Virus record (IMG/VR): IMGVR_UViG_3300013132_000091
Coordinates: 1-42,922 of that record
Source: a virus
Direction: 5' to 3' (one strand)
Length of the DNA: 42,922 nt
The notes beneath the pieces are model-generated. The model ran no database searches. It saw only the letters and a list, made by a program, of their open reading frames with translations, and was not told the origin of the DNA. The position numbers were made by a program, and so were the translations under genes. Shown piece after piece: positions 1 to 42,922 of the stretch (its first letter is position 1; the number at the start of each line of letters is the position of its first letter).

Positions 1-60
1 CCGGAAACCGGCGAGGTGTTCTACCTGTCGGCCATGAAGTCAAGGAGGGCGACATGCTGA
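1..60 (+). CDS. C-terminal end of an upstream gene (partial)
   Basis: Frame 1 is open from the first base to a TGA at 58-60 and would encode the last 19 residues of a protein (PETGEVFYLSAMKSRRATC). It overlaps the start of the next gene at ATG 54, the same tight coupling seen between the following genes. An AGGAGG Shine-Dalgarno for the next gene lies inside it (43-48). Too little remains to assign a function, and it could be a chance open frame. Confidence 0.35.
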   Translation, partial: PETGEVFYLSAMKSRRATC

Positions 61-503
61 CCCGCTCCAGCTTCAAGCGCCCGACCTACGAGCGCACCCG
101 CACGGTCCACACCCCAATCCCTGAGCACCTGCGCCGCGCCGCCAGCTTCGCCAAGGCCGACCAGATGGCCGAGCCGGTGGAGAAGACCGAGCCCGTGCGA
201 TCAGAACCTTATCGGAGGCTGGTGGCAGCTCTGCCCTGCAAAGTCTGCAGCGTCGAAGGCTACTCACAGGCCGCGCATCCGAACACCGGCAAAGGTGCAG
301 GCATCAAGACCGATGACCGCCAGTGCTTCCCGCTTTGCTCCGACAGACCCGGCGTTCGCGGATGTCACCCGCAGTTCGACCAGGGCGCGATGTTTGACAA
401 AGCCACGCGCCAACAGCTTGAGGTTGATTGGGGCGTGGACACAAGACGAACGATTGAAAACCTGGGCCTGTGGCCCAAGACCCTTCCGAGGTGGCCAGCA
501 TGA
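54..503 (+). CDS. HNH-type nuclease, YbcO/DUF1364-like
   Basis: 149 residues. The C-terminal half has a His-Me finger layout: C62-x2-C65, then A-H75, a GKGAGIKTDD stretch (residues 79-88), PLC95 and GC104-H105. This matches small phage nucleases of the YbcO/DUF1364/Ref type, in which AH...G.GxKxDD...PLC...CH carries the zinc site and catalytic His. The usual last His position is D109 (CHPQFD). N-terminal ~55 residues are basic and probably disordered. The ATG at 54 has AGGAGG five bases upstream. The gene opens a run of ATGA-coupled small genes and likely acts on phage DNA during replication or recombination; the precise substrate is not inferable. The fold call is fairly safe, activity is not. 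Confidence 0.7.
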   Translation: MLTRSSFKRPTYERTRTVHTPIPEHLRRAASFAKADQMAEPVEKTEPVRSEPYRRLVAALPCKVCSVEGYSQAAHPNTGKGAGIKTDDRQCFPLCSDRPGVRGCHPQFDQGAMFDKATRQQLEVDWGVDTRRTIENLGLWPKTLPRWPA

Positions 504-706
504 CCCATGGCTGCATGAACAGACCGCCCTTCAAGGACTGGCACCACGCCCAGGACGGATACATCCCCATGAGCAGCGACAAGGCCCACACCCGCCAGCC
601 GCTGATCGTCAAGGTGCCGCACGTCATGACACGCGAGTGCCAGTACACCCGACTCAACCCCCAAGACCCCGGCTGCGCCGGCTGCAACCACCAGAGCAAG
701 CCATGA
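500..706 (+). CDS. Small hypothetical protein with a Cys cluster
   Basis: 68 residues starting at ATG 500, which overlaps the TGA of the upstream nuclease (ATGA). An in-frame ATG at 470 exists but would overlap deeply. The C-terminal third has C48 and a C-x2-C pair in PGCAGC, which could bind a metal, and the composition is basic and polar. I do not recognise the family. Its coupling to an HNH nuclease upstream and an HNH-derived protein downstream suggests a role in phage DNA metabolism or regulation, which is inference only. Confidence 0.6.
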   Translation: MTHGCMNRPPFKDWHHAQDGYIPMSSDKAHTRQPLIVKVPHVMTRECQYTRLNPQDPGCAGCNHQSKP

Positions 707-1242
707 AGTACATGCCCGCACCACGCCCCAAGCTGATCGGACCCCCAGCCAGCGCCGCAAACCACCGCATCATTGAAGCCATCAAGGCCCGCTGCATCAA
801 GTGCCCATATTGCCTGGAAGATTGGCATGTGGACATGGAGCGCAAGGGAGAGGCCGCAATCCAGATGAAGCTGGGCGGCAAGTGCATCGCTGTGCGCCGC
901 GCCATGTACCAAGCGCACTACCACGACGAGCCGATCCAAGACGGCTACCGCGTCACATCGCGCTGCAAGAACCCGAACTGCGTCAACCCGCGGCTGCTGA
1001 TGCAGGCCAAGCCCGGCTACATCCTGGGCAAGCAGTACACCAACGGCCTGCGCGACAAGAAGGCCGCAACCATGCACATGATCCAGATGAAACTGGAGCG
1101 ATCAAAGCTGGATACCGCCGCAGTCCTGCGCATCCGCGATGACAAGCGCAAAGGGACGGAGGCTGCCAAGGAGTACGGCATATCGCCCGATTATTACAAC
1201 GCGATCCAGCGCCGCGACGCGCGGGCGAAGGTGTACGCATGA
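703..1242 (+). CDS. HNH-derived zinc/HTH DNA-binding protein
   Basis: 179 residues from ATG 703, which overlaps the previous TGA. Residues 31-37 hold CIKCPYC. Residues 66-99 read like phage HNH homing nucleases: RRAMYQAHY, then EPIQDGYRVTSRC, then NPNCVNPRLL, equivalent to AHR..WEL..GPIP.G..VxHxCDNPxCVNPxHL. Two key positions differ: the His before the first zinc Cys is Ser-Arg (TSRC88), and the His after CVNP is Arg. The zinc Cys pair (C88, C93) is retained, so a folded but catalytically dead HNH is likely. The C-terminal part (about 140-172) looks like a helix-turn-helix (GTEAAKEYGISPDYYNAIQ). My reading is a DNA-binding regulator evolved from an HNH enzyme. Confidence 0.6.
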   Translation: MKYMPAPRPKLIGPPASAANHRIIEAIKARCIKCPYCLEDWHVDMERKGEAAIQMKLGGKCIAVRRAMYQAHYHDEPIQDGYRVTSRCKNPNCVNPRLLMQAKPGYILGKQYTNGLRDKKAATMHMIQMKLERSKLDTAAVLRIRDDKRKGTEAAKEYGISPDYYNAIQRRDARAKVYA

Positions 1243-1793
1243 GCCGCGCCGAACGCCGAGCAGCCGCCCGCGCCCAGCGCGGCCACAGCAAACCACCCGT
1301 GATGCGCAAGGTGTGGCGCACCGACCTGAACACCATCGAGCACGCCATTGCTGGCGCCGCCATCACCCCCGAGCAGGCGCGCGACCAGTTGATGATGCGC
1401 GAGCTTTCCGCCCTGGACGCCTTCACGCGAGGCCACGCCCGGATGCAGGAATGGAGCGATCTCGTCAACTTGAACAACATCGCGCAGACCATGGCCGGCA
1501 GCCTTGGCGTGATGCGTGACGAGGTGATGCCGGCCTGCCACCTGGCCGAGCAGGATCTGATCGAAACCGCCGCACGCTTTCAGCGCACCGGCCGCATGGG
1601 GTTGAGCGGCCAGGCCATCGAGCACCTGCGCTCCGTCATCCGCCTGCACGAAGAGCAGCGCGCCAGCGTGGCCCGTAGCGTCTACGAAGAGGCCATCCGC
1701 CTGACCGCCGCCCGCATCAAGAGCGGGCACGCGACCATCGACCTGGCGCAGACGCTGGGCATATCCATGACCGAAGAAAGGAAAGCAGCATGA
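1239..1793 (+). CDS. Hypothetical phage protein, helical
   Basis: 184 residues, ATGA-coupled to the gene before (1239-1242) and after (1790-1793). The N-terminus is Arg/Ala-rich (RAERRAAARAQR) and may touch nucleic acid; the rest is predicted from composition to be mostly alpha-helical. The segment around residues 30-110 (ITPEQARDQLMMRELSALDAF) resembles uncharacterised proteins of phage replication regions, but I cannot name a family. No signal peptide, membrane segment or metal site is visible. Confidence 0.65.
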   Translation: MSRAERRAAARAQRGHSKPPVMRKVWRTDLNTIEHAIAGAAITPEQARDQLMMRELSALDAFTRGHARMQEWSDLVNLNNIAQTMAGSLGVMRDEVMPACHLAEQDLIETAARFQRTGRMGLSGQAIEHLRSVIRLHEEQRASVARSVYEEAIRLTAARIKSGHATIDLAQTLGISMTEERKAA

Positions 1794-2032
1794 GCCCGTT
1801 CGAATACGTCGAAGCCGAAGACCTTATCAAACCCGACACCCGCAGCGAAGCGGAGAAGTGGCTGGATGCCGAAATGGATAAGCGCTGGGCCCACGAGCAG
1901 GGCGCCGACTTCGAGGCGATTTTGCGCGCCGTGGCGCTCGATCTGTTCACGGAGGCTTCTGCCCTGCGCGCTACCGAGCAGAACCTGCGCGAAGAGTTGG
2001 CCGCCATCAAAGCGCAGAAGTCCCCCGCATGA
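1790..2032 (+). CDS. Small acidic hypothetical protein
   Basis: 80 residues, coupled by ATGA at both ends. Acidic and helical, with a heptad-like C-terminal half (EASALRATEQNLREELAAIK) that could form a coiled coil. Not recognised. Its place in an unbroken string of coupled small genes and its high G/C at third codon positions support it as a real gene. Confidence 0.6.
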   Translation: MSPFEYVEAEDLIKPDTRSEAEKWLDAEMDKRWAHEQGADFEAILRAVALDLFTEASALRATEQNLREELAAIKAQKSPA

Positions 2033-2316
2033 AACAGCCGCGCCTGAACCTGTCCGATGCCGTGGACGACCTGGCGCCGCCGCCGCCGCCCTGCTGGCCC
2101 GACCGCACAAGCTGGCTGGAATACCTCAAGAGCACCGCAGCCGCACAGAACAAGAGCGGAAACCCGCGTGTGATCCTGATGACGCCAGAAGGCCCGGCAT
2201 TCAACACCGCGGTCAACTACTGCGCCGACTGCCTGAGCAGCCGCGCCGCCCGCATGGCGCGAGAAGGCCGATGCAACCCCGCAGCACTCAAAACCAAGGA
2301 GCAGACACCAGCATGA
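2029..2316 (+). CDS. Small hypothetical protein with C-x2-C
   Basis: 95 residues, ATGA-coupled to both neighbours. A Pro-rich N-terminal patch (LAPPPPPCWPDRTSWLEYL) is followed by a segment with YCADCLSSRAARMAREGRC, where C-x2-C plus a later Cys could bind zinc. No family recognised. Small proteins with a single C-x2-C knuckle are common in phage early regions, often as host-interaction factors, but nothing here shows a partner. Confidence 0.6.
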   Translation: MKQPRLNLSDAVDDLAPPPPPCWPDRTSWLEYLKSTAAAQNKSGNPRVILMTPEGPAFNTAVNYCADCLSSRAARMAREGRCNPAALKTKEQTPA

Positions 2317-2543
2317 CAGCCCAGAACCCCGGCCTGCAGGGCACAATCGAGATCATCCGCGCCGTGATCGAGCAGATCCAGCCCGCCACCGAGCGCGAGA
2401 TCGAGCAGCACCCGGATGTTGTCAAAGCCTGCCGCTCCAGCAAGCTCAAGGCCCGCCGACTGGTGCATCGGCTGCAGAAGCTCGGCCGCATCAAGAGCGA
2501 CGGGGCGCAGCAGCAGCCGAAATTCAGTGTGGTGGGGGGCTGA
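2313..2543 (+). CDS. Small winged-helix-like protein
   Basis: 76 residues from ATG 2313, overlapping the previous TGA. The sequence reads helix-helix-basic helix-hairpin: IEIIRAVIEQIQPATEREIE, then VVKACRSSKLKARRLVHRL, then QKLGRIKSDG. This order, with an Arg/Lys-rich recognition-like helix followed by LGRI, resembles compact winged-helix DNA-binding domains of phage regulators. It lies just before the promoter of the non-coding locus and could be a candidate regulator of the operator-like elements downstream; that link is speculative. Confidence in the gene is good, in the function modest. Confidence 0.6.
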   Translation: MTAQNPGLQGTIEIIRAVIEQIQPATEREIEQHPDVVKACRSSKLKARRLVHRLQKLGRIKSDGAQQQPKFSVVGG

Positions 2544-2546
2544 GCC

Positions 2547-2795
2547 ATGACGGAAGAACAATGGGAGCCGGAAGAGTGGGATATTGACGAAATCGACCGG
2601 TCGGCTTACACAAATGCCGAATGGCTGATTTGGGAAATTGACAGCTCCGGCCTAGACTTGAGAATCAGAGACGGGAAAGTATTTGTCCTCCACGGTGAGG
2701 AATATCTAACACAAGATCAAATCCAGGCGCTGAAGGACTTGGATATGTACGTGTTGACGGTCCTCGCCATCCGTGAGGCAACGGGTCAGCGTTGA
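2547..2795 (+). CDS. Small acidic protein, TubC-docking-like
   Basis: 82 residues. After an acidic, Trp-rich N-terminus (EEQWEPEEWDIDEIDR) comes a pattern L-x3-DSSGLDLRIRDGKVFVLHG, then LTQDQIQALKDLDMYVLTVL. This resembles the helix-strand-strand-helix of TubC N-terminal docking domains, which phages also carry as stand-alone proteins. Here the role is unknown. Third positions are less G/C-biased than in upstream genes (for example ATT, TTT, GAA, AAA), suggesting a more recent acquisition. The stop codon overlaps the -35 box of the next promoter. Confidence 0.6.
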   Translation: MTEEQWEPEEWDIDEIDRSAYTNAEWLIWEIDSSGLDLRIRDGKVFVLHGEEYLTQDQIQALKDLDMYVLTVLAIREATGQR

Positions 2796-2819
2796 CACCC
2801 CGCTCGCCAGCAATACAAT
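2792..2819 (+). promoter_or_regulatory. Strong sigma70-type promoter of the non-coding locus
   Basis: TTGACA (2792-2797), 16-nt spacer, TACAAT (2814-2819): six of six and five of six matches to the -35 and -10 consensus. Transcription should begin near 2826. No start codon follows; the transcript would run through folded RNA and tRNA(-like) domains to the terminator at 3467-3500. Confidence 0.75.
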
Positions 2820-2825
2820 GCCAGC

Positions 2826-3014
2826 GCGGCCCCTGATCCGGTGGGCTGAGAGAAAAACCGGGTGCCATCAAATCAGCGGCACTGCGGATGGACGCAGCGA
2901 CCTGTCTGTGATCTGCCGTAGGAACGTAATGTCCGGCAGAAAGAGTCATGACGCGCTGTAGGACCAGCTACCAATGACCGGCGCGCGAGCTAGTATCAAG
3001 CCTAGCCCGCTGAT
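2826..3014 (+). ncRNA. Folded 5' domain of the non-coding transcript
   Basis: No credible reading frame. A perfect 15-bp long-range stem (2865-2879 with 3007-3021) closes a multiloop containing at least four hairpins: CTGCG/CGCAG around GATGGA (2882-2897), TCTGCCG/CGGCAGA around a 15-nt loop starting TAGGAAC (2912-2940), GTAG/CTAC around GACCAG (2958-2971) and GCTAG/CTAGC around TATCAAGC (2989-3006). The 3' strand of the closing stem is also the 5' acceptor strand of the tRNA-like domain that follows, so the two folds exclude each other. No known RNA class recognised. Confidence 0.55.
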
Positions 3015-3126
3015 TTGATGGTGTAGCTCAGTTGGTAGATCGGACGCACGGAAAAAGCGAAGCGGTAGGAAATGACCGCCGTGCCCGTGGTCGGCGCGCT
3101 GGTTCAAGTCCGGCCACCATCAACCA
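3015..3126 (+). ncRNA. tRNA-like domain 1 with an extended hairpin in place of the anticodon loop
   Basis: Recognisable tRNA ends: 8-bp acceptor TGATGGTG (3016-3023) with CACCATCA (3115-3122), A73, encoded CCA (3124-3126), TA at positions 8-9, D arm GCTC-AGTTGGTA-GATC (one mismatch), and T arm GCTGG-TTCAAGT-CCGGC (3098-3114). The centre is not a normal anticodon arm. GCACGG (3046-3051) pairs with CCGTGC (3079-3084), and the 27 nt between include a second hairpin CGGT/ACCG with loop AGGAAATG. No seven-base anticodon loop can be drawn, so decoding is unlikely. It may be a decayed tRNA or a tRNA mimic. Confidence 0.6.
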
Positions 3127-3222
3127 TCACGCATGCGGAGTGACGGCAGCCGCTGGATGCTTGGCCGAAAGGCTGATTTCAAGCCAGCGAGTGAAGAGCC
3201 GCCAATCCGCATCCGTGATGGT
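3123..3222 (+). ncRNA. Long hairpin with GAAA tetraloop
   Basis: Outer stem of 16 bp with one C-C mismatch: ACCATCACG-C-ATGCGGA (3123-3139) with TCCGCAT-C-CGTGATGGT (3206-3222). Inside, CGCTGG/CCAGCG (3151-3156/3184-3189), CTTG/CAAG (3160-3163/3180-3183) and GCC-GAAA-GGC (3164-3173) stack towards a GNRA tetraloop. This shares bases with the CCA end of tRNA-like domain 1 and the 5' acceptor strand of domain 2. It may be a processing structure or an alternative fold. Confidence 0.5.
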
Positions 3223-3351
3223 CAGGGCAATGCTGGGGGTTCCCGGCACCCAACAGTGTGAAGCGCGGTACTAGGAACGGCGGAGCTGCAGCGAAACCGG
3301 GAAAGTCACCCGATCCGCGCAATCCCGGTACAACAGGGATGCCATCAACCA
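3216..3351 (+). ncRNA. tRNA-like domain 2 (CCA-ended, non-canonical)
   Basis: TGATGGT (3216-3222) can pair with GCCATCA (3341-3347, one G-U), followed by A and encoded CCA (3349-3351). Immediately 5' of the 3' acceptor strand lies a 5-bp arm ATCCC/GGGAT (3322-3340) where a T arm should be, but its loop GGTACAACA is nine bases and lacks TTCRA. The interior is about 100 nt and includes GCTGGG-GGTT-CCCGGC. The 3' architecture matches a tRNA; the rest does not. The 17-nt end CCATCAACCATCACGCA is shared with domain 1. Confidence 0.4.
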
Positions 3352-3355
3352 TCAC

Positions 3356-3428
3356 GCAGGTAAGCCCAAGGTGGGCCGCCAGCCTTCCAAGCTGTGCAGA
3401 TGCGGTTCGATTCCGCATACCTGCTCCA
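3356..3428 (+). tRNA. tRNA-Gly (anticodon UCC)
   Basis: Acceptor GCAGGTA (3356-3362) pairs with TACCTGC (3418-3424); discriminator U and encoded CCA (3426-3428) follow, as in bacterial tRNA-Gly. Anticodon loop CTTCCAA (3384-3390) gives UCC at 3386-3388, on stem CCAGC/GCTGT with an outermost C-U mismatch. T arm TGCGG-TTCGATT-CCGCA is canonical. The D arm is short: GCCC/GGGC with a 5-nt loop AAGGT and only one linker base, so total length is 73 nt including CCA. It may supply GGA codons, which are rare in the G/C-biased phage genes, or be partly degenerate. Confidence 0.75.
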
Positions 3429-3430
3429 AA

Positions 3431-3500
3431 ACGCTCCTAAGCGTGAGTTCGGGGAACCGAGCCGAGAACCCGCCACCCTGCAAGGTGCGCGGGTTTTCTT
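3431..3500 (+). terminator. Intrinsic terminator of the RNA locus, preceded by two hairpins
   Basis: The terminator itself is AACCCGC-CACC (3467-3477), loop CTGCAA, GGTG-C-GCGGGTT (3484-3495), an 11-bp stem with a one-base bulge, running into TTTTCTTT. Just upstream are two small hairpins, ACGCT-CCTA-AGCGT (3431-3444) and TTCGG-GGAA-CCGAG (3448-3461). This ends the transcript started at about 2826 and separates it from the terminase operon. Confidence 0.8.
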
Positions 3501-3516
3501 TCGCCCACACCCCTAT

Positions 3517-3547
3517 CGGTTGACTCCGAGCCCCATCCTCATCTAAT
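3517..3547 (+). promoter_or_regulatory. Late promoter/operator copy 1 (before terminase)
   Basis: CGGTTGACTCCGAG at 3517-3530. TTGACT (3520-3525) is a good -35, followed after 16 nt by TCTAAT (3542-3547), five of six to the -10 consensus. The -35 is framed by CGG and CCG, so a dimeric regulator could cover it. It lies 84 bases upstream of the small terminase start and directly after a terminator, as expected for an independent promoter. Confidence 0.6.
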
Positions 3548-3630
3548 GCCCCCGCCGAGAGATCGGTTGCAAACGATGTTCGCCCCGGTGGCCACTACCG
3601 CCGGGGCTCCTTTTCCCGGAGTCACCCAGC

Positions 3631-4311
3631 ATGCCTGCGCGCAAGAGTGCGTCCGCCAAGGATGGCACGCCCACACCTGCAGAAAAGCCCGCCAAGCGCA
3701 AACTGGTCGATTGGCCTGCCGTGGAGCGCGACTACCGCACCAGCCAGATGACGCTGCGGGAGATGGGCCAGAAGCACGGATGCACGCACGGCGCCATCGC
3801 ACAGCAAGCCAAGGCCAGAGGGTGGCAGCGCGACCTTCGGCCCGCCATTGAGCAGGCCACACAAGCCCGGCTGATCGAGTCGGCGCTATCCAACGCGGTA
3901 TCCGGCGCTACCCAAGAGCTAACCAATGTGGTGCTCGCAGTCGCCGAGGTCAACACCCAGGTCATTCTCAAGCACCGCACCGGCCTGCAGCGCATCACGC
4001 GCATCAAGGAGCAGTTGCTGGACCAGATCGAGCAGGCCGCCATGAACCTGCCTGACTTGGCCGAGGCCATCGAGATGGTTCGCAGCCCTGACGAGAACGG
4101 CCAGGACAAGGCAAACGACGCGCTGCGCAAGGCCATGAGCCGCACATCGCTGGTGGACGACCTCAAGAAGTTGGCCGAGGTGGACGAGAAGGTGCGCAAG
4201 GGCGAGCGCGAGGCATTCAACATCGCAGGCGGCGAAGACCCGGACACCGGCACAGCCAAGCGCAAGCGCGTGCTGCTGGACTTCGTGGACGTTGAGGACA
4301 AGAGCGCATGA
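3631..4311 (+). CDS. terS: Terminase small subunit
   Basis: 226 residues. After a basic, Lys/Pro/Ala-rich leader (1-28) comes a helix-turn-helix resembling small-terminase DNA-recognition domains: DWPAVERDYRTSQMTLREMG, then QKHGCTHGAIAQQAKARGW (about residues 30-70). The rest is helical with likely coiled-coil segments for oligomer formation. It directly precedes terL and overlaps it by four bases. TerS binds the packaging site and regulates the large subunit. Start ATG 3631 follows CGGAG at 3618-3622. Position and HTH support the call; sequence similarity in TerS is always weak. Confidence 0.8.
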   Translation: MPARKSASAKDGTPTPAEKPAKRKLVDWPAVERDYRTSQMTLREMGQKHGCTHGAIAQQAKARGWQRDLRPAIEQATQARLIESALSNAVSGATQELTNVVLAVAEVNTQVILKHRTGLQRITRIKEQLLDQIEQAAMNLPDLAEAIEMVRSPDENGQDKANDALRKAMSRTSLVDDLKKLAEVDEKVRKGEREAFNIAGGEDPDTGTAKRKRVLLDFVDVEDKSA

Positions 4312-5600
4312 TGGCTGAGGCCGATCAAGTGCAGGAGATCCGGGCCGAGTTCCCGGCGAAGCTGCGCCCGCTGTTCAGGCCCAAGCGCTACAAGGTCATG
4401 CACGGTGGCCGAGGTGGCGGCAAGTCGTGGGCCGTGGCTCGTGCGCTGCTGCTGATGGCGGCCGACCAGCCTTTGCGCGTGCTGTGCGCGCGTGAGATTC
4501 AGAAGTCCATGAAGGAGTCGGTTCACCGGCTGCTCAAAGACCAGATTGTTTCGCTGGGCCTTGAATCCGAGTTTGAGGTGCTGGACACCGAGATCCGCGG
4601 CTACAACGGCTCCGTCTTCCTGTTCACCGGCCTGCAGAGCCACACGGTTGACTCCATCAAGTCCTACGAGGGTGTTGATCGCGTCTGGATTGAAGAGGCG
4701 CACGGCGTATCCAAGAAGAGCTGGGACACGCTGATCCCGACCATTCGCAAGGCCGGCTCAGAAATCTGGCTCACGCTGAACCCGGACATGGACACCGATG
4801 AGACGTGGGTGCGCTTCTGCGCGGCGCCGTCTGACGACACCTGGGTGTGCGAGATCAACTGGCGCGACAACCCGTGGTTCCCCGAAGTGCTCAAGGAAGA
4901 GCGGCGCAAGGCTCAGGCCAGCATGCCGGCCGACGACTACGACAACATCTGGGAAGGCAAACCCAAGCGCGTTGCGGCCGGCGCCATCTACCGGCACGAG
5001 ATCGAGGCGCTGTTTGCTGACAAGCGTATCTGCCCGGTGCCATACGACCCGTTGTTACCTGTGCACACGGTCTGGGACTTGGGCTGGAACGACGCCATGA
5101 CCATCATCATGGTGCAGCGCACGCCCACGACGGTGAACATCATCGACTACATCGAGGACAGCAACCGCACCTATGCCTGGTACGTGTCCGAGCTGGAAAA
5201 GCGCCCGTACCGGTGGGGTGCGGACTACCTGCCGCACGACGGCGCCGCCAAGAACCCTCAGACGGGCATCAGCAGCATCCAGGCGCTGCAAAACCTGGGC
5301 CGCAATGTGGCCGACCCGCTGCCGGCCGTTGATGTGGAAGAAGGCATCAAGCAGGCCCGCATGGTGTTCCCGAAGTGCTACTTCGACCAGATCAAGACAG
5401 CGCGCCTGCTGGAGTGCCTGAAACGCTACCGCCGCAGCATCAACCAGCGCACCAACGAGCCGACCGGCCCGCTGCACGACGAGCACAGCCACGGCGCCGA
5501 CGCTTTCCGCTACATGGGCATGGCTGTGCCGCTGATGCGCAACAGCATCGATTCCGACTCCCTCAAAGCATTCAAGAACCGCGAGCGCCGCGGTCTGTAA
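4308..5600 (+). CDS. terL: Terminase large subunit (Terminase_3 type)
   Basis: 430 residues. ATPase domain: Walker A GGRGGGKS at residues 33-40, adaptor-like LCAREIQKSMKESVH, Walker B hydrophobics plus EE in VDRVWIEEAH (about 124-133) and the coupling motif LTLNP. The nuclease domain begins near residue 250 with VWDLGWNDAMT, and a late acidic motif HSHGADAFRYM (about 393-403) completes the RNase H-like site. It powers DNA translocation into procapsids and cuts the concatemer. Length is typical for PBSX/Terminase_3 enzymes. ATG 4308 overlaps terS (ATGA); ATG 4311 is an adjacent alternative. Confidence 0.95.
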   Translation: MMAEADQVQEIRAEFPAKLRPLFRPKRYKVMHGGRGGGKSWAVARALLLMAADQPLRVLCAREIQKSMKESVHRLLKDQIVSLGLESEFEVLDTEIRGYNGSVFLFTGLQSHTVDSIKSYEGVDRVWIEEAHGVSKKSWDTLIPTIRKAGSEIWLTLNPDMDTDETWVRFCAAPSDDTWVCEINWRDNPWFPEVLKEERRKAQASMPADDYDNIWEGKPKRVAAGAIYRHEIEALFADKRICPVPYDPLLPVHTVWDLGWNDAMTIIMVQRTPTTVNIIDYIEDSNRTYAWYVSELEKRPYRWGADYLPHDGAAKNPQTGISSIQALQNLGRNVADPLPAVDVEEGIKQARMVFPKCYFDQIKTARLLECLKRYRRSINQRTNEPTGPLHDEHSHGADAFRYMGMAVPLMRNSIDSDSLKAFKNRERRGL

Positions 5601-5618
5601 CCCCTCAAGGATCACACC

Positions 5619-6122
5619 ATGCGTATGTCCCCCGTCCTCAATCCCGATGGCCGCCCGGTGTTCACCGCTGGGGGCCGTCAAGCCTGGAAGGTGGCCGAGC
5701 ACCGCGGCTACATCTGCAGCCTCGAATGGGTCGGTGAAGGCAAGAAGGCAAAGCCGGCCATGGTCATCTGGTCGGCATCCAACATCCTGCAGGCCGGGTC
5801 TGAGTCGCGCGGGATGTGGTGCATCCTGCGCACGGCGCTGGTGGACTTCGTGGGCTTCGACAGCCTGGGCAACGCAACAGGCTCGATCAGCGAGCACTGC
5901 GTCCGCGAAGCCAAGGAGGCGATGCCGCTGCTGGGAAAAGACCCCAACGACAAGGCCGCGCTGACCGCCTTGTGCGATGTGGTGCTCAAGTTCGCCGAGC
6001 CGCTGGTTCACATGCCGGTGGCTCCGCGCGATGTCAAGCAGGCGATGGACACCGCTCCCATGTGGGAGGTCAAGGCCACGCACAAAGACAGCGGCAAGGT
6101 CATCAGCGAGGCGGAGGTCTGA
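5619..6122 (+). CDS. Hypothetical protein between terminase and portal
   Basis: 167 residues, 18 bases after terL and two bases before the portal gene. The N-terminal segment (SPVLNPDGRPVFTAGGRQAW) is followed by a mixed region with WSASNILQAGSESRGMW and a C-terminal half with PLLGKDPNDKAALTALCDVV. No signal peptide, transmembrane helix or known motif. The place suggests a packaging or head-assembly accessory protein, but this is by position alone. Its G/C-rich third positions match its neighbours. Confidence 0.6.
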   Translation: MRMSPVLNPDGRPVFTAGGRQAWKVAEHRGYICSLEWVGEGKKAKPAMVIWSASNILQAGSESRGMWCILRTALVDFVGFDSLGNATGSISEHCVREAKEAMPLLGKDPNDKAALTALCDVVLKFAEPLVHMPVAPRDVKQAMDTAPMWEVKATHKDSGKVISEAEV

Positions 6123-6124
6123 CC

Positions 6125-8323
6125 ATGGCAACCAAACGCATCAAGGCGCAGACGCCGGACGAGAAGGCCATGGAGCTGACGCCGACTGGCGGGCTCAAGA
6201 TGGACAAGGAATCGGTGCGCGAGCGCCACGAGCGCCGCAAGAACTGGTTCATGGGCGAGGCCGCGCGCCAGGCTGCAAACCGCTCGCTGATGGCGCGCTG
6301 TGAGTCGATGTACGACGGCGAGCAGTGGCGCAGCGCCGACGCCGAAGAACTGCGCAGCCGCGGCCAGCGCCCGGTGGTCTACAACGAGATCAAGCCCACC
6401 ATCGACTGGCTGCTGGGCACCGAGCGCCGCACGCGCGTTGACTTCCTCGTGGTGGCCGAAGAGCCGGGCGATCAGGCCAGCGACGACGCCATGCGCAAGA
6501 CCAAGCTGATGAAGTGGCTGGACGCCACCAACCGGGCGGGCTTCGAGCGCAGCCAGGCGGCCGACGACGCATTCAAGGGCGGCATGGGCTGGATCGAGGT
6601 CGGTCTGCGGGGCGATAAGAACGGCCCGCCCATCTACATCGGCGCCGAGAGCTGGCGCAACATCGTCTACGACAGCCAGGCCACCAAGCGCGACCTGTCC
6701 GACGCCCGGTTCATCTTCCGCATCAAGGTGGTGGATCTGGATGTGGCCCTGGCGTGCTTCCCGGACAAGCAGGAAGAGATTCGCGCCTGCGTGCAGGAGG
6801 GCGATGACGCAACGGTGTTCCGTGACTGGATCATCGGCACCGGCCTCATCACCAGCCTGGACGCCTTCGGCCCGGCATCCAACAGCGATCTGGACTACCT
6901 GCTTTCCAGCAACCCGGTGGACCTGTTCAACGGCCGCAAGCGCGTGATGCTGATCGAGTGCTGGAGCCGCGAGCCTGTGCCCAACAAGGAGCCCAACAAG
7001 TACGGCATCGCTGACCCGATCACGTACAAGATGATGTGCAGCATCATGACCGAGCGGGACACGCTGCTGGAGGCGCCGAGCCCGTTCAAGCACGACCGTT
7101 TCCCGTTCATCCCGGTCTGGGCCTACCGCAACAAGCGCACCGGCCTGCCTTATGGCCCAATCTGGCAGTTGATCGGCCCGCAGGAGTCGCTGAACCACCG
7201 CATGAGCCGCGCGCTGTTCGAGGCCAGCAGCAACCAGCTCAAGGTCGAGAAGGGCACTTGGGACAGCGAGGTGATGGACCTGCACGAGATCCGCGCCGAA
7301 CTCAACGACCCGAACGGCATCGCGGTGTTCGAGAAAGGCGCCCTGTCCAATGGCTCCGTCCAAGAGCGCCCACACCAGTCCGAAGCCGCCCAGCAGTTGA
7401 ACCTGGCGAACCACGACATTCAGGCGCTGCGCCAGATGTCGGGGGTTACGGGCGAAAACCGTGGGCTGGATACAAACTCCACTTCCGGCAAGGCGGTGCT
7501 GGCAAAGCAGGATCAGGGCTCGATGCTGACCACCGAGCTGTTCGACAACCTGCTGTTTGCCCGCCAGATGGAGGGCGAGATCGTCCTGAGCCTGTGCGAG
7601 CAGTACCTTGTGAACCCGATGACGGTTCGCACCGAGGACGACAAGGCCGGCATGGAGTACGTCAACCTCAACCAGTGGGACGAGGAAAGCGGCCAGTACG
7701 TCAACGACATCACCGCGCGGCAGGCGAGTTTCAAGGTGGGCGAGCAGGCTTGGAAGCAGACCATGGCCGAATCCGCCTTTGACAACCTGATGCAGATGTT
7801 CGCGCAGCTTGCACCAGTGGCGCCGCAGGTGGTCATCAACATCCTCGATGTGCTGTTCGAGATGCACCCGAACCTGCCAAAGCGGTCGGTGATTCTGGAG
7901 CGCATCCGGGCGGTGAACGGGCAGGCGCCGCTGGACGGCAAGCTCTCACCCGAGCAGCAGGCCGCGCGCCAGCAGCAACAACAGATGGCGCAGATGCAGT
8001 TCCAGGCGCAGATGGCGCAGATGAACGCGGCCATCAAGGAAGCGCAGGCCAAGGGCGAGAAACTCGAAGCCGACGCCATGGCCAAGCGGTTGGAGTCGCT
8101 GTACATGGCCGCGCAAGCCGCCCAGGTGCTGACGATGGCCCCGCAGATCGCGCCGGTTGCCGACGAACTGGCGAAGTCCGTGGGCTTCCAAGACATGAAC
8201 GGGCAGGGCGCACTGAATGGCCCGGTTCCGATCCAGCAGGCCCAGCCCATCCCCGACGCGCAGCAGGCAGACGGGGCCATGGCTGGCATTCAAACCCCCG
8301 AGGCTGACGGCGTTTCAGCCTAA
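6125..8323 (+). CDS. Portal protein (P22-like)
   Basis: 732 residues from ATG 6125. An earlier in-frame start would overlap the previous gene in another frame. Features of P22-type portals: an early YDGEQW segment (about residue 60), RPVVYNEIKPTIDWLLGTER, GMGWIEVG, and a wing-like region with PIYIGAESWRNIVYDS. The stem region contains FPFIPVWAYRN and GPIWQLIGPQESLNHRMSRA, with GVTGENRGLD later. The C-terminal ~130 residues are Gln/Ala/Met-rich (for example QQQQMAQMQFQAQM) and probably form the helical barrel seen in P22. It forms the dodecameric DNA entry channel and docks the terminase. Confidence 0.9.
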   Translation: MATKRIKAQTPDEKAMELTPTGGLKMDKESVRERHERRKNWFMGEAARQAANRSLMARCESMYDGEQWRSADAEELRSRGQRPVVYNEIKPTIDWLLGTERRTRVDFLVVAEEPGDQASDDAMRKTKLMKWLDATNRAGFERSQAADDAFKGGMGWIEVGLRGDKNGPPIYIGAESWRNIVYDSQATKRDLSDARFIFRIKVVDLDVALACFPDKQEEIRACVQEGDDATVFRDWIIGTGLITSLDAFGPASNSDLDYLLSSNPVDLFNGRKRVMLIECWSREPVPNKEPNKYGIADPITYKMMCSIMTERDTLLEAPSPFKHDRFPFIPVWAYRNKRTGLPYGPIWQLIGPQESLNHRMSRALFEASSNQLKVEKGTWDSEVMDLHEIRAELNDPNGIAVFEKGALSNGSVQERPHQSEAAQQLNLANHDIQALRQMSGVTGENRGLDTNSTSGKAVLAKQDQGSMLTTELFDNLLFARQMEGEIVLSLCEQYLVNPMTVRTEDDKAGMEYVNLNQWDEESGQYVNDITARQASFKVGEQAWKQTMAESAFDNLMQMFAQLAPVAPQVVINILDVLFEMHPNLPKRSVILERIRAVNGQAPLDGKLSPEQQAARQQQQQMAQMQFQAQMAQMNAAIKEAQAKGEKLEADAMAKRLESLYMAAQAAQVLTMAPQIAPVADELAKSVGFQDMNGQGALNGPVPIQQAQPIPDAQQADGAMAGIQTPEADGVSA

Positions 8324-8416
8324 CAACACCGAGCCGCCCGCAATGACGGGCCGCCGCACCATCGTTTCAACCGTTCCCGGTTCAACCACCACCCAACCAT
8401 TCGCAGGAGTGAACCC

Positions 8417-9337
8417 GTGAACACCCGAGCCCACCTGACCCCGGCCGAGGCCGAAGCCCTGAAATCCATCGAAGCTGCCGAAGCCGCTGGCCGTGACCCG
8501 TTCGGTGACGACGACGACAGCGCCGAAGAGGATGCGCCCGCAGCCGAGCAGACCACCGAAGCCGCAGCCGAGGAAGAGACCGAGCAGACCGAAGCGCCGG
8601 CCACCACCGAGCAGCAGGAAGCCGCCGCGCCGGCCGCCCAAGCCAAAACCGAAGAACTGGACATCGACGCCCTGGCCGAGATTGCCGGTGAAGCGCCGGC
8701 CGCACCCGCGCAGCCGACCTACAACGTGGAATTGCCCGCGGATCTGGACACCAAGCGTGTGAACCTCATGACCGAGAAGGCCGAGGCGCTGGAAAAACTC
8801 ATGTCCGGCGAGATCGACGCCAAGGAGTACGCCACCCTGGAAGTGCGCGTGACCGGTGAACTCGAAGCCCTGAGCCGCGCGCAAGCCCGCGCCGAGGCCC
8901 TTGCCGCCATCAACCAGCAGAACGCCGAGCAGGAAAGCGCCCGCGTGATCGCCCAGATCATCGAAACCACCCGCCCGGTGCTGGACTACAGCAAGGACGC
9001 CGCCGCACAGCGCCAGTTCGACACCGCCATCCAGATGCTGCGCGCCGACCCGGCCAATGCCACCAAGCCCTACGCCACCCTGGCGCAAGAAGCAAACCGC
9101 ACGGTGCTGGCGCTGCGCGGCCTGCAACTGACCGCCAAAACCCAAGCGGCCACCACGCCGCAGCCCAAGCGCGAAGTCCCGGCCACCCCGATGACGCTGC
9201 GCACGGTGCCCGCTGCAGCCACGGCCAATGCAGGCGGTGGCGTGGTCGAGCAGATGGCAAACCTCAAGGGCCAAGCCTTCGAGGATTCGTTCGCAAAACT
9301 CAGCCCGGCCCAACAAGCCGCACTGCTGGACGACTGA
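8417..9337 (+). CDS. Scaffolding protein
   Basis: 306 residues from GTG 8417, with CAGGAG seven bases upstream. The N-terminus is extremely acidic and Ala-rich (EDAPAAEQTTEAAAEEETEQ, about residues 37-56) and likely disordered. The middle is helical coiled coil (EALEKLMSGEIDAKEYATLE, about residues 120-139), and the C-terminus is again low-complexity, ending in LSPAQQAALLDD. Position between portal and capsid and this composition are typical for a scaffold that guides procapsid assembly. The 93 bases before it contain two small hairpins (GCCCG/CGGGC and AACCG/CGGTT) but no T-run. Confidence 0.8.
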   Translation: MNTRAHLTPAEAEALKSIEAAEAAGRDPFGDDDDSAEEDAPAAEQTTEAAAEEETEQTEAPATTEQQEAAAPAAQAKTEELDIDALAEIAGEAPAAPAQPTYNVELPADLDTKRVNLMTEKAEALEKLMSGEIDAKEYATLEVRVTGELEALSRAQARAEALAAINQQNAEQESARVIAQIIETTRPVLDYSKDAAAQRQFDTAIQMLRADPANATKPYATLAQEANRTVLALRGLQLTAKTQAATTPQPKREVPATPMTLRTVPAAATANAGGGVVEQMANLKGQAFEDSFAKLSPAQQAALLDD

Positions 9338-9339
9338 GC

Positions 9340-9546
9340 ATGACAACAGGCAAGGAGCACAAAACTGGCGGCCTCGTGCTGGAAATGCGCGTGGGCGAAC
9401 GGGTAGTTTTGACGGGTCTTGGAAACTCGGTTGACTCCGAGCCTGTTTCTCTGATACTCGAATTTAAGGCCGGGAGAACTGCCCGCCTGCGTTTCAAGGC
9501 GCCGTCATCCGTCAGGGTGGGCAAACCCGAGAAATCGCTGGCGTAG
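9340..9546 (+). CDS. CsrA-like RNA-binding regulator
   Basis: 68 residues. GLVLEMRVGERVVL (11-24) aligns with the CsrA start MLILTRRVGE..., and AGRTARLRFKAPSSVRVGKPE (last third) with [20 protein letters not shown], both family hallmarks. CsrA dimers bind GGA in mRNA hairpins and control translation. Differences: a ten-residue N-terminal extension; Met at the position of R6; Lys for R44; and an extra loop NSVDSEP. That loop is encoded by the CGGTTGACTCCGAG promoter/operator element. The gene lies between scaffold and capsid, three bases after the scaffold stop, with no clear Shine-Dalgarno. RNA binding must be tested because key residues differ. Confidence 0.65.
   Translation: MTTGKEHKTGGLVLEMRVGERVVLTGLGNSVDSEPVSLILEFKAGRTARLRFKAPSSVRVGKPEKSLA
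9426..9458 (+). promoter_or_regulatory. Late promoter/operator copy 2 (inside the csrA-like gene)
   Basis: CTCGG-TTGACT-CCGAG (9426-9441) is a perfect 5-bp inverted repeat around the -35-like hexamer. The -10-like GATACT lies at 9453-9458, 16 nt after it (four of six). It would drive the capsid genes, but a terminator lies about 100 nt downstream (9560-9583), so the signal may be modulated. It lies within coding sequence and adds about six residues to the protein. Confidence 0.5.
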
Positions 9547-9559
9547 TTCAGGCCCCAGA

Positions 9560-9583
9560 CCCCGGTTTCTCCGGGGAGTTTTT
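9560..9583 (+). terminator. Intrinsic terminator between csrA-like gene and capsid gene
   Basis: CCCCGG-TTTCT-CCGGGG (9560-9576) followed by AG and TTTTT. A compact G/C stem with a five-T tail. Placed directly upstream of the most highly expressed structural gene, it would limit read-through unless it is weak or antiterminated. Confidence 0.65.
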
Positions 9584-9586
9584 AGG

Positions 9587-9600
9587 CGCGCAGGAGTGCG
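9587..9600 (+). promoter_or_regulatory. Hairpin displaying AGGA of a Shine-Dalgarno (possible CsrA-type site)
   Basis: CGCGC (9587-9591) pairs with GTGCG (9596-9600, one G-U), leaving AGGA as a tetraloop. The AGGAG at 9592-9596 is the ribosome-binding site for ATG 9603, in frame with the capsid gene. GGA in an apical loop over a Shine-Dalgarno is the known layout of CsrA repression sites, and a CsrA-like gene ends 41 bases upstream. Binding is inferred, not shown. Confidence 0.4.
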
Positions 9601-9626
9601 TCATGACCATCCTTCTTGGAGTAATC

Positions 9627-10736
9627 ATGGCCAATTCCACCCGCATCCTCCCGACCGATCCGGTCAAACGCAAAGCCTGGGCGGCCAAAGTCGCCAACGA
9701 CGCAGGCCAGAAACAGTATTTCGCCCGCATGATCGGTGACGAGGGCAGCAACTCCGCCGTTGTCCGCAAGACCGACCTCGAAAAAGGCAACGGCGACGAA
9801 GTGACCACCACCCTGGTCGCCAAGCTGCAGGGCCGCGCACGCCGCGAAGGCGAGAAGCTGGCCGGCAACGAGTTCAAGATGTCGCACGCCTCGCACACCA
9901 TGCGCGTGAACCAGCACCGCCATGGCGTGAACATCGGCGCGCGCATCGACCAAGACCGCGTGGGCTTCAACCTGCGCAAGCAGGGCCGCGAGAAGCTGAC
10001 CACGTACATCAAAGAGCTGTACGAGCACACCATCGTGGCCGCTGCTGCCGGCGCCCGCGGTGTCGGTGAAGAGCTGCACACCCTGGAAGCAGGCTACGCC
10101 GGCTACCCGAACGCCCTGCGCGCGCCCGACGCTGCCCACCTGTACACCGGCACCGCTGGCGACAAGGCCAAAGCCACGCTGGCCGTTGGCGACAAGATGA
10201 CCCTGGCCACCGTCAACAAGCTGCGCACCAAGGCCATCCGCATGCTCGGCGGCAAGGACAAGCCGGTGAAGATGGAAAAGGTGTCCAAGGGCGGCAAGGA
10301 ATGCTTCATCCTGGCGGTGTGCCCGGAAGTGATGCAGGACATCCGCGACGACGTGGGCGCACAAGGCTGGTTTGAAGCCCAGAAGGCCCTGACCTCTGCC
10401 ATCGGCAAGGAGTCCGAGCTGTTCAAGGGCGGCGCCGGCATGTTCAACGGCGTGCTGATCGACGAGATGGAGTTCGGCGTGTACTTCAACGACTACGGCG
10501 GTGGCTCCCTGGCCGCTACCCGCAGCCTGTTCATGGGCGCCAACTCGGTCCTTGTGGCCAACGGAACCAAGGGCATGAAGGACGGCATGACCGTGGCCAT
10601 CGACGAAGACACCGACGACCGCGGCAACGACAACATCCTGTTCTTCGAGACGATCATGGGCGCCGACAAGTCGCAGTACGACGGCCGCGACTACGCCATG
10701 ATTTCCGTGGACACGGCCTACACCGCCGCCGTCTGA
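9627..10736 (+). CDS. Major capsid protein (N4-gp56 family)
   Basis: 369 residues from ATG 9627 (MANSTRIL...). This start has GGAG five bases upstream and matches the usual family start. ATG 9603 with AGGAG would add eight residues, and both could be used. Family features: QKQYFARMIG near residue 30, then conserved GDEVTTTLVAKLQGR, EGEKLAGNE and MRVNQHRHGVNIGARIDQDR, a lysine-rich middle with PVKMEKVSKGGKECFIL, and the C-terminal RSLFMGANSVLVANG. It builds the icosahedral shell. Scaffold upstream and a likely head-accessory protein downstream fit. The leader region carries a terminator and a hairpin over the upstream Shine-Dalgarno. Confidence 0.9.
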   Translation: MANSTRILPTDPVKRKAWAAKVANDAGQKQYFARMIGDEGSNSAVVRKTDLEKGNGDEVTTTLVAKLQGRARREGEKLAGNEFKMSHASHTMRVNQHRHGVNIGARIDQDRVGFNLRKQGREKLTTYIKELYEHTIVAAAAGARGVGEELHTLEAGYAGYPNALRAPDAAHLYTGTAGDKAKATLAVGDKMTLATVNKLRTKAIRMLGGKDKPVKMEKVSKGGKECFILAVCPEVMQDIRDDVGAQGWFEAQKALTSAIGKESELFKGGAGMFNGVLIDEMEFGVYFNDYGGGSLAATRSLFMGANSVLVANGTKGMKDGMTVAIDEDTDDRGNDNILFFETIMGADKSQYDGRDYAMISVDTAYTAAV

Positions 10737-10773
10737 TCGGCAACCACCTGAAACCCCAACTGGAGAAACCCAA

Positions 10774-11235
10774 ATGGCAAACTCGAAATCGAAACAGGTG
10801 GTTGGCGGCGCTCCCGCCAAGCACGCCATGGACAGCAACGCGGCCATCGTGGTGGTCGGCGAATACGTCACCAAGGCTGGCGACGTGATCGGCGACATCG
10901 TGGAAATGGTGGCGCTGCCCCGTGACTGCGTGGTGATCGACACCCTGGTGGACAACGGCGCGCTGGGCGCTTCGGCAACCCTGGACGTGGGCGTGATGTC
11001 CGGCGAGTACGGCGATGCCGTGGCCAGCCGCACCATGGGCAACGAGTTCAACGCCGCCGCCGCTGCCGCGACCGCTGGCGTGATCCGCCGCAACAAGATC
11101 GTCTCGGGCCTGCCGGTGCAGGCCTCGGACAAGTCCATCGGCATCAAGTTCCTGGGCGCGAACCCGGCCGCTGGCCAGACCATCCGCCTGACCCTGATCT
11201 GCGCCCCGAACCCCGGCGCTGTTGCGGTGGCCTAA
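10774..11235 (+). CDS. Probable head-associated structural protein
   Basis: 153 residues, 37 bases after the capsid gene, with TGGAG upstream of ATG 10774. The sequence is Gly/Ala/Val-rich and predicted to be mostly beta-strand (VVGEYVTKAGDVIGDIVEMV, then DNGALGASATLDVGVMSGEY). Such small beta proteins following capsid genes are often decoration or head-completion proteins. I cannot name the family. It likely shares the capsid transcript. Confidence 0.65.
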   Translation: MANSKSKQVVGGAPAKHAMDSNAAIVVVGEYVTKAGDVIGDIVEMVALPRDCVVIDTLVDNGALGASATLDVGVMSGEYGDAVASRTMGNEFNAAAAAATAGVIRRNKIVSGLPVQASDKSIGIKFLGANPAAGQTIRLTLICAPNPGAVAVA

Positions 11236-11238
11236 GCC

Positions 11239-11502
11239 ATGGGAGCCCGAGGCCCTAAGCCTGGGTTCAAGAAGGCGCGCGAAGAAGCTGCAGCGCAAGC
11301 TGTGGAGGCTTCCGCGCCTTCTTTCATGCCCACGACACACGCCGACCGCGAGAACCCCGACAAGATCGCCGGGGACGACCTCAAGGCGCTGGCGCATCGC
11401 CGCGGCATTGCCAAGAGTCTGCTCGCCACCATGAGCGACGAGAAGATCCGAACCGAGCTGCGCTACATCACGCACCGGCAGTACGACGATGCTCTGGCGT
11501 GA
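11239..11502 (+). CDS. Small hypothetical protein of the head module
   Basis: 87 residues. A basic start (GARGPKPGFKKAREEAAAQA) leads to a short helical C-terminus (LRYITHRQYDDAL). It begins three bases after the previous stop and overlaps the next gene by 14 bases. The GxRGPKPG opening resembles N-termini of terminase-like and head-module proteins of several phages. No firm function; probably expressed with the head-completion genes. Confidence 0.55.
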   Translation: MGARGPKPGFKKAREEAAAQAVEASAPSFMPTTHADRENPDKIAGDDLKALAHRRGIAKSLLATMSDEKIRTELRYITHRQYDDALA

Positions 11503-12097
11503 CTTCGAGCCCTATGTGCTGCCCTATGTGAGCGGGTGCCCTGTGCCCGTTCTGGAGCATCACGCCCGCCTGGCCGCCATCGACTGGTGCCGCAAGACGC
11601 TGGTGTTGCAGCGCGAGCTGGACGCCGAAATCACGGACGGCACATCGAACGACGTGGACATATCGCCACCGGCCGGCATGCAGATCGTGCGCCCGCTGGA
11701 GGTGACGATTGACGGCCGGGAATGCATGCTGGTGACGCCGACGCTGGGCCGGTCCTACAACCGAACCTACAACCAGCGAGACTACTGCTACACCGAGGAC
11801 AACGCCACGCTCAAGGTGTTCCCGCTGCAGGCCGCCGATGCATCGGTGGTGATCTTCGCCGCCCTGATGCCCACCCTTGGCACGTCTACCGGCATTGATG
11901 ACGACGTGGCCGGCGAGTACGCCAACGACATCGCGCTGCGAATCATCGCGTCCATCTCGGCGCTGCCCGACATCGGCAACCGCCAGCAGGCCATCGACAA
12001 GGAAGCCGAGTACCTGGCTCGACGCATGACGGTCGCGGCCAAAGTCTCGCGCGGCACCGCTGCCGCAAAGCTCTACACGCCGCTCAAGACTTTCTGA
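11489..12097 (+). CDS. Head-tail connector/adaptor-like protein
   Basis: 202 residues, overlapping the previous gene by 14 bases. The layout is typical of podoviral head-completion adaptors: an N-terminal FEPYVLPYVSGCPVPVLEHH, an AAIDWCRKT helix, a beta-rich middle (DVDISPPAGMQIVRPLEVTI), and a C-terminal helix pair ending AAKLYTPLKTF. Such proteins sit under the portal and extend the DNA channel to the tail. It is the last gene before promoter copy 3. Assignment is from position and general shape, with moderate certainty. Confidence 0.6.
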   Translation: MLWRDFEPYVLPYVSGCPVPVLEHHARLAAIDWCRKTLVLQRELDAEITDGTSNDVDISPPAGMQIVRPLEVTIDGRECMLVTPTLGRSYNRTYNQRDYCYTEDNATLKVFPLQAADASVVIFAALMPTLGTSTGIDDDVAGEYANDIALRIIASISALPDIGNRQQAIDKEAEYLARRMTVAAKVSRGTAAAKLYTPLKTF

Positions 12098-12114
12098 CGC
12101 AAGACGAGGCCCTT

Positions 12115-12145
12115 CGGTTGACTCCGAGGGCAGTTCTTGCACCAT
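12115..12145 (+). promoter_or_regulatory. Late promoter/operator copy 3 (before adaptor/tail genes)
   Basis: CGGTTGACTCCGAG at 12115-12128; TTGACT at 12118-12123; the hexamer 16 nt downstream is CACCAT (12140-12145), the weakest -10 of the set. Flanking bases extend the palindrome as GCCC(T)TCGG / CCGAGGGC. It occupies the 84-base gap between two adaptor genes. Confidence 0.5.
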
Positions 12146-12181
12146 GCGCGGCAGTTCAAAGCCGGTCCACGAGGAAGCAGC

Positions 12182-12844
12182 ATGGCCATCACCGCACAAA
12201 GCATTCTTGCGCAGGTCGCCCGTGACCTCAACGACGAAACCAGCATCCGCTGGACCACTGGCGATCTGGTGGCGTACTTCAACGACGGCCAGCGCGACAT
12301 CCTCACGCACCGCCCGGACGCCCGGAACATCGCCGCTGACCTGGCGCTGGTGGCCGGCTCAAAGCAGGCGCTGCCCACTGGTGGCGAGAAGCTGATCGAC
12401 GTGCTGCACAACGCGGCCGGCAGCAAGCGCGCCGTCACGAAGGTGGACCGCAAGCTGCTGGATTCGCAGGTGCGCGGCTGGCGCGGCCTGACCGGCGCGG
12501 CCGAGATCCTGCACTTCATGTACGACGAGCGCGAGCCCAAGGCTTTCGAGGTGTACCCGCCCGCCGCCGTGGGCGCATCCGTGGCCATCGAGTACGCCGC
12601 GGTCCCGTCCGACATCGCAACGCCGGCACCGGGCACCACGACGGCCGCCATCACCGGCAACCTGAGTTTGTCGGACCTGTTCGCCAACGCGATCCGCAAC
12701 TACGTGTTCTTCCGGGCCTACAGCAAGAACACGGAATACACCGCCAACCCGAACCTTGCGGTTGCCTTCTACGGCGCATACGCCAACGACCTGGGCATTG
12801 AAGCCAAGGGCACCGCCGCCGTGTCTCCAAACGCCAAGCCTTAA
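12182..12844 (+). CDS. gp4-like head adaptor (DUF6682-like)
   Basis: 220 residues from ATG 12182, with GAGGAAG upstream. The segment QSILAQVARDLNDETSIRW, then TTGDLVAYFNDGQRDILTHR (residues ~5-45), matches the start of podoviral adaptor proteins related to P22 gp4. A central PTGGEKLIDVLHN and VTKVDRKLLD follow, then a helical C-terminus rich in aromatic residues (RNYVFFRAYSKNTEY). These proteins form the ring below the portal. Its start, 37 bases after the -10 of promoter copy 3, makes it the first gene of the tail transcript. Confidence 0.75.
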   Translation: MAITAQSILAQVARDLNDETSIRWTTGDLVAYFNDGQRDILTHRPDARNIAADLALVAGSKQALPTGGEKLIDVLHNAAGSKRAVTKVDRKLLDSQVRGWRGLTGAAEILHFMYDEREPKAFEVYPPAAVGASVAIEYAAVPSDIATPAPGTTTAAITGNLSLSDLFANAIRNYVFFRAYSKNTEYTANPNLAVAFYGAYANDLGIEAKGTAAVSPNAKP

Positions 12845-12862
12845 TCCAGATCGGGGAACACC

Positions 12863-13216
12863 GTGGCTGCTGCCGAATACAACTTCGAGATAGAACAGGG
12901 CGCAACGCTGGTCCTGCCGTTTGTCTGGCAATCGAGCGACGGAACGCCGGTTGATCTCAGCGGCTACACGGCGCGCATGCAGGTTCGCCGAACAGTGTCC
13001 TCACCGGATGTCCTGCTTGAAGCCACGACGGCAAACAACCGCCTGCAGATCAGCGCTTTGGCCGGGCAAGTTTCGCTGGTGCTACCCGCTTCTGTGACCG
13101 AGGCAATTGATTGGACGCGGGGACGCTACGACTTGGAGCTGGAATCACCTGACGGCGTGGTGACGCGCCTGCTGTTCGGCGAAGTCACCGTGTCCAAGGA
13201 GGTCACTCGTGCCTGA
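12863..13216 (+). CDS. Tail/fibre attachment-like beta protein
   Basis: 117 residues from GTG 12863 (CGGGGAA upstream). [20 protein letters not shown], then [20 protein letters not shown], and a closing [20 protein letters not shown] are a recurrent pattern in phage proteins that precede tail fibres, a beta-sandwich adaptor domain. It overlaps the collagen-like fibre gene by eight bases, supporting a role as its docking partner on the virion. Function is inferred from pattern and neighbourhood. Confidence 0.65.
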
Positions 13217-15056
13217 GTATGTGGTCATCACAGAGCCAGGGCAGGCTGACCGTGTAGTCATCACGCAGTCCGGTCCGCTTGAGCGTGTGGTCATCACAGA
13301 ACCTGGGCATGTTGTCGTTGTAAGGGAGGTTGCACCCGATAGTGTGGTGCAGGTCATCCAGCAGGGGCCTCCGGGTCCGCGTGGTCCAGCAGGTCTGCAA
13401 GGCCCAGCCGGGCCGCAAGGTGCCACCGGCCCAGCGGGTGCTGCGGGTGCACAAGGGCCCGCAGGGCCTGCCGGTGCAGACGGTGCAGACGGTGCCGATG
13501 GCACTTCGGTGCGACTGTTGGGCTCCGTGGCCAACTTTGCCGCTTTGCCTGGGGGTGCCGCACAGAGCGACTTGTGGATAACGTCGGACACAGGGGACGG
13601 CTGGGTATCAAACGGCGCCGGTGGCTGGTCGAACGCGGGTCCCATACAAGGGCCCACGGGCCCGCAGGGCCCCGCTGGCCCCACTGGTGCCACGGGCGCC
13701 ACCGGTCCGCAAGGCGAGGCTGGGCCTGCCGGCCCAGCAGGTGCTACGGGTGCGGCTGGTCCGCAGGGTGATGTGGGACCGGCGGGTCCAACGGGCTCGA
13801 CCGGCCTCACTGGACCAGCCGGTCCGCAAGGAGATGTGGGCCCTACCGGCCCTGCCGGCCCGACCGGGGCAGCAGGCGCCACAGGCCCGGCAGGGCCGGA
13901 CGGAGCCACGGGCCCAGCCGGTCCAACCGGAGCCACGGGGTCAGATGGCCCAGCCGGAGCCACCGGTCCTGCCGGTCCTGCCGGTCCAACCGGACCCACA
14001 GGGCCAGAGGGTCCGGCCGGACCCGCGGGCGCAACGGGCGCAACGGGCGCCACCGGCCCGGTCGGCCCGCAGGGTGATCCAGGCCCAACCGGTCCCGCAG
14101 GCCCCACTGGCCCGGCCGCATCGCCAGGCGGCACCAGCGGGGCCATGCAGTTCAACGACGACGGCGCGCTGGGCGGTGCTGCCAACGTGCGCGTGGAAAG
14201 CAACAACCTGCGCCTGGTGGCCTCTGCCGACCCGGAAGCGCCAGCCGCTGGCGGGTTGCAACTGTACGCAAGTTCACACGCCGGGCGTCTACTCCCAAAG
14301 ATCATTGATCCGCTTGGCATACAGACCGTACTGCAGAGTGCTCTGCACGGAAAATCGGTGTTCATGGTTGCCACCACCAGCGGCACCACCGCACCCACGG
14401 CATGGGGCGGCTCGCTCATCACGGCGGTCACCATGTCGGTGCAGATGACCGTTGCCAGCGCCAACCCGTGGCTGGCCACATGGCGCAAGCGCTTCCAGAC
14501 CAACACCACGGCTGGCAGCCAGTCGGGCATGCGAACGGCCTACGCGCAGTGGTTCCGCGGCAACGCGGCAGGCTTCGGTGGTTTCTTCTTCCGGATGATG
14601 CATGGGCATCAGATCAACCTGAGCGGTGCACAGACGTTCAGAGGGCTGTGCGCGAGCACGGCTGCTCTTGCCGCTGCTGCGGGCTCTGTATCTGCCCTGC
14701 TCAACATGATCGGCATGGGGTACGACACGACAGACGCCAACACTGGCAACTGGTTTCTGTACCGCAATGACGGCTCGGGCACTGCCACGAAAGTTGACCT
14801 TGGCCCCGACGCTGCGCGAGCAAACACGACGCACGGATACGACATGATTATCTTTTGCCCGCCAGGGGCAGCAACAGAGATTTTCGTGCGGATCACCAAC
14901 CTCCATACAGGTGTGGTGGTGCTCGACATTAGCTACACGACCGACATTCCAGCGGTGAACACCGGCATGGCGTTCAAGGCCGAGGTGAACAACGGCGCCG
15001 TGGCCGCCGCAGCCAACCTGGAAGTGGCCAAGGTCTACATCGAATCGGACTACTGA
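13209..15056 (+). CDS. Collagen-like tail fibre protein
   Basis: 615 residues from GTG 13209. The N-terminus has three imperfect copies of VVITxxGxxxR (residues 4-38), perhaps a beta-helix-like attachment stem. Gly-X-Y collagen repeats follow at about 52-97 and 147-302, interrupted by a 45-residue non-collagen segment with [20 protein letters not shown]. The C-terminal ~310 residues (from [13 protein letters not shown]) form a globular beta-rich head. Collagen repeats in phage fibres form trimeric triple helices. GPxGPx repeats make the antisense strand open for over 1.3 kb, which is an artefact. Probable host-recognition or fibre role. Confidence 0.8.
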
Positions 15057-15058
15057 TC

Positions 15059-15496
15059 ATGAAGATCGCCATGTACAAAGGGCCGCCCACTGGGTTCTGG
15101 CACAAGGTCGGGCACGAGGCCACATGCCTGTGGACGTTCTCGGAGTACAGCCACTGCGAACTCGTTTTCGGGGACGCTGACCGCTCCGGGCGCCACCTGT
15201 GCGCAAGCTCCAGCGCACGCGATGGTGGCGTGCGGTTCAAGCGCATCGATCTGAGCACCGGCCGCTGGGACTTGTACCCGATCAAGGGCGATGAGGCTGC
15301 GGCCTATCAGTGGTTCGTCCAGCACCAGGGCAAGCAATACGACTGCCTGGGCCTTGCGTGGTTCGTGCTGCCCATCGAGCAATTCAACGACCCCGACCGC
15401 TACGTGTGCAGCGAGGCCATCGCAGCAGCGCTGGGCTACGCGCGTCCGCACAAATTCCACCCGCAGCGCGTGCTTGATCGCGCCATGAAAGCCTGA
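15059..15496 (+). CDS. Permuted papain-fold (NlpC/P60, YiiX-like) enzyme
   Basis: 145 residues. SHCELVF places a candidate catalytic His at H32; YDCLGL (94-99) and YVCSEAI give the candidate nucleophile C117. This His-before-Cys order is that of circularly permuted NlpC/P60-like enzymes (YiiX/LRAT type), amidases or peptidases acting on peptide or lipid amides. It lies two bases after the fibre gene and before the lysis cassette. Thus it may be a virion-associated cell-wall enzyme or a lysis accessory. No signal peptide. Confidence 0.65.
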   Translation: MKIAMYKGPPTGFWHKVGHEATCLWTFSEYSHCELVFGDADRSGRHLCASSSARDGGVRFKRIDLSTGRWDLYPIKGDEAAAYQWFVQHQGKQYDCLGLAWFVLPIEQFNDPDRYVCSEAIAAALGYARPHKFHPQRVLDRAMKA

Positions 15497-15499
15497 CCG

Positions 15500-15838
15500 A
15501 TGAACTTCGACCCTGAACAACTCGGAAAAGCAGCGGAGGGCGCCGCGAAGTCGCCATTCGTGGCGGGCCTCTTCGGTGCGCTTGTCACCGCCATGCGAGG
15601 CATGCCGGGCTCCACCTGGCGCGAGAAAGCTGCGCACACAGCCAGCGGCGCATTCATGGCGGGGTTCGTCGGCCCAGGCGCTGCCGAATGGTTCGGGTTG
15701 TCGGGCGAGAGCCTGATGAGCGCCGGCGCCTTCTTGTTGGGAATGTTCGGCCTTAACGCATCGGCCGCGGTGTGGGACTACTTCAAGCACGCCAAGCTGA
15801 CCGACTGGCTGCCAAGCATCAAGAAAGGCGGTGAATGA
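15500..15838 (+). CDS. Holin-like membrane protein
   Basis: 112 residues with hydrophobic stretches near 20-33 (FVAGLFGALVTAM), 48-68 (ASGAFMAGFVGPGAAEWFGL) and 72-92 (LMSAGAFLLGMFGLNASAAV), and a basic C-terminal tail (SIKKGGE). Size, Gly/Ala-rich membrane segments and place directly upstream of another small membrane protein and an endolysin fit a holin that permeabilises the inner membrane at lysis. It overlaps the next gene by four bases. Confidence 0.65.
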   Translation: MNFDPEQLGKAAEGAAKSPFVAGLFGALVTAMRGMPGSTWREKAAHTASGAFMAGFVGPGAAEWFGLSGESLMSAGAFLLGMFGLNASAAVWDYFKHAKLTDWLPSIKKGGE

Positions 15839-16242
15839 TGGACCCGTGGCACATCGCATCGGGGGGCGCCTGCATTGTGGCGGCCGTCGTCCTGTCCATC
15901 ATCGTGCTGCATCCGGGCATCCGCGAGGGCGCCATGGTGAAAGTCGGCCTGGTGTCCATGATCCTGAGCTTGTGGGCAACGGCTGCCCTCACGTTCAGCG
16001 GGTCTACCGACTGGCCGGGCTACTGGCGCGCGGCCTTCACGCTCCGCGCTGGGCTGGCGCTGACGTGCATCGGCATCATCTGGAAGGCGCACAGCCTTGG
16101 GTGTGCATCGCGCAGGGCGAAAGACCAAGCCGAGGCCCACAAGCGCGCAACAAACCGTTGGCTGTACGTCATCACCGAGCCGGCGCGCGACATGGCGAAC
16201 CTGTTCCGCGATGAGCGCGACTACGAAAAGGACCGGACATGA
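15835..16242 (+). CDS. Second small membrane protein of the lysis cassette
   Basis: 135 residues with three likely membrane helices: about 8-27 (ASGGACIVAAVVLSIIVLH), 37-55 (VGLVSMILSLWATAALTF) and 68-87. A charged cytoplasmic tail follows (RRAKDQAEAHKRATNRWLYV, ending DERDYEKDRT). In phage cassettes, two adjacent small membrane proteins before the endolysin usually act as holin and antiholin. Which is which cannot be told. It is coupled by ATGA to both neighbours. Confidence 0.6.
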   Translation: MMDPWHIASGGACIVAAVVLSIIVLHPGIREGAMVKVGLVSMILSLWATAALTFSGSTDWPGYWRAAFTLRAGLALTCIGIIWKAHSLGCASRRAKDQAEAHKRATNRWLYVITEPARDMANLFRDERDYEKDRT

Positions 16243-16883
16243 TCCCGCTGACCGTCGAACAGATCGTCAAGGCCAGCGGCGCCCGCGCGGCCGAGGCTGA
16301 GAAGTTCCTGCCGTTTCTGCAAGGGACGATGAAGGCATACGACATCACCAGTCCACAGCGCATCGCTGGCTTTCTTTCGCAGATCGGGCACGAGTCGGCC
16401 GGCTTCACGAGCCTGACCGAGAACCTGAACTACAGCGTCGAAGCGCTGCTTTCTCTGTTCGGTCGGCACCGCATCAGCGAGGCCGACGCAAAGCGCTACG
16501 GCCGCGCGCCCGGGCAAAAGGCAGACCAGCAGGCCATTGCCAACACGGTGTACGGCGGCGAGTGGGGTCGCAAGAACCTGGGAAACACGCAGCCCGGCGA
16601 CGGATGGCGGTTCCGCGGCCGAGGACTCAAGCAGCTCACCGGCCGCGACAACTACAAGCGCTGTGGCGATGCCATCGGGGAAAACTTCATCGACTACCCC
16701 GACCGCCTTCTGGAGCCGGTCAACGCCGCGCTGTCGGCCGGTTGGTTTTGGTCGGTCAACAAGTTGAACGCAGCCGCCGACCGTGGCGACGTGCGCGCCA
16801 TGACCAAGATCATCAACGGCGGTTTCAACGGGTTGGACAAACGTACGGCGCTGTACGACCAAGGTGTGGAGGTGTTCGCATGA
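16239..16883 (+). CDS. Endolysin, GH19 chitinase-like
   Basis: 214 residues without a signal peptide, so it depends on the holin. FLSQIGHESAGFTSLTENLN (about 46-65) holds the GH19 catalytic Glu. Further GH19-type motifs are VYGGEWGRKNLGNTQPGDGW, then RFRGRGLKQLTGRDNY (about 107-142), and SAGWFWSVNKLN. Phage GH19 enzymes cleave the glycan backbone of peptidoglycan. Length covers the complete domain. Coupled to the Rz gene by ATGA. Confidence 0.85.
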   Translation: MIPLTVEQIVKASGARAAEAEKFLPFLQGTMKAYDITSPQRIAGFLSQIGHESAGFTSLTENLNYSVEALLSLFGRHRISEADAKRYGRAPGQKADQQAIANTVYGGEWGRKNLGNTQPGDGWRFRGRGLKQLTGRDNYKRCGDAIGENFIDYPDRLLEPVNAALSAGWFWSVNKLNAAADRGDVRAMTKIINGGFNGLDKRTALYDQGVEVFA

Positions 16884-17431
16884 TCCGCTTTCTGACCGGG
16901 TTGAGCCGTGGCAAACTGGCCGTTGGCGTCCTTGGCGCCCTGCTGGTGGGTTCGATCCTGACCAACTGCGCCACCAACAACCGACTGCAGGCCGAGCGCC
17001 TGGCGCACCAGACCACCCAAGCCCAGCACGCCCAGCTGGCGGCCGCGGCCGAGCAGCTACGCGCACAGACCGAGCAATCCCGCCGCAAGGCAGAACAGGA
17101 GCTGGTAAATGCCCAGGAAACCCACGCCCAAGAAGTCGCCGCCCTTCATCTCCGCCTCAACCATGCTGTTGCTGCTGGCCGTGTGGCTTCTCAGCGGCTG
17201 CAAGACGCCGCCCAAGCCGCTGCCGAGCGAGCCCGTGCGCAGTGTGCAGATTCCACCGCTGCCGAAGTACGCACGGCAACCGGAGACGCCCTCGATGTGT
17301 TGGCCGACGTGCTTGGACGCATTGACCAGCGAGCGCAAGAACTGGCAGACATCGCTGACCAGCGATACCTTGCCGGCCGCGCCTGCGAGCGAGAGTATGA
17401 AAGCGCCCGCAAAGCCCTGACGGAGAACTGA
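16880..17431 (+). CDS. Rz: Spanin inner-membrane subunit (Rz-like)
   Basis: 183 residues from ATG 16880, overlapping the endolysin stop. A single N-terminal membrane helix (KLAVGVLGALLVGSILTNC, 12-30) is followed by a long periplasmic coiled coil rich in Ala, Gln and Glu (AEQLRAQTEQSRRKAEQELV). This is i-spanin architecture: one inner-membrane anchor and a helical periplasmic domain that reaches the outer-membrane partner. Order after the endolysin and the nested lipoprotein Rz1 confirm it. Confidence 0.8.
   Translation: MIRFLTGLSRGKLAVGVLGALLVGSILTNCATNNRLQAERLAHQTTQAQHAQLAAAAEQLRAQTEQSRRKAEQELVNAQETHAQEVAALHLRLNHAVAAGRVASQRLQDAAQAAAERARAQCADSTAAEVRTATGDALDVLADVLGRIDQRAQELADIADQRYLAGRACEREYESARKALTEN
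17109..17420 (+). CDS. Rz1: Spanin outer-membrane lipoprotein (Rz1-like), nested in Rz
   Basis: 103 residues in the +1 frame of Rz, entirely inside it. ATG 17109 has AGGAG seven bases upstream. A basic N-terminus (PRKPTPKK), a hydrophobic run (MLLLLAVWLL) and lipobox LLSGC (Cys31) give a type II signal peptide. The mature part is Pro-rich (KTPPKPLPSEPVRSVQIPPL), the hallmark of o-spanins. Rz and Rz1 together fuse inner and outer membranes in the last lysis step, which implies a Gram-negative host. The C-terminal part is longer than in most Rz1 proteins. Confidence 0.8.
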   Translation: MPRKPTPKKSPPFISASTMLLLLAVWLLSGCKTPPKPLPSEPVRSVQIPPLPKYARQPETPSMCWPTCLDALTSERKNWQTSLTSDTLPAAPASESMKAPAKP

Positions 17432-19048
17432 ATGGCAATCATCCGCTGGGCCGGCTTCGCTGGCGAGAACAGGGCGCTACACCCCAAGTTGTTGCCTGAC
17501 GCGGTTGGCGTGAGAAGCCTCAACGCCAAACCCGGACGCGGCGACCTGCGACCCTGGCGCAACCCGCTGCCGGTGGCGACGGTCCCAGCCGGCCGCAAGA
17601 CCATCTACCGCATGGGCCGCGACGCAGCCAGCGACTCGGACTACTGGCTGTCGTGGACCGGCATCGTTCACGCCATCCGCGGCTTTTCCAGCGACGACAC
17701 GACCGAGCAGACGTTCTACACCGGGGACGGCACGCCCAAGGTGACGAACAACGTCATCGGGCTGGCATCGGCGCCATACCCGACCACCGCGCGCCCCATG
17801 GGCATCCCGGCGCCGGCCACCCCGCTGATCGCAACCAAGGACGCTGGCGCCTGGACGGGCGACGTGGTGACGTTCTTCTACACCTACACCTACGTGTCGG
17901 ATTGGGGATGGGAGAGTGCGCCGGCCCCGGTGAGCCTGCAGCACGACCGCGAGAGCGATGCCACCACGACACTGAGCGCCTTCGCCGCGGCGCCGGCCGG
18001 GAACTACGGGATTGACCGCATCCGCATCTACCGGACCCAGACCGGCGCGACGGGAGCGACCGAGTTCTTCTTTCTGCGCGAGATCGCCATTGGCGTGAGC
18101 AGCACGCAGGACGACAACCGGACGCTTGGCGAGGTGCTGACGACAACCCCATGGCTCCCGGCCCCGAACGATCTGCACCACCTGACCGCGCTCTGGAACG
18201 GCATGGCGGCCGGCATCAGCGAGGGCGGGGTGCGCTTCTGCGAGCCATACGCCGCCTATGCCTGGCCGATCCAGTACGAGATCCTGCCGCCCGACTCGAA
18301 ACCGGTGGCTCTGGGCGTGGCCGGGCAGAACCTGCTGGTGCTGACAAACGGCCGCCCGCTGCTGGTGGCCGGCACGAGCCCGGACAGCATGGACCAGATG
18401 CCGCTGGAGTTCTCGCAGGCTTGCGTGTCGGCCGCATCGGTGGCCTCGATGGGGGCGGGTGTTGCCTGGGCATCAGGCGACGGCCTGTGCTGGTGGGGTC
18501 CGGGCACCGGTCCGCGCATCCTGACGGCCGGCATCATGACCCGCGACGACTGGCAGGCGATCAAGCCCGACACCATCGTGGGCCAGATGTACGAGGGCCT
18601 GTACCTGGGCAGCTACGACGACGGCACGGGCCGCAAGGCGTTTCTGATTGACCCCAGCAACCCGACCGGCCTGTACTTCCTCGATGCCGGGTATGAGGCT
18701 ATGCACTTTGACGAGCTGCAGGACCAGCTTTACATCCTGGCGGGCACGAGCGTGCAGCGCTGGGATGCTGGCACCACGTCCATGACCGTGCGGGCGCGCA
18801 GCAAGGAGTTCCGCGCACCAGCCCCGATGAACTTCGGCGCGGCCGAGGTGGTGGCCGATGCCTACCCGGTGACGTTCCGCGTGTTCGCCGATGGCGGGCT
18901 CAAGCACACCCAGACCGTGACCAGCCGCAACCCTTTCCACCTGCCGGCCGGCTTCATGGCGCTGGACTGGCAATTTGAAGTCGAAACCACGGGCGCGGTG
19001 CAGGGCTGCGCAGTGGCATCCAGCATGCGAGAGCTTGCCCAGACATGA
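17432..19048 (+). CDS. Probable tail protein, beta-rich
   Basis: 538 residues, starting directly after the Rz stop and overlapping the fibre gene by four bases. Many short beta segments and repeating G/D turns (VLTNGRPLLVAGTSPDSMDQ, then MYEGLYLGSYDDGTGRKAFL, then QLYILAGTSVQRWDAG) suggest a propeller-like fold. N-terminal KTIYRMGRDAASDSDYWLSW and a central FFYTYTYVSDWGWESAPAPV are typical of podoviral tail proteins next to the long fibre. It probably forms part of the tail nozzle or fibre hub; I cannot name a family. Confidence 0.6.
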   Translation: MAIIRWAGFAGENRALHPKLLPDAVGVRSLNAKPGRGDLRPWRNPLPVATVPAGRKTIYRMGRDAASDSDYWLSWTGIVHAIRGFSSDDTTEQTFYTGDGTPKVTNNVIGLASAPYPTTARPMGIPAPATPLIATKDAGAWTGDVVTFFYTYTYVSDWGWESAPAPVSLQHDRESDATTTLSAFAAAPAGNYGIDRIRIYRTQTGATGATEFFFLREIAIGVSSTQDDNRTLGEVLTTTPWLPAPNDLHHLTALWNGMAAGISEGGVRFCEPYAAYAWPIQYEILPPDSKPVALGVAGQNLLVLTNGRPLLVAGTSPDSMDQMPLEFSQACVSAASVASMGAGVAWASGDGLCWWGPGTGPRILTAGIMTRDDWQAIKPDTIVGQMYEGLYLGSYDDGTGRKAFLIDPSNPTGLYFLDAGYEAMHFDELQDQLYILAGTSVQRWDAGTTSMTVRARSKEFRAPAPMNFGAAEVVADAYPVTFRVFADGGLKHTQTVTSRNPFHLPAGFMALDWQFEVETTGAVQGCAVASSMRELAQT

Positions 19049-22000
19049 CAAACCGCAAAGACCTCCCGAGCCCGAGCAGTCCGAATTTCCTGGCGCGCGT
19101 GCGCGAAGAGCTGCATGCGCTGCTGGGCAAGACGGGCTCAGACCGTGACCGCGCCCTGACGCTGCGCGATGCGCTGGAGACGGGCGTGCTGGTGCCCGGC
19201 CCAGGCGGGTCGCTGGTGCCCGGTGTCGGCACGGGTGGCGGTGGGACAGTTGAGCCCTACGAGCCCGACCTGACGCCGCCGCCCCAGCCCGGCGCCTTCA
19301 CGGCCACCCCGGCGATCTCGCACATCCTGATCTCGCAGGCGGCCCCGTTCTACACCCAAGGCCGCGGCCACGGGCGCACGCGGGTCTATGGCGCGCAGTG
19401 GGTCAGTGGGCCGCTGCCGGTGTTTGCTGACGCGGTGGAGGTTGGGCGCTTCGCTGGTACGGTCTGGGGCATGCCGAGCAACCCGGCGACCACCTGGCAC
19501 CTGTGGATCAAGTGGGAAAGCCAAGACGGCGCCCCGAGCGCCACGCCATCGGGCGGCACCAACGGGGTAGCGGTCACGACCGGGCAGGACGTGGCGCTGC
19601 TGCTGGACGCTCTGGCCGGGCAGATCAGCGCCAGCGAACTGGCGTCGAGCTTGGCAACACCCATCGGGCAGATTCCCGGCCTCGTGTCCGGGCTGGCACA
19701 AGAAGCGATTGACCGCGCGCAAGGTGACGCCGCCGAGGCCGCCGCACGCGCCGCCGCACTGGCGCAGGAGGCGGCAGACCGGGCTGCAGCCATCAGTTCA
19801 TCGGCCAGCGCGCAAGCGGCCAGCCTGGCGGCCGAGGTGGACAACCGCGTGGCGGCCATCAGCGCCGTGGATTCTGCGATCCGAGCAGACCTGGCAACAG
19901 CCGACGCTGCTGTGGTGTCTTCGCTCACAAGCGCGTTCACCGACGCCGACGCCGCGACCCTGGCCAGCGCCAACAGCTACACGTTCTCCAAGTCCGAGAT
20001 CAACACCGCGATCTCGGCCATGGGCACCCAGCTCACGACGAATTTCACGGCGGCCGACGCCGCGACCTTGGCAACGGCCCAGAACTTCACCTACAGCCGC
20101 TCGGCCATCGACGCGGCCGACGCGGCAACCCTGAGCACGCTGCGCAGCGAGTTCGCTGCAGCGGACACGACGACGCTGGCGAGCGCCCAGGACTTCACCT
20201 ATTCGCGCGCCACCATCGACAGCGCCATTTCCAGCAGCGCCAGCACGCTGCGCGCCCAGATCACGGGCGGCAGCACGGCGACGGACCTGAACCTGCTGAC
20301 ATCCGGCCTGCTGTACCAGATGCGCGAGACGAGCGCCGCGCAGGATGCTGCCCTGTCTCAGCAGATCACGCTGCTGTCAGCCGGTGCTGGCGAGCAGTTC
20401 GACTGCAGCAACATCTGGTACTTCGATTCCAGCGTGGAAGGATGGACGGCCAACATCACCACCAGCACCACGGTGTCGGCTGTCAGCGGCTGGCTGCGCA
20501 TGGCTGCGAGCACGGGCACGCAGTCGGGCCGGATGTTCCAGTCGCCGGCCGCGCTGGGCATTGACGGCGCCAAGTACCCGCAAGTGCGTCTGCGTGTGCG
20601 CAAGGTCGGCAGCCCGACATGGGTGGGCCGCCTGTACTTCATCACCACGGCCAACAGCACCTGGGACACCACAAAGTCGGTTGTTGTCACGGAACCGACC
20701 TACAACGCCAACGGCATCGGCCTGCTGACGTTCAACATGCCGGCCGGATGGATGGGCGCCACGATTGCGCAAGTGCGGTTCGAGGCATCGACCAGCATCA
20801 CCACGTCAGCCTATTTCGAGCTGGACTGGGTGGCGGTCGGCCGCCCGAGTCCTGGGGCATCGAGCGCACAGCTACAGGCCCTGCAGTCGGCCATGATGGC
20901 GGGCGACGACGCCAACGCCCAGAACATCATCACGCTGAATGCCGCTCTGACGGGCAAGGCTGACGCGAGCGCTCTCAATGCGCTGGAAACCCGTGTCACG
21001 TCGGCCGAAGGGGTGAACACCTCGCAGGGGTCTTCGATCACGTCACTGCAGAACAGCGTGACGACGATCAACAACACCCTGACGAACAAAGCCGACGCCA
21101 GCGCGTTGAACAGCCTGACCACTCGCGTCACCACGGCCGAGAACAACATCACCAGCCAGGGCGGGAGCATCACCACCCTGAACAACTCGCTGACGACCAC
21201 AAACACGAACGTGACGGCGGCGCAGACGGCGGCGAACAACGCGGCAACCCTGGCCGGCAGCAAGGGCAAGGTCATTGTGCAGAGCGCGGCGCCTGATGTG
21301 GCTGACCGGCTGGCGCAGAACCTGTGGATCGACACCACGGGGGGCGCCAACACCCCCAAGCGCTGGAATGGATCGGCCTGGGTGGCTGTGACCGACAAGG
21401 TGGCCACCGATGCCGCCGCAGCAGCAGCAGCAGCGCAGGCCACGGCGAACACCAAGGCCGACGCCAGCGCCCTGAACGCGCTCACAACGCGCGTCACCAC
21501 GGCGGAAAACACGATCACCAGCCAAGGCTCAAGCATCACGAGCCTGAACAATGCGCTGACCACGACCAACAACACGGTCGCCACCAAAGCCGACGCATCG
21601 GCCCTGAGTGCGCTGGACACCCGCGTGACAAGCGCAGAAGGCGTGAACACTTCACAGGGCACGGCCATCACCAGCCTGCAAAACAGCGTCACCACGCTGA
21701 ACAACACGGTCGCCACCAAGGCGGACACGTCCGCACTCACGGCACTGTCGAACACCGTCACCACGCAGGGCAACACCCTGACGGCCACGGCGAACCAGGC
21801 CAATGTGCTGCAGGCCCGGCTGTCGAACATCAGGGACATCTTCAGCGAGACATGGGACGGCTCGGACCCCCTGAGCCGCTGGCAGAGCTACGACGGCGCT
21901 GGCGAGCAGGTCATCGTCTCGGTGACGGATGGTGTTGGCGGCAAGGCGCTACAGGTGGGCAACAACGCCGGCAACGACATGCGCTGGCTGGTCCACCGCG

Positions 22001-24657
22001 ACCTGATCCCGTTTGACCCGAACAAGCTGTACCGGCTTCGCGTGAGGGTACGCCGGACGGCCGGAACCGGGACGTTCTACCTTGGATGGGCCGGTGTCGC
22101 CGCTGACGGTGTGACCCTTGTGAACTCAACCGGTGGAAACTCATACTCAGGGCAGCACTACCATGCTGTTGTCGGCTCATCCCCTGGCACCGCATGGACT
22201 GAGTACACCGGATATACCAAAGGTCACGGGGCCAGTGCCGGCACGAGTGGCAACGGGCTCTTGGCTTCGCCCAGCAAGATGCACCCGAATGTGCGCTATC
22301 TCCGCCTGTTGGTGCTGGTCAACTACAACGGCGCCGCAGGCATCACCGAGGTCGGCCAGATCACGGTCGATGACGCCGAGGTCAAGGAGATCGAATCCGG
22401 CCTGAACACAGCCATCGCAACCAAAGCCAGCCAGACCGCCCTGAACGACTTGAGCACGCGAGTCGATGCGACCGAGGACGGCATCCTGATCCAAGGCGGC
22501 CAGATCACGGCGCTGCAGGGCGATTTGGAACTGGTGGAGAACGGCCTGGCGACCAAGGCAGACGCGAGCGCCGTGAACGCGATTGCAACCCGCATCGAGA
22601 GCACGACGGGCGGCATTGTGACCAGCAGCGGCAGCACGGTGGTCGGCCTGCAGAACAGCATCAGCACCGCAGACGGCAAAGCGGTGGCGGCGCAGGCGAC
22701 GGCGAACGCGGCCAACACACTGGCCGGCACAAAGGCGGACGCCAGCGCCCTGACGACAACGAACACCAACGTGTCGAACCTTGCCGAAACGGTGTCGGCG
22801 CAGGCCGGGCAGATCACGACGATCCAGTCTCGCGTGAATCGAGTGGTGAACTACTTGATTCGGTCAGCTGGATCGAGTTCGCAGAGCAGTTCATACCCCG
22901 GTGTTTTTTCTGAGGCTGGGGCTGCGCTCACCGCCGCCGTGAGGTCATATGTGTTGGTCGTCTTCAACGGGGCTACTGGCGCGATGGAGTCGGCTGTCCA
23001 TTACGACGTGTTCGGTAATGGCGAGGTTGCGGAAGGACGTAATGCCGCTGCGCTTGCTGCTGCATTGAATGCGCTTGGATCGGACAAGGTTGTTGCCGTC
23101 TACACCTGGGACGAGCCGCGCAACAACCGCCTCACAAGCGGACTTGATGCCGCCATGTATCGGTGCGGTGCCAGTCGTAGCATCTTCGGCGCGCCGGACT
23201 CAGCATTTCGATACCGCAGCGCCTACATCCTGGTGGGCGTCCCTGGAGTCGGTGAAGGCGCCGGTATTGAGCGCTACGCTGGCGCCACGGATTCGGACCC
23301 TCTGGCGTACTGCGAATACAGCCTGCAACTTGTCAATGGGCGCCCGGTCGGCATGGGCGGCAACCCGCTCAACGCAGCGGTTCAGACCGAGATCACCACC
23401 CGCGCCACCCAGACCGGCGAGCTGTTCGCAAAGTACACGGTCAAGATCGACACCAATGGGTATGTGTCGGGCTTCGGTCTGGCCAGCACAGCGAACAACG
23501 CGACCCCGTTCAGTGAGTTCATCGTCCGAGCGGACAGTTTCGCCATCGCCTCGCCCAGCGGCCCAGGCATTGCGCCGGCAGAGCCGTTCATTGTCCGCAC
23601 CACGCCGACAACCATCGGCGGCGTGAGTGTCCCGGTGGGCGTCTACATGCAAGACGCATTCATCCAGAACGGCACGATCACCAACGCCAAGATCGCAAAC
23701 CTCGCGGTCGATGACGCCAAGATCGCCAGCCTGTCGGTTTCCAAGCTGACGGCGGGCAGCATCGCGGTCGGCCAGCATGCGCAGTCCACCGGCTACGTGG
23801 CCGGCTCCAGCGGCTGGCGTATCAACGGCAATGGCACGGCTGAGTTCAGTGGCGTGGTGGTGCGCGGCACGATCTTCGCCAGCCAGGGCGCCATCGGCGG
23901 CTGGACCATTGGCAGCAACTACCTGCAGTCCACGACCTACGTGCTGGGCACCAGCGGCACGCGGTTCAACAGCGATGGCACGGGGCAGATCGGCGGCGTC
24001 ACGATCTACTCGCAGGGGCTGGGCGCCGGATCGACGGCCTACGACACGGGGGCGGGCGCGTGGATCGGGCGTGACGGTCGGTTCTCGCTGCGCAATGCCG
24101 GCGGCACGCAGTACCTACGATGGGACGGAACCGCCCTGCAGATTTCCGGCGCATTGCAGGCCGCGACGGGTACGTTTGCCGGCTCACTGAGCGCTGCCAC
24201 CGGAACATTCTCGGGCGCCTTGAGTGCAGCAACTGGTACGTTCAGCGGGAGCTTGACCGCCGATGCGGTGAATGCGGTGAATACGATCAATTTGGCCGGG
24301 CAGGCCGTGACGATACCTGTATCTGCTTACACGTCTGGAAGCGTTTCAGGAAATTCAACAGCCCAAACAGCTCCAACATTTGTGTCCACAGGGGCGCCAG
24401 TCCTGATTTTGTTCTCGGCGCAGTCAACCATCGTCGACTCAGGCGGTGCGGGCGACGGTGTGCTCAATTTGGACATACGCAGGAACGGCTCAACCATCAT
24501 TACCCGAACACTTCAAGCCGGGAAGCAGTTTTATACCGTGATGGTCGTTGATTCTCCACCTCCTGGCAGCACAACTTACACAGCAGTTTGTGCACCTTCT
24601 ACAGCAACGCACTCAACGAGCAGAAGGGCGCTGTTTTGTCTGGAAACAAAGCGATGA
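19045..24657 (+). CDS. Giant tail fibre/host-specificity protein, gpJ-like C-terminus
   Basis: 1,870 residues. Order: N-terminal anchor (1-75); beta region 80-200; Ala-rich coiled coil 220-440; jelly-roll-like domain about 450-600; repeated heptad units (KADASALNALETRVTSAE and variants, about 640-930); a second jelly-roll-like domain about 930-1125; more heptads. An ILEI-like domain follows at about 1270-1430 (VVAVYTWDEP, then SAYILVGVPG). The gpJ/DUF1983-type module starts at about 1450 (KYTVKIDTNGYVSGFGLAST), with three AATGTFSGxL repeats and a distinct tip (1740-1870). Such proteins are trimeric and determine adsorption. ILEI and tip segments have weaker third-position G/C than their surroundings, suggesting exchange. 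Confidence 0.8.
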   Translation: MTNRKDLPSPSSPNFLARVREELHALLGKTGSDRDRALTLRDALETGVLVPGPGGSLVPGVGTGGGGTVEPYEPDLTPPPQPGAFTATPAISHILISQAAPFYTQGRGHGRTRVYGAQWVSGPLPVFADAVEVGRFAGTVWGMPSNPATTWHLWIKWESQDGAPSATPSGGTNGVAVTTGQDVALLLDALAGQISASELASSLATPIGQIPGLVSGLAQEAIDRAQGDAAEAAARAAALAQEAADRAAAISSSASAQAASLAAEVDNRVAAISAVDSAIRADLATADAAVVSSLTSAFTDADAATLASANSYTFSKSEINTAISAMGTQLTTNFTAADAATLATAQNFTYSRSAIDAADAATLSTLRSEFAAADTTTLASAQDFTYSRATIDSAISSSASTLRAQITGGSTATDLNLLTSGLLYQMRETSAAQDAALSQQITLLSAGAGEQFDCSNIWYFDSSVEGWTANITTSTTVSAVSGWLRMAASTGTQSGRMFQSPAALGIDGAKYPQVRLRVRKVGSPTWVGRLYFITTANSTWDTTKSVVVTEPTYNANGIGLLTFNMPAGWMGATIAQVRFEASTSITTSAYFELDWVAVGRPSPGASSAQLQALQSAMMAGDDANAQNIITLNAALTGKADASALNALETRVTSAEGVNTSQGSSITSLQNSVTTINNTLTNKADASALNSLTTRVTTAENNITSQGGSITTLNNSLTTTNTNVTAAQTAANNAATLAGSKGKVIVQSAAPDVADRLAQNLWIDTTGGANTPKRWNGSAWVAVTDKVATDAAAAAAAAQATANTKADASALNALTTRVTTAENTITSQGSSITSLNNALTTTNNTVATKADASALSALDTRVTSAEGVNTSQGTAITSLQNSVTTLNNTVATKADTSALTALSNTVTTQGNTLTATANQANVLQARLSNIRDIFSETWDGSDPLSRWQSYDGAGEQVIVSVTDGVGGKALQVGNNAGNDMRWLVHRDLIPFDPNKLYRLRVRVRRTAGTGTFYLGWAGVAADGVTLVNSTGGNSYSGQHYHAVVGSSPGTAWTEYTGYTKGHGASAGTSGNGLLASPSKMHPNVRYLRLLVLVNYNGAAGITEVGQITVDDAEVKEIESGLNTAIATKASQTALNDLSTRVDATEDGILIQGGQITALQGDLELVENGLATKADASAVNAIATRIESTTGGIVTSSGSTVVGLQNSISTADGKAVAAQATANAANTLAGTKADASALTTTNTNVSNLAETVSAQAGQITTIQSRVNRVVNYLIRSAGSSSQSSSYPGVFSEAGAALTAAVRSYVLVVFNGATGAMESAVHYDVFGNGEVAEGRNAAALAAALNALGSDKVVAVYTWDEPRNNRLTSGLDAAMYRCGASRSIFGAPDSAFRYRSAYILVGVPGVGEGAGIERYAGATDSDPLAYCEYSLQLVNGRPVGMGGNPLNAAVQTEITTRATQTGELFAKYTVKIDTNGYVSGFGLASTANNATPFSEFIVRADSFAIASPSGPGIAPAEPFIVRTTPTTIGGVSVPVGVYMQDAFIQNGTITNAKIANLAVDDAKIASLSVSKLTAGSIAVGQHAQSTGYVAGSSGWRINGNGTAEFSGVVVRGTIFASQGAIGGWTIGSNYLQSTTYVLGTSGTRFNSDGTGQIGGVTIYSQGLGAGSTAYDTGAGAWIGRDGRFSLRNAGGTQYLRWDGTALQISGALQAATGTFAGSLSAATGTFSGALSAATGTFSGSLTADAVNAVNTINLAGQAVTIPVSAYTSGSVSGNSTAQTAPTFVSTGAPVLILFSAQSTIVDSGGAGDGVLNLDIRRNGSTIITRTLQAGKQFYTVMVVDSPPPGSTTYTAVCAPSTATHSTSRRALFCLETKR

Positions 24658-25241
24658 ATTTCACCATTTACGAAGTCGGAACAGGGCGAATCGAACGGTG
24701 CATTCAATGCCCGGAAGAAATCATCGGCCTGCAGTTCAACCCGGAAACCCACGCGGTAGCGCATGGGCACCACGACGATGAGGCGGTGTACTTTCATGAG
24801 GGCAGCGCGGTCCCCAAGCCTCCAAGGCCATCGCCGACCCATGCTTTCAACTACACCACCAAGCAGTGGGAAGACCCGCGCACGCTGGCCGACCTGAAAG
24901 CTGCCAAGAACGCCGCAATCAACGCCGCAAGGCTCAAGGCCAACCAGGCGCACTTCACGTTCATGGGCGAGCAGATCGCCGTTGACGCCCTGAGCAGGAG
25001 CGATATTGACGCGGCGCACGGGGCGTGGCTGCTGGCCGGTGGCCCGCCGCCCGGATGGCCCGGCGGGTGGAAAGCCATCTCAAACGCCATCATCCCGATC
25101 ACGGACATGGCCACTTGGGGCCAGTTCTACGGCGCCATGGTGGCGCAGGGCACGGCCAACTTCATGCACGCCCAGGCGCTCAAGGCCCAGCTTGCCGCCG
25201 CGACGACCCCAGAAGAGGTGGAGGCTGTGCCGGTCTGGTGA
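24654..25241 (+). CDS. Fibre assembly/tip-associated protein with DUF4376-like domain
   Basis: 195 residues from ATG 24654, overlapping the fibre stop (ATGA). An in-frame ATG at 24588 would start inside the fibre tip. The N-terminal half (NFTIYEVGTGRIERCIQC, then PETHAVAHGHHDDEAVYFHE) resembles small phage fibre-associated beta domains. The C-terminal half (ADLKAAKNAAINAARLKANQ, then DMATWGQFYGAMVAQGTANF) fits DUF4376, common directly after tail-fibre genes. Likely a fibre chaperone or a minor fibre component. Its first third has lower G/C, in line with the exchanged fibre tip just upstream. Confidence 0.7.
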   Translation: MNFTIYEVGTGRIERCIQCPEEIIGLQFNPETHAVAHGHHDDEAVYFHEGSAVPKPPRPSPTHAFNYTTKQWEDPRTLADLKAAKNAAINAARLKANQAHFTFMGEQIAVDALSRSDIDAAHGAWLLAGGPPPGWPGGWKAISNAIIPITDMATWGQFYGAMVAQGTANFMHAQALKAQLAAATTPEEVEAVPVW

Positions 25242-25250
25242 ACCCCGCTT

Positions 25251-25281
25251 CGGTTGACTCCGAGGCTGGTTTGCGCATCAT
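25251..25281 (+). promoter_or_regulatory. Late promoter/operator copy 4 (before GNAT and internal virion genes)
   Basis: CGGTTGACTCCGAG at 25251-25264; TTGACT at 25254-25259; 16 nt later CATCAT (25276-25281), four of six. Flanks extend it to GCTTCGG/CCGAGGC with one G-U. It fills the 78-base gap after the fibre module and would start the transcript for GNAT, the two internal proteins and the polyvalent giant. Confidence 0.55.
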
Positions 25282-25319
25282 GCCGCCGCTGGCCCGCGGT
25301 GGGCCTTTGAGGCCCTTCC

Positions 25320-25913
25320 GTGACCACTCCGCAGATCCGCCGAGTCTTGAGCGAGCACATCGGAAAGGTGCTGACGCCTGAGCTTGCCTGCGAAATTGAG
25401 CTGGCAGCCGCGGCGCCGCAAGACGAATCCATCAACCCGGACTCATTCGGGGAGGTCGAGCACGACGGCTACACGATCCGCGCCGAGCGGATGGCCGACA
25501 TCCTGCCGGAACTGCACCCGCTGCACGTTCAGCACTGGCAGGAAACCGAGGGCTACCGCCACGGGTTCGCCCTCAATCCTGACTACCAGCGCTACGCCGC
25601 CATTGAGCGCGCGGGCGGCTTGATCCAGTTCACGGCCCGCAAGGGTGGCGAGCTGGCCGGGAACCTCCGCCTGTTCCTGAGCGAGAGCCTGCACACGCAG
25701 ACCTCACTGGTGACGGAGGACACGATTTTCCTCAAGCCCGAGCACCGGGGCGGATTCCTGCCCATGGCCATGCTGCGCTTTGCCGAGCAGGCGGCAGTGA
25801 GCCTGGGGGCGCAGGAGATTCGATCCAACAGCAAGCTGGTCAACCGAGCCGACGTGCTGATGCGCCGGATGAAGTACCAGCCTTTTGCGATTCAGTTCGC
25901 CAAGTTTTTCTAG
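25320..25913 (+). CDS. GNAT-like acetyltransferase domain protein
   Basis: 197 residues from GTG 25320, with GAGG seven bases upstream. The central part reads like a GNAT fold: ADILPELHPLHVQHWQET at the start, a strand pair LIQFTARKGGELAGNLRLFL, then DTIFLKPEHRGGFLPMAMLR. The last matches the acetyl-CoA loop position (R/Q-x2-G-x-G/A, here HRGGFLP), and a final strand is KYQPFAIQFAKFF. Similar phage GNAT-like proteins precede internal virion protein genes in podoviruses. The acceptor is unknown and the CoA loop is imperfect, so catalytic activity is uncertain. Confidence 0.75.
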   Translation: MTTPQIRRVLSEHIGKVLTPELACEIELAAAAPQDESINPDSFGEVEHDGYTIRAERMADILPELHPLHVQHWQETEGYRHGFALNPDYQRYAAIERAGGLIQFTARKGGELAGNLRLFLSESLHTQTSLVTEDTIFLKPEHRGGFLPMAMLRFAEQAAVSLGAQEIRSNSKLVNRADVLMRRMKYQPFAIQFAKFF

Positions 25914-25922
25914 GAGCAAGCC

Positions 25923-27029
25923 ATGTGCTCAGATGCGCCCGACATGACCGGCGTCAACACAGCCGCAGCAGCAAACGCTGAAATCGCCCGCGAGTCGCTG
26001 GCCTACTTCAAGCAGCGCGACCAAGAAAATCGCCCCTTGCTGGAAGAGGCCGCCCGAGAGGCGATTTCAACGGCGCGGCAACAGCGAGGCATTGCTGAAA
26101 AGAACGCCGCCATCAGCGACGACTACTGGAACTACCAGAAGAACACCTTCCGGCCGCTGGAAGAAGGCATTGTTGCTGACGCACAGACCTACGACACCAC
26201 CGCGCGCCGCGAGTCTGCCGCCGCTGGCGCCGTGGCCGATGTGGGCATGCAGGCCGAAGCCGCCCGACAGGCGCAGACCCGCCAGCAGCAGCGCATGGGC
26301 GTGAACCCGAGCAGCGGCAAGGCAATGGCGCTGCAGAGTCAGATGGGCATGGCCGAGGCGCTTGGCAAGGCTGGCGCGGCCAACCAGGCGCGCGACAAGA
26401 TCGAACTCCAAGGCTACGCCCGCAAGATGGACGCGGCCAACCTGGGGCGCGGGCTGGCATCGAGCCAGGCCACGAGCGCAGGGGTGGCGCTGAACGCCGG
26501 AAACTCTGCCGTGGGCAATGCCGGCGTGCCGCTGACGCAGGCGAATCAGGCCGCTTCGATGATGGGGCAGGGTTTCAACACCGCGATTCAGGGCAACAAC
26601 AGCGCCGGCCAGTTGTACGGGCAAGCCGCGCAGTTGCAGAGCCAGGACAGTGGCCTCATGGGCGCGCTGGGTGGTGTGGCTGGGCAGTTTGCGGGCAGCT
26701 CGGCAGGTTCTGCCGCCATCGCATCCATGTTCTCGGATGAGGGCATGAAGTCCAACACCAAGAAGCCGGCCAACACCGGGAAGATGCTCAAGGCCATCGA
26801 GTCCACCAAGATCAATTCCGACTGGAAGTACGAGCCGGGCAAGGGCGGCCCCGACGATGGCGGGCGCCCGCACGACGGCCCCATGGCTCAGGAGGTGCGC
26901 CGCACCATGGGCGAAAAAGCCGCGCCGGGAGGCAAGGTGATCGACTTGGCGACGATGAATGCCAACCTGATGGGCGGCATGCAGGAGCTTGCCAAGCGCG
27001 TGAAGAAACTCGAAGGAGCAAAAGCATGA
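25923..27029 (+). CDS. Internal virion protein with S74-like C-terminal chaperone domain
   Basis: 368 residues. The N-terminal two-thirds is Ala/Gln-rich helix with low complexity (QAEAARQAQTRQQQRMGVNP), typical of proteins ejected from podoviral heads. From residue 271 it matches the peptidase S74 intramolecular chaperone pattern: SDEGMKSN (Ser271, Lys276 as the possible dyad), LKAIESTKINSDWKYEP, GPMAQEV, a VIDLATMNANLM stretch and a final coiled coil LAKRVKKLE. S74 domains usually end fibres and self-cleave after trimer assembly. Here it ends a head protein, which is unusual. Coupled by ATGA to the next gene. Confidence 0.65.
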   Translation: MCSDAPDMTGVNTAAAANAEIARESLAYFKQRDQENRPLLEEAAREAISTARQQRGIAEKNAAISDDYWNYQKNTFRPLEEGIVADAQTYDTTARRESAAAGAVADVGMQAEAARQAQTRQQQRMGVNPSSGKAMALQSQMGMAEALGKAGAANQARDKIELQGYARKMDAANLGRGLASSQATSAGVALNAGNSAVGNAGVPLTQANQAASMMGQGFNTAIQGNNSAGQLYGQAAQLQSQDSGLMGALGGVAGQFAGSSAGSAAIASMFSDEGMKSNTKKPANTGKMLKAIESTKINSDWKYEPGKGGPDDGGRPHDGPMAQEVRRTMGEKAAPGGKVIDLATMNANLMGGMQELAKRVKKLEGAKA

Positions 27030-28432
27030 GCCGAGGCATGGTTTCGTTTCTGGCCGGCATGGGCTCCGGCTACCTGCAGGCCAAGGAAAAGGGCTACGAG
27101 CGCGAGCGCCAGGCCAAGGACGACGCCTGGAAGGAAGAGCAGCGCGGCCGGCAGCGCGCCGAGTGGCAGAAGGCGGACAACCTTGAGTCCGACCTGAGAG
27201 CAGCAGCCAACCCGGTTTCCCAGGGGGCTGTTATCACCGACGACGCGGGTTCCAACGCCTTCACCAAGGATAAGGACGCCGCCGCGATGATGGCCGATAT
27301 GTCCAATGCCAAGAACACCGGCATGGAGGTGCAGAAAGCAACCCGCGTGGTTGACCAGGCCTACACAGACCCGTCCAAGGCTGGAGAAGCCGCCAAGATG
27401 GCCATGGCGCCCGATGCGCGCAACGCCAGGGTTGCCGACACGCTGATGAGGCACGGCCAGATCGAGCGCGCGACCACCATGGAAAACACGGCGCTGGACC
27501 AGAAGGCCAAGAAGCTGGGCCTGGAAGTGGCCGAACTCAAGTTCGCAGACGAGCAGTTCAACCGCCGATTGGGCGAGTCGTTCGCCAACAGCCCGGACTG
27601 GACGCAAGCCGCCGCGGATGTGCTGACGAAAACCCAGGTGGGCGGGCTGTCCGGCGTGAACGTGCAGGCGGTGCCCAGCGCGGACGGCAAGAAGGTCGAT
27701 TTCGTCGGCCAGGGCCAGGATGGCAAGCAGAAGGTGCTGGCGACGTTCGACAACTCCGACGCCGGCAAGGCGCAGTTTCTGCAGCGCGTGATGCGCGCCC
27801 CGGTCGAAACCAAGATCGGCTGGATCGTGGAAGAGGCCAAGGCACAGCAGGTGCAGGCCAACGCAGACCGGGACTTTGATCTGCGCAAGCGCGAAACCGA
27901 GAACAACATGCAGTACCGCAACCGCATGTTGGCAATCCAGCAGGCGCAGGAAGGCCGGGCCGCCGCGCAGCACAAGATCGCCATGGACGACGCAAAGATC
28001 CCGCCCGCCGTGAAGCTCAACGCCCAGGCGCTGGCCGATCAGATCAAGTCGGTGGACAGTGCGCTCAACAAGTCGATGGCCGAAGGGCAGTTCGACCCGA
28101 ACAACGCAGGCACGCAGAAGCTGCAGGAGCAGCGCGCCGCCCTGTCCATCCAGTACCGCCGCCTACTGGACCCGTACATCCCAGGCGCCCAAGGCAAGCA
28201 GGCCGACCCGCTGGGCCTGAGCAGCCAGACGCAGCCAGCAGGGTCTGCGCAACCGCAACAGGGCCAACCTGCCGGCCCCATGGTCAAGGCCAACGCCGCG
28301 CCACAGCAGGGCGGGATCTTCCGCGACAAGAACGGGGACATCCAGCTCATGCAGCCGCTGTTCAACATCGGTGATGCGCGGCGCCGCATGGTGCAAGAGC
28401 AAAACGAGATCGACGCATCGCGCGGATTCTGA
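27026..28432 (+). CDS. Internal virion protein
   Basis: 468 residues, ATGA-coupled to the gene before. Nearly all charged helix: GYERERQAKDDAWKEEQRGR near the start, QVQANADRDFDLRKRETENN in the middle, a Gln/Pro-rich linker (SSQTQPAGSAQPQQGQPAGP) and a C-terminal QLMQPLFNIGDARRRMVQEQ. No signal or membrane segments. Location between the S74-like protein and the polyvalent giant points to an ejected core protein. Family not recognised. Confidence 0.65.
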   Translation: MSRGMVSFLAGMGSGYLQAKEKGYERERQAKDDAWKEEQRGRQRAEWQKADNLESDLRAAANPVSQGAVITDDAGSNAFTKDKDAAAMMADMSNAKNTGMEVQKATRVVDQAYTDPSKAGEAAKMAMAPDARNARVADTLMRHGQIERATTMENTALDQKAKKLGLEVAELKFADEQFNRRLGESFANSPDWTQAAADVLTKTQVGGLSGVNVQAVPSADGKKVDFVGQGQDGKQKVLATFDNSDAGKAQFLQRVMRAPVETKIGWIVEEAKAQQVQANADRDFDLRKRETENNMQYRNRMLAIQQAQEGRAAAQHKIAMDDAKIPPAVKLNAQALADQIKSVDSALNKSMAEGQFDPNNAGTQKLQEQRAALSIQYRRLLDPYIPGAQGKQADPLGLSSQTQPAGSAQPQQGQPAGPMVKANAAPQQGGIFRDKNGDIQLMQPLFNIGDARRRMVQEQNEIDASRGF

Positions 28433-28495
28433 CAGCCAGGGCTCGCACGCCTCAGCCTGCAAAGCAGCGACTAACGCACGCAACCAAACATCACC

Positions 28496-31400
28496 ATGGA
28501 CCTCAACGAAGCACGCAAGCGACTCCCTGAACTGGCCGGACTGAGCGACGAGTCCGCGCTGAACGTCATCCATCAGGTCTACTACCCGGCCATGGAAAAG
28601 GCGGCGCTGGCCGAGCGCCTGGGCTACAAGGCCCCGCCGCCGCCCACGCCCGACCGCTCCATGGTGCGCGCAGCCGGGGACATCGGACTTTCGCTGGGCC
28701 AGGGCGCAGCAGGCGCGTTCAAGGCGCTGTCGGACGTTGCCGGCGCTGACAACGTGGTGTCGCAGAAGCTGGGCGATATGTCCGAGTTTCTGGGCAACCA
28801 GAAGAGCGAGCAGTCCAAGGCCACGCTCAAGGCCAGCCAGGAGCGCGTGAAAGCCGCCGAGGAATCGGGCAGCACATGGGAAGAGGCCAAGGCTTACATG
28901 GAGATGCTGCTGGACCAGCCCGGCGAGTTTCTGGCGCAGGGTGTGGGTTCGTTCGCCACGCTGGGCCTTGGCAAGCTGGCTCAGGGCGTGAAGCTCGCCA
29001 GCGCAGCCAAAGCGGCCGGCATGAGCAAGCAGGCTTTCTTGGCATCCAAGGCGGGGCAAGAGGCCATCAAGGAAGCGGCCAAGTTCGGCTTCAAGGCCAA
29101 CGTGGGCATTGGCTCCGCGATGGGTGTGGGTGCCGTGAAGGGCTCGCAGTACGAGCAGACCTACAGCAACGCCATCGCCCAAGGCATGCCGGAAGATCAG
29201 GCGCAGGCACTGGCGACCGAGGCGCAGCGTTACGGCGGCAGCGGGACCATGCAGCAACTGCTGGGCGGCGGGCTGGGTGCGCTGGCGGCATCGACTGGCC
29301 CGATTGAACGGCTGGTGATGGGACAGGGCGCGCGCAATGCCGCGACCGGCACCATGGCCGCGATGGGAAAAGGCTTCTTGGTCGAAGGCAGCACGGAAGG
29401 CGCGCAGGGCGGTCAAGAGCGGTTCGCAGGGAACACCGCCGCCATTGATGCCGGCGTGCTGGACCCGTCCAAGCGCATGCAGGGCGTTGTCGGTCAGGGC
29501 CTCATGGAAGGCACGATTGGCGGCGTCATTGGCGCAGCGGCCGGGCCGTTCGAGGCGCAAGCGCCGATCAACCTGCCGAACCAGGCGCGCGAACCCCTGC
29601 CGCAACCCCAGCCAGCACCGCCCGTGGAGCCGGCCGGGCCGATGACGAGGGCGCTGAATGTTGGTGCCCAAAAAGCAGCGCCATTGCCGCCGCCCGTATT
29701 GGATGAGTCGGTCCTCCGCGACAACGGCGTGTACCCTCCGCCAGTCCTTGACGATGCAGCCATCCAGTCAGGAATTTTGAGCGGCGATGAACTGCGCCAG
29801 TTTGATGCGAAGCAGAGCAATGCAGCCACGCAGGCACAGCCGGCGCCCAATGCCGAGACAGCCAACGAAGATCCTGTAGACGAGCAATTCACACAACCCA
29901 TTGTGAGCGCGGGTTTCCAAGAGGCACTGCGCCAAGCTGAAGCGGATGGCATCGACACAGAGGCTGTGTTGGAGCGGGCCGCGATGAACACGCAAACCGG
30001 ATCGGATGAGGACTATGAGCGCGAGGCATTGGCGCTGATTGCTCAGGCGCGGATTTGGGATGCGAAACAGCCAAATGATGGTTCTCCCGCAGCTCCCGCA
30101 GGGAACGCAGGGAACGCAGGGAATGAAAGCCCGCAACCCCTTGCGCAACCCCTTGCGCAACCCCTTGCGACCGACATCCTGAACCCAAAGGGATTTCCAT
30201 TCAAAACCAGAAAGACCGCCGAACTTGCCGCCAAGAAGACGCCGGGCGACATCGTGCCGGTGGAAGGTGGTTTTGTTGTCCGACCACAGGAGAGCACCCT
30301 TGCAAACACCGCCGCCCAAGAAGTCCCCGAGGCAGACGCAGCACCAGTGCAAGCCGATCAGCCCGCAGAAGCCGTGTCCTTTGCCGACGCCGCAGATGAA
30401 GCTGGCGGCTATGCTGTACGTGGAAGCGATGAACAGGGGGCCGTGGAGGCACTGAGCGATGTCCAAAACGCACCGCAACCAACCACAGCAGCAGGAGTCC
30501 CGACAAAAACCCGACAAAAACCCGACATTGGCGCCACGGCAGTTGAAGCGCAAGCGCCAGCGCGAGGCGATGGAGCCGCCGCCGCTGGAGTACCCGACGC
30601 GGGAGCCGGTGCCGGTGTACGGGCGGATGGGGTAGGAAAAGAACAATTCGACCCACAAGGTACTAAGCCTGGTACACCTGAATACGAATACGCATTTGAA
30701 AAATGGGTCTCCGGTCAGTCGGACAAAAGATTGGAGATCAATCGCACTCGGCAGCGTCAAGAAAACACGGCGGCAGTCCAAAAGCGCAACGGCTGGCGAT
30801 CAAAGATCCGCAAGTGGTTCTTGGGAGCCAAGGACGGAGACACGATTACTGACACTGGAACAGGTCAGAACTACAAAGTTATTGAGAAGAAGCGCAAGGA
30901 CGGAACAAAGACCAAGACGCTGGTAGCCACAGATGAGAACGGAGCCCCGCTTGATGACGGCCGAGCTGCAACAGGAATCGCACAAGTCGGGGATCGGGTT
31001 GAAGGATTGGATGACGGTGGTATTGACGATGACACCGGATCTGCAACTCCAGAAACTGCCGGCCAGTCGCTTGCATCAAGCCTTGGGAAACAATTGGAAG
31101 ATGGCGATGCCAAGACAGCATCTCCTGCAGCCACTGACGTTCAAGCCGATGGGGTGAAGAAGCCGCCATTCGCCAAGAAGGAGGATGTCGAGCACCTGTT
31201 CGGCATCGACCAGAAGCGGAATGCCGCACTGGACCGCATCGCAAAGGGGACGGCCTACTTCGGAACCAAGGAAAAGGCGGCCGATTTTGTGGCCAAGTCC
31301 GGCATCAAGGACACGCACGAGGTTGTGCAGGCCAAGCCCGGCCGCTTTGAGATCCGCGCCAAGGCTGGAAGCGGTATGCAAACCGCAGATGCGCCGGCAG

Positions 31401-34400
31401 AGCAGGCCGCGCCGTCTGCGGCGCCGGAAAGCACTGTCAAGGTTCCGCCCGACATCGACGCCGCCATCGCTGGCCAGATGCAGAAGCAGAAAAACCGTGT
31501 CGCGCGCTTGAAGCGCGAAGCGGAGCAGCCAGGCATGACGCTGGACGAAAAGCGCCAGGCGCAGACCAAGGTGCTGGCCGCTGAAACCACGCTGCGCAAG
31601 ATGCGGACCTCCGTGTTCGACGCCGAGGATGCCGCTATCAAGGCACTGGAAGCCGGCGATGTGGCTGCATTCGACGCCCATGCCGACCTGTTCCCTGATG
31701 TCGTGGCTGCGCTTGAAAAATCCATCGGACAGAAGCCTGCCGAGTCCACGAAAGGCCCAGGCGAGCAACTGGCCGAACTCAATGCCGAGCTGGAGCGCCA
31801 GGGGCCGGTGCAGAACGCCAATACCCGCGCCAAACGCGACCAGATCCGCCGCGAGATTGCCGAGCGGGATTTCCCGGAGATCCTGAAAGCGGTTGACGGC
31901 GACATCGATACTGCCGAAGACCTGAACCGGGCATTCCAGTACGCCGGGGACGAGCCAAGGGCCAAGACGGTCGAGCGGATCTTGAAGAAGCGCGGCATCA
32001 CGGCCGAGTATCAGAAGGTGTGGACCGGCCGGCTGCTGGCCCAAGACGGTCAACAGGACGATACCCTGGAAGACCCGGAGATGGCGGCCTACGAGAATGG
32101 CCTGACGGCGAATACGCGGGCGCAAGACCGTGAAAAACTTGCCCCAGGCACCAGGGTTAACGGCTCCGCCGAGCGCGCAGCAGCCGACCGCCTGCAGCAG
32201 ATCTACAACCAGATGGATGGCATCAACCGGCGCAACACCCGCGAGGGCAATGCGAAGGAAACCATCAGAACCGTGATTGAAGAACTGCGCAAGCCGCGCA
32301 CCGTCAGCAGCGTGGTCCCCATGCTGGACGGAGCCGCCAACGGCCTGGACCGGAACTATGGTGCGCTGGCCGACGTGGTGCGCGAAGTTGCCGACAGCCT
32401 GAACGGCGAAGCAGCGCCAGCAAAGCCGACGCCGGCCAAGCCTGCCGCCACCGCCAACACTATCTTCACAGAGGACGCCGCCGCCGCCGCGCGCGCCTTG
32501 CTCAAGAAGAAACTCAGTGGCGGCACGCTCAACAGCGGAATTGACCCCGAGATCCTGCAAGCCGGCATCACGCTGGCCGGCTACCACATCGAGAAGGGCG
32601 CCCGCACGTTTGCCGCCTACGCCAAGGCCATGGTGGGAGACCTGGGCGACAGCGTGAAGCCGTACCTCAAGAGTTGGTACGCCGCCGTGGCGCTGGACCC
32701 GCGCGCCACCGGATTTTCTGGCGACATGACCCCGCTTGGGGATGTCATGGCCGCCGATGTGGACAAACTGGCCGCTGAGGCTGATACTGTTGAGGACCAA
32801 ACCCGTGACGACAATGCAACACGCCCACTGGATCAGCCAGGCCAAGGAGCACTGGAAGGAGCACCGGCCGCAGATGTTCAAGGAACTGCAGAAGCAGGGC
32901 CTGCTGGACGCGCGCCTGCAGGAAGCCGCGGAGGCGACCAGCCAGGCGATGCAGGAGCTGATGGCACAGGGGTTCGCGCACCACGAGGCATGGGAAGCGA
33001 CCCGGCAGCAGTACCTGTTCCTGCCGGAAGAACCCGGAGCCAGCGAGGAAGCGCCGACAAGCGACGGGCTGCGCCTGATGCGAGAGATGAACGAGGGCCT
33101 TCGCTATTTGGGGATGACGGAGCAGGAGATAGCCGCGGCGAAACTGGACGAGTAGAGCCGCCCGCCTTCCAGCCGACCGACTTCACCATTGAAGAAGACT
33201 TCGCGCTGGGTGAGGGTGGCCAGAAGGCCAAGTACCGCGCCAACGTCGATGCCATCCGCCTGCTGCAGAAACTCGAAGCCGAGCAGCGCCATGCTACACC
33301 CGACGAACAGAAGGTGCTGGCCAAGTACGTCGGCTGGGGTGGCATTGCCCAGGCATTCGACGCCGAGCACAAGGATTGGGGCCGCGAGTACGCCGAGCTG
33401 CGCGAGCTTCTGAGCGACGAGGAATACAACACCGCGCGCCGCTCTACCAGATACGCGCACTACACCAGCCGCCCGATCATCCAGGGCATGTACGACGCCA
33501 TGAAGCGCTTTGGCTTCACGGGCGGCAAGATGCTGGAGCCAGGCGCCGGGGTGGGCAACTTCATGGGCCTGATGCCCGCCGACCTTCGCAGCGGTTCGCG
33601 CCTGACCGGCGTGGAGCGCGAGCGCATCGCGGCCGGCATCGCGCGCCACTTGTACCCGAACCAGAACATGCAACTGCAGGACTTCACGCAGTTCAACGCT
33701 CAGGACGGGTACTTTGATGCGGTGATCGGCAACCCGCCGTTTGCCGCCGATGGCCTGGTGGATCAGTCGGGCCGCAAGCACCTGTCCGGCATGGCGGTGC
33801 ATGACTACTTCTTTGCAAAGTCCGTGGACATGCTGCGAGACGGTGGCGTGTTCGCCGCCGTGGTGTCCAACGGGTTCATGGACAAGGCCGGCGACCGGGC
33901 GCGCAAGTACATCGGCGAGCGCACCAAGCTGCTGGGTGCCATCCGCCTGCCCAACAACGCCTTCGCCAAGAACGCCAACACCGAAGTGACGACCGACATC
34001 GTGTTCCTGCAGAAGCTGCCGGAATCCGAGTGGGGCAGCAAGGCGGCCAAGGCCGACTTGAAGCGCTGGCTGGACGTGACGACCATCCCTGACCCAAAGG
34101 GTGGCGATCCCATCAAGATCAACCAGTATTTTGCGGACAACCCGCAGATGATGCTGGGCGAGTACGGGCGCTTTGGCACCATGTACGGCCCGGACCAGCC
34201 CGCCCTGGTGGCGCGGCCCGGCCAGGACACCGCCGCCCTGCTGCGCGCCGCCATCGAGCGCCTGCCGGCCGGTGTGTACCAGCACGCCGCTGTGATCGGC
34301 ACCAACAAGGCCACCCGCGACGTGATCGAGGCGCTGCGCGACAAGAGCGTGCAGGAGGGCGGTTTCTACGTGGACGGCGGCAAGCTGTACCAGCGCATGC

Positions 34401-37400
34401 AGGACGTGGCCGGCGAGTCGTCGGCCCGCCTGCTGACGCCCGAGACGCAGTGGACCGAGAAAACCACGCTGGGCGAGTCTCGCTACGAGCGACTGGTGCA
34501 GTTGGCCGGAATGCGCCGCACGCTGCGCGATCTGCTGGCCGCTGAACTGGCCGACGACAAGGCCATGGAAGGGCTGCGCAAGAGCCTGAATGAGCAGTAC
34601 GACGCCTACGCCGCCAAGCACGGCCTTATCAACGACCCGAGCACCGCCCAGGTGTTTGACGACGACCCGGATTTCCCGCTGCTGGCCGCACTGGAGATGA
34701 ACTACGCCCGCGGCATGGGGCCTGCAGCCGCCAAGGCGGCCGGCATCAAGCCCTACAAGTCCAAGGCCGACAAAGCGCCGATCTTCGCGCGCCGCGTGAT
34801 CGAGAAGCGCCAGGCGGTGCAGAAGGCCGAGACGCCAGAGGACGCGCTGAACGTGTCCATTGCCGAGCGCGGCCGGATCGACGCCGGCTACATCGGCCAG
34901 TTGCTGGGCCGCCCGGCCGACGAGGTGCTGGAGGAACTGACCAAGGGCGACAAGCCGGCGCTTTTTGTGGACCCGGTGACGGGCGAGCATGTGTTGCGTG
35001 ACGCCTACCTGTCCGGCAACGTGCGCAAGAAGCTGCAGCAGGCGGAAATGGCCGGCATGGATCGCAACGTGCGCGCTCTGATGGAGGTTCAGCCCGAGGA
35101 CGTGGGCGCACACGAGATTTCCGCGCGCATTGGCTCGCCCTGGGTGCCAACCGAGGTCTATCAGGACTTCATCAAGGATCTGCTTGGCGATGGCACCAAG
35201 GCCACGGTGGCGTATGTGCCCACCAACAGCGCATTCTTCATCAGCGTCAAGGCCGGTTCGGACACCGCCAACAACCTGACCTACGGCACGAGCAAGATGG
35301 ACGCCGAGGCGATCCTGAACGCGCTGCTGAACAACCGCACGGTCAAGGTCACGTACACCGACTCCGATGGCAAGACCCATCTGGACAAGGAAGGAACCGA
35401 CGCCGCCATGGAGAAGGCAGCCGACATTCGGGCGAAGTTCCAAGACTGGCTCTTTGCGGATGCCGAGCGGGCCGAGGTGCTGGTGCGCTCCTACAACGAC
35501 ACCAACAACAACTACGTGACGCGGGTGTACGACGGCGCGCGCATGGAGTTCCCCGGAAAGGTGCCTGACTCCATCATCAAGTTCCGCCGCCACCAGCGCA
35601 ACGCGATTGCGCGGATCGTACAGGACCGCACGGCGCTGCTGGACCATGTGGTCGGCGCCGGCAAGACCTTCACGGTGATCTCAGGCGCGATGGAACTCAA
35701 GCGCACCGGCCTGGCCAAGAAGCCGCTGATCGTGGTCCCGAACCACCTTGTCAAGCAGTGGGCGGCCGACTTCTACCGCCTGTATCCTGGCGCCAACATC
35801 CTGACGGCCACCAAAAAGGACTTTGCGCGCGAGAACCGCCGCCGCTTCCTGGCCAAGATCGCAACCGGCGATTGGGATGCCGTCATCATGGCGCATTCCT
35901 CGTTCGGATTCATCCAGCCTGACCCGGATTTTGAAGTCGAGTTCAACGAGAAGCAGGTGGCCCATATCAAGGCCGCCATCGAGAAGGTCGATGCTTCGGA
36001 CGGCGACGAGAAGGGCAAGAAGCGCACCGTCAAGCAGTTGGAGGGCCTGGTGGAGCGCCTGGAGAACCGCATCAAGTCGCTGCGCGACAAGGCGGTGGAC
36101 AACCTGCTGGACTTCAAACAGGTCGGCGTGGACCAGTTGTTTGTGGACGAGGCGCACTTGTTCAAAAACCTGATGTTCAGCACCAAGATGCAGAACGTGC
36201 AGGGCCTGGGCGACAGCAAGGGATCGCAGCGCGCCTACGATATGTACGTCAAGGTCAACCAGCTCTACGCCCAGAACGGCCGCGGCCAGGGCGTGGTGTT
36301 TGCCACGGGTACGCCCGTGTCGAACACGCTGGCCGAGATGTACCACATGATGCGTTACCTGATGCCGGCCGCCATGGACGAGGCAGGCTTCCAGAGTTTC
36401 GACGCCTGGGCCAACACCTTTGCATCGGTCGAGCAGGTGTGGATGCAGAAACCATCCGGTGACGGCTACAAGGCCAGCGACCGCATGGGCACATTCAGCA
36501 ACGTCCACGAGTTGCTCAAGATGTTCGATCAGGTGTCGGACACCGTGACGATGGAGGACATCAAAACGGCCTATGCCGAAGAAAATGGCGGCAAGGCATT
36601 CCCGCTGCCCAAGCTCAAGAACGACCGCCGCACGCCGGTTTCGCTGGTGAAGTCCGAGGCCCAGAACGCCTACATGGACGAGATCGCCGAGCGCGCCAAG
36701 AAGCTGGAGGCCAAGAAAGGCCCGCCGCAGAAGGGTGAAGACAACTTCCTGACCATCATGTCGGACGCCCGCAAGGCCGCCATGGACGTGCGCCTTGTGC
36801 GCGAGGACATCAACGACCGCGAGCCTGGCGCCCGCATCGACCGATCCACCGACGAGGTGGTGAGCCGCTACAAGCAGTACGACAGCGTGAAGGGCACGCA
36901 GTTGGTTTTCTCCGACCTGGGAACGCCGCTCAAGAGCGCCAAGAAGGAACTCAAGGAGTACGAGGAACTGAAAGCCCGCATCGACGCCGGCAACGATGCC
37001 GATGTGCAGGCCGACGCCGCTCTGGGCGACGAAGCCGCACAGGCCAAGATCGAGGATGCCGAGGCCGCCCAGGAAGAACTGGACGCCAAGGGCCGCGACT
37101 GGCTGGGTGCCATCAAGGCCGCGCTGCGCGGTTTCTCAGTGTACGACGACTTCAAGGCTGCGCTGATCGAGAAGGGCATCCCGGAAAACGAGATCGCATT
37201 CATCCACGACTTCAACACCGACGACCAGAAGGCCGCGCTGTTCCGCAAGGTCAACGCCGGCCAGATCCGCGTGCTGCTGGGTTCGACCCAGAAGATGGGC
37301 GCCGGCACGAACGTGCAGGAGCGTCTGGTGGCGCTGCACCATCTGGATGTGCCATGGAAGCCCAGCGACATCGAGCAGCGCGAGGGGCGCATTGTTCGCC

Positions 37401-40400
37401 AGGGCAACCGCCTGGCCGACACAATCCCCGGTTTCGAGGTCGAGATTCTGGCCTACGTGACCCAGGACACGCTGGATATGCGGATGTGGCAGACCCAAGA
37501 GGTCAAGTTGAAGATGGTCAACCAGCTTCGCACCCGCCAGATCAGCCGCGAGATCGAAAACCCGTTCGAGGAAGCCGAGATGTCGGCCGGTGAGATGCAG
37601 GCCGCGGCCACCGGCAACATGGACTTGCTGCGCGAGATCCAGCTCCGCTCCGACCTAAAAAAGCTGGAGCAGCGCAAGCGGTCCTTCGACGCCCAGCGCA
37701 ACGAACTGGCGTCGCGCCGCAAGCGCGCCACGGACAGCCTGCGCCGCCTGCCCGAGCAGATCGCGGATCTGGAGGTGCTGGACAAGGGCGCGCGCGACTA
37801 CTTCACCGGCCTGGAGGATCGATCGTTCAAGGCCACCATCAACGGCGACACCTACACCAGCCGGACAGAAGCCGGCGCCAAGCTGCGCGAACTGGCTGCA
37901 GCGCATGAATCCGCCCTGGAAGCCCGCCGCAAGGCTGGCGACGATGCAGGTAAGGCCGCGGCAGACGCCCGCGAAGACTTGTCGCCCGCCGAGCGCACTG
38001 GCATTGCCATGGACGCCAAGGACGCCTACCTGAAATCGAACCCGCTGCCGAAGATGGCCGTGGAGTTCAACGGCAAAACCTACGGGTCCAAGTCGGCGCT
38101 GGCCGACGCCATGACAGAGTTTGCCGGCGACTCGGAGCCCATCGAGTGGAGTTTCGACGGGCAAGAGTTCATCCGCCGCAAGGACATCGCCGCCGCCATT
38201 GAAGCGGTTGTTGCCGAGGCAATCGACACCGACACCGAGGCCAGCATCGGCACCATCGGCGGCTTCCAGGTCACGATTGAAGGCCAGCGCGACAAGTTTG
38301 GCTCTTTCGTGGACATGGTGGTCACGCACAAGGGCAAGACCTACGACAGCACCGCGCGGATCAACGGCGACGACAAGAAGCAGGCCGTGGACATCGTGGT
38401 TCGCGCGGCCGAGCGCATGGTGGCTTCGCTTCCCGACAAGCTGCAGTTTGCCAAGTACGACCTGGCGCGCGCCAAGAAGGCCATGCAGGAGCTGGAGAAG
38501 ACCAGCATGCCGGACGCCTGGCCGGACATGGGCAAGCTGGAGAAGGCCCGCACCGAGCACAAGGAAGTGCTCAAGCGCCTAGCCGGCGAGGGCAAGAAGG
38601 AAGGCGAGGAAGGTGGCGCCGACACGACGCTCTCCATTGACGACAGCACCGGCCCGGCCGATACTGCCGACTATGGACCAGCAACCCAAGCCCACCGAGA
38701 CGCAGCCGCCCGACTCGCTGAATCCTTCGCAGACCGAATCGAAGGCGGTGGATCTCACGCTGATCTGCTGGACGCAGTTGCTCCGGGAGACGGAAAGCGC
38801 GGACAAGCCGCCACTGCTGTTGCCAATATCGCCCGACGACTTTTCCGACGACAAGTTGTTTTCGTGAAGTTCAAGGGCACACCCCTGTTCAACGGGGTGG
38901 TGTCCAAGTCGGTCCCCGGCGTCATCTTCCTGAACATCGACAGCCAGAAGCCGCTGTTGTCCGTGCTCGGCCACGAGCTGCTGCACGAGATGGCCAAGAG
39001 CCACCCGACCATGTACGCGAACCTCTCGCGCCGCCTGGACGACCTCATCAAGAACGAAACCGAGTACGCGGTTCGGACCTACAACGCCTACAAGAAGGCC
39101 GGCATTTCCACCAAGGGCCTAGACACCCGCGAGGAACTGGAGGCCGACATCGTGGGCGACAACTTCATGGACGCCGGTTTCTGGCAGGCCATGGGGGAGA
39201 ACCAGCCGGGCCTGTTCAAGCGCATCGTCAACTTCGTGACGGCGTGGCTGGACAACCTGAGCCAGAAGATCACCGACTACCGGCCGTTTGGAACCGACGA
39301 GTTCCTGACCGACATTGCTGCTGCACGCGATGCGGTGGCCGGCGCCATGCGCGAGTTCAGCGGCGCCGAAGCTGGAGCAGTGGCCGACCCGACTGATGGG
39401 GATGTGAAGCTCTCAGCCGCCCGTGGTACAAACAACGCCATGCCGGTGTTCAACAACGCATCCGGCGACTTCAACCCTGATCTTGACAAGTTCTGGATCA
39501 AGAAAGGGCGTGAAGAAATCCGTGGCGAGGGCATGTCGGATGCGGACTACAACACCGCCGTCGCTGAGTACGCCAATGCATGGCGCATCAATGATCTGTT
39601 GGTTGAACAACTCGGATGGCGCCGTCGCGGGTCAAGCAATGTCTCGTCCTCTACGTACTTTGAAAAAACCATCGAACTTGATGAGCAGAATGAGAATGGT
39701 GAAGACACACTGACCTACGAGGTTCGCGTGACTGACCACGACGACTATCACCCGGCAAGCGGTGGCATATCGAAGCGGTTTCAGGTCAATTTCCGATCAG
39801 TTCAAAGTCAATGGTCTGACGTTGACATCACGCCAGACATGAGCACAAAGGAGGCCATGTCATTGCTGCGCGGCACTCTGGAGACTGACCAATCCGCGCC
39901 GGTATCTGGCGGCGCGAAGCTCTCAGCCGCAGAGAAGCAAGACCAGACCCAGACGCCCAACAACGCCGACATCCGGTTCAGCGTGGTAGACGACATCAAG
40001 CGGGCCTATGCCGACCGCGTGCCCGATGCCGTGCGCGACCGCATCGAAGACCTGACCAGCTCGCAACGCGGATTCAACCGCTGGTGGCACAGCACCGTGG
40101 GCACCCAGCTCCACAAGGCCAAGGTGAACAAGGAGTTCGGTCGGGTCTATTACGCCGTGCAGGACTTCATGAAGGACGTGAGCCGCATGGCGACCTTGGC
40201 GGCCGACCAGGCGCCGGACCTGCTGCCGCATATTGACAGCCTGGCCGACATCAAGAAGGTGGCGCCGCAGATGGGCATTGCCGGGCACCGCCAGCGCAAG
40301 GCCGACATGAAGGCGGCGAGCGATGCGCTGTTCGATGGCACGCTGCGCTACACCCGTGACGCCTACGGCGAACCGGTGGAGGCCCAGAACGAAGCCGATG

Positions 40401-42715
40401 CCGGCCTTGTTTGGACCGACGCCGAACTCAAGGCGCGCGGCCTGAACGACACGGCGATCAAGCTGTACCGGCAGGCGCGCAGCGCCATCAACCAGTCGCT
40501 GGACAACCTGATGGCGGCCGACGTGTACCGCATGCTGACCGCCGTGACACCGGACGCCCTGGCGAACACGCCGGCCGAGCATGCCGCGATCATGGCCAAG
40601 GTGCGCAAGGCCGCGGCATCGGACAGTCCTCTGCAGGTGCTGCAGATTGCCGGCCGCGCGCTGGACCAGCAGGCCGACGTGCTGCGCAAGCAACTGGCGA
40701 CCTTGAAGAAGCAGATGGACGAGGACTATGCCGATGGCATGACATCGGCCTACACGCTGGCACAGGATGCGCTCAAGAAGATCGAGAGCATCAAGGAGCG
40801 CATGGACGAGAAGTACGAGCGGGTGCGACAGCTCAAGGCGGAGGGCTATGCGCCGCTGATGCGCTTTGGCCGGTACGCGGTGGACGTGCTGGATGCGGAC
40901 GGGAACCGGGCTTTCTTCGGGCTGTACGAGTCGCAGTACGAAGCCAACCGCGCCGCGCGCCGGTTTGCCGAGCAGGGTTTGCGGGTGAGCCAGAGCGTGA
41001 AGTCGGCCAAGGAGTTCGAGATGCTCAAGGGCATCAGCCCCGAGACGGCCATGCTGTTCGCGGATCTGCTGGGGGTGGAGAAGGACGCGGCCATGCAGAA
41101 GTGGCTGCAGAACGCCCTGGCCGAACAGTCGGCGCTCAAGCGGCACATCCGCCGCAAGGGCATCGCCGGGTTTGACGATGACGCCGGCCGGGTGGTGGCG
41201 GCCTTCCTGACCTCCAACAGCCGGGCCGCATCGCGCGCCTTGCACGGCTTGCGCATTCAGGAGAGCGTGGAGAACGTGCGGGCCGGTGATGTGAAGGACG
41301 AGGCGATCAAGCTGGCCGACTACGTGAACAACCCGGTGGAAGAGGCGCAGGCGGTGCGCTCGCTGCTGTTCGTCAACTACATCGGCGGCTCGGTGGCGTC
41401 GGCGCTGGTGAACTTGACCCAGACGGTGGTGCAGACCTTCCCGTATCTGGCGCAGTACGGCGGTGCGCGCAAGGGCGCCAGCCGGGTGACGGCGGCCATG
41501 AAGCTGGCAATGGGCAAGATCGAGGACGCCGAGCTGGCCGAGGCGGTCAAGCGCGCCGAGGCCGACGGCGTCATCAAGCCGCAGGAAGTGTTCCAGCTCC
41601 AGGCCGAGGCCAGCCGCACGCTGGGCTCAGACATCCGGGTGCGCGCGGCGCTGTCGCTGTGGGGTTCGTTCTTCCAGATGGCCGAGCAGTTCAACCGCCG
41701 CGTGGCCTTCATTGCGGCCTACCAGACGGCCAAGCAGGAGGGCATTCGCAACCCGTTCGCCTTTGCCGAGAATGCGGTGGACGAGACGCAGGGCGTGTTC
41801 AACAAGGGCAACCGGCCCGATTGGGCGCGCGGCGCGGTTGGCGCGACAATTTTCACCTTCCGTACGTTCACCATCCAGTACGTCGAGTTCTTGAAGCGCC
41901 TGCCGCCCAAGGAGCGCGCGCTGGCGCTGGGTGTTCTGGTGCTGCTGGCCGGTTTCCGTGGCTTGCCGTTTGCCGAGGACGCCGAGGACATCATCGACAC
42001 CGCCGCGCAGGCGATGGGCTACAACTTCACGACCAAGGCGCAGATGGACCGGTTCTTGGTGTCCACCCTGGGCCAGCCGTTCGCGGACTTCCTGCAGCGC
42101 GGCGCCAGCGGCACCGGCATGCTGCCGTTCGATGTGTCGCAGCGCCTGGGCATGGCCGACCTGCTGCCGGCGACCGGGGTGCTCAAGGCCAGCGAAACCC
42201 GCAAGGATGAGCAGATCCTTGAAGTGCTTGGTGTTACCGGTGGATTCATTCGTGACGCGCTCAAGGGAGAGGTCAGGCCGATTGCCTTGCGCAACGCTGC
42301 CAAGGGCATCGAGATGTACGACCGCGGCATCTACACCGACACCCGTGGCCGCAAGGTGATGGATGTCGGCCCGGTGGATGCGGCGATGAAGGCCATCGGC
42401 CTGCAGCCGGCCGGTGTTGCCGCCGAGTCGCGCAAGGCTGGGTCGGTGTACGAGATGCGCGCGCTGTTCACCAAGGTCAAGAGCGAGATTTCCGAGCAGA
42501 TGGCGCTGGGCCAGTTCGAGAACGACCAGGCCAAGATCCAGAAGGCGCGCGACCGGCTGGCCGACTGGAACGCGAAGAACCCGGATGCTCAGATCCGCCT
42601 CAACGGCCAGGCTATCCGCCGCCGCGTGACGGAAATGCGCAAGGACCGCTCGGAGCGCCTGTTGAAGACCACCCCGAAGGAGTTGCGTGCTCAGGCGCGG
42701 GAGGTGCTGGAGTGA
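28496..42715 (+). CDS. Giant polyvalent virion protein (DarB-like MTase-helicase, zincin, PLxRFG, LPD38-like)
   Basis: 4,739 residues, one third of the window. Order: Gly-rich amphipathic N-terminus (1-355); linkers with a short PFKTRKTAELAAKK unit (~565) and a related unit ~920-955; conserved LPP segment TLNSGIDPEILQAGITLAGY (~1335-1355). An N6-adenine methyltransferase follows, with motif I EPGAGVGNF (~1680) and NPPF (1746-1749). The SNF2-like helicase has Walker A GAGKT (2387-2391), DEAH (2551-2554), ATGTPVSN and QREGRIVRQG (from 2961). Then come NGxxYxS repeats, a zincin HELLH (3493-3497) with EELEAD, PLMRFG (4120-4125) and an LPD38-like C-terminus. Such proteins are packaged and ejected with DNA and protect it from restriction (DarB of P1). 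No Shine-Dalgarno precedes ATG 28496. Confidence 0.9.
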   Translation: MDLNEARKRLPELAGLSDESALNVIHQVYYPAMEKAALAERLGYKAPPPPTPDRSMVRAAGDIGLSLGQGAAGAFKALSDVAGADNVVSQKLGDMSEFLGNQKSEQSKATLKASQERVKAAEESGSTWEEAKAYMEMLLDQPGEFLAQGVGSFATLGLGKLAQGVKLASAAKAAGMSKQAFLASKAGQEAIKEAAKFGFKANVGIGSAMGVGAVKGSQYEQTYSNAIAQGMPEDQAQALATEAQRYGGSGTMQQLLGGGLGALAASTGPIERLVMGQGARNAATGTMAAMGKGFLVEGSTEGAQGGQERFAGNTAAIDAGVLDPSKRMQGVVGQGLMEGTIGGVIGAAAGPFEAQAPINLPNQAREPLPQPQPAPPVEPAGPMTRALNVGAQKAAPLPPPVLDESVLRDNGVYPPPVLDDAAIQSGILSGDELRQFDAKQSNAATQAQPAPNAETANEDPVDEQFTQPIVSAGFQEALRQAEADGIDTEAVLERAAMNTQTGSDEDYEREALALIAQARIWDAKQPNDGSPAAPAGNAGNAGNESPQPLAQPLAQPLATDILNPKGFPFKTRKTAELAAKKTPGDIVPVEGGFVVRPQESTLANTAAQEVPEADAAPVQADQPAEAVSFADAADEAGGYAVRGSDEQGAVEALSDVQNAPQPTTAAGVPTKTRQKPDIGATAVEAQAPARGDGAAAAGVPDAGAGAGVRADGVGKEQFDPQGTKPGTPEYEYAFEKWVSGQSDKRLEINRTRQRQENTAAVQKRNGWRSKIRKWFLGAKDGDTITDTGTGQNYKVIEKKRKDGTKTKTLVATDENGAPLDDGRAATGIAQVGDRVEGLDDGGIDDDTGSATPETAGQSLASSLGKQLEDGDAKTASPAATDVQADGVKKPPFAKKEDVEHLFGIDQKRNAALDRIAKGTAYFGTKEKAADFVAKSGIKDTHEVVQAKPGRFEIRAKAGSGMQTADAPAEQAAPSAAPESTVKVPPDIDAAIAGQMQKQKNRVARLKREAEQPGMTLDEKRQAQTKVLAAETTLRKMRTSVFDAEDAAIKALEAGDVAAFDAHADLFPDVVAALEKSIGQKPAESTKGPGEQLAELNAELERQGPVQNANTRAKRDQIRREIAERDFPEILKAVDGDIDTAEDLNRAFQYAGDEPRAKTVERILKKRGITAEYQKVWTGRLLAQDGQQDDTLEDPEMAAYENGLTANTRAQDREKLAPGTRVNGSAERAAADRLQQIYNQMDGINRRNTREGNAKETIRTVIEELRKPRTVSSVVPMLDGAANGLDRNYGALADVVREVADSLNGEAAPAKPTPAKPAATANTIFTEDAAAAARALLKKKLSGGTLNSGIDPEILQAGITLAGYHIEKGARTFAAYAKAMVGDLGDSVKPYLKSWYAAVALDPRATGFSGDMTPLGDVMAADVDKLAAEADTVEDQTRDDNATRPLDQPGQGALEGAPAADVQGTAEAGPAGRAPAGSRGGDQPGDAGADGTGVRAPRGMGSDPAAVPVPAGRTRSQRGSADKRRAAPDARDERGPSLFGDDGAGDSRGETGRVEPPAFQPTDFTIEEDFALGEGGQKAKYRANVDAIRLLQKLEAEQRHATPDEQKVLAKYVGWGGIAQAFDAEHKDWGREYAELRELLSDEEYNTARRSTRYAHYTSRPIIQGMYDAMKRFGFTGGKMLEPGAGVGNFMGLMPADLRSGSRLTGVERERIAAGIARHLYPNQNMQLQDFTQFNAQDGYFDAVIGNPPFAADGLVDQSGRKHLSGMAVHDYFFAKSVDMLRDGGVFAAVVSNGFMDKAGDRARKYIGERTKLLGAIRLPNNAFAKNANTEVTTDIVFLQKLPESEWGSKAAKADLKRWLDVTTIPDPKGGDPIKINQYFADNPQMMLGEYGRFGTMYGPDQPALVARPGQDTAALLRAAIERLPAGVYQHAAVIGTNKATRDVIEALRDKSVQEGGFYVDGGKLYQRMQDVAGESSARLLTPETQWTEKTTLGESRYERLVQLAGMRRTLRDLLAAELADDKAMEGLRKSLNEQYDAYAAKHGLINDPSTAQVFDDDPDFPLLAALEMNYARGMGPAAAKAAGIKPYKSKADKAPIFARRVIEKRQAVQKAETPEDALNVSIAERGRIDAGYIGQLLGRPADEVLEELTKGDKPALFVDPVTGEHVLRDAYLSGNVRKKLQQAEMAGMDRNVRALMEVQPEDVGAHEISARIGSPWVPTEVYQDFIKDLLGDGTKATVAYVPTNSAFFISVKAGSDTANNLTYGTSKMDAEAILNALLNNRTVKVTYTDSDGKTHLDKEGTDAAMEKAADIRAKFQDWLFADAERAEVLVRSYNDTNNNYVTRVYDGARMEFPGKVPDSIIKFRRHQRNAIARIVQDRTALLDHVVGAGKTFTVISGAMELKRTGLAKKPLIVVPNHLVKQWAADFYRLYPGANILTATKKDFARENRRRFLAKIATGDWDAVIMAHSSFGFIQPDPDFEVEFNEKQVAHIKAAIEKVDASDGDEKGKKRTVKQLEGLVERLENRIKSLRDKAVDNLLDFKQVGVDQLFVDEAHLFKNLMFSTKMQNVQGLGDSKGSQRAYDMYVKVNQLYAQNGRGQGVVFATGTPVSNTLAEMYHMMRYLMPAAMDEAGFQSFDAWANTFASVEQVWMQKPSGDGYKASDRMGTFSNVHELLKMFDQVSDTVTMEDIKTAYAEENGGKAFPLPKLKNDRRTPVSLVKSEAQNAYMDEIAERAKKLEAKKGPPQKGEDNFLTIMSDARKAAMDVRLVREDINDREPGARIDRSTDEVVSRYKQYDSVKGTQLVFSDLGTPLKSAKKELKEYEELKARIDAGNDADVQADAALGDEAAQAKIEDAEAAQEELDAKGRDWLGAIKAALRGFSVYDDFKAALIEKGIPENEIAFIHDFNTDDQKAALFRKVNAGQIRVLLGSTQKMGAGTNVQERLVALHHLDVPWKPSDIEQREGRIVRQGNRLADTIPGFEVEILAYVTQDTLDMRMWQTQEVKLKMVNQLRTRQISREIENPFEEAEMSAGEMQAAATGNMDLLREIQLRSDLKKLEQRKRSFDAQRNELASRRKRATDSLRRLPEQIADLEVLDKGARDYFTGLEDRSFKATINGDTYTSRTEAGAKLRELAAAHESALEARRKAGDDAGKAAADAREDLSPAERTGIAMDAKDAYLKSNPLPKMAVEFNGKTYGSKSALADAMTEFAGDSEPIEWSFDGQEFIRRKDIAAAIEAVVAEAIDTDTEASIGTIGGFQVTIEGQRDKFGSFVDMVVTHKGKTYDSTARINGDDKKQAVDIVVRAAERMVASLPDKLQFAKYDLARAKKAMQELEKTSMPDAWPDMGKLEKARTEHKEVLKRLAGEGKKEGEEGGADTTLSIDDSTGPADTADYGPATQAHRDAAARLAESFADRIEGGGSHADLLDAVAPGDGKRGQAATAVANIARRLFRRQVVFVKFKGTPLFNGVVSKSVPGVIFLNIDSQKPLLSVLGHELLHEMAKSHPTMYANLSRRLDDLIKNETEYAVRTYNAYKKAGISTKGLDTREELEADIVGDNFMDAGFWQAMGENQPGLFKRIVNFVTAWLDNLSQKITDYRPFGTDEFLTDIAAARDAVAGAMREFSGAEAGAVADPTDGDVKLSAARGTNNAMPVFNNASGDFNPDLDKFWIKKGREEIRGEGMSDADYNTAVAEYANAWRINDLLVEQLGWRRRGSSNVSSSTYFEKTIELDEQNENGEDTLTYEVRVTDHDDYHPASGGISKRFQVNFRSVQSQWSDVDITPDMSTKEAMSLLRGTLETDQSAPVSGGAKLSAAEKQDQTQTPNNADIRFSVVDDIKRAYADRVPDAVRDRIEDLTSSQRGFNRWWHSTVGTQLHKAKVNKEFGRVYYAVQDFMKDVSRMATLAADQAPDLLPHIDSLADIKKVAPQMGIAGHRQRKADMKAASDALFDGTLRYTRDAYGEPVEAQNEADAGLVWTDAELKARGLNDTAIKLYRQARSAINQSLDNLMAADVYRMLTAVTPDALANTPAEHAAIMAKVRKAAASDSPLQVLQIAGRALDQQADVLRKQLATLKKQMDEDYADGMTSAYTLAQDALKKIESIKERMDEKYERVRQLKAEGYAPLMRFGRYAVDVLDADGNRAFFGLYESQYEANRAARRFAEQGLRVSQSVKSAKEFEMLKGISPETAMLFADLLGVEKDAAMQKWLQNALAEQSALKRHIRRKGIAGFDDDAGRVVAAFLTSNSRAASRALHGLRIQESVENVRAGDVKDEAIKLADYVNNPVEEAQAVRSLLFVNYIGGSVASALVNLTQTVVQTFPYLAQYGGARKGASRVTAAMKLAMGKIEDAELAEAVKRAEADGVIKPQEVFQLQAEASRTLGSDIRVRAALSLWGSFFQMAEQFNRRVAFIAAYQTAKQEGIRNPFAFAENAVDETQGVFNKGNRPDWARGAVGATIFTFRTFTIQYVEFLKRLPPKERALALGVLVLLAGFRGLPFAEDAEDIIDTAAQAMGYNFTTKAQMDRFLVSTLGQPFADFLQRGASGTGMLPFDVSQRLGMADLLPATGVLKASETRKDEQILEVLGVTGGFIRDALKGEVRPIALRNAAKGIEMYDRGIYTDTRGRKVMDVGPVDAAMKAIGLQPAGVAAESRKAGSVYEMRALFTKVKSEISEQMALGQFENDQAKIQKARDRLADWNAKNPDAQIRLNGQAIRRRVTEMRKDRSERLLKTTPKELRAQAREVLE
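30101..30127 (+). repeat. 9-bp tandem repeat in the giant gene
   Basis: GGGAACGCA twice plus a degenerate third copy, encoding a Gly-Asn-Ala run. It keeps frame and lies in an interdomain linker, so slippage would only alter linker length. Confidence 0.7.
30133..30168 (+). repeat. 12-bp tandem repeat in the giant gene
   Basis: Three exact copies of GCAACCCCTTGC encode Pro-Leu-Ala-Gln repeats. It lies five bases after the 9-bp array in the same linker. Copy number is a multiple of three bases per unit, so variation would be in frame. Confidence 0.85.
30300..30455 (+). CDS. Nested small gene A in the +1 frame of the giant
   Basis: 51 residues, TTG start at 30300 with AGGAG seven bases upstream. 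Sequence is basic and Pro-rich, then hydrophobic (PQMKLAAMLYVEAMNRGPWR). From about 30280 to the stop nearly all third positions in this frame are G or C. The giant's own frame gives an Ala/Glu/Asp linker with mixed third positions. This is the signature of the small frame being the older coding sequence. It ends three bases before nested gene B. Function unknown; the start codon is the least certain part. Confidence 0.4.
   Translation: MQTPPPKKSPRQTQHQCKPISPQKPCPLPTPQMKLAAMLYVEAMNRGPWRH
30459..30635 (+). CDS. Nested small gene B in the +1 frame of the giant
   Basis: 58 residues from ATG 30459, with GGAGG nine bases upstream and only three bases after the stop of nested gene A, so translation could be coupled. 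Very basic and Pro/Gln-rich (THRNQPQQQESRQKP, then RQLKRKRQREAMEPPPLEYP). Third positions are about four-fifths G/C in this frame but mixed in the giant's frame, which here gives only a low-complexity Ala/Gly/Asp linker. Short basic proteins like this are common in phages, but no family is recognised. Confidence 0.5.
   Translation: MSKTHRNQPQQQESRQKPDKNPTLAPRQLKRKRQREAMEPPPLEYPTREPVPVYGRMG
30954..31157 (+). CDS. Nested small gene C in the +1 frame of the giant
   Basis: 67 residues from ATG 30954, with GGAG nine bases upstream. Helical with hydrophobic residues spaced as in a small domain (GLKDWMTVVLTMTPDLQLQK, then RLHQALGNNWKMAMPRQHLL). Third positions favour G/C in this frame; in the giant's frame the same DNA gives an acidic Gly/Asp/Thr linker. 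It follows the A/T-richer insert-like segment of the giant. Not recognised. Confidence 0.4.
   Translation: MTAELQQESHKSGIGLKDWMTVVLTMTPDLQLQKLPASRLHQALGNNWKMAMPRQHLLQPLTFKPMG
32805..33155 (+). CDS. Nested gene D in the +1 frame of the giant (phage helical protein)
   Basis: 116 residues, GTG start at 32805 with GAGGA eight bases upstream; ATG 32814 is an alternative. The protein looks like a real folded phage protein: HWISQAKEHWKEHRPQMFKE, then AMQELMAQGFAHHEAWEATR, then QQYLFLPEEP. I recall hypothetical phage proteins with this HWKEHRPxM...EAW...P.EE layout. Third positions are almost all G/C in this frame. The giant's frame here encodes only a Gly/Ala/Arg/Asp-rich disordered linker before the methyltransferase, with many A/T third positions. 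Function unknown. This is the strongest of the nested genes. Confidence 0.7.
   Translation: MTTMQHAHWISQAKEHWKEHRPQMFKELQKQGLLDARLQEAAEATSQAMQELMAQGFAHHEAWEATRQQYLFLPEEPGASEEAPTSDGLRLMREMNEGLRYLGMTEQEIAAAKLDE
38673..38867 (+). CDS. Nested small gene E in the +1 frame of the giant
   Basis: 64 residues from ATG 38673. Pro/Thr/Gln-rich start (DQQPKPTETQPPDSLNPSQT), then an amphipathic part (VDLTLICWTQLLRETES) and an acidic end (LLLPISPDDFSDDKLFS). G/C at third positions switches from the giant's frame to this frame right at the ATG. No good Shine-Dalgarno is seen; GTG 38613 upstream would give 84 residues. It underlies the linker between the helicase part and the zincin. Function unknown. Confidence 0.45.
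   Translation: MDQQPKPTETQPPDSLNPSQTESKAVDLTLICWTQLLRETESADKPPLLLPISPDDFSDDKLFS
39404..39930 (+). repeat. Direct repeat pair flanking a domain cassette in the giant gene
   Basis: G-T/C-GAAGCTCTCAGCCGC occurs at 39404-39420 and 39914-39930, exactly 510 bases (170 codons) apart, both encoding KLSAA in frame. The DNA between is A/T-richer at third positions than both flanks and encodes a compact-looking domain (FWIKKGREEIRGEGMSDADY, then VRVTDHDDYHPASGGISKRF). The layout suggests in-frame insertion of a domain cassette between short repeats. Confidence 0.65.
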
Positions 42716-42720
42716 GTGGA

Positions 42721-42756
42721 GCGGCTGGTAAGCCTACAATGAAGGCTCAAAGCCGC
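42721..42756 (+). ncRNA. Hairpin directly after the giant gene
   Basis: GCGGCT (42721-42726) pairs with AGCCGC (42751-42756), enclosing AGCC/GGCT (42731-42734/42744-42747). The loop contains TACAAT, which could alternatively be a -10 box, but no convincing -35 lies 16-18 nt upstream. It begins six bases after the giant's stop. Confidence 0.4.
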
Positions 42757-42761
42757 GCGCA

Positions 42762-42872
42762 GGTGGTGGGCGGAAGTTGGTAGCTTCTGCAAGCTGTTGA
42801 TTTGTAATGGGGGCCGAATCCCTTACAAGGCGTAGGTCGGCGGTTCGACCCCGTCAGCACCCACCACCACCA
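42762..42872 (+). ncRNA. tRNA-like element 3 (degenerate or mimic)
   Basis: Canonical T arm GGCGG-TTCGACC-CCGTC (42839-42855) and a 3' end AGCACCC-A-CCA as in many Val-type tRNAs. The 5' part lacks a matching GGGTGCT; instead GGTGGTGGG (42762-42770) can pair with CCCACCACC (42860-42868), again followed by A-CCA. The D-like arm is a 7-bp hairpin GCGGAAG/CTTCTGC with loop TTGGTAG. The middle holds TTGTAA-T-GGG / CCC-TTACAA (42802-42828), an extended hairpin in place of an anticodon arm, so both TGT- and TAC-like loops appear but neither fits a normal stem. Compare tRNA-like domain 1. Confidence 0.45.
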
Positions 42873-42873
42873 C

Positions 42874-42900
42874 AAAGGCGAACATGGGTTCGCCTTTTTT
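42874..42900 (+). terminator. Intrinsic terminator at the end of the late region
   Basis: AAAGGCGAAC (42874-42883), loop ATGG, GTTCGCCTTT (42888-42897) then TTT: a perfect 10-bp stem with a T tract. It ends the tRNA-like element and, by read-through, the giant gene transcript. Confidence 0.85.
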
Positions 42901-42922
42901 CTTGTCGGCACCGGCGCAACAA

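What the first reader, a model, noticed from the sequence alone, without database searches (positions are those of the whole stretch)
3015..3126. tRNA-like RNA whose anticodon loop is replaced by a nested hairpin
Acceptor, D arm, T arm and encoded CCA are intact enough to attract tRNA enzymes, yet the anticodon stem carries a 27-nt insert with its own hairpin and AGGAAATG loop. The acceptor can be drawn as 8 bp. It could be a mimic: a decoy for anticodon nucleases, a substrate for aminoacylation or RNase P, or a processing signal.
Basis: partly seen in the sequence, partly recalled or inferred. Interest (0 to 1): 0.75.

Follow-up and report, generated by a model that had tools for sequence, protein, structure and literature searches.

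The report
Phage tRNA mimic with rebuilt anticodon arm
Just upstream of a phage's DNA-packaging genes lies a conserved tRNA look-alike RNA whose codon-reading loop has been replaced by another hairpin, and it is one module of a string of tRNA-like RNAs carried by many phages, including the laboratory phage P1, that appears not to have been described.

Summary
Window 3016-3126 folds as a tRNA-like RNA (Rfam tRNA 34.1 bits, E 0.0016) with an 8-bp acceptor and a T arm. The anticodon loop is replaced by a two-part stem capped by AGGAAAUG. It is not decay: four relatives in unrelated phage loci (L207, L382, L383, L352) keep the same body and loop, while the inner and outer stems change by compensatory mutation. 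It is one module of a noncoding array (2792-3500) with its own promoter-like and terminator-like sites. The modules are a long hairpin, the tRNA mimic, an 'alpha' hairpin, a second tRNA-like 'beta' module and tRNA-Gly. Alpha and beta modules occur in dozens of phages, including P1, BASEL phages, HK633 and ZC03. Covariation there is strong, tRNAs are nearby, there is no Rfam match, and none is annotated as RNA in the named records opened. Neighbouring modules share strands, so their stems compete. Most likely it is a non-decoding tRNA mimic: host tRNA-processing enzymes recognise its ends and something binds the new hairpin loop. The architecture is well supported; the function is inferred. An anticodon-nuclease decoy is less likely because no anticodon loop remains.

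The parts
2792..2819 (+). promoter-like site TTGACA-16-TACAAT in front of the array
   Evidence: 11 of 12 consensus matches; 2 sites found in the region versus 0.4 expected
2865..3021 (+). long hairpin module; 15-bp perfect closing arms 2865-2879/3007-3021; its 3' arm overlaps the mimic's acceptor 5' strand
   Evidence: the repeat finder I2; similar hairpins directly precede the mimic in L382 and L383
3016..3126 (+). tRNA-like module with rebuilt anticodon arm (the finding)
   Evidence: Rfam tRNA 34.1 bits; ARAGORN intron mode; four homologs; pair counts
3047..3089 (+). replacement anticodon arm: outer stem CACGG/CCGTG, A-rich internal loop, inner stem GCGGT/ACCGC, octaloop AGGAAATG
   Evidence: both-side changes in outer and inner stems across five sequences; loop identical in L207, which was found without using the loop
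3123..3222 (+). alpha hairpin: invariant lower stem CCATCACG-CA / GC-CGTGATGG, covarying upper stem, variable interior
   Evidence: 44 distinct copies; 96.5% of upper-stem cells pair, 53 both-side changes versus 7.4 (max 16) in shuffles
3216..3347 (+). second beta-slot module closed by TGATGG/CCATCA (type shared with L206 and L218)
   Evidence: direct reading and comparison with L206 and L218
3356..3428 (+). tRNA-Gly (anticodon TCC)
   Evidence: ARAGORN; Rfam 34.8 bits
3477..3493 (+). terminator-like hairpin followed by TTTTCTTT (a second, stronger one at 3582-3607)
3631..4311 (+). terminase small subunit gene (context)
   Evidence: phrog_1206, E 4.8e-45

Best explanation
Window 3016-3126 is a functional, non-decoding tRNA mimic. 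It is made as one module of a dedicated noncoding transcript that starts near 2826 and ends near 3500. SHOWN: a conserved tRNA body; a two-part anticodon arm with a constant AGGAAAUG loop and compensatory stems; occurrence inside arrays of alternating hairpin and tRNA-like modules; shared strands at both ends. INFERRED: the tRNA-like ends are recognised by host tRNA enzymes (RNase P at the 5' end, 3' trimming or CCA enzymes), which excise and stabilise the module; because its acceptor strands also pair with the neighbouring hairpins, folding of one module competes with the next; and the AGGAAAUG hairpin, held on the tRNA-like scaffold, is the part that binds its target, a protein or RNA not yet identified.
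For: Four homologs in different phage contexts (beside an integrase gene in L207, after a lysis-type gene in L382, beside a methyltransferase-like ORF in L383, between structural genes in L352; the terS side in the window) all place this module in such arrays. Pair counts on the five: 93% paired, covariation score reached by 1 of 500 shuffles, slid controls 30-57% paired. Array regions carry 42 normal same-strand tRNAs in 184 regions versus 2 in 176 controls. The sister beta1 module has a 7-8 bp acceptor-like stem with 92% pairing, 250 both-side changes versus 71 (max 89) in shuffles, and a D-loop/T-loop kissing pair that switches from GCTGA/TCAGC to GTCGA/TCGAC. Strand sharing: 37 of 127 beta1 copies have an exact upstream partner for the 7-mer at their 5' acceptor strand, versus 2.7% in controls. 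Promoter-like and terminator-like sites bracket the array. 0 of 399 and 0 of 398 bacterial genomes sampled hold the mimic or the beta1 pattern.
Against: No expression, processing or binding data exist here. Only five copies of this mimic are known, and L382 and L383 were found with a pattern that required AGGAAATG, so loop identity is unbiased only for the window and L207. CCA is not conserved. The module's own fold is not unusually stable (z -1.1). The competing-stem idea rests on sequence complementarity only.
Confidence: 0.55

Rival explanations
1. RNA processing signal or spacer: the tRNA-like fold exists mainly to recruit RNase P and related enzymes, cutting the array and separating the real tRNAs (here tRNA-Gly) or downstream late genes. 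The replacement arm only fills space.
For: Modules alternate with real tRNAs. In ZC03 a beta1 module sits inside a tRNA cluster between tRNA-Arg and tRNA-Leu. Stems of neighbouring modules overlap.
Against: A filler arm would not keep an 8-nt loop constant while its stems covary. Many arrays have no tRNA close by.
Confidence: 0.2
2. Structured leader that regulates the following late or packaging genes, for example by antitermination or attenuation through the competing stems.
For: Arrays lie between pR'/qut and holin in HK633, between Q and S in IME10, near terminase genes in the window, L086, L206 and L215. Mutually exclusive pairings are built in.
Against: Terminator-like hairpins lie between the array and terS. 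In DS8 and Bas80 the array runs opposite to the flanking structural genes. In ZC03 it sits in a tRNA cluster.
Confidence: 0.15
3. Decoy for host defences that attack tRNA: anticodon nucleases, or other elbow- or acceptor-recognising effectors.
For: tRNA body kept while decoding is lost; phage-specific; phage-encoded tRNAs are known to counter tRNA-cleaving defences such as PARIS (topic of PMC11455837, found; detail from general knowledge).
Against: Anticodon nucleases cut the anticodon loop, which is absent. The constant AGGAAAUG loop resembles no anticodon loop.
Confidence: 0.1
4. Decaying tRNA gene, or a tRNA with a small intron in the anticodon loop.
For: ARAGORN intron mode can draw it as tRNA-Gly(gcc) with a 34-nt intron.
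Against: The same program gives a different anticodon and insertion site for the homolog L207. The drawn anticodon stems are mismatched. The insert is too short for a self-splicing intron and matches no Rfam intron. Five copies keep the arm.
Confidence: 0.03
5. DNA-level element, such as a packaging or recombination site, rather than an RNA.
For: Position next to terminase genes in several phages; the alpha lower stem has an invariant sequence.
Against: A conserved T.G (U.G in RNA) pair dominates one alpha position (26 of 44) and G.U pairs occur in beta1 acceptor stems. Constant same-strand association with tRNAs. Contexts without any packaging gene.
Confidence: 0.05

Closest known systems
tRNA (Rfam RF00005), phage-encoded tRNA clusters
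   Same: acceptor stem, D arm, T arm with GGTTCAAGTCC; 5' and 3' halves match phage tRNA-Ile of Dinoroseobacter phage DFL12phi1
   Different: no 7-nt anticodon loop; two-part arm with AGGAAATG cap; CCA not conserved; shares strands with neighbouring hairpins
GOLLD and ROOL large ornate RNAs
   Same: structured noncoding RNAs of phages and prophages, often near tRNA islands, function unknown (PMC12286853)
   Different: no match to either Rfam family; short alternating modules of variable number instead of one long conserved fold; seen here mainly in proteobacterial phages
Viral tRNA-like structures (plant RNA virus TLS)
   Same: tRNA fold imitated by a viral RNA (topic reviewed in PMC5723415, found)
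   Different: DNA phages; internal module in a multi-module transcript, not the 3' end of a genome
YrlA, bacterial Y RNA with tRNA-like domain (from general knowledge)
   Same: tRNA-like domain in a noncoding RNA
   Different: no YrlA match at Rfam gathering score in the window
tmRNA
   Same: tRNA-like domain with extra sequence
   Different: none found by ARAGORN; no tag reading frame

Membership tests
tRNA | 7-bp acceptor (or 8) and T arm with TTCRA loop | tested here: met
tRNA | 5-bp anticodon stem with 7-nt loop | tested here: not met
   33 nt between outer stems with a nested conserved hairpin
tRNA | 3' CCA, encoded or added | tested here: inconclusive
   encoded in window and L207 only, overlapping the next hairpin; absent in L382, L383, L352; enzymatic addition not testable
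tRNA | aminoacylation | not testable with these tools
   needs a charging assay
intron-containing tRNA | consistent anticodon after intron removal, or a self-splicing intron | tested here: not met
   inconsistent anticodons and insertion sites in window and L207; no Rfam intron
GOLLD / ROOL | match to the Rfam covariance model | tested here: not met
   only tRNA matches
YrlA | match to the Rfam covariance model | tested here: not met
tmRNA | tRNA-like domain plus tag reading frame | tested here: not met
viral TLS (plant RNA viruses) | located at the 3' end of an RNA genome | tested here: not met
   internal to a dsDNA phage contig with terminase genes

The most novel reading that the evidence does not exclude
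The mimic belongs to an undescribed, phage-wide class of modular RNA: strings of alpha hairpins and tRNA-like beta modules. The beta modules have a kissing D/T elbow, no anticodon, and acceptor strands shared with their neighbours. The class is present in P1, lambdoid, BASEL, Schitoviridae and many environmental phages, and forms a strand-exchange chain with interchangeable effector arms, one of which is the AGGAAAUG arm.
Probability: 0.6. Interest if true: 0.9.

Novelty: new variant of a known kind. Interest (0 to 1): 0.78.

Why it matters
A conserved non-decoding tRNA mimic shows that phages keep tRNA-shaped RNAs for something other than translation. The related modules sit in P1, HK633 and the BASEL phages, so the question can be tested at once in E. 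coli with existing tools. It also suggests that some RNAs in phage tRNA islands are tRNA mimics that default tRNA finders skip.

Tried and rejected
Simple decay or sequencing error: rejected (four homologs). Intron tRNA: rejected. Known Rfam family: none but tRNA. Pairing partner for the AGGAAATG loop inside the array: 6-mer complements were found only in L207 and L383, none common to the five loci. Chromosomal homologs: 0 of 399 order and 0 of 398 phylum genomes; model R1 in two whole genomes appears to return ordinary tRNAs (about 78 nt). Terminase-gene relatives of the window: most lack the array; L004 has it. A 15-mer scan gave mostly chance hits and was replaced by longer patterns. Literature searches found no description; the library lacks most subscription journals and all preprints.

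Full report
CONTEXT. The window is an IMG/VR phage record of 42,922 bases. PHROGs identify the terminase small subunit at 3631-4311, the large subunit at 4308-5600, then portal and major head protein genes. Between the preceding ORF (2547-2795) and terS lies about 830 bases without a convincing gene, and the finding sits there.

OBSERVATION. Default ARAGORN reports only tRNA-Gly(TCC) at 3356-3428, but Rfam's tRNA model also matches 3017-3122 with 34.1 bits, and ARAGORN in intron mode draws 3016-3126 with an 8-bp acceptor, A and CCA. The parts are: acceptor TGATGGTG/CACCATCA, D arm with one mismatch, T arm GCTGG-TTCAAGT-CCGGC, and in place of the anticodon loop an outer stem CACGG/CCGTG, an A-rich internal loop, an inner stem GCGGT/ACCGC and the octaloop AGGAAATG. 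Both halves outside the insert match the tRNA-Ile of Dinoroseobacter phage DFL12phi1, which has no insert. By folding energy alone the module is not remarkable (z -1.1).

NOT DECAY. Scanning 184 array regions with ARAGORN intron mode found the same kind of RNA in L207 without using the loop sequence. A pattern scan of IMG/VR then gave L382 and L383, and a hairpin scan gave L352. All five share the body and the loop AGGAAATG. The stems differ with compensation: inner GCGGT/ACCGC, GCGGG/CCCGC and CGGGG/CCCTG; outer CACGG/CCGTG, ACCGG/CCGGT and GCCG/CGGC. On the five-sequence alignment 93% of cells pair, 4 pairs show changes on both sides, the covariation score is reached by 1 of 500 shuffles, and structures slid by 1-3 columns pair in only 30-57% of cells. 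Caveat: L382 and L383 were found with a pattern containing AGGAAATG, so loop identity is an unbiased result for window versus L207 only. A covariance model of the five run over 97 sources found no sixth close copy. Lower hits include canonical tRNAs, beta1 modules and other odd tRNA-likes such as L210, L262 and L291. The five lie in different genetic neighbourhoods.

THE ARRAY. The mimic is one module in a row. A hairpin with 15-bp perfect arms (2865-2879/3007-3021) precedes it, and its 3' arm overlaps the mimic's acceptor 5' strand. After the mimic comes an 'alpha' hairpin (3123-3222) whose 5' arm begins in the mimic's CCA. Its 3' arm GATGGT is also the 5' strand of the next module (3216-3347), which is followed by tRNA-Gly. 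A TTGACA-16-TACAAT promoter-like site (2792-2819) and terminator-like hairpins (3477-3493, 3582-3607) bracket the row, and the whole transcript folds better than shuffles (z -4.0, only 20 shuffles). In the closest relative of this locus, L004 (71.7% DNA identity over window 3489-4310), the same position before terS holds an alpha hairpin plus a canonical beta1 module and no tRNA. So the locus keeps an array while its modules change.

A WIDE RNA FAMILY. Alpha (44 distinct copies): lower stem CCATCACG/CGTGATGG nearly invariant, upper stem covarying with 53 both-side changes versus 7.4 in shuffles. Beta1 (134 distinct copies): a 7-8 bp acceptor-like stem of nearly free sequence (92.4% paired; 250 both-side changes versus 71, max 89, in shuffles), a D-like arm GCGC-AGGCTGAT-GCGC, a variable middle, and a T-like arm GCCGG-AGATCAGCA-CCGGC. 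The loops are complementary. In a scan that left those bases free, GCTG always met a T loop of the ATCAGC kind or close variants, and the DS8 clade has GTCG with TTCGAC. This indicates a kissing elbow, though the double change comes from one clade. Named phages carry alpha and/or beta1: P1 between tRNA-Thr and the next CDS, Bas77-80, ep3, HK633 between pR'/qut and holin, IME10, phi_D3, ZC03 within a tRNA cluster, DS8, Madison and CSP3. In the records opened, no feature there is annotated as an RNA; some have short hypothetical ORFs over them. 162 of 5,426 complete E. coli genomes hold a match to the HK633-type element, 89 over most of it. Array regions hold 42 ordinary same-strand tRNAs versus 2 in controls. 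Sampled bacterial genomes gave 0 of 399 and 0 of 398. No Rfam family other than tRNA matches.

STRAND SHARING. For 37 of 127 beta1 copies the 7-mer spanning the start of the acceptor has an exact complement within 320 nt upstream, versus 2.7% for control 7-mers, with 20 different 7-mers involved. Neighbouring modules therefore cannot all be fully closed at once. Whether this is a timed switch, a folding relay or a by-product of module exchange is not known.

MECHANISM. Most likely the mimic is a non-decoding RNA that keeps the tRNA body so that host tRNA enzymes recognise, cut and protect it, and that presents the AGGAAAUG hairpin to a partner. Shown: the structure, its conservation and the array. 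Inferred: transcription, processing and partner. A decoy for anticodon nucleases is less likely since the loop they cut is missing; a decoy for enzymes that read the elbow or acceptor is not excluded. A leader role in late gene control is a serious rival, given positions next to Q, holin and terminase genes.

NOVELTY. tRNA mimicry and large phage RNAs near tRNA islands (GOLLD, ROOL; PMC12286853) are known kinds. This mimic fits neither: it fails the tRNA definition at the anticodon loop and matches no other model. The searches made found no description, but most subscription papers and all preprints were not searchable. I file it as a new variant of a known kind, with a real chance that the array as a whole is a new class.

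Noticed in passing
L248 2930-3215 (phage P1, OP279344 about 65561-65846): P1 carries alpha and beta1 modules between tRNA-Thr and the tciA region, not annotated as RNA; another beta1 lies at L248 3440.
   Followed up: partly
L256 1417-4630 (Klebsiella phage Madison): About 3.2 kb without an annotated CDS, apparently a long string of structured RNA modules.
   Followed up: no
L249, L253, L256, L260, L261 upstream of the alpha hairpin: Another conserved leader-like block (ACTTTGCGG..AGAAACTGACCACAAAGATAAATGCAAACGA..) precedes the arrays in enterobacterial phages.
   Followed up: no
L255 2385-2500 (phage ZC03) and L262 2370-2500 (phage Jeremy): A whole tRNA-Arg (ZC03) or an odd tRNA-like with a rebuilt anticodon arm (Jeremy) appears nested inside an alpha-type hairpin, directly before a beta1 module.
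   Followed up: partly
window 3216-3347, L206, L218: This beta type also seems to have complementary D-like and T-like loops (GTACC/GGTAC), as in beta1; not tested statistically.
   Followed up: no
window 28496-42715: A single 4,739-aa open reading frame, one third of the record, of the very-large-protein type seen in some podoviruses.
   Followed up: no
L002 and L005 upstream of terS: At the position of the array, close terminase relatives carry a small gene that looks like a GIY-YIG-type ORF (read by eye) and no array.
   Followed up: no
window 3342-3358: CCATCAACCATCACGCA, the start of an alpha hairpin, is repeated just before tRNA-Gly without its 3' arm, as if a module had been lost or replaced by the tRNA.
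   Followed up: no

Follow-up and report, generated by a model that had tools for sequence, protein, structure and literature searches.

DarB of phage P1 is built on an LPD36-MTase-SNF2 dyad. The dyad and LPD36 were described in a survey of polyvalent proteins (2017, PMC5512222), from which the name LPD36 is taken and in which neither TnpV nor overlapping genes are mentioned. The P1 darB gene starts 117 nt ahead of the methylase module and the gene upstream of it is divergent; it is therefore without linker and without small gene. P1 DarB functions without a nested gene, so any partner encoded in such a gene is not universal. TnpV (PF14198) is described in Tn4451 and in elements of C. difficile, with a postulated Xis-like role. 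The Rz/Rz1 genes of phage lambda exemplify a short gene nested out of frame, over its full length, within a longer gene of the same strand, with a start of its own. At the locus described here, unlike Rz/Rz1, a multi-kilobase gene for an enzyme encloses the small one, and such pairs are found repeatedly among phages and plasmids from several phyla.

The window analysed is a stretch of 42,922 nucleotides of viral DNA (IMGVR_UViG_3300013132_000091). Its positions 28496-42715 (+ strand) form a single ORF of 4739 aa, the giant, which encloses the nested small gene. The giant matches PHROG 10089 (DarB-like antirestriction) with E=0, and its Pfam matches are Eco57I/N6_Mtase (PF07669) followed by SNF2/ResIII/Helicase_C (PF00176, PF00271). 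By these matches it is a DarB-like polyvalent protein, a predicted adenine methyltransferase fused to an SNF2 helicase. The order of methylase and helicase is that of P1 DarB, whereas the linker and the nested gene are absent from P1 darB. A conserved segment of the giant (aa 1306-1411, positions 32411-32728, + strand), matching positions 1960-2061 of phrog_938, lies just upstream of a low-complexity linker at 32790-33179 (+ strand), which consists to 90% of A/G/D/E/P/Q/S/T/R, has low entropy, and has lost the wobble signal of the giant. Under this linker lies the small gene (32805-33155, + strand, the giant's +1 frame), with a GTG start, an alternative ATG at 32814, a TAG stop, and a predicted product of 116 aa. 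A Shine-Dalgarno AGGA (32793-32796, within GAGGA at 32792-32796, + strand) stands 8 nt ahead of the GTG. The start of the methylase module follows at 33180-33946 (+ strand), with the motif LGEGGQKAKY, read from the translation, and then the Eco57I-like methyltransferase (PF07669 at aa 1728-1817); the LGEGGQKAKY segment is likely LPD36.

In a preliminary description, five open frames of the window (30300-30455, 30459-30635, 30954-31157, 32805-33155 and 38673-38867) were read as a set of small genes nested under linkers of the giant. All five are present, share the +1 shift relative to the giant (28496-42715), and coincide with its low-complexity stretches, as described. The reported G/C bias at third positions is also present (0.74-0.87 in the +1 frame, against a giant GC3 of 0.38-0.52 in the same places), but it is no evidence of coding: the third position of the +1 frame is the first position of the giant, whose G/C content is set by linkers rich in A/G/D/E/P/Q. 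Shine-Dalgarno-like runs of at least 4 nt were correctly reported at four of the five frames (30300, 30459, 30954 and 32805) and are absent at 38673; the giant as a whole has such runs at 11.7% of its +1-frame starts, and the five starts had been picked. The runs at 30300 and 30459 are 5 nt long, against a background of 2.4%. Synonymous re-coding of the giant gives an expectation of 25.8 +/- 2.7 for +1 runs that reach 55 codons, with 30 observed, and a chance of 0.19-0.94 for each reported interval to be open in +1. Length and GC bias in +1 match the composition of the giant and are therefore uninformative for all five frames.

Among about 100 relatives searched, no relative of the other four frames was found at E<0.2, and the viral contigs searched contained no close relative of 29696-31195, the segment with the three frames of 30300-31157. 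The frame 38673-38867 is open in its sole near relative (L146, 87% DNA identity), with 11/4/18 substitutions at giant positions 1/2/3, a pattern of constraint on the giant frame and not on +1. The proposed set thus reduces to 32805-33155 alone, the remaining four showing no conservation and the length and bias that composition predicts. These four were rejected as genes, being without homologs and, for 38673-38867, under giant-frame constraint; they look like by-products of the amino-acid make-up of the giant. The frames at 30300-31157 are unsupported, though without disproof, and a lineage-specific peptide may be made from the frame at 30300 or 30459.

The protein of 32736-33155 has tblastn matches in 21 phage records (E to 2e-18), from phages of Klebsiella, Erwinia, Pseudomonas, Ochrobactrum, Agrobacterium, Sinorhizobium, Vibrio and Microcystis. 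With an alignment of the phage copies, 72 viral loci and 19 genome loci were gathered, of which 89 are distinct. A locus was counted as nested when the small gene lay wholly inside an open frame longer than 1.2 kb; this is the case at 81 of the 89 loci, where the outer frame is a DarB-like methylase-helicase frame, and the offset is +1 in all 81. The GC content of the nested loci ranges from 42% to 69%. At L041 the contig end cuts the locus, with the giant frame open up to there, and at 7 of the 89 loci the small gene occurs without the giant, in some cases with giant remnants, so that it may serve a function independent of the giant. It is very probable that 32805-33155 is a genuine conserved protein-coding gene, wholly nested in +1 within the linker before the methylase module, and an ancient one, deeply conserved across phage genera.

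Some of these records have features of their own. In Pseudomonas phage Itty13 the + strand (10972-23308) contains the nested gene within a DarB-like frame of 4113 codons, and three opposite-strand genes are annotated over it. In phage PBC5 (L008, 9782-16324; noted together with L040) a single indel joins the nested gene to the reading frame of the giant's upstream half. The PBC5 indel, either a real split or an old sequencing error, is the probable source of the C-terminus of the 'endolysin' PHROG 938. Intact small ORFs are present in four bacterial contigs in which the giant is absent or reduced to remnants (L085, L087, L089, L099). In a Pseudidiomarina chromosome (L096, 7974-8762), away from any DarB, the small protein carries a fused C-terminal extension of membrane-spanning appearance.

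The position of the start codon is conserved in nearly all loci. A Shine-Dalgarno 4 nt or longer, spaced 5-9 nt from the start, is found at 72 of the 81 nested loci, compared with 5.8-7.9% of control ATGs, and in the nearest relatives of the window it occupies the place corresponding to the AGGA before GTG 32805. Translation of the nested gene probably begins at this start, served by a Shine-Dalgarno of its own. Across 24 pairs of related loci, one of them counted twice (as L001/L005 and L014/L015), substitutions at positions 1/2/3 number 197/175/443 in the nested frame and 525/357/2037 in the flanking giant. Protein identity is higher in the nested frame than in the giant frame in 23 of the 24 pairs, and the wobble signal of the giant frame is absent within the overlap. 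Judged by the third-position excess, the nested frame is under purifying selection, and the giant frame across the overlap, by its substitutions, evolves as a spacer. A codon-usage frame scan was mis-phased where the training segment began out of frame, and serves as a hint only for in-phase rows (such as L005, L007, L009, L011 and the window).

The nested protein appears to be a helical protein of ~110 aa distantly related to TnpV. The Pfam TnpV profile (PF14198) gives a weak match in 30 of 38 members of the nested family; the protein of the window scores 19.8 bits, below the gathering score of 27 bits. The nested family aligns to the TnpV profile with an hhalign P of 8.5e-5 and a probability of 60% over 47 columns. 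The Xis-like role postulated for TnpV finds no support here. An AlphaFold model of the nested protein shows helices, with good confidence up to about residue 67. Its best match among solved structures is PG0816 (2apl, DUF1896), with rmsd 2.1 over 64 residues and a Z of 7.7, which lies under the chance level expected for helical bundles and below the safe level; the next match has a Z of 4.0. A TnpV model from two sequences showed no clear fold, and the absence of 2apl among its matches is not evidential. NCBIfam holds no family for the nested protein, and a PDB sequence search with it returned no meaningful match.

Canonical TnpV genes are themselves found inside DarB frames. TnpV was traced in records that also hold DarB, and in a gut phage contig (L110) the TnpV gene lies inside a DarB-like frame at an offset of +1. 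The same arrangement is present in seven viral contigs in all, six of them from gut samples, and in one Monoglobus plasmid, so that ordinary gut-element copies of TnpV are nested at a position and offset like those of the window's gene. These eight contigs (L110, L118-L124) have a GC content of 38-54% and Shine-Dalgarno sequences of the AAGG type, and their outer frames contain no stop where 5-12 are expected. The outer frame of L122 stops short of the methylase match, the methylase being in another frame of the contig. In L125 and L126, TnpV has no DarB nearby and is un-nested. Plasmids of Paraburkholderia, Burkholderia, Pseudomonas and Salmonella carry a 101-aa gene within the DarB frame, at the same place and offset as in the phages; the nesting was seen in the five plasmids checked (L104-L107, L115), all Proteobacterial, of 66 with relatives. 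The 101-aa protein aligns with the nested protein of the window at an hhalign P of 0.087, in register over 21 columns, and the two genes are unrelated-looking. In the plasmids, the DarB frame extends upstream past the small gene and is conserved at its N-terminus there. In L104-L107 the DarB annotation begins only after the small gene, yet the frame is open further upstream; the overlap seems to have led annotators to shorten DarB.

DUF1896 (PF08989; PDB 2apl, PG0816) is adjacent to DarB, and its helical fold may resemble that of the nested-protein model, but it is tandem and not nested. At 17 of 18 Bacteroidota loci, DUF1896 is followed directly by a DarB-like match, and at the five where the frame is readable the arrangement is tandem and un-nested in every case. 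In Bacteroides phage BKO1-TP4, DUF1896 is likewise un-nested, just upstream of DarB, and none was found in the order of G004. Scans of viral contigs gave few or no matches to TnpV, the plasmid small gene or DUF1896, and the A3 scan of 300 genomes, run without a positive control, gave no match and is uninformative.

Several other readings of the overlap were considered. It is hardly credible that all five frames of the window are chance open frames, produced by hydrophobic-poor linkers in a GC-rich genome. Length, openness and GC bias of all five are as in synonymous shuffles, and such a reading stands for the four without homologs, but it is refuted at 32805-33155 by homology across genera, start signals, and the third-position substitution excess. 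Ribosomes in the upstream half of the giant might instead shift to +1 and end after the TnpV-like domain, leaving a short form beside the giant. The +1 frame of the window is open from 32730, and the upstream half is in frame with the domain in phrog_938 and in Sinorhizobium phage PBC5. The PBC5 case, however, depends on one indel in a lone old sequence, the start codon and Shine-Dalgarno hold a fixed place in nearly all loci, and at 24 of 80 loci a nested-frame stop lies at most 12 codons upstream of the start; initiation at those loci is therefore independent, counter to an origin by frameshift, which is very unlikely. It is also quite unlikely that the locus consists of three genes (upstream protein, small gene and DarB) with the open frame incidental. 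The Bacteroidota genes are separate, and some plasmid DarB are annotated from downstream of the small gene. Against this, the giant frame is open through the nested gene in 81/81 nested loci, a count conditional on the open frame that defines them (81/89 unconditionally), where 4.4 are expected from the nested proteins and the codon usage of each phage and 27.6 under a harsher control with codons permuted within each gene. Synonymous re-coding predicts 3.9 giant-frame stops per locus, in addition to the 5-12 predicted for the contigs of 38-54% GC, and the plasmid DarB N-terminus is conserved upstream of the small gene. A related DarB-like protein of 4515 aa was detected in virions by mass spectrometry with 51 peptides (PMC9144972). 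The open giant frame fits a single giant polypeptide.

The preferred reading is that the nested protein would be made from its own start within the mRNA of the giant, while the giant frame is kept open and so joins the upstream protein to DarB in a single polypeptide, the linker being an overprinted, unconstrained frame. The small protein would then be co-produced with DarB from one message, as a dedicated partner in activity control, folding or packaging. Small genes of three types occur next to DarB or within it, which suggests that the enzyme has a partner, and it is possible, though short of probable, that the nested protein is such a dedicated partner. The identities of nested protein and DarB correlate over 77 loci (Mantel r=0.84, P=5e-4). 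This co-inheritance, the tight linkage to DarB in most loci and the DUF1896-DarB tandem speak against an otherwise real gene whose product is an independent effector, for instance one that inhibits a host restriction or defence enzyme, placed in DarB by happenstance. Such an effector is rather unlikely, but is favoured by the small ORFs that remain intact without a giant in the four bacterial contigs, by the fusion to a membrane-like region in Pseudidiomarina, and by the housing of the small gene in an antirestriction locus. Returning to the partner reading, its widest form is offered tentatively and is somewhat doubtful: a TnpV/DUF1896-type protein would be an overlooked partner subunit of DarB in phages, plasmids and integrative elements of several phyla, always nested in +1 where DarB was extended or fused by frame opening, and the disordered linkers of the giants would be its overprinted shadows.

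The preliminary description had also suggested that separate genes were fused by the opening of an alternative frame across small genes between them. This is plausible for 32805-33155 and without support for the other four. Small gene and DarB would have come first, the DarB frame being later extended or fused back through the small gene; this appears the simplest order on an unrooted comparison. Both the tandem DUF1896-DarB of Bacteroidota and the linker-free darB of P1 fit a history of frame opening. The three types of small gene may have become nested independently.

In the open-access literature searched for TnpV, DUF1896, nested phage genes and overlaps with DarB, no account of the nesting was found. 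In many phage genera and some plasmids this out-of-frame gene has been missed by annotation, or evaded through DarB starts placed too far downstream. It would point to a new partner of a widespread antirestriction enzyme. It would also be a case for the origin of polyvalent giants by fusion via a new frame across a still-functional gene, with a folded protein read from one frame and linker from the other. Elsewhere in the giant of the window, the first linker contains short tandem repeats with 9-nt and 12-nt units (30088-30169). The GC3 of the giant falls to about 0.5 across 1.5 kb at 29700-31200, even where no +1 frame was reported, as if this segment were a recent acquisition.

Follow-up and report, generated by a model that had tools for sequence, protein, structure and literature searches.

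A conserved small gene, apparently nested in the +1 frame of giant DarB-like polyvalent phage genes

Gene D, a small reading frame in a viral stretch of 42,922 nucleotides (IMG/VR record IMGVR_UViG_3300013132_000091, hereafter the window), is very probably a real gene that is translated separately, from an internal start of its own, while lying, in the +1 frame, wholly inside a giant DarB-like polyvalent gene. The initial annotation had put it forward as the best single test of the idea that this region holds nested genes, and the idea found support: comparison of related loci showed, at the level of sequence, that D is conserved as a protein together with its start, its Shine-Dalgarno (SD) sequence and its frame across very diverged phages, and that the D frame is under selection. 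Internal initiation on the giant mRNA and the order in which the two readings arose are what we infer in addition.

Gene D and its giant host gene in the window

Upon re-reading the window, we recovered the coordinates of D, its length of 116 residues, its GTG start and the GAGGA motif 8 nt upstream of it as they had been annotated (Table 1), and the spacing of this motif was found to suit the GTG at 32805 better than the ATG at 32814. The claim of a strong third-position bias was borne out as well: counted from the ATG at 32814, GC content by codon position in D was 0.72/0.38/0.86, similar to that of ordinary genes of the window (0.61-0.67/0.41-0.42/0.86-0.88), while the giant ORF frame across the same DNA gave 0.85/0.71/0.38. 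In a scan of the giant ORF by 60 codons, D was the sole place where an alternative plus-strand frame was more gene-like than the main one. The Gly/Ala/Arg/Asp-rich linker, which had been described as the opposite reading, is present, but D and the linker are read from one and the same strand, the linker being in the main frame of the giant ORF.

That the D frame is open carries little meaning on its own. When the synonymous codons of the giant protein were re-drawn, the +1 frame was open over D in 93% of the trials for the window, and across 71 loci it stayed open in a median of 40%; openness of the frame was therefore dropped as evidence for D (P 0.93 under shuffling), and the significance of D, as far as sequences can establish it, stems from its conservation.

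The host ORF joins an adenine methyltransferase and an SNF2-type helicase in a single polypeptide, with PF07669, PF02384, PF00176, PF04851 and PF00271 all exceeding their cut-offs, and thereby has the methyltransferase plus SNF2/ResIII helicase architecture of DarB-like/polyvalent proteins such as P1 DarB and Bcep22 gp75 (PMC5512222). Ten other alternative-frame ORFs in the window's giant gene were without a match in Pfam or PHROG, and their codon pattern did not resemble that of a gene, so further nested genes in this ORF are unsupported.

Table 1. Features of the window that bear on gene D
Feature	Position	Strand	Remarks
Nested gene D	32805..33155	+	116 aa plus stop TAG; +1 frame relative to the giant ORF; GTG 32805 the likeliest start
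Shine-Dalgarno-like GAGGA	32792..32796	+	8 nt 5' of GTG 32805; within the giant ORF coding sequence
Alternative ATG start of D	32814..32816	+	Aligned with the conserved ATG of relatives (MNLxNW...); poor SD spacing in the window
Host gene, giant DarB-like/polyvalent ORF	28496..42715	+	4,739 aa (codons); uninterrupted through D
Gly/Ala/Arg/Asp-rich linker of the giant protein	32813..33172	+	Same DNA as D; probably overprinted, the younger reading
Adenine-methyltransferase domain (Eco57I/N6_Mtase)	33677..33946	+	Residues 1728-1817 of the giant protein
SNF2/ResIII to Helicase_C domains	35576..37405	+	Residues 2361-2970 of the giant protein

Conservation of the nested frame among relatives

A tblastn search with D matched 21 phage records (about eleven phages) at 36-57% identity, these being phages of Erwinia, Klebsiella, Pseudomonas, Vibrio, Microcystis, Agrobacterium, Ochrobactrum and Sinorhizobium. 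In 11 annotated phage genomes the homologue occupies the same +1 nested position, altered, apparently by an indel, in PBC5. Wherever a record examined annotates the giant gene on the correct strand, D falls into the +1 frame of that CDS and has none of its own, again with the exception of PBC5. The description of D as a type of phage hypothetical protein held in part: the family exists, but gene callers reject full overlaps, and in the phage records examined it is therefore unannotated, other than as the tail of PBC5 orf33. The giant gene of Pseudomonas phage Itty13 (L002:3890-15148) was deposited as three wrong-strand proteins, but D is spanned by an open giant ORF there too.

An alignment-based scan of IMG/VR for D returned 72 loci, some of them phages already counted, whereas a scan of viral contigs with a single D sequence had yielded no confirmed relatives. 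The giant ORF was open through D, and in the same phase, at all IMG/VR loci except PBC5 and L037, while the third frame over D held 2-9 stops per locus. At L037 (7986-8324), the decayed remnant of a prophage, the giant gene is interrupted on either side, but the D ORF is intact. Scanning of bacterial contigs added 18 loci, 15 of them nested (prophage-like) and three stand-alone. A plasmid search with the D consensus found none, an NCBIfam search gave nothing useful, the collections searched contained no close relative of the window, and in phage 8P, which has the giant protein, no D was detected before the methyltransferase. The Bcep22-like phages DC1, CSP3, BcepMigl and JC1 carry a diverged nested ORF of 107-112 aa directly before the methyltransferase, with AAGGAG or AAGGAGG upstream and TnpV as its sole Pfam hint (E 0.029).

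We then assessed initiation signals and selection. The start codon was ATG in 67 of 72 distinct D sequences and GTG in the other five. A suitably spaced SD match of 4 nt or longer preceded 66 of 71 D starts (93%), compared to 17% of the 6,723 out-of-frame ATGs within the same giant ORFs that served as a control, and for matches of at least 5 nt the respective values were 55% and 3.7%. For selection, mismatches between disjoint pairs of related loci were sorted by codon position 1/2/3 of the giant frame, yielding 439/262/239 inside D and 671/438/1997 downstream of it (chi-square, p about 1e-96); over D, the free position shifts from the third position of the giant frame to its first, which is the third position of D. 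Moreover, the D protein outscored the giant-frame peptide in alignment in 99.8% of 2,346 pairs, with a median identity of 46% versus 36%. When the complete giant ORFs of 20 close pairs were scanned by 60 codons, D was the one recurrent inversion common across groups, and the other inverted stretches were confined to particular groups. Selection on D was measured here on relatives and not on the window's own lineage. A mass tblastn of alternative-frame ORFs was dropped in favour of the substitution-phase scan, as conserved regions shadow all frames.

Several further ORFs within giant genes were observed. A second conserved nested ORF of about 60-68 aa (...GLIDPPSPFDTLQxWKDW...LKQARQxIREKS...) lies some 6.0-6.6 kb downstream of D, likewise in the +1 frame, at L039:14508-14690, L049:14619-14822, L047:14127-14306 and about 27 other rhizobial or alphaproteobacterial loci; its substitution phase was inverted in some pairs, and it was not found in the window. 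Another small ORF (WHILSEKGKNLGGPYQREGEADKRLAEVEYFK...), having no Pfam match, lies inside the giant gene at L083:7629-7799, upstream of D. In Pavtok and Stean (L009/L011), weaker phase inversions were seen on both sides of D, upstream of it at 2.2-2.5 kb and downstream at about 6.0-6.2 kb, and these are possible further nested genes.

The recognised class of embedded genes to which D can be compared is that of Rz1 inside Rz, in lambdoid and Bcep22-like phages (PMC9144972, PMC5295617). Like Rz1, D is a small, complete ORF lying wholly inside another gene, on the same strand and in a different frame, with its own conserved start and SD sequence, and in the relatives selection acts on the nested frame. 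It differs from Rz1 in that its product is predicted to be soluble and helical, in that it sits in a giant polyvalent gene and has stand-alone relatives, and in that no phage record examined annotates it as a gene.

Stand-alone relatives, predicted fold and likeness to TnpV

Stand-alone homologues, the search for which had been proposed as a check on D, were found in Corticibacter populi (L087), Variovorax (L085) and Pseudidiomarina (L095). The Corticibacter gene is isolated, encodes 99 aa and has GAAGGAG upstream and no giant ORF, and the gene of Variovorax WS11 likewise lies outside any giant ORF; both could be prophage remnants. In Pseudidiomarina sediminum (L095:7974-8762) the D domain forms the N-terminal part of a 262-aa protein of a chromosomal gene, whose hydrophobic C-terminal part is probably membrane-spanning; the two other frames of this gene are full of stops, and it clearly represents a different gene arrangement. 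Only two of the 399 Corticibacter-family genomes searched were found to carry D, and stand-alone D is therefore rare.

The AlphaFold model of D, built with 45 sequences, consists of four helices with a pLDDT of 96-98. Its best structural match was PG0816 of Porphyromonas gingivalis (2apl; Z 8.2, rmsd 2.1, 67 aligned, 21% identity; Foldseek E 0.18), followed by a next match at Z 4.5, and as helical folds yield chance matches of such order, this likeness between a model and a structure is suggestive only. Unlike with the D model, PG0816 was not among the matches listed in searches with the TnpV model. The one significant match to D in BFVD was fragment 2 of Q8W6J4 (E 3.7e-6), which is taken to be PBC5 orf33. 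Solved structures searched by the D sequence returned just designed helical proteins and chance matches, and the TnpV model had no convincing match in the PDB.

The link to TnpV (PF14198) emerged from scanning giant methyltransferase ORFs without a close D. Five gut-phage contigs (L112-L115 and L118) were found to carry a full-length TnpV (E 1e-24 to 1e-42) in the +1 frame of the giant ORF, an SNF2 gene of an Enterococcus faecalis plasmid (L119) has one nested in the same +1 frame (E 1.5e-18), and so has the giant ORF of another IMG/VR locus (L129); in L116, a contig recorded as Listeria phage, a nested TnpV (29 bits) stands directly before the methyltransferase. The nested TnpVs of the gut phages, L116 and L119 pass the PF14198 cut-off with 29-142 bits, and the other TnpVs fetched were mostly stand-alone. 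The window's D scored 19.9 bits (E 7.5e-4), below the gathering cut-off of 27 bits, covering profile positions 24-82 of 111 and leaving the N-terminal strand region (1-22) unmatched. A weak TnpV match was seen in 8 of 12 D homologues, reaching 26.9 bits in L083 against the cut-off of 27, and profile-profile comparison gave modest support (29.7% probability, E 0.00056). D and TnpV have in common the core motif KEHxPxxYxxLxxxGxLxxxL, at profile positions of about 23-82, and a similar order of helices in their predicted models, whereas the TnpV model has three N-terminal strands and the window's D model is all helix. Since D scores below the cut-off and lacks the N-terminal part, and the profile-profile support is modest, we did not rank it as a member of the family but as a probable distant relative by sequence. 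In elements of the Tn4451/Tn6104 type, TnpV is usually a stand-alone gene beside recombinases, unlike the nested D, and its Xis-like excision role is just postulated (PMC3158075).

Origin and role of the nested gene

On our preferred account, ribosomes would initiate at an internal GTG or ATG with its own SD sequence on the mRNA of the giant gene and produce a small helical protein, while other ribosomes would translate the same DNA in the main frame into the disordered linker that precedes the methyltransferase domain. Of the two readings D would be the older one, part of a gene family that has stand-alone members and is probably distantly related to the TnpV of mobile elements, and the giant gene would later have been extended through it, so that the sequence of the linker would be dictated by D. 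The giant frame is likely the younger of the two, given that D-like genes occur alone and that the linker is of low complexity and set by D codons.

As for function, the location of D tentatively points to a protein that assists the enclosing polyvalent DNA-entry/antirestriction protein, perhaps as a regulator or as a partner in assembly or packaging. This guess is prompted by the presence of the giant protein of phage JC1 in virions and by P1 DarB, which shields incoming DNA, and a partnership of D with the giant protein would account for the retained nesting. About as likely, and with an even chance of being right, is that D is real but has no functional tie to the giant protein and is a passenger, such as a TnpV-like excision or recombination helper or a host-takeover protein, that became caught beneath the linker owing to the compactness of phage genomes; this possibility keeps the claim of a real nested gene and differs from our preferred account in function alone. 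It fits with TnpV relatives often standing beside recombinases in transposons (PMC3158075) and with D occurring alone in chromosomes. However, nested D/TnpV recurs specifically in methyltransferase-helicase polyvalent genes, in phages of several bacterial phyla and in a plasmid, and mostly just ahead of the methyltransferase, which suggests something beyond chance packing, though common descent of the nested module would yield the same pattern equally well.

The remaining explanations dispute the nested gene itself or its mode of expression. It is very unlikely that the giant frame is spurious over D and that an N-terminal protein, D and a methyltransferase-helicase protein are actually made as three separate products. 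It is true that selection over D favours the D frame and that the annotation of PBC5 is split, but the giant frame is open across D everywhere except in PBC5 and L037, despite big indels elsewhere, and JC1 gp69 (4,515 aa) is a virion protein detected by 51 peptides, though the text of that study does not say whether any of them spans D (PMC9144972). The list of JC1 virion proteins published includes gp69 and lacks D.

Slimmer still are the prospects of a programmed +1/-2 frameshift that would let the N-terminal half of the giant protein end in D, as an alternative C-terminus, with PBC5 as the fused form. PBC5 orf33 (2,185 aa) does end with D in frame, a form reflected by PHROG 938, which has 2,185 positions, the length of the orf33 product. 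In PEp14, LASTA, Pavtok, SopranoGao, Stean and VvAW1, among others, a stop in the D frame nevertheless lies 0-5 codons before the conserved ATG, which leaves hardly any room for a frameshift and makes D impossible as a long frameshift extension; the start and SD sequence of D are conserved, stand-alone D genes were found, and PBC5 is best explained by a one-base indel just upstream of D. In this Sinorhizobium phage (orf33, L004:1752-8309) the upstream half is joined in frame to D and is out of phase with its relative L049, and by sequence comparison an indel of one base just before D is the apparent cause of the fusion. The match to PHROG 938, labelled 'endolysin', was rejected as evidence for lysis, having been traced to PBC5 orf33 with D fused in frame.

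Least credible, and already contradicted by the comparative data, is an accidental open frame created by GC-rich codon bias and an Ala/Gly/Arg/Asp-rich linker, which would match the ease with which the window's +1 frame stays open under synonymous shuffling but not the invariant residues, the conserved SD sequence and start, the switch in substitution phase, the stand-alone homologues or the persistence of D in lower-GC relatives whose third frame has many stops.

A precedent for an antirestriction gene hidden in a mobile-element gene is ardD, which lies antisense within tniA of Tn5053 (PMC3533173), on the opposite strand, unlike D; no homology is claimed. A survey of polyvalent proteins (PMC5512222) mentions neither TnpV nor overlapping genes or alternative frames, and we found no mention of nested D/TnpV in the open-access literature, a prior description elsewhere being possible. 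It may be, with as much speaking for it as against, that giant polyvalent methyltransferase/helicase genes in phages and plasmids carry nested +1 accessory genes under disordered linkers, with dual coding locking a conserved helper to the DNA-entry/antirestriction protein; such a reading spans D/TnpV, from Proteobacteria to Bacillota, and, in rhizobial phages, one or more additional nested genes.

To summarize, standard annotation misses a protein that is conserved in phages of several bacterial phyla and whose gene is found, nearly always without an annotation, in dozens of phages that are only distantly related. Among dsDNA phages, D is an example of overprinting that stands out for its clarity, and one whose direction can be argued, the small gene being old and the linker new. 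TnpV, a widespread mobile-element gene, gains a new recurring context inside methyltransferase-helicase genes, and D becomes a candidate component of the DNA-entry/antirestriction machinery of these phages.
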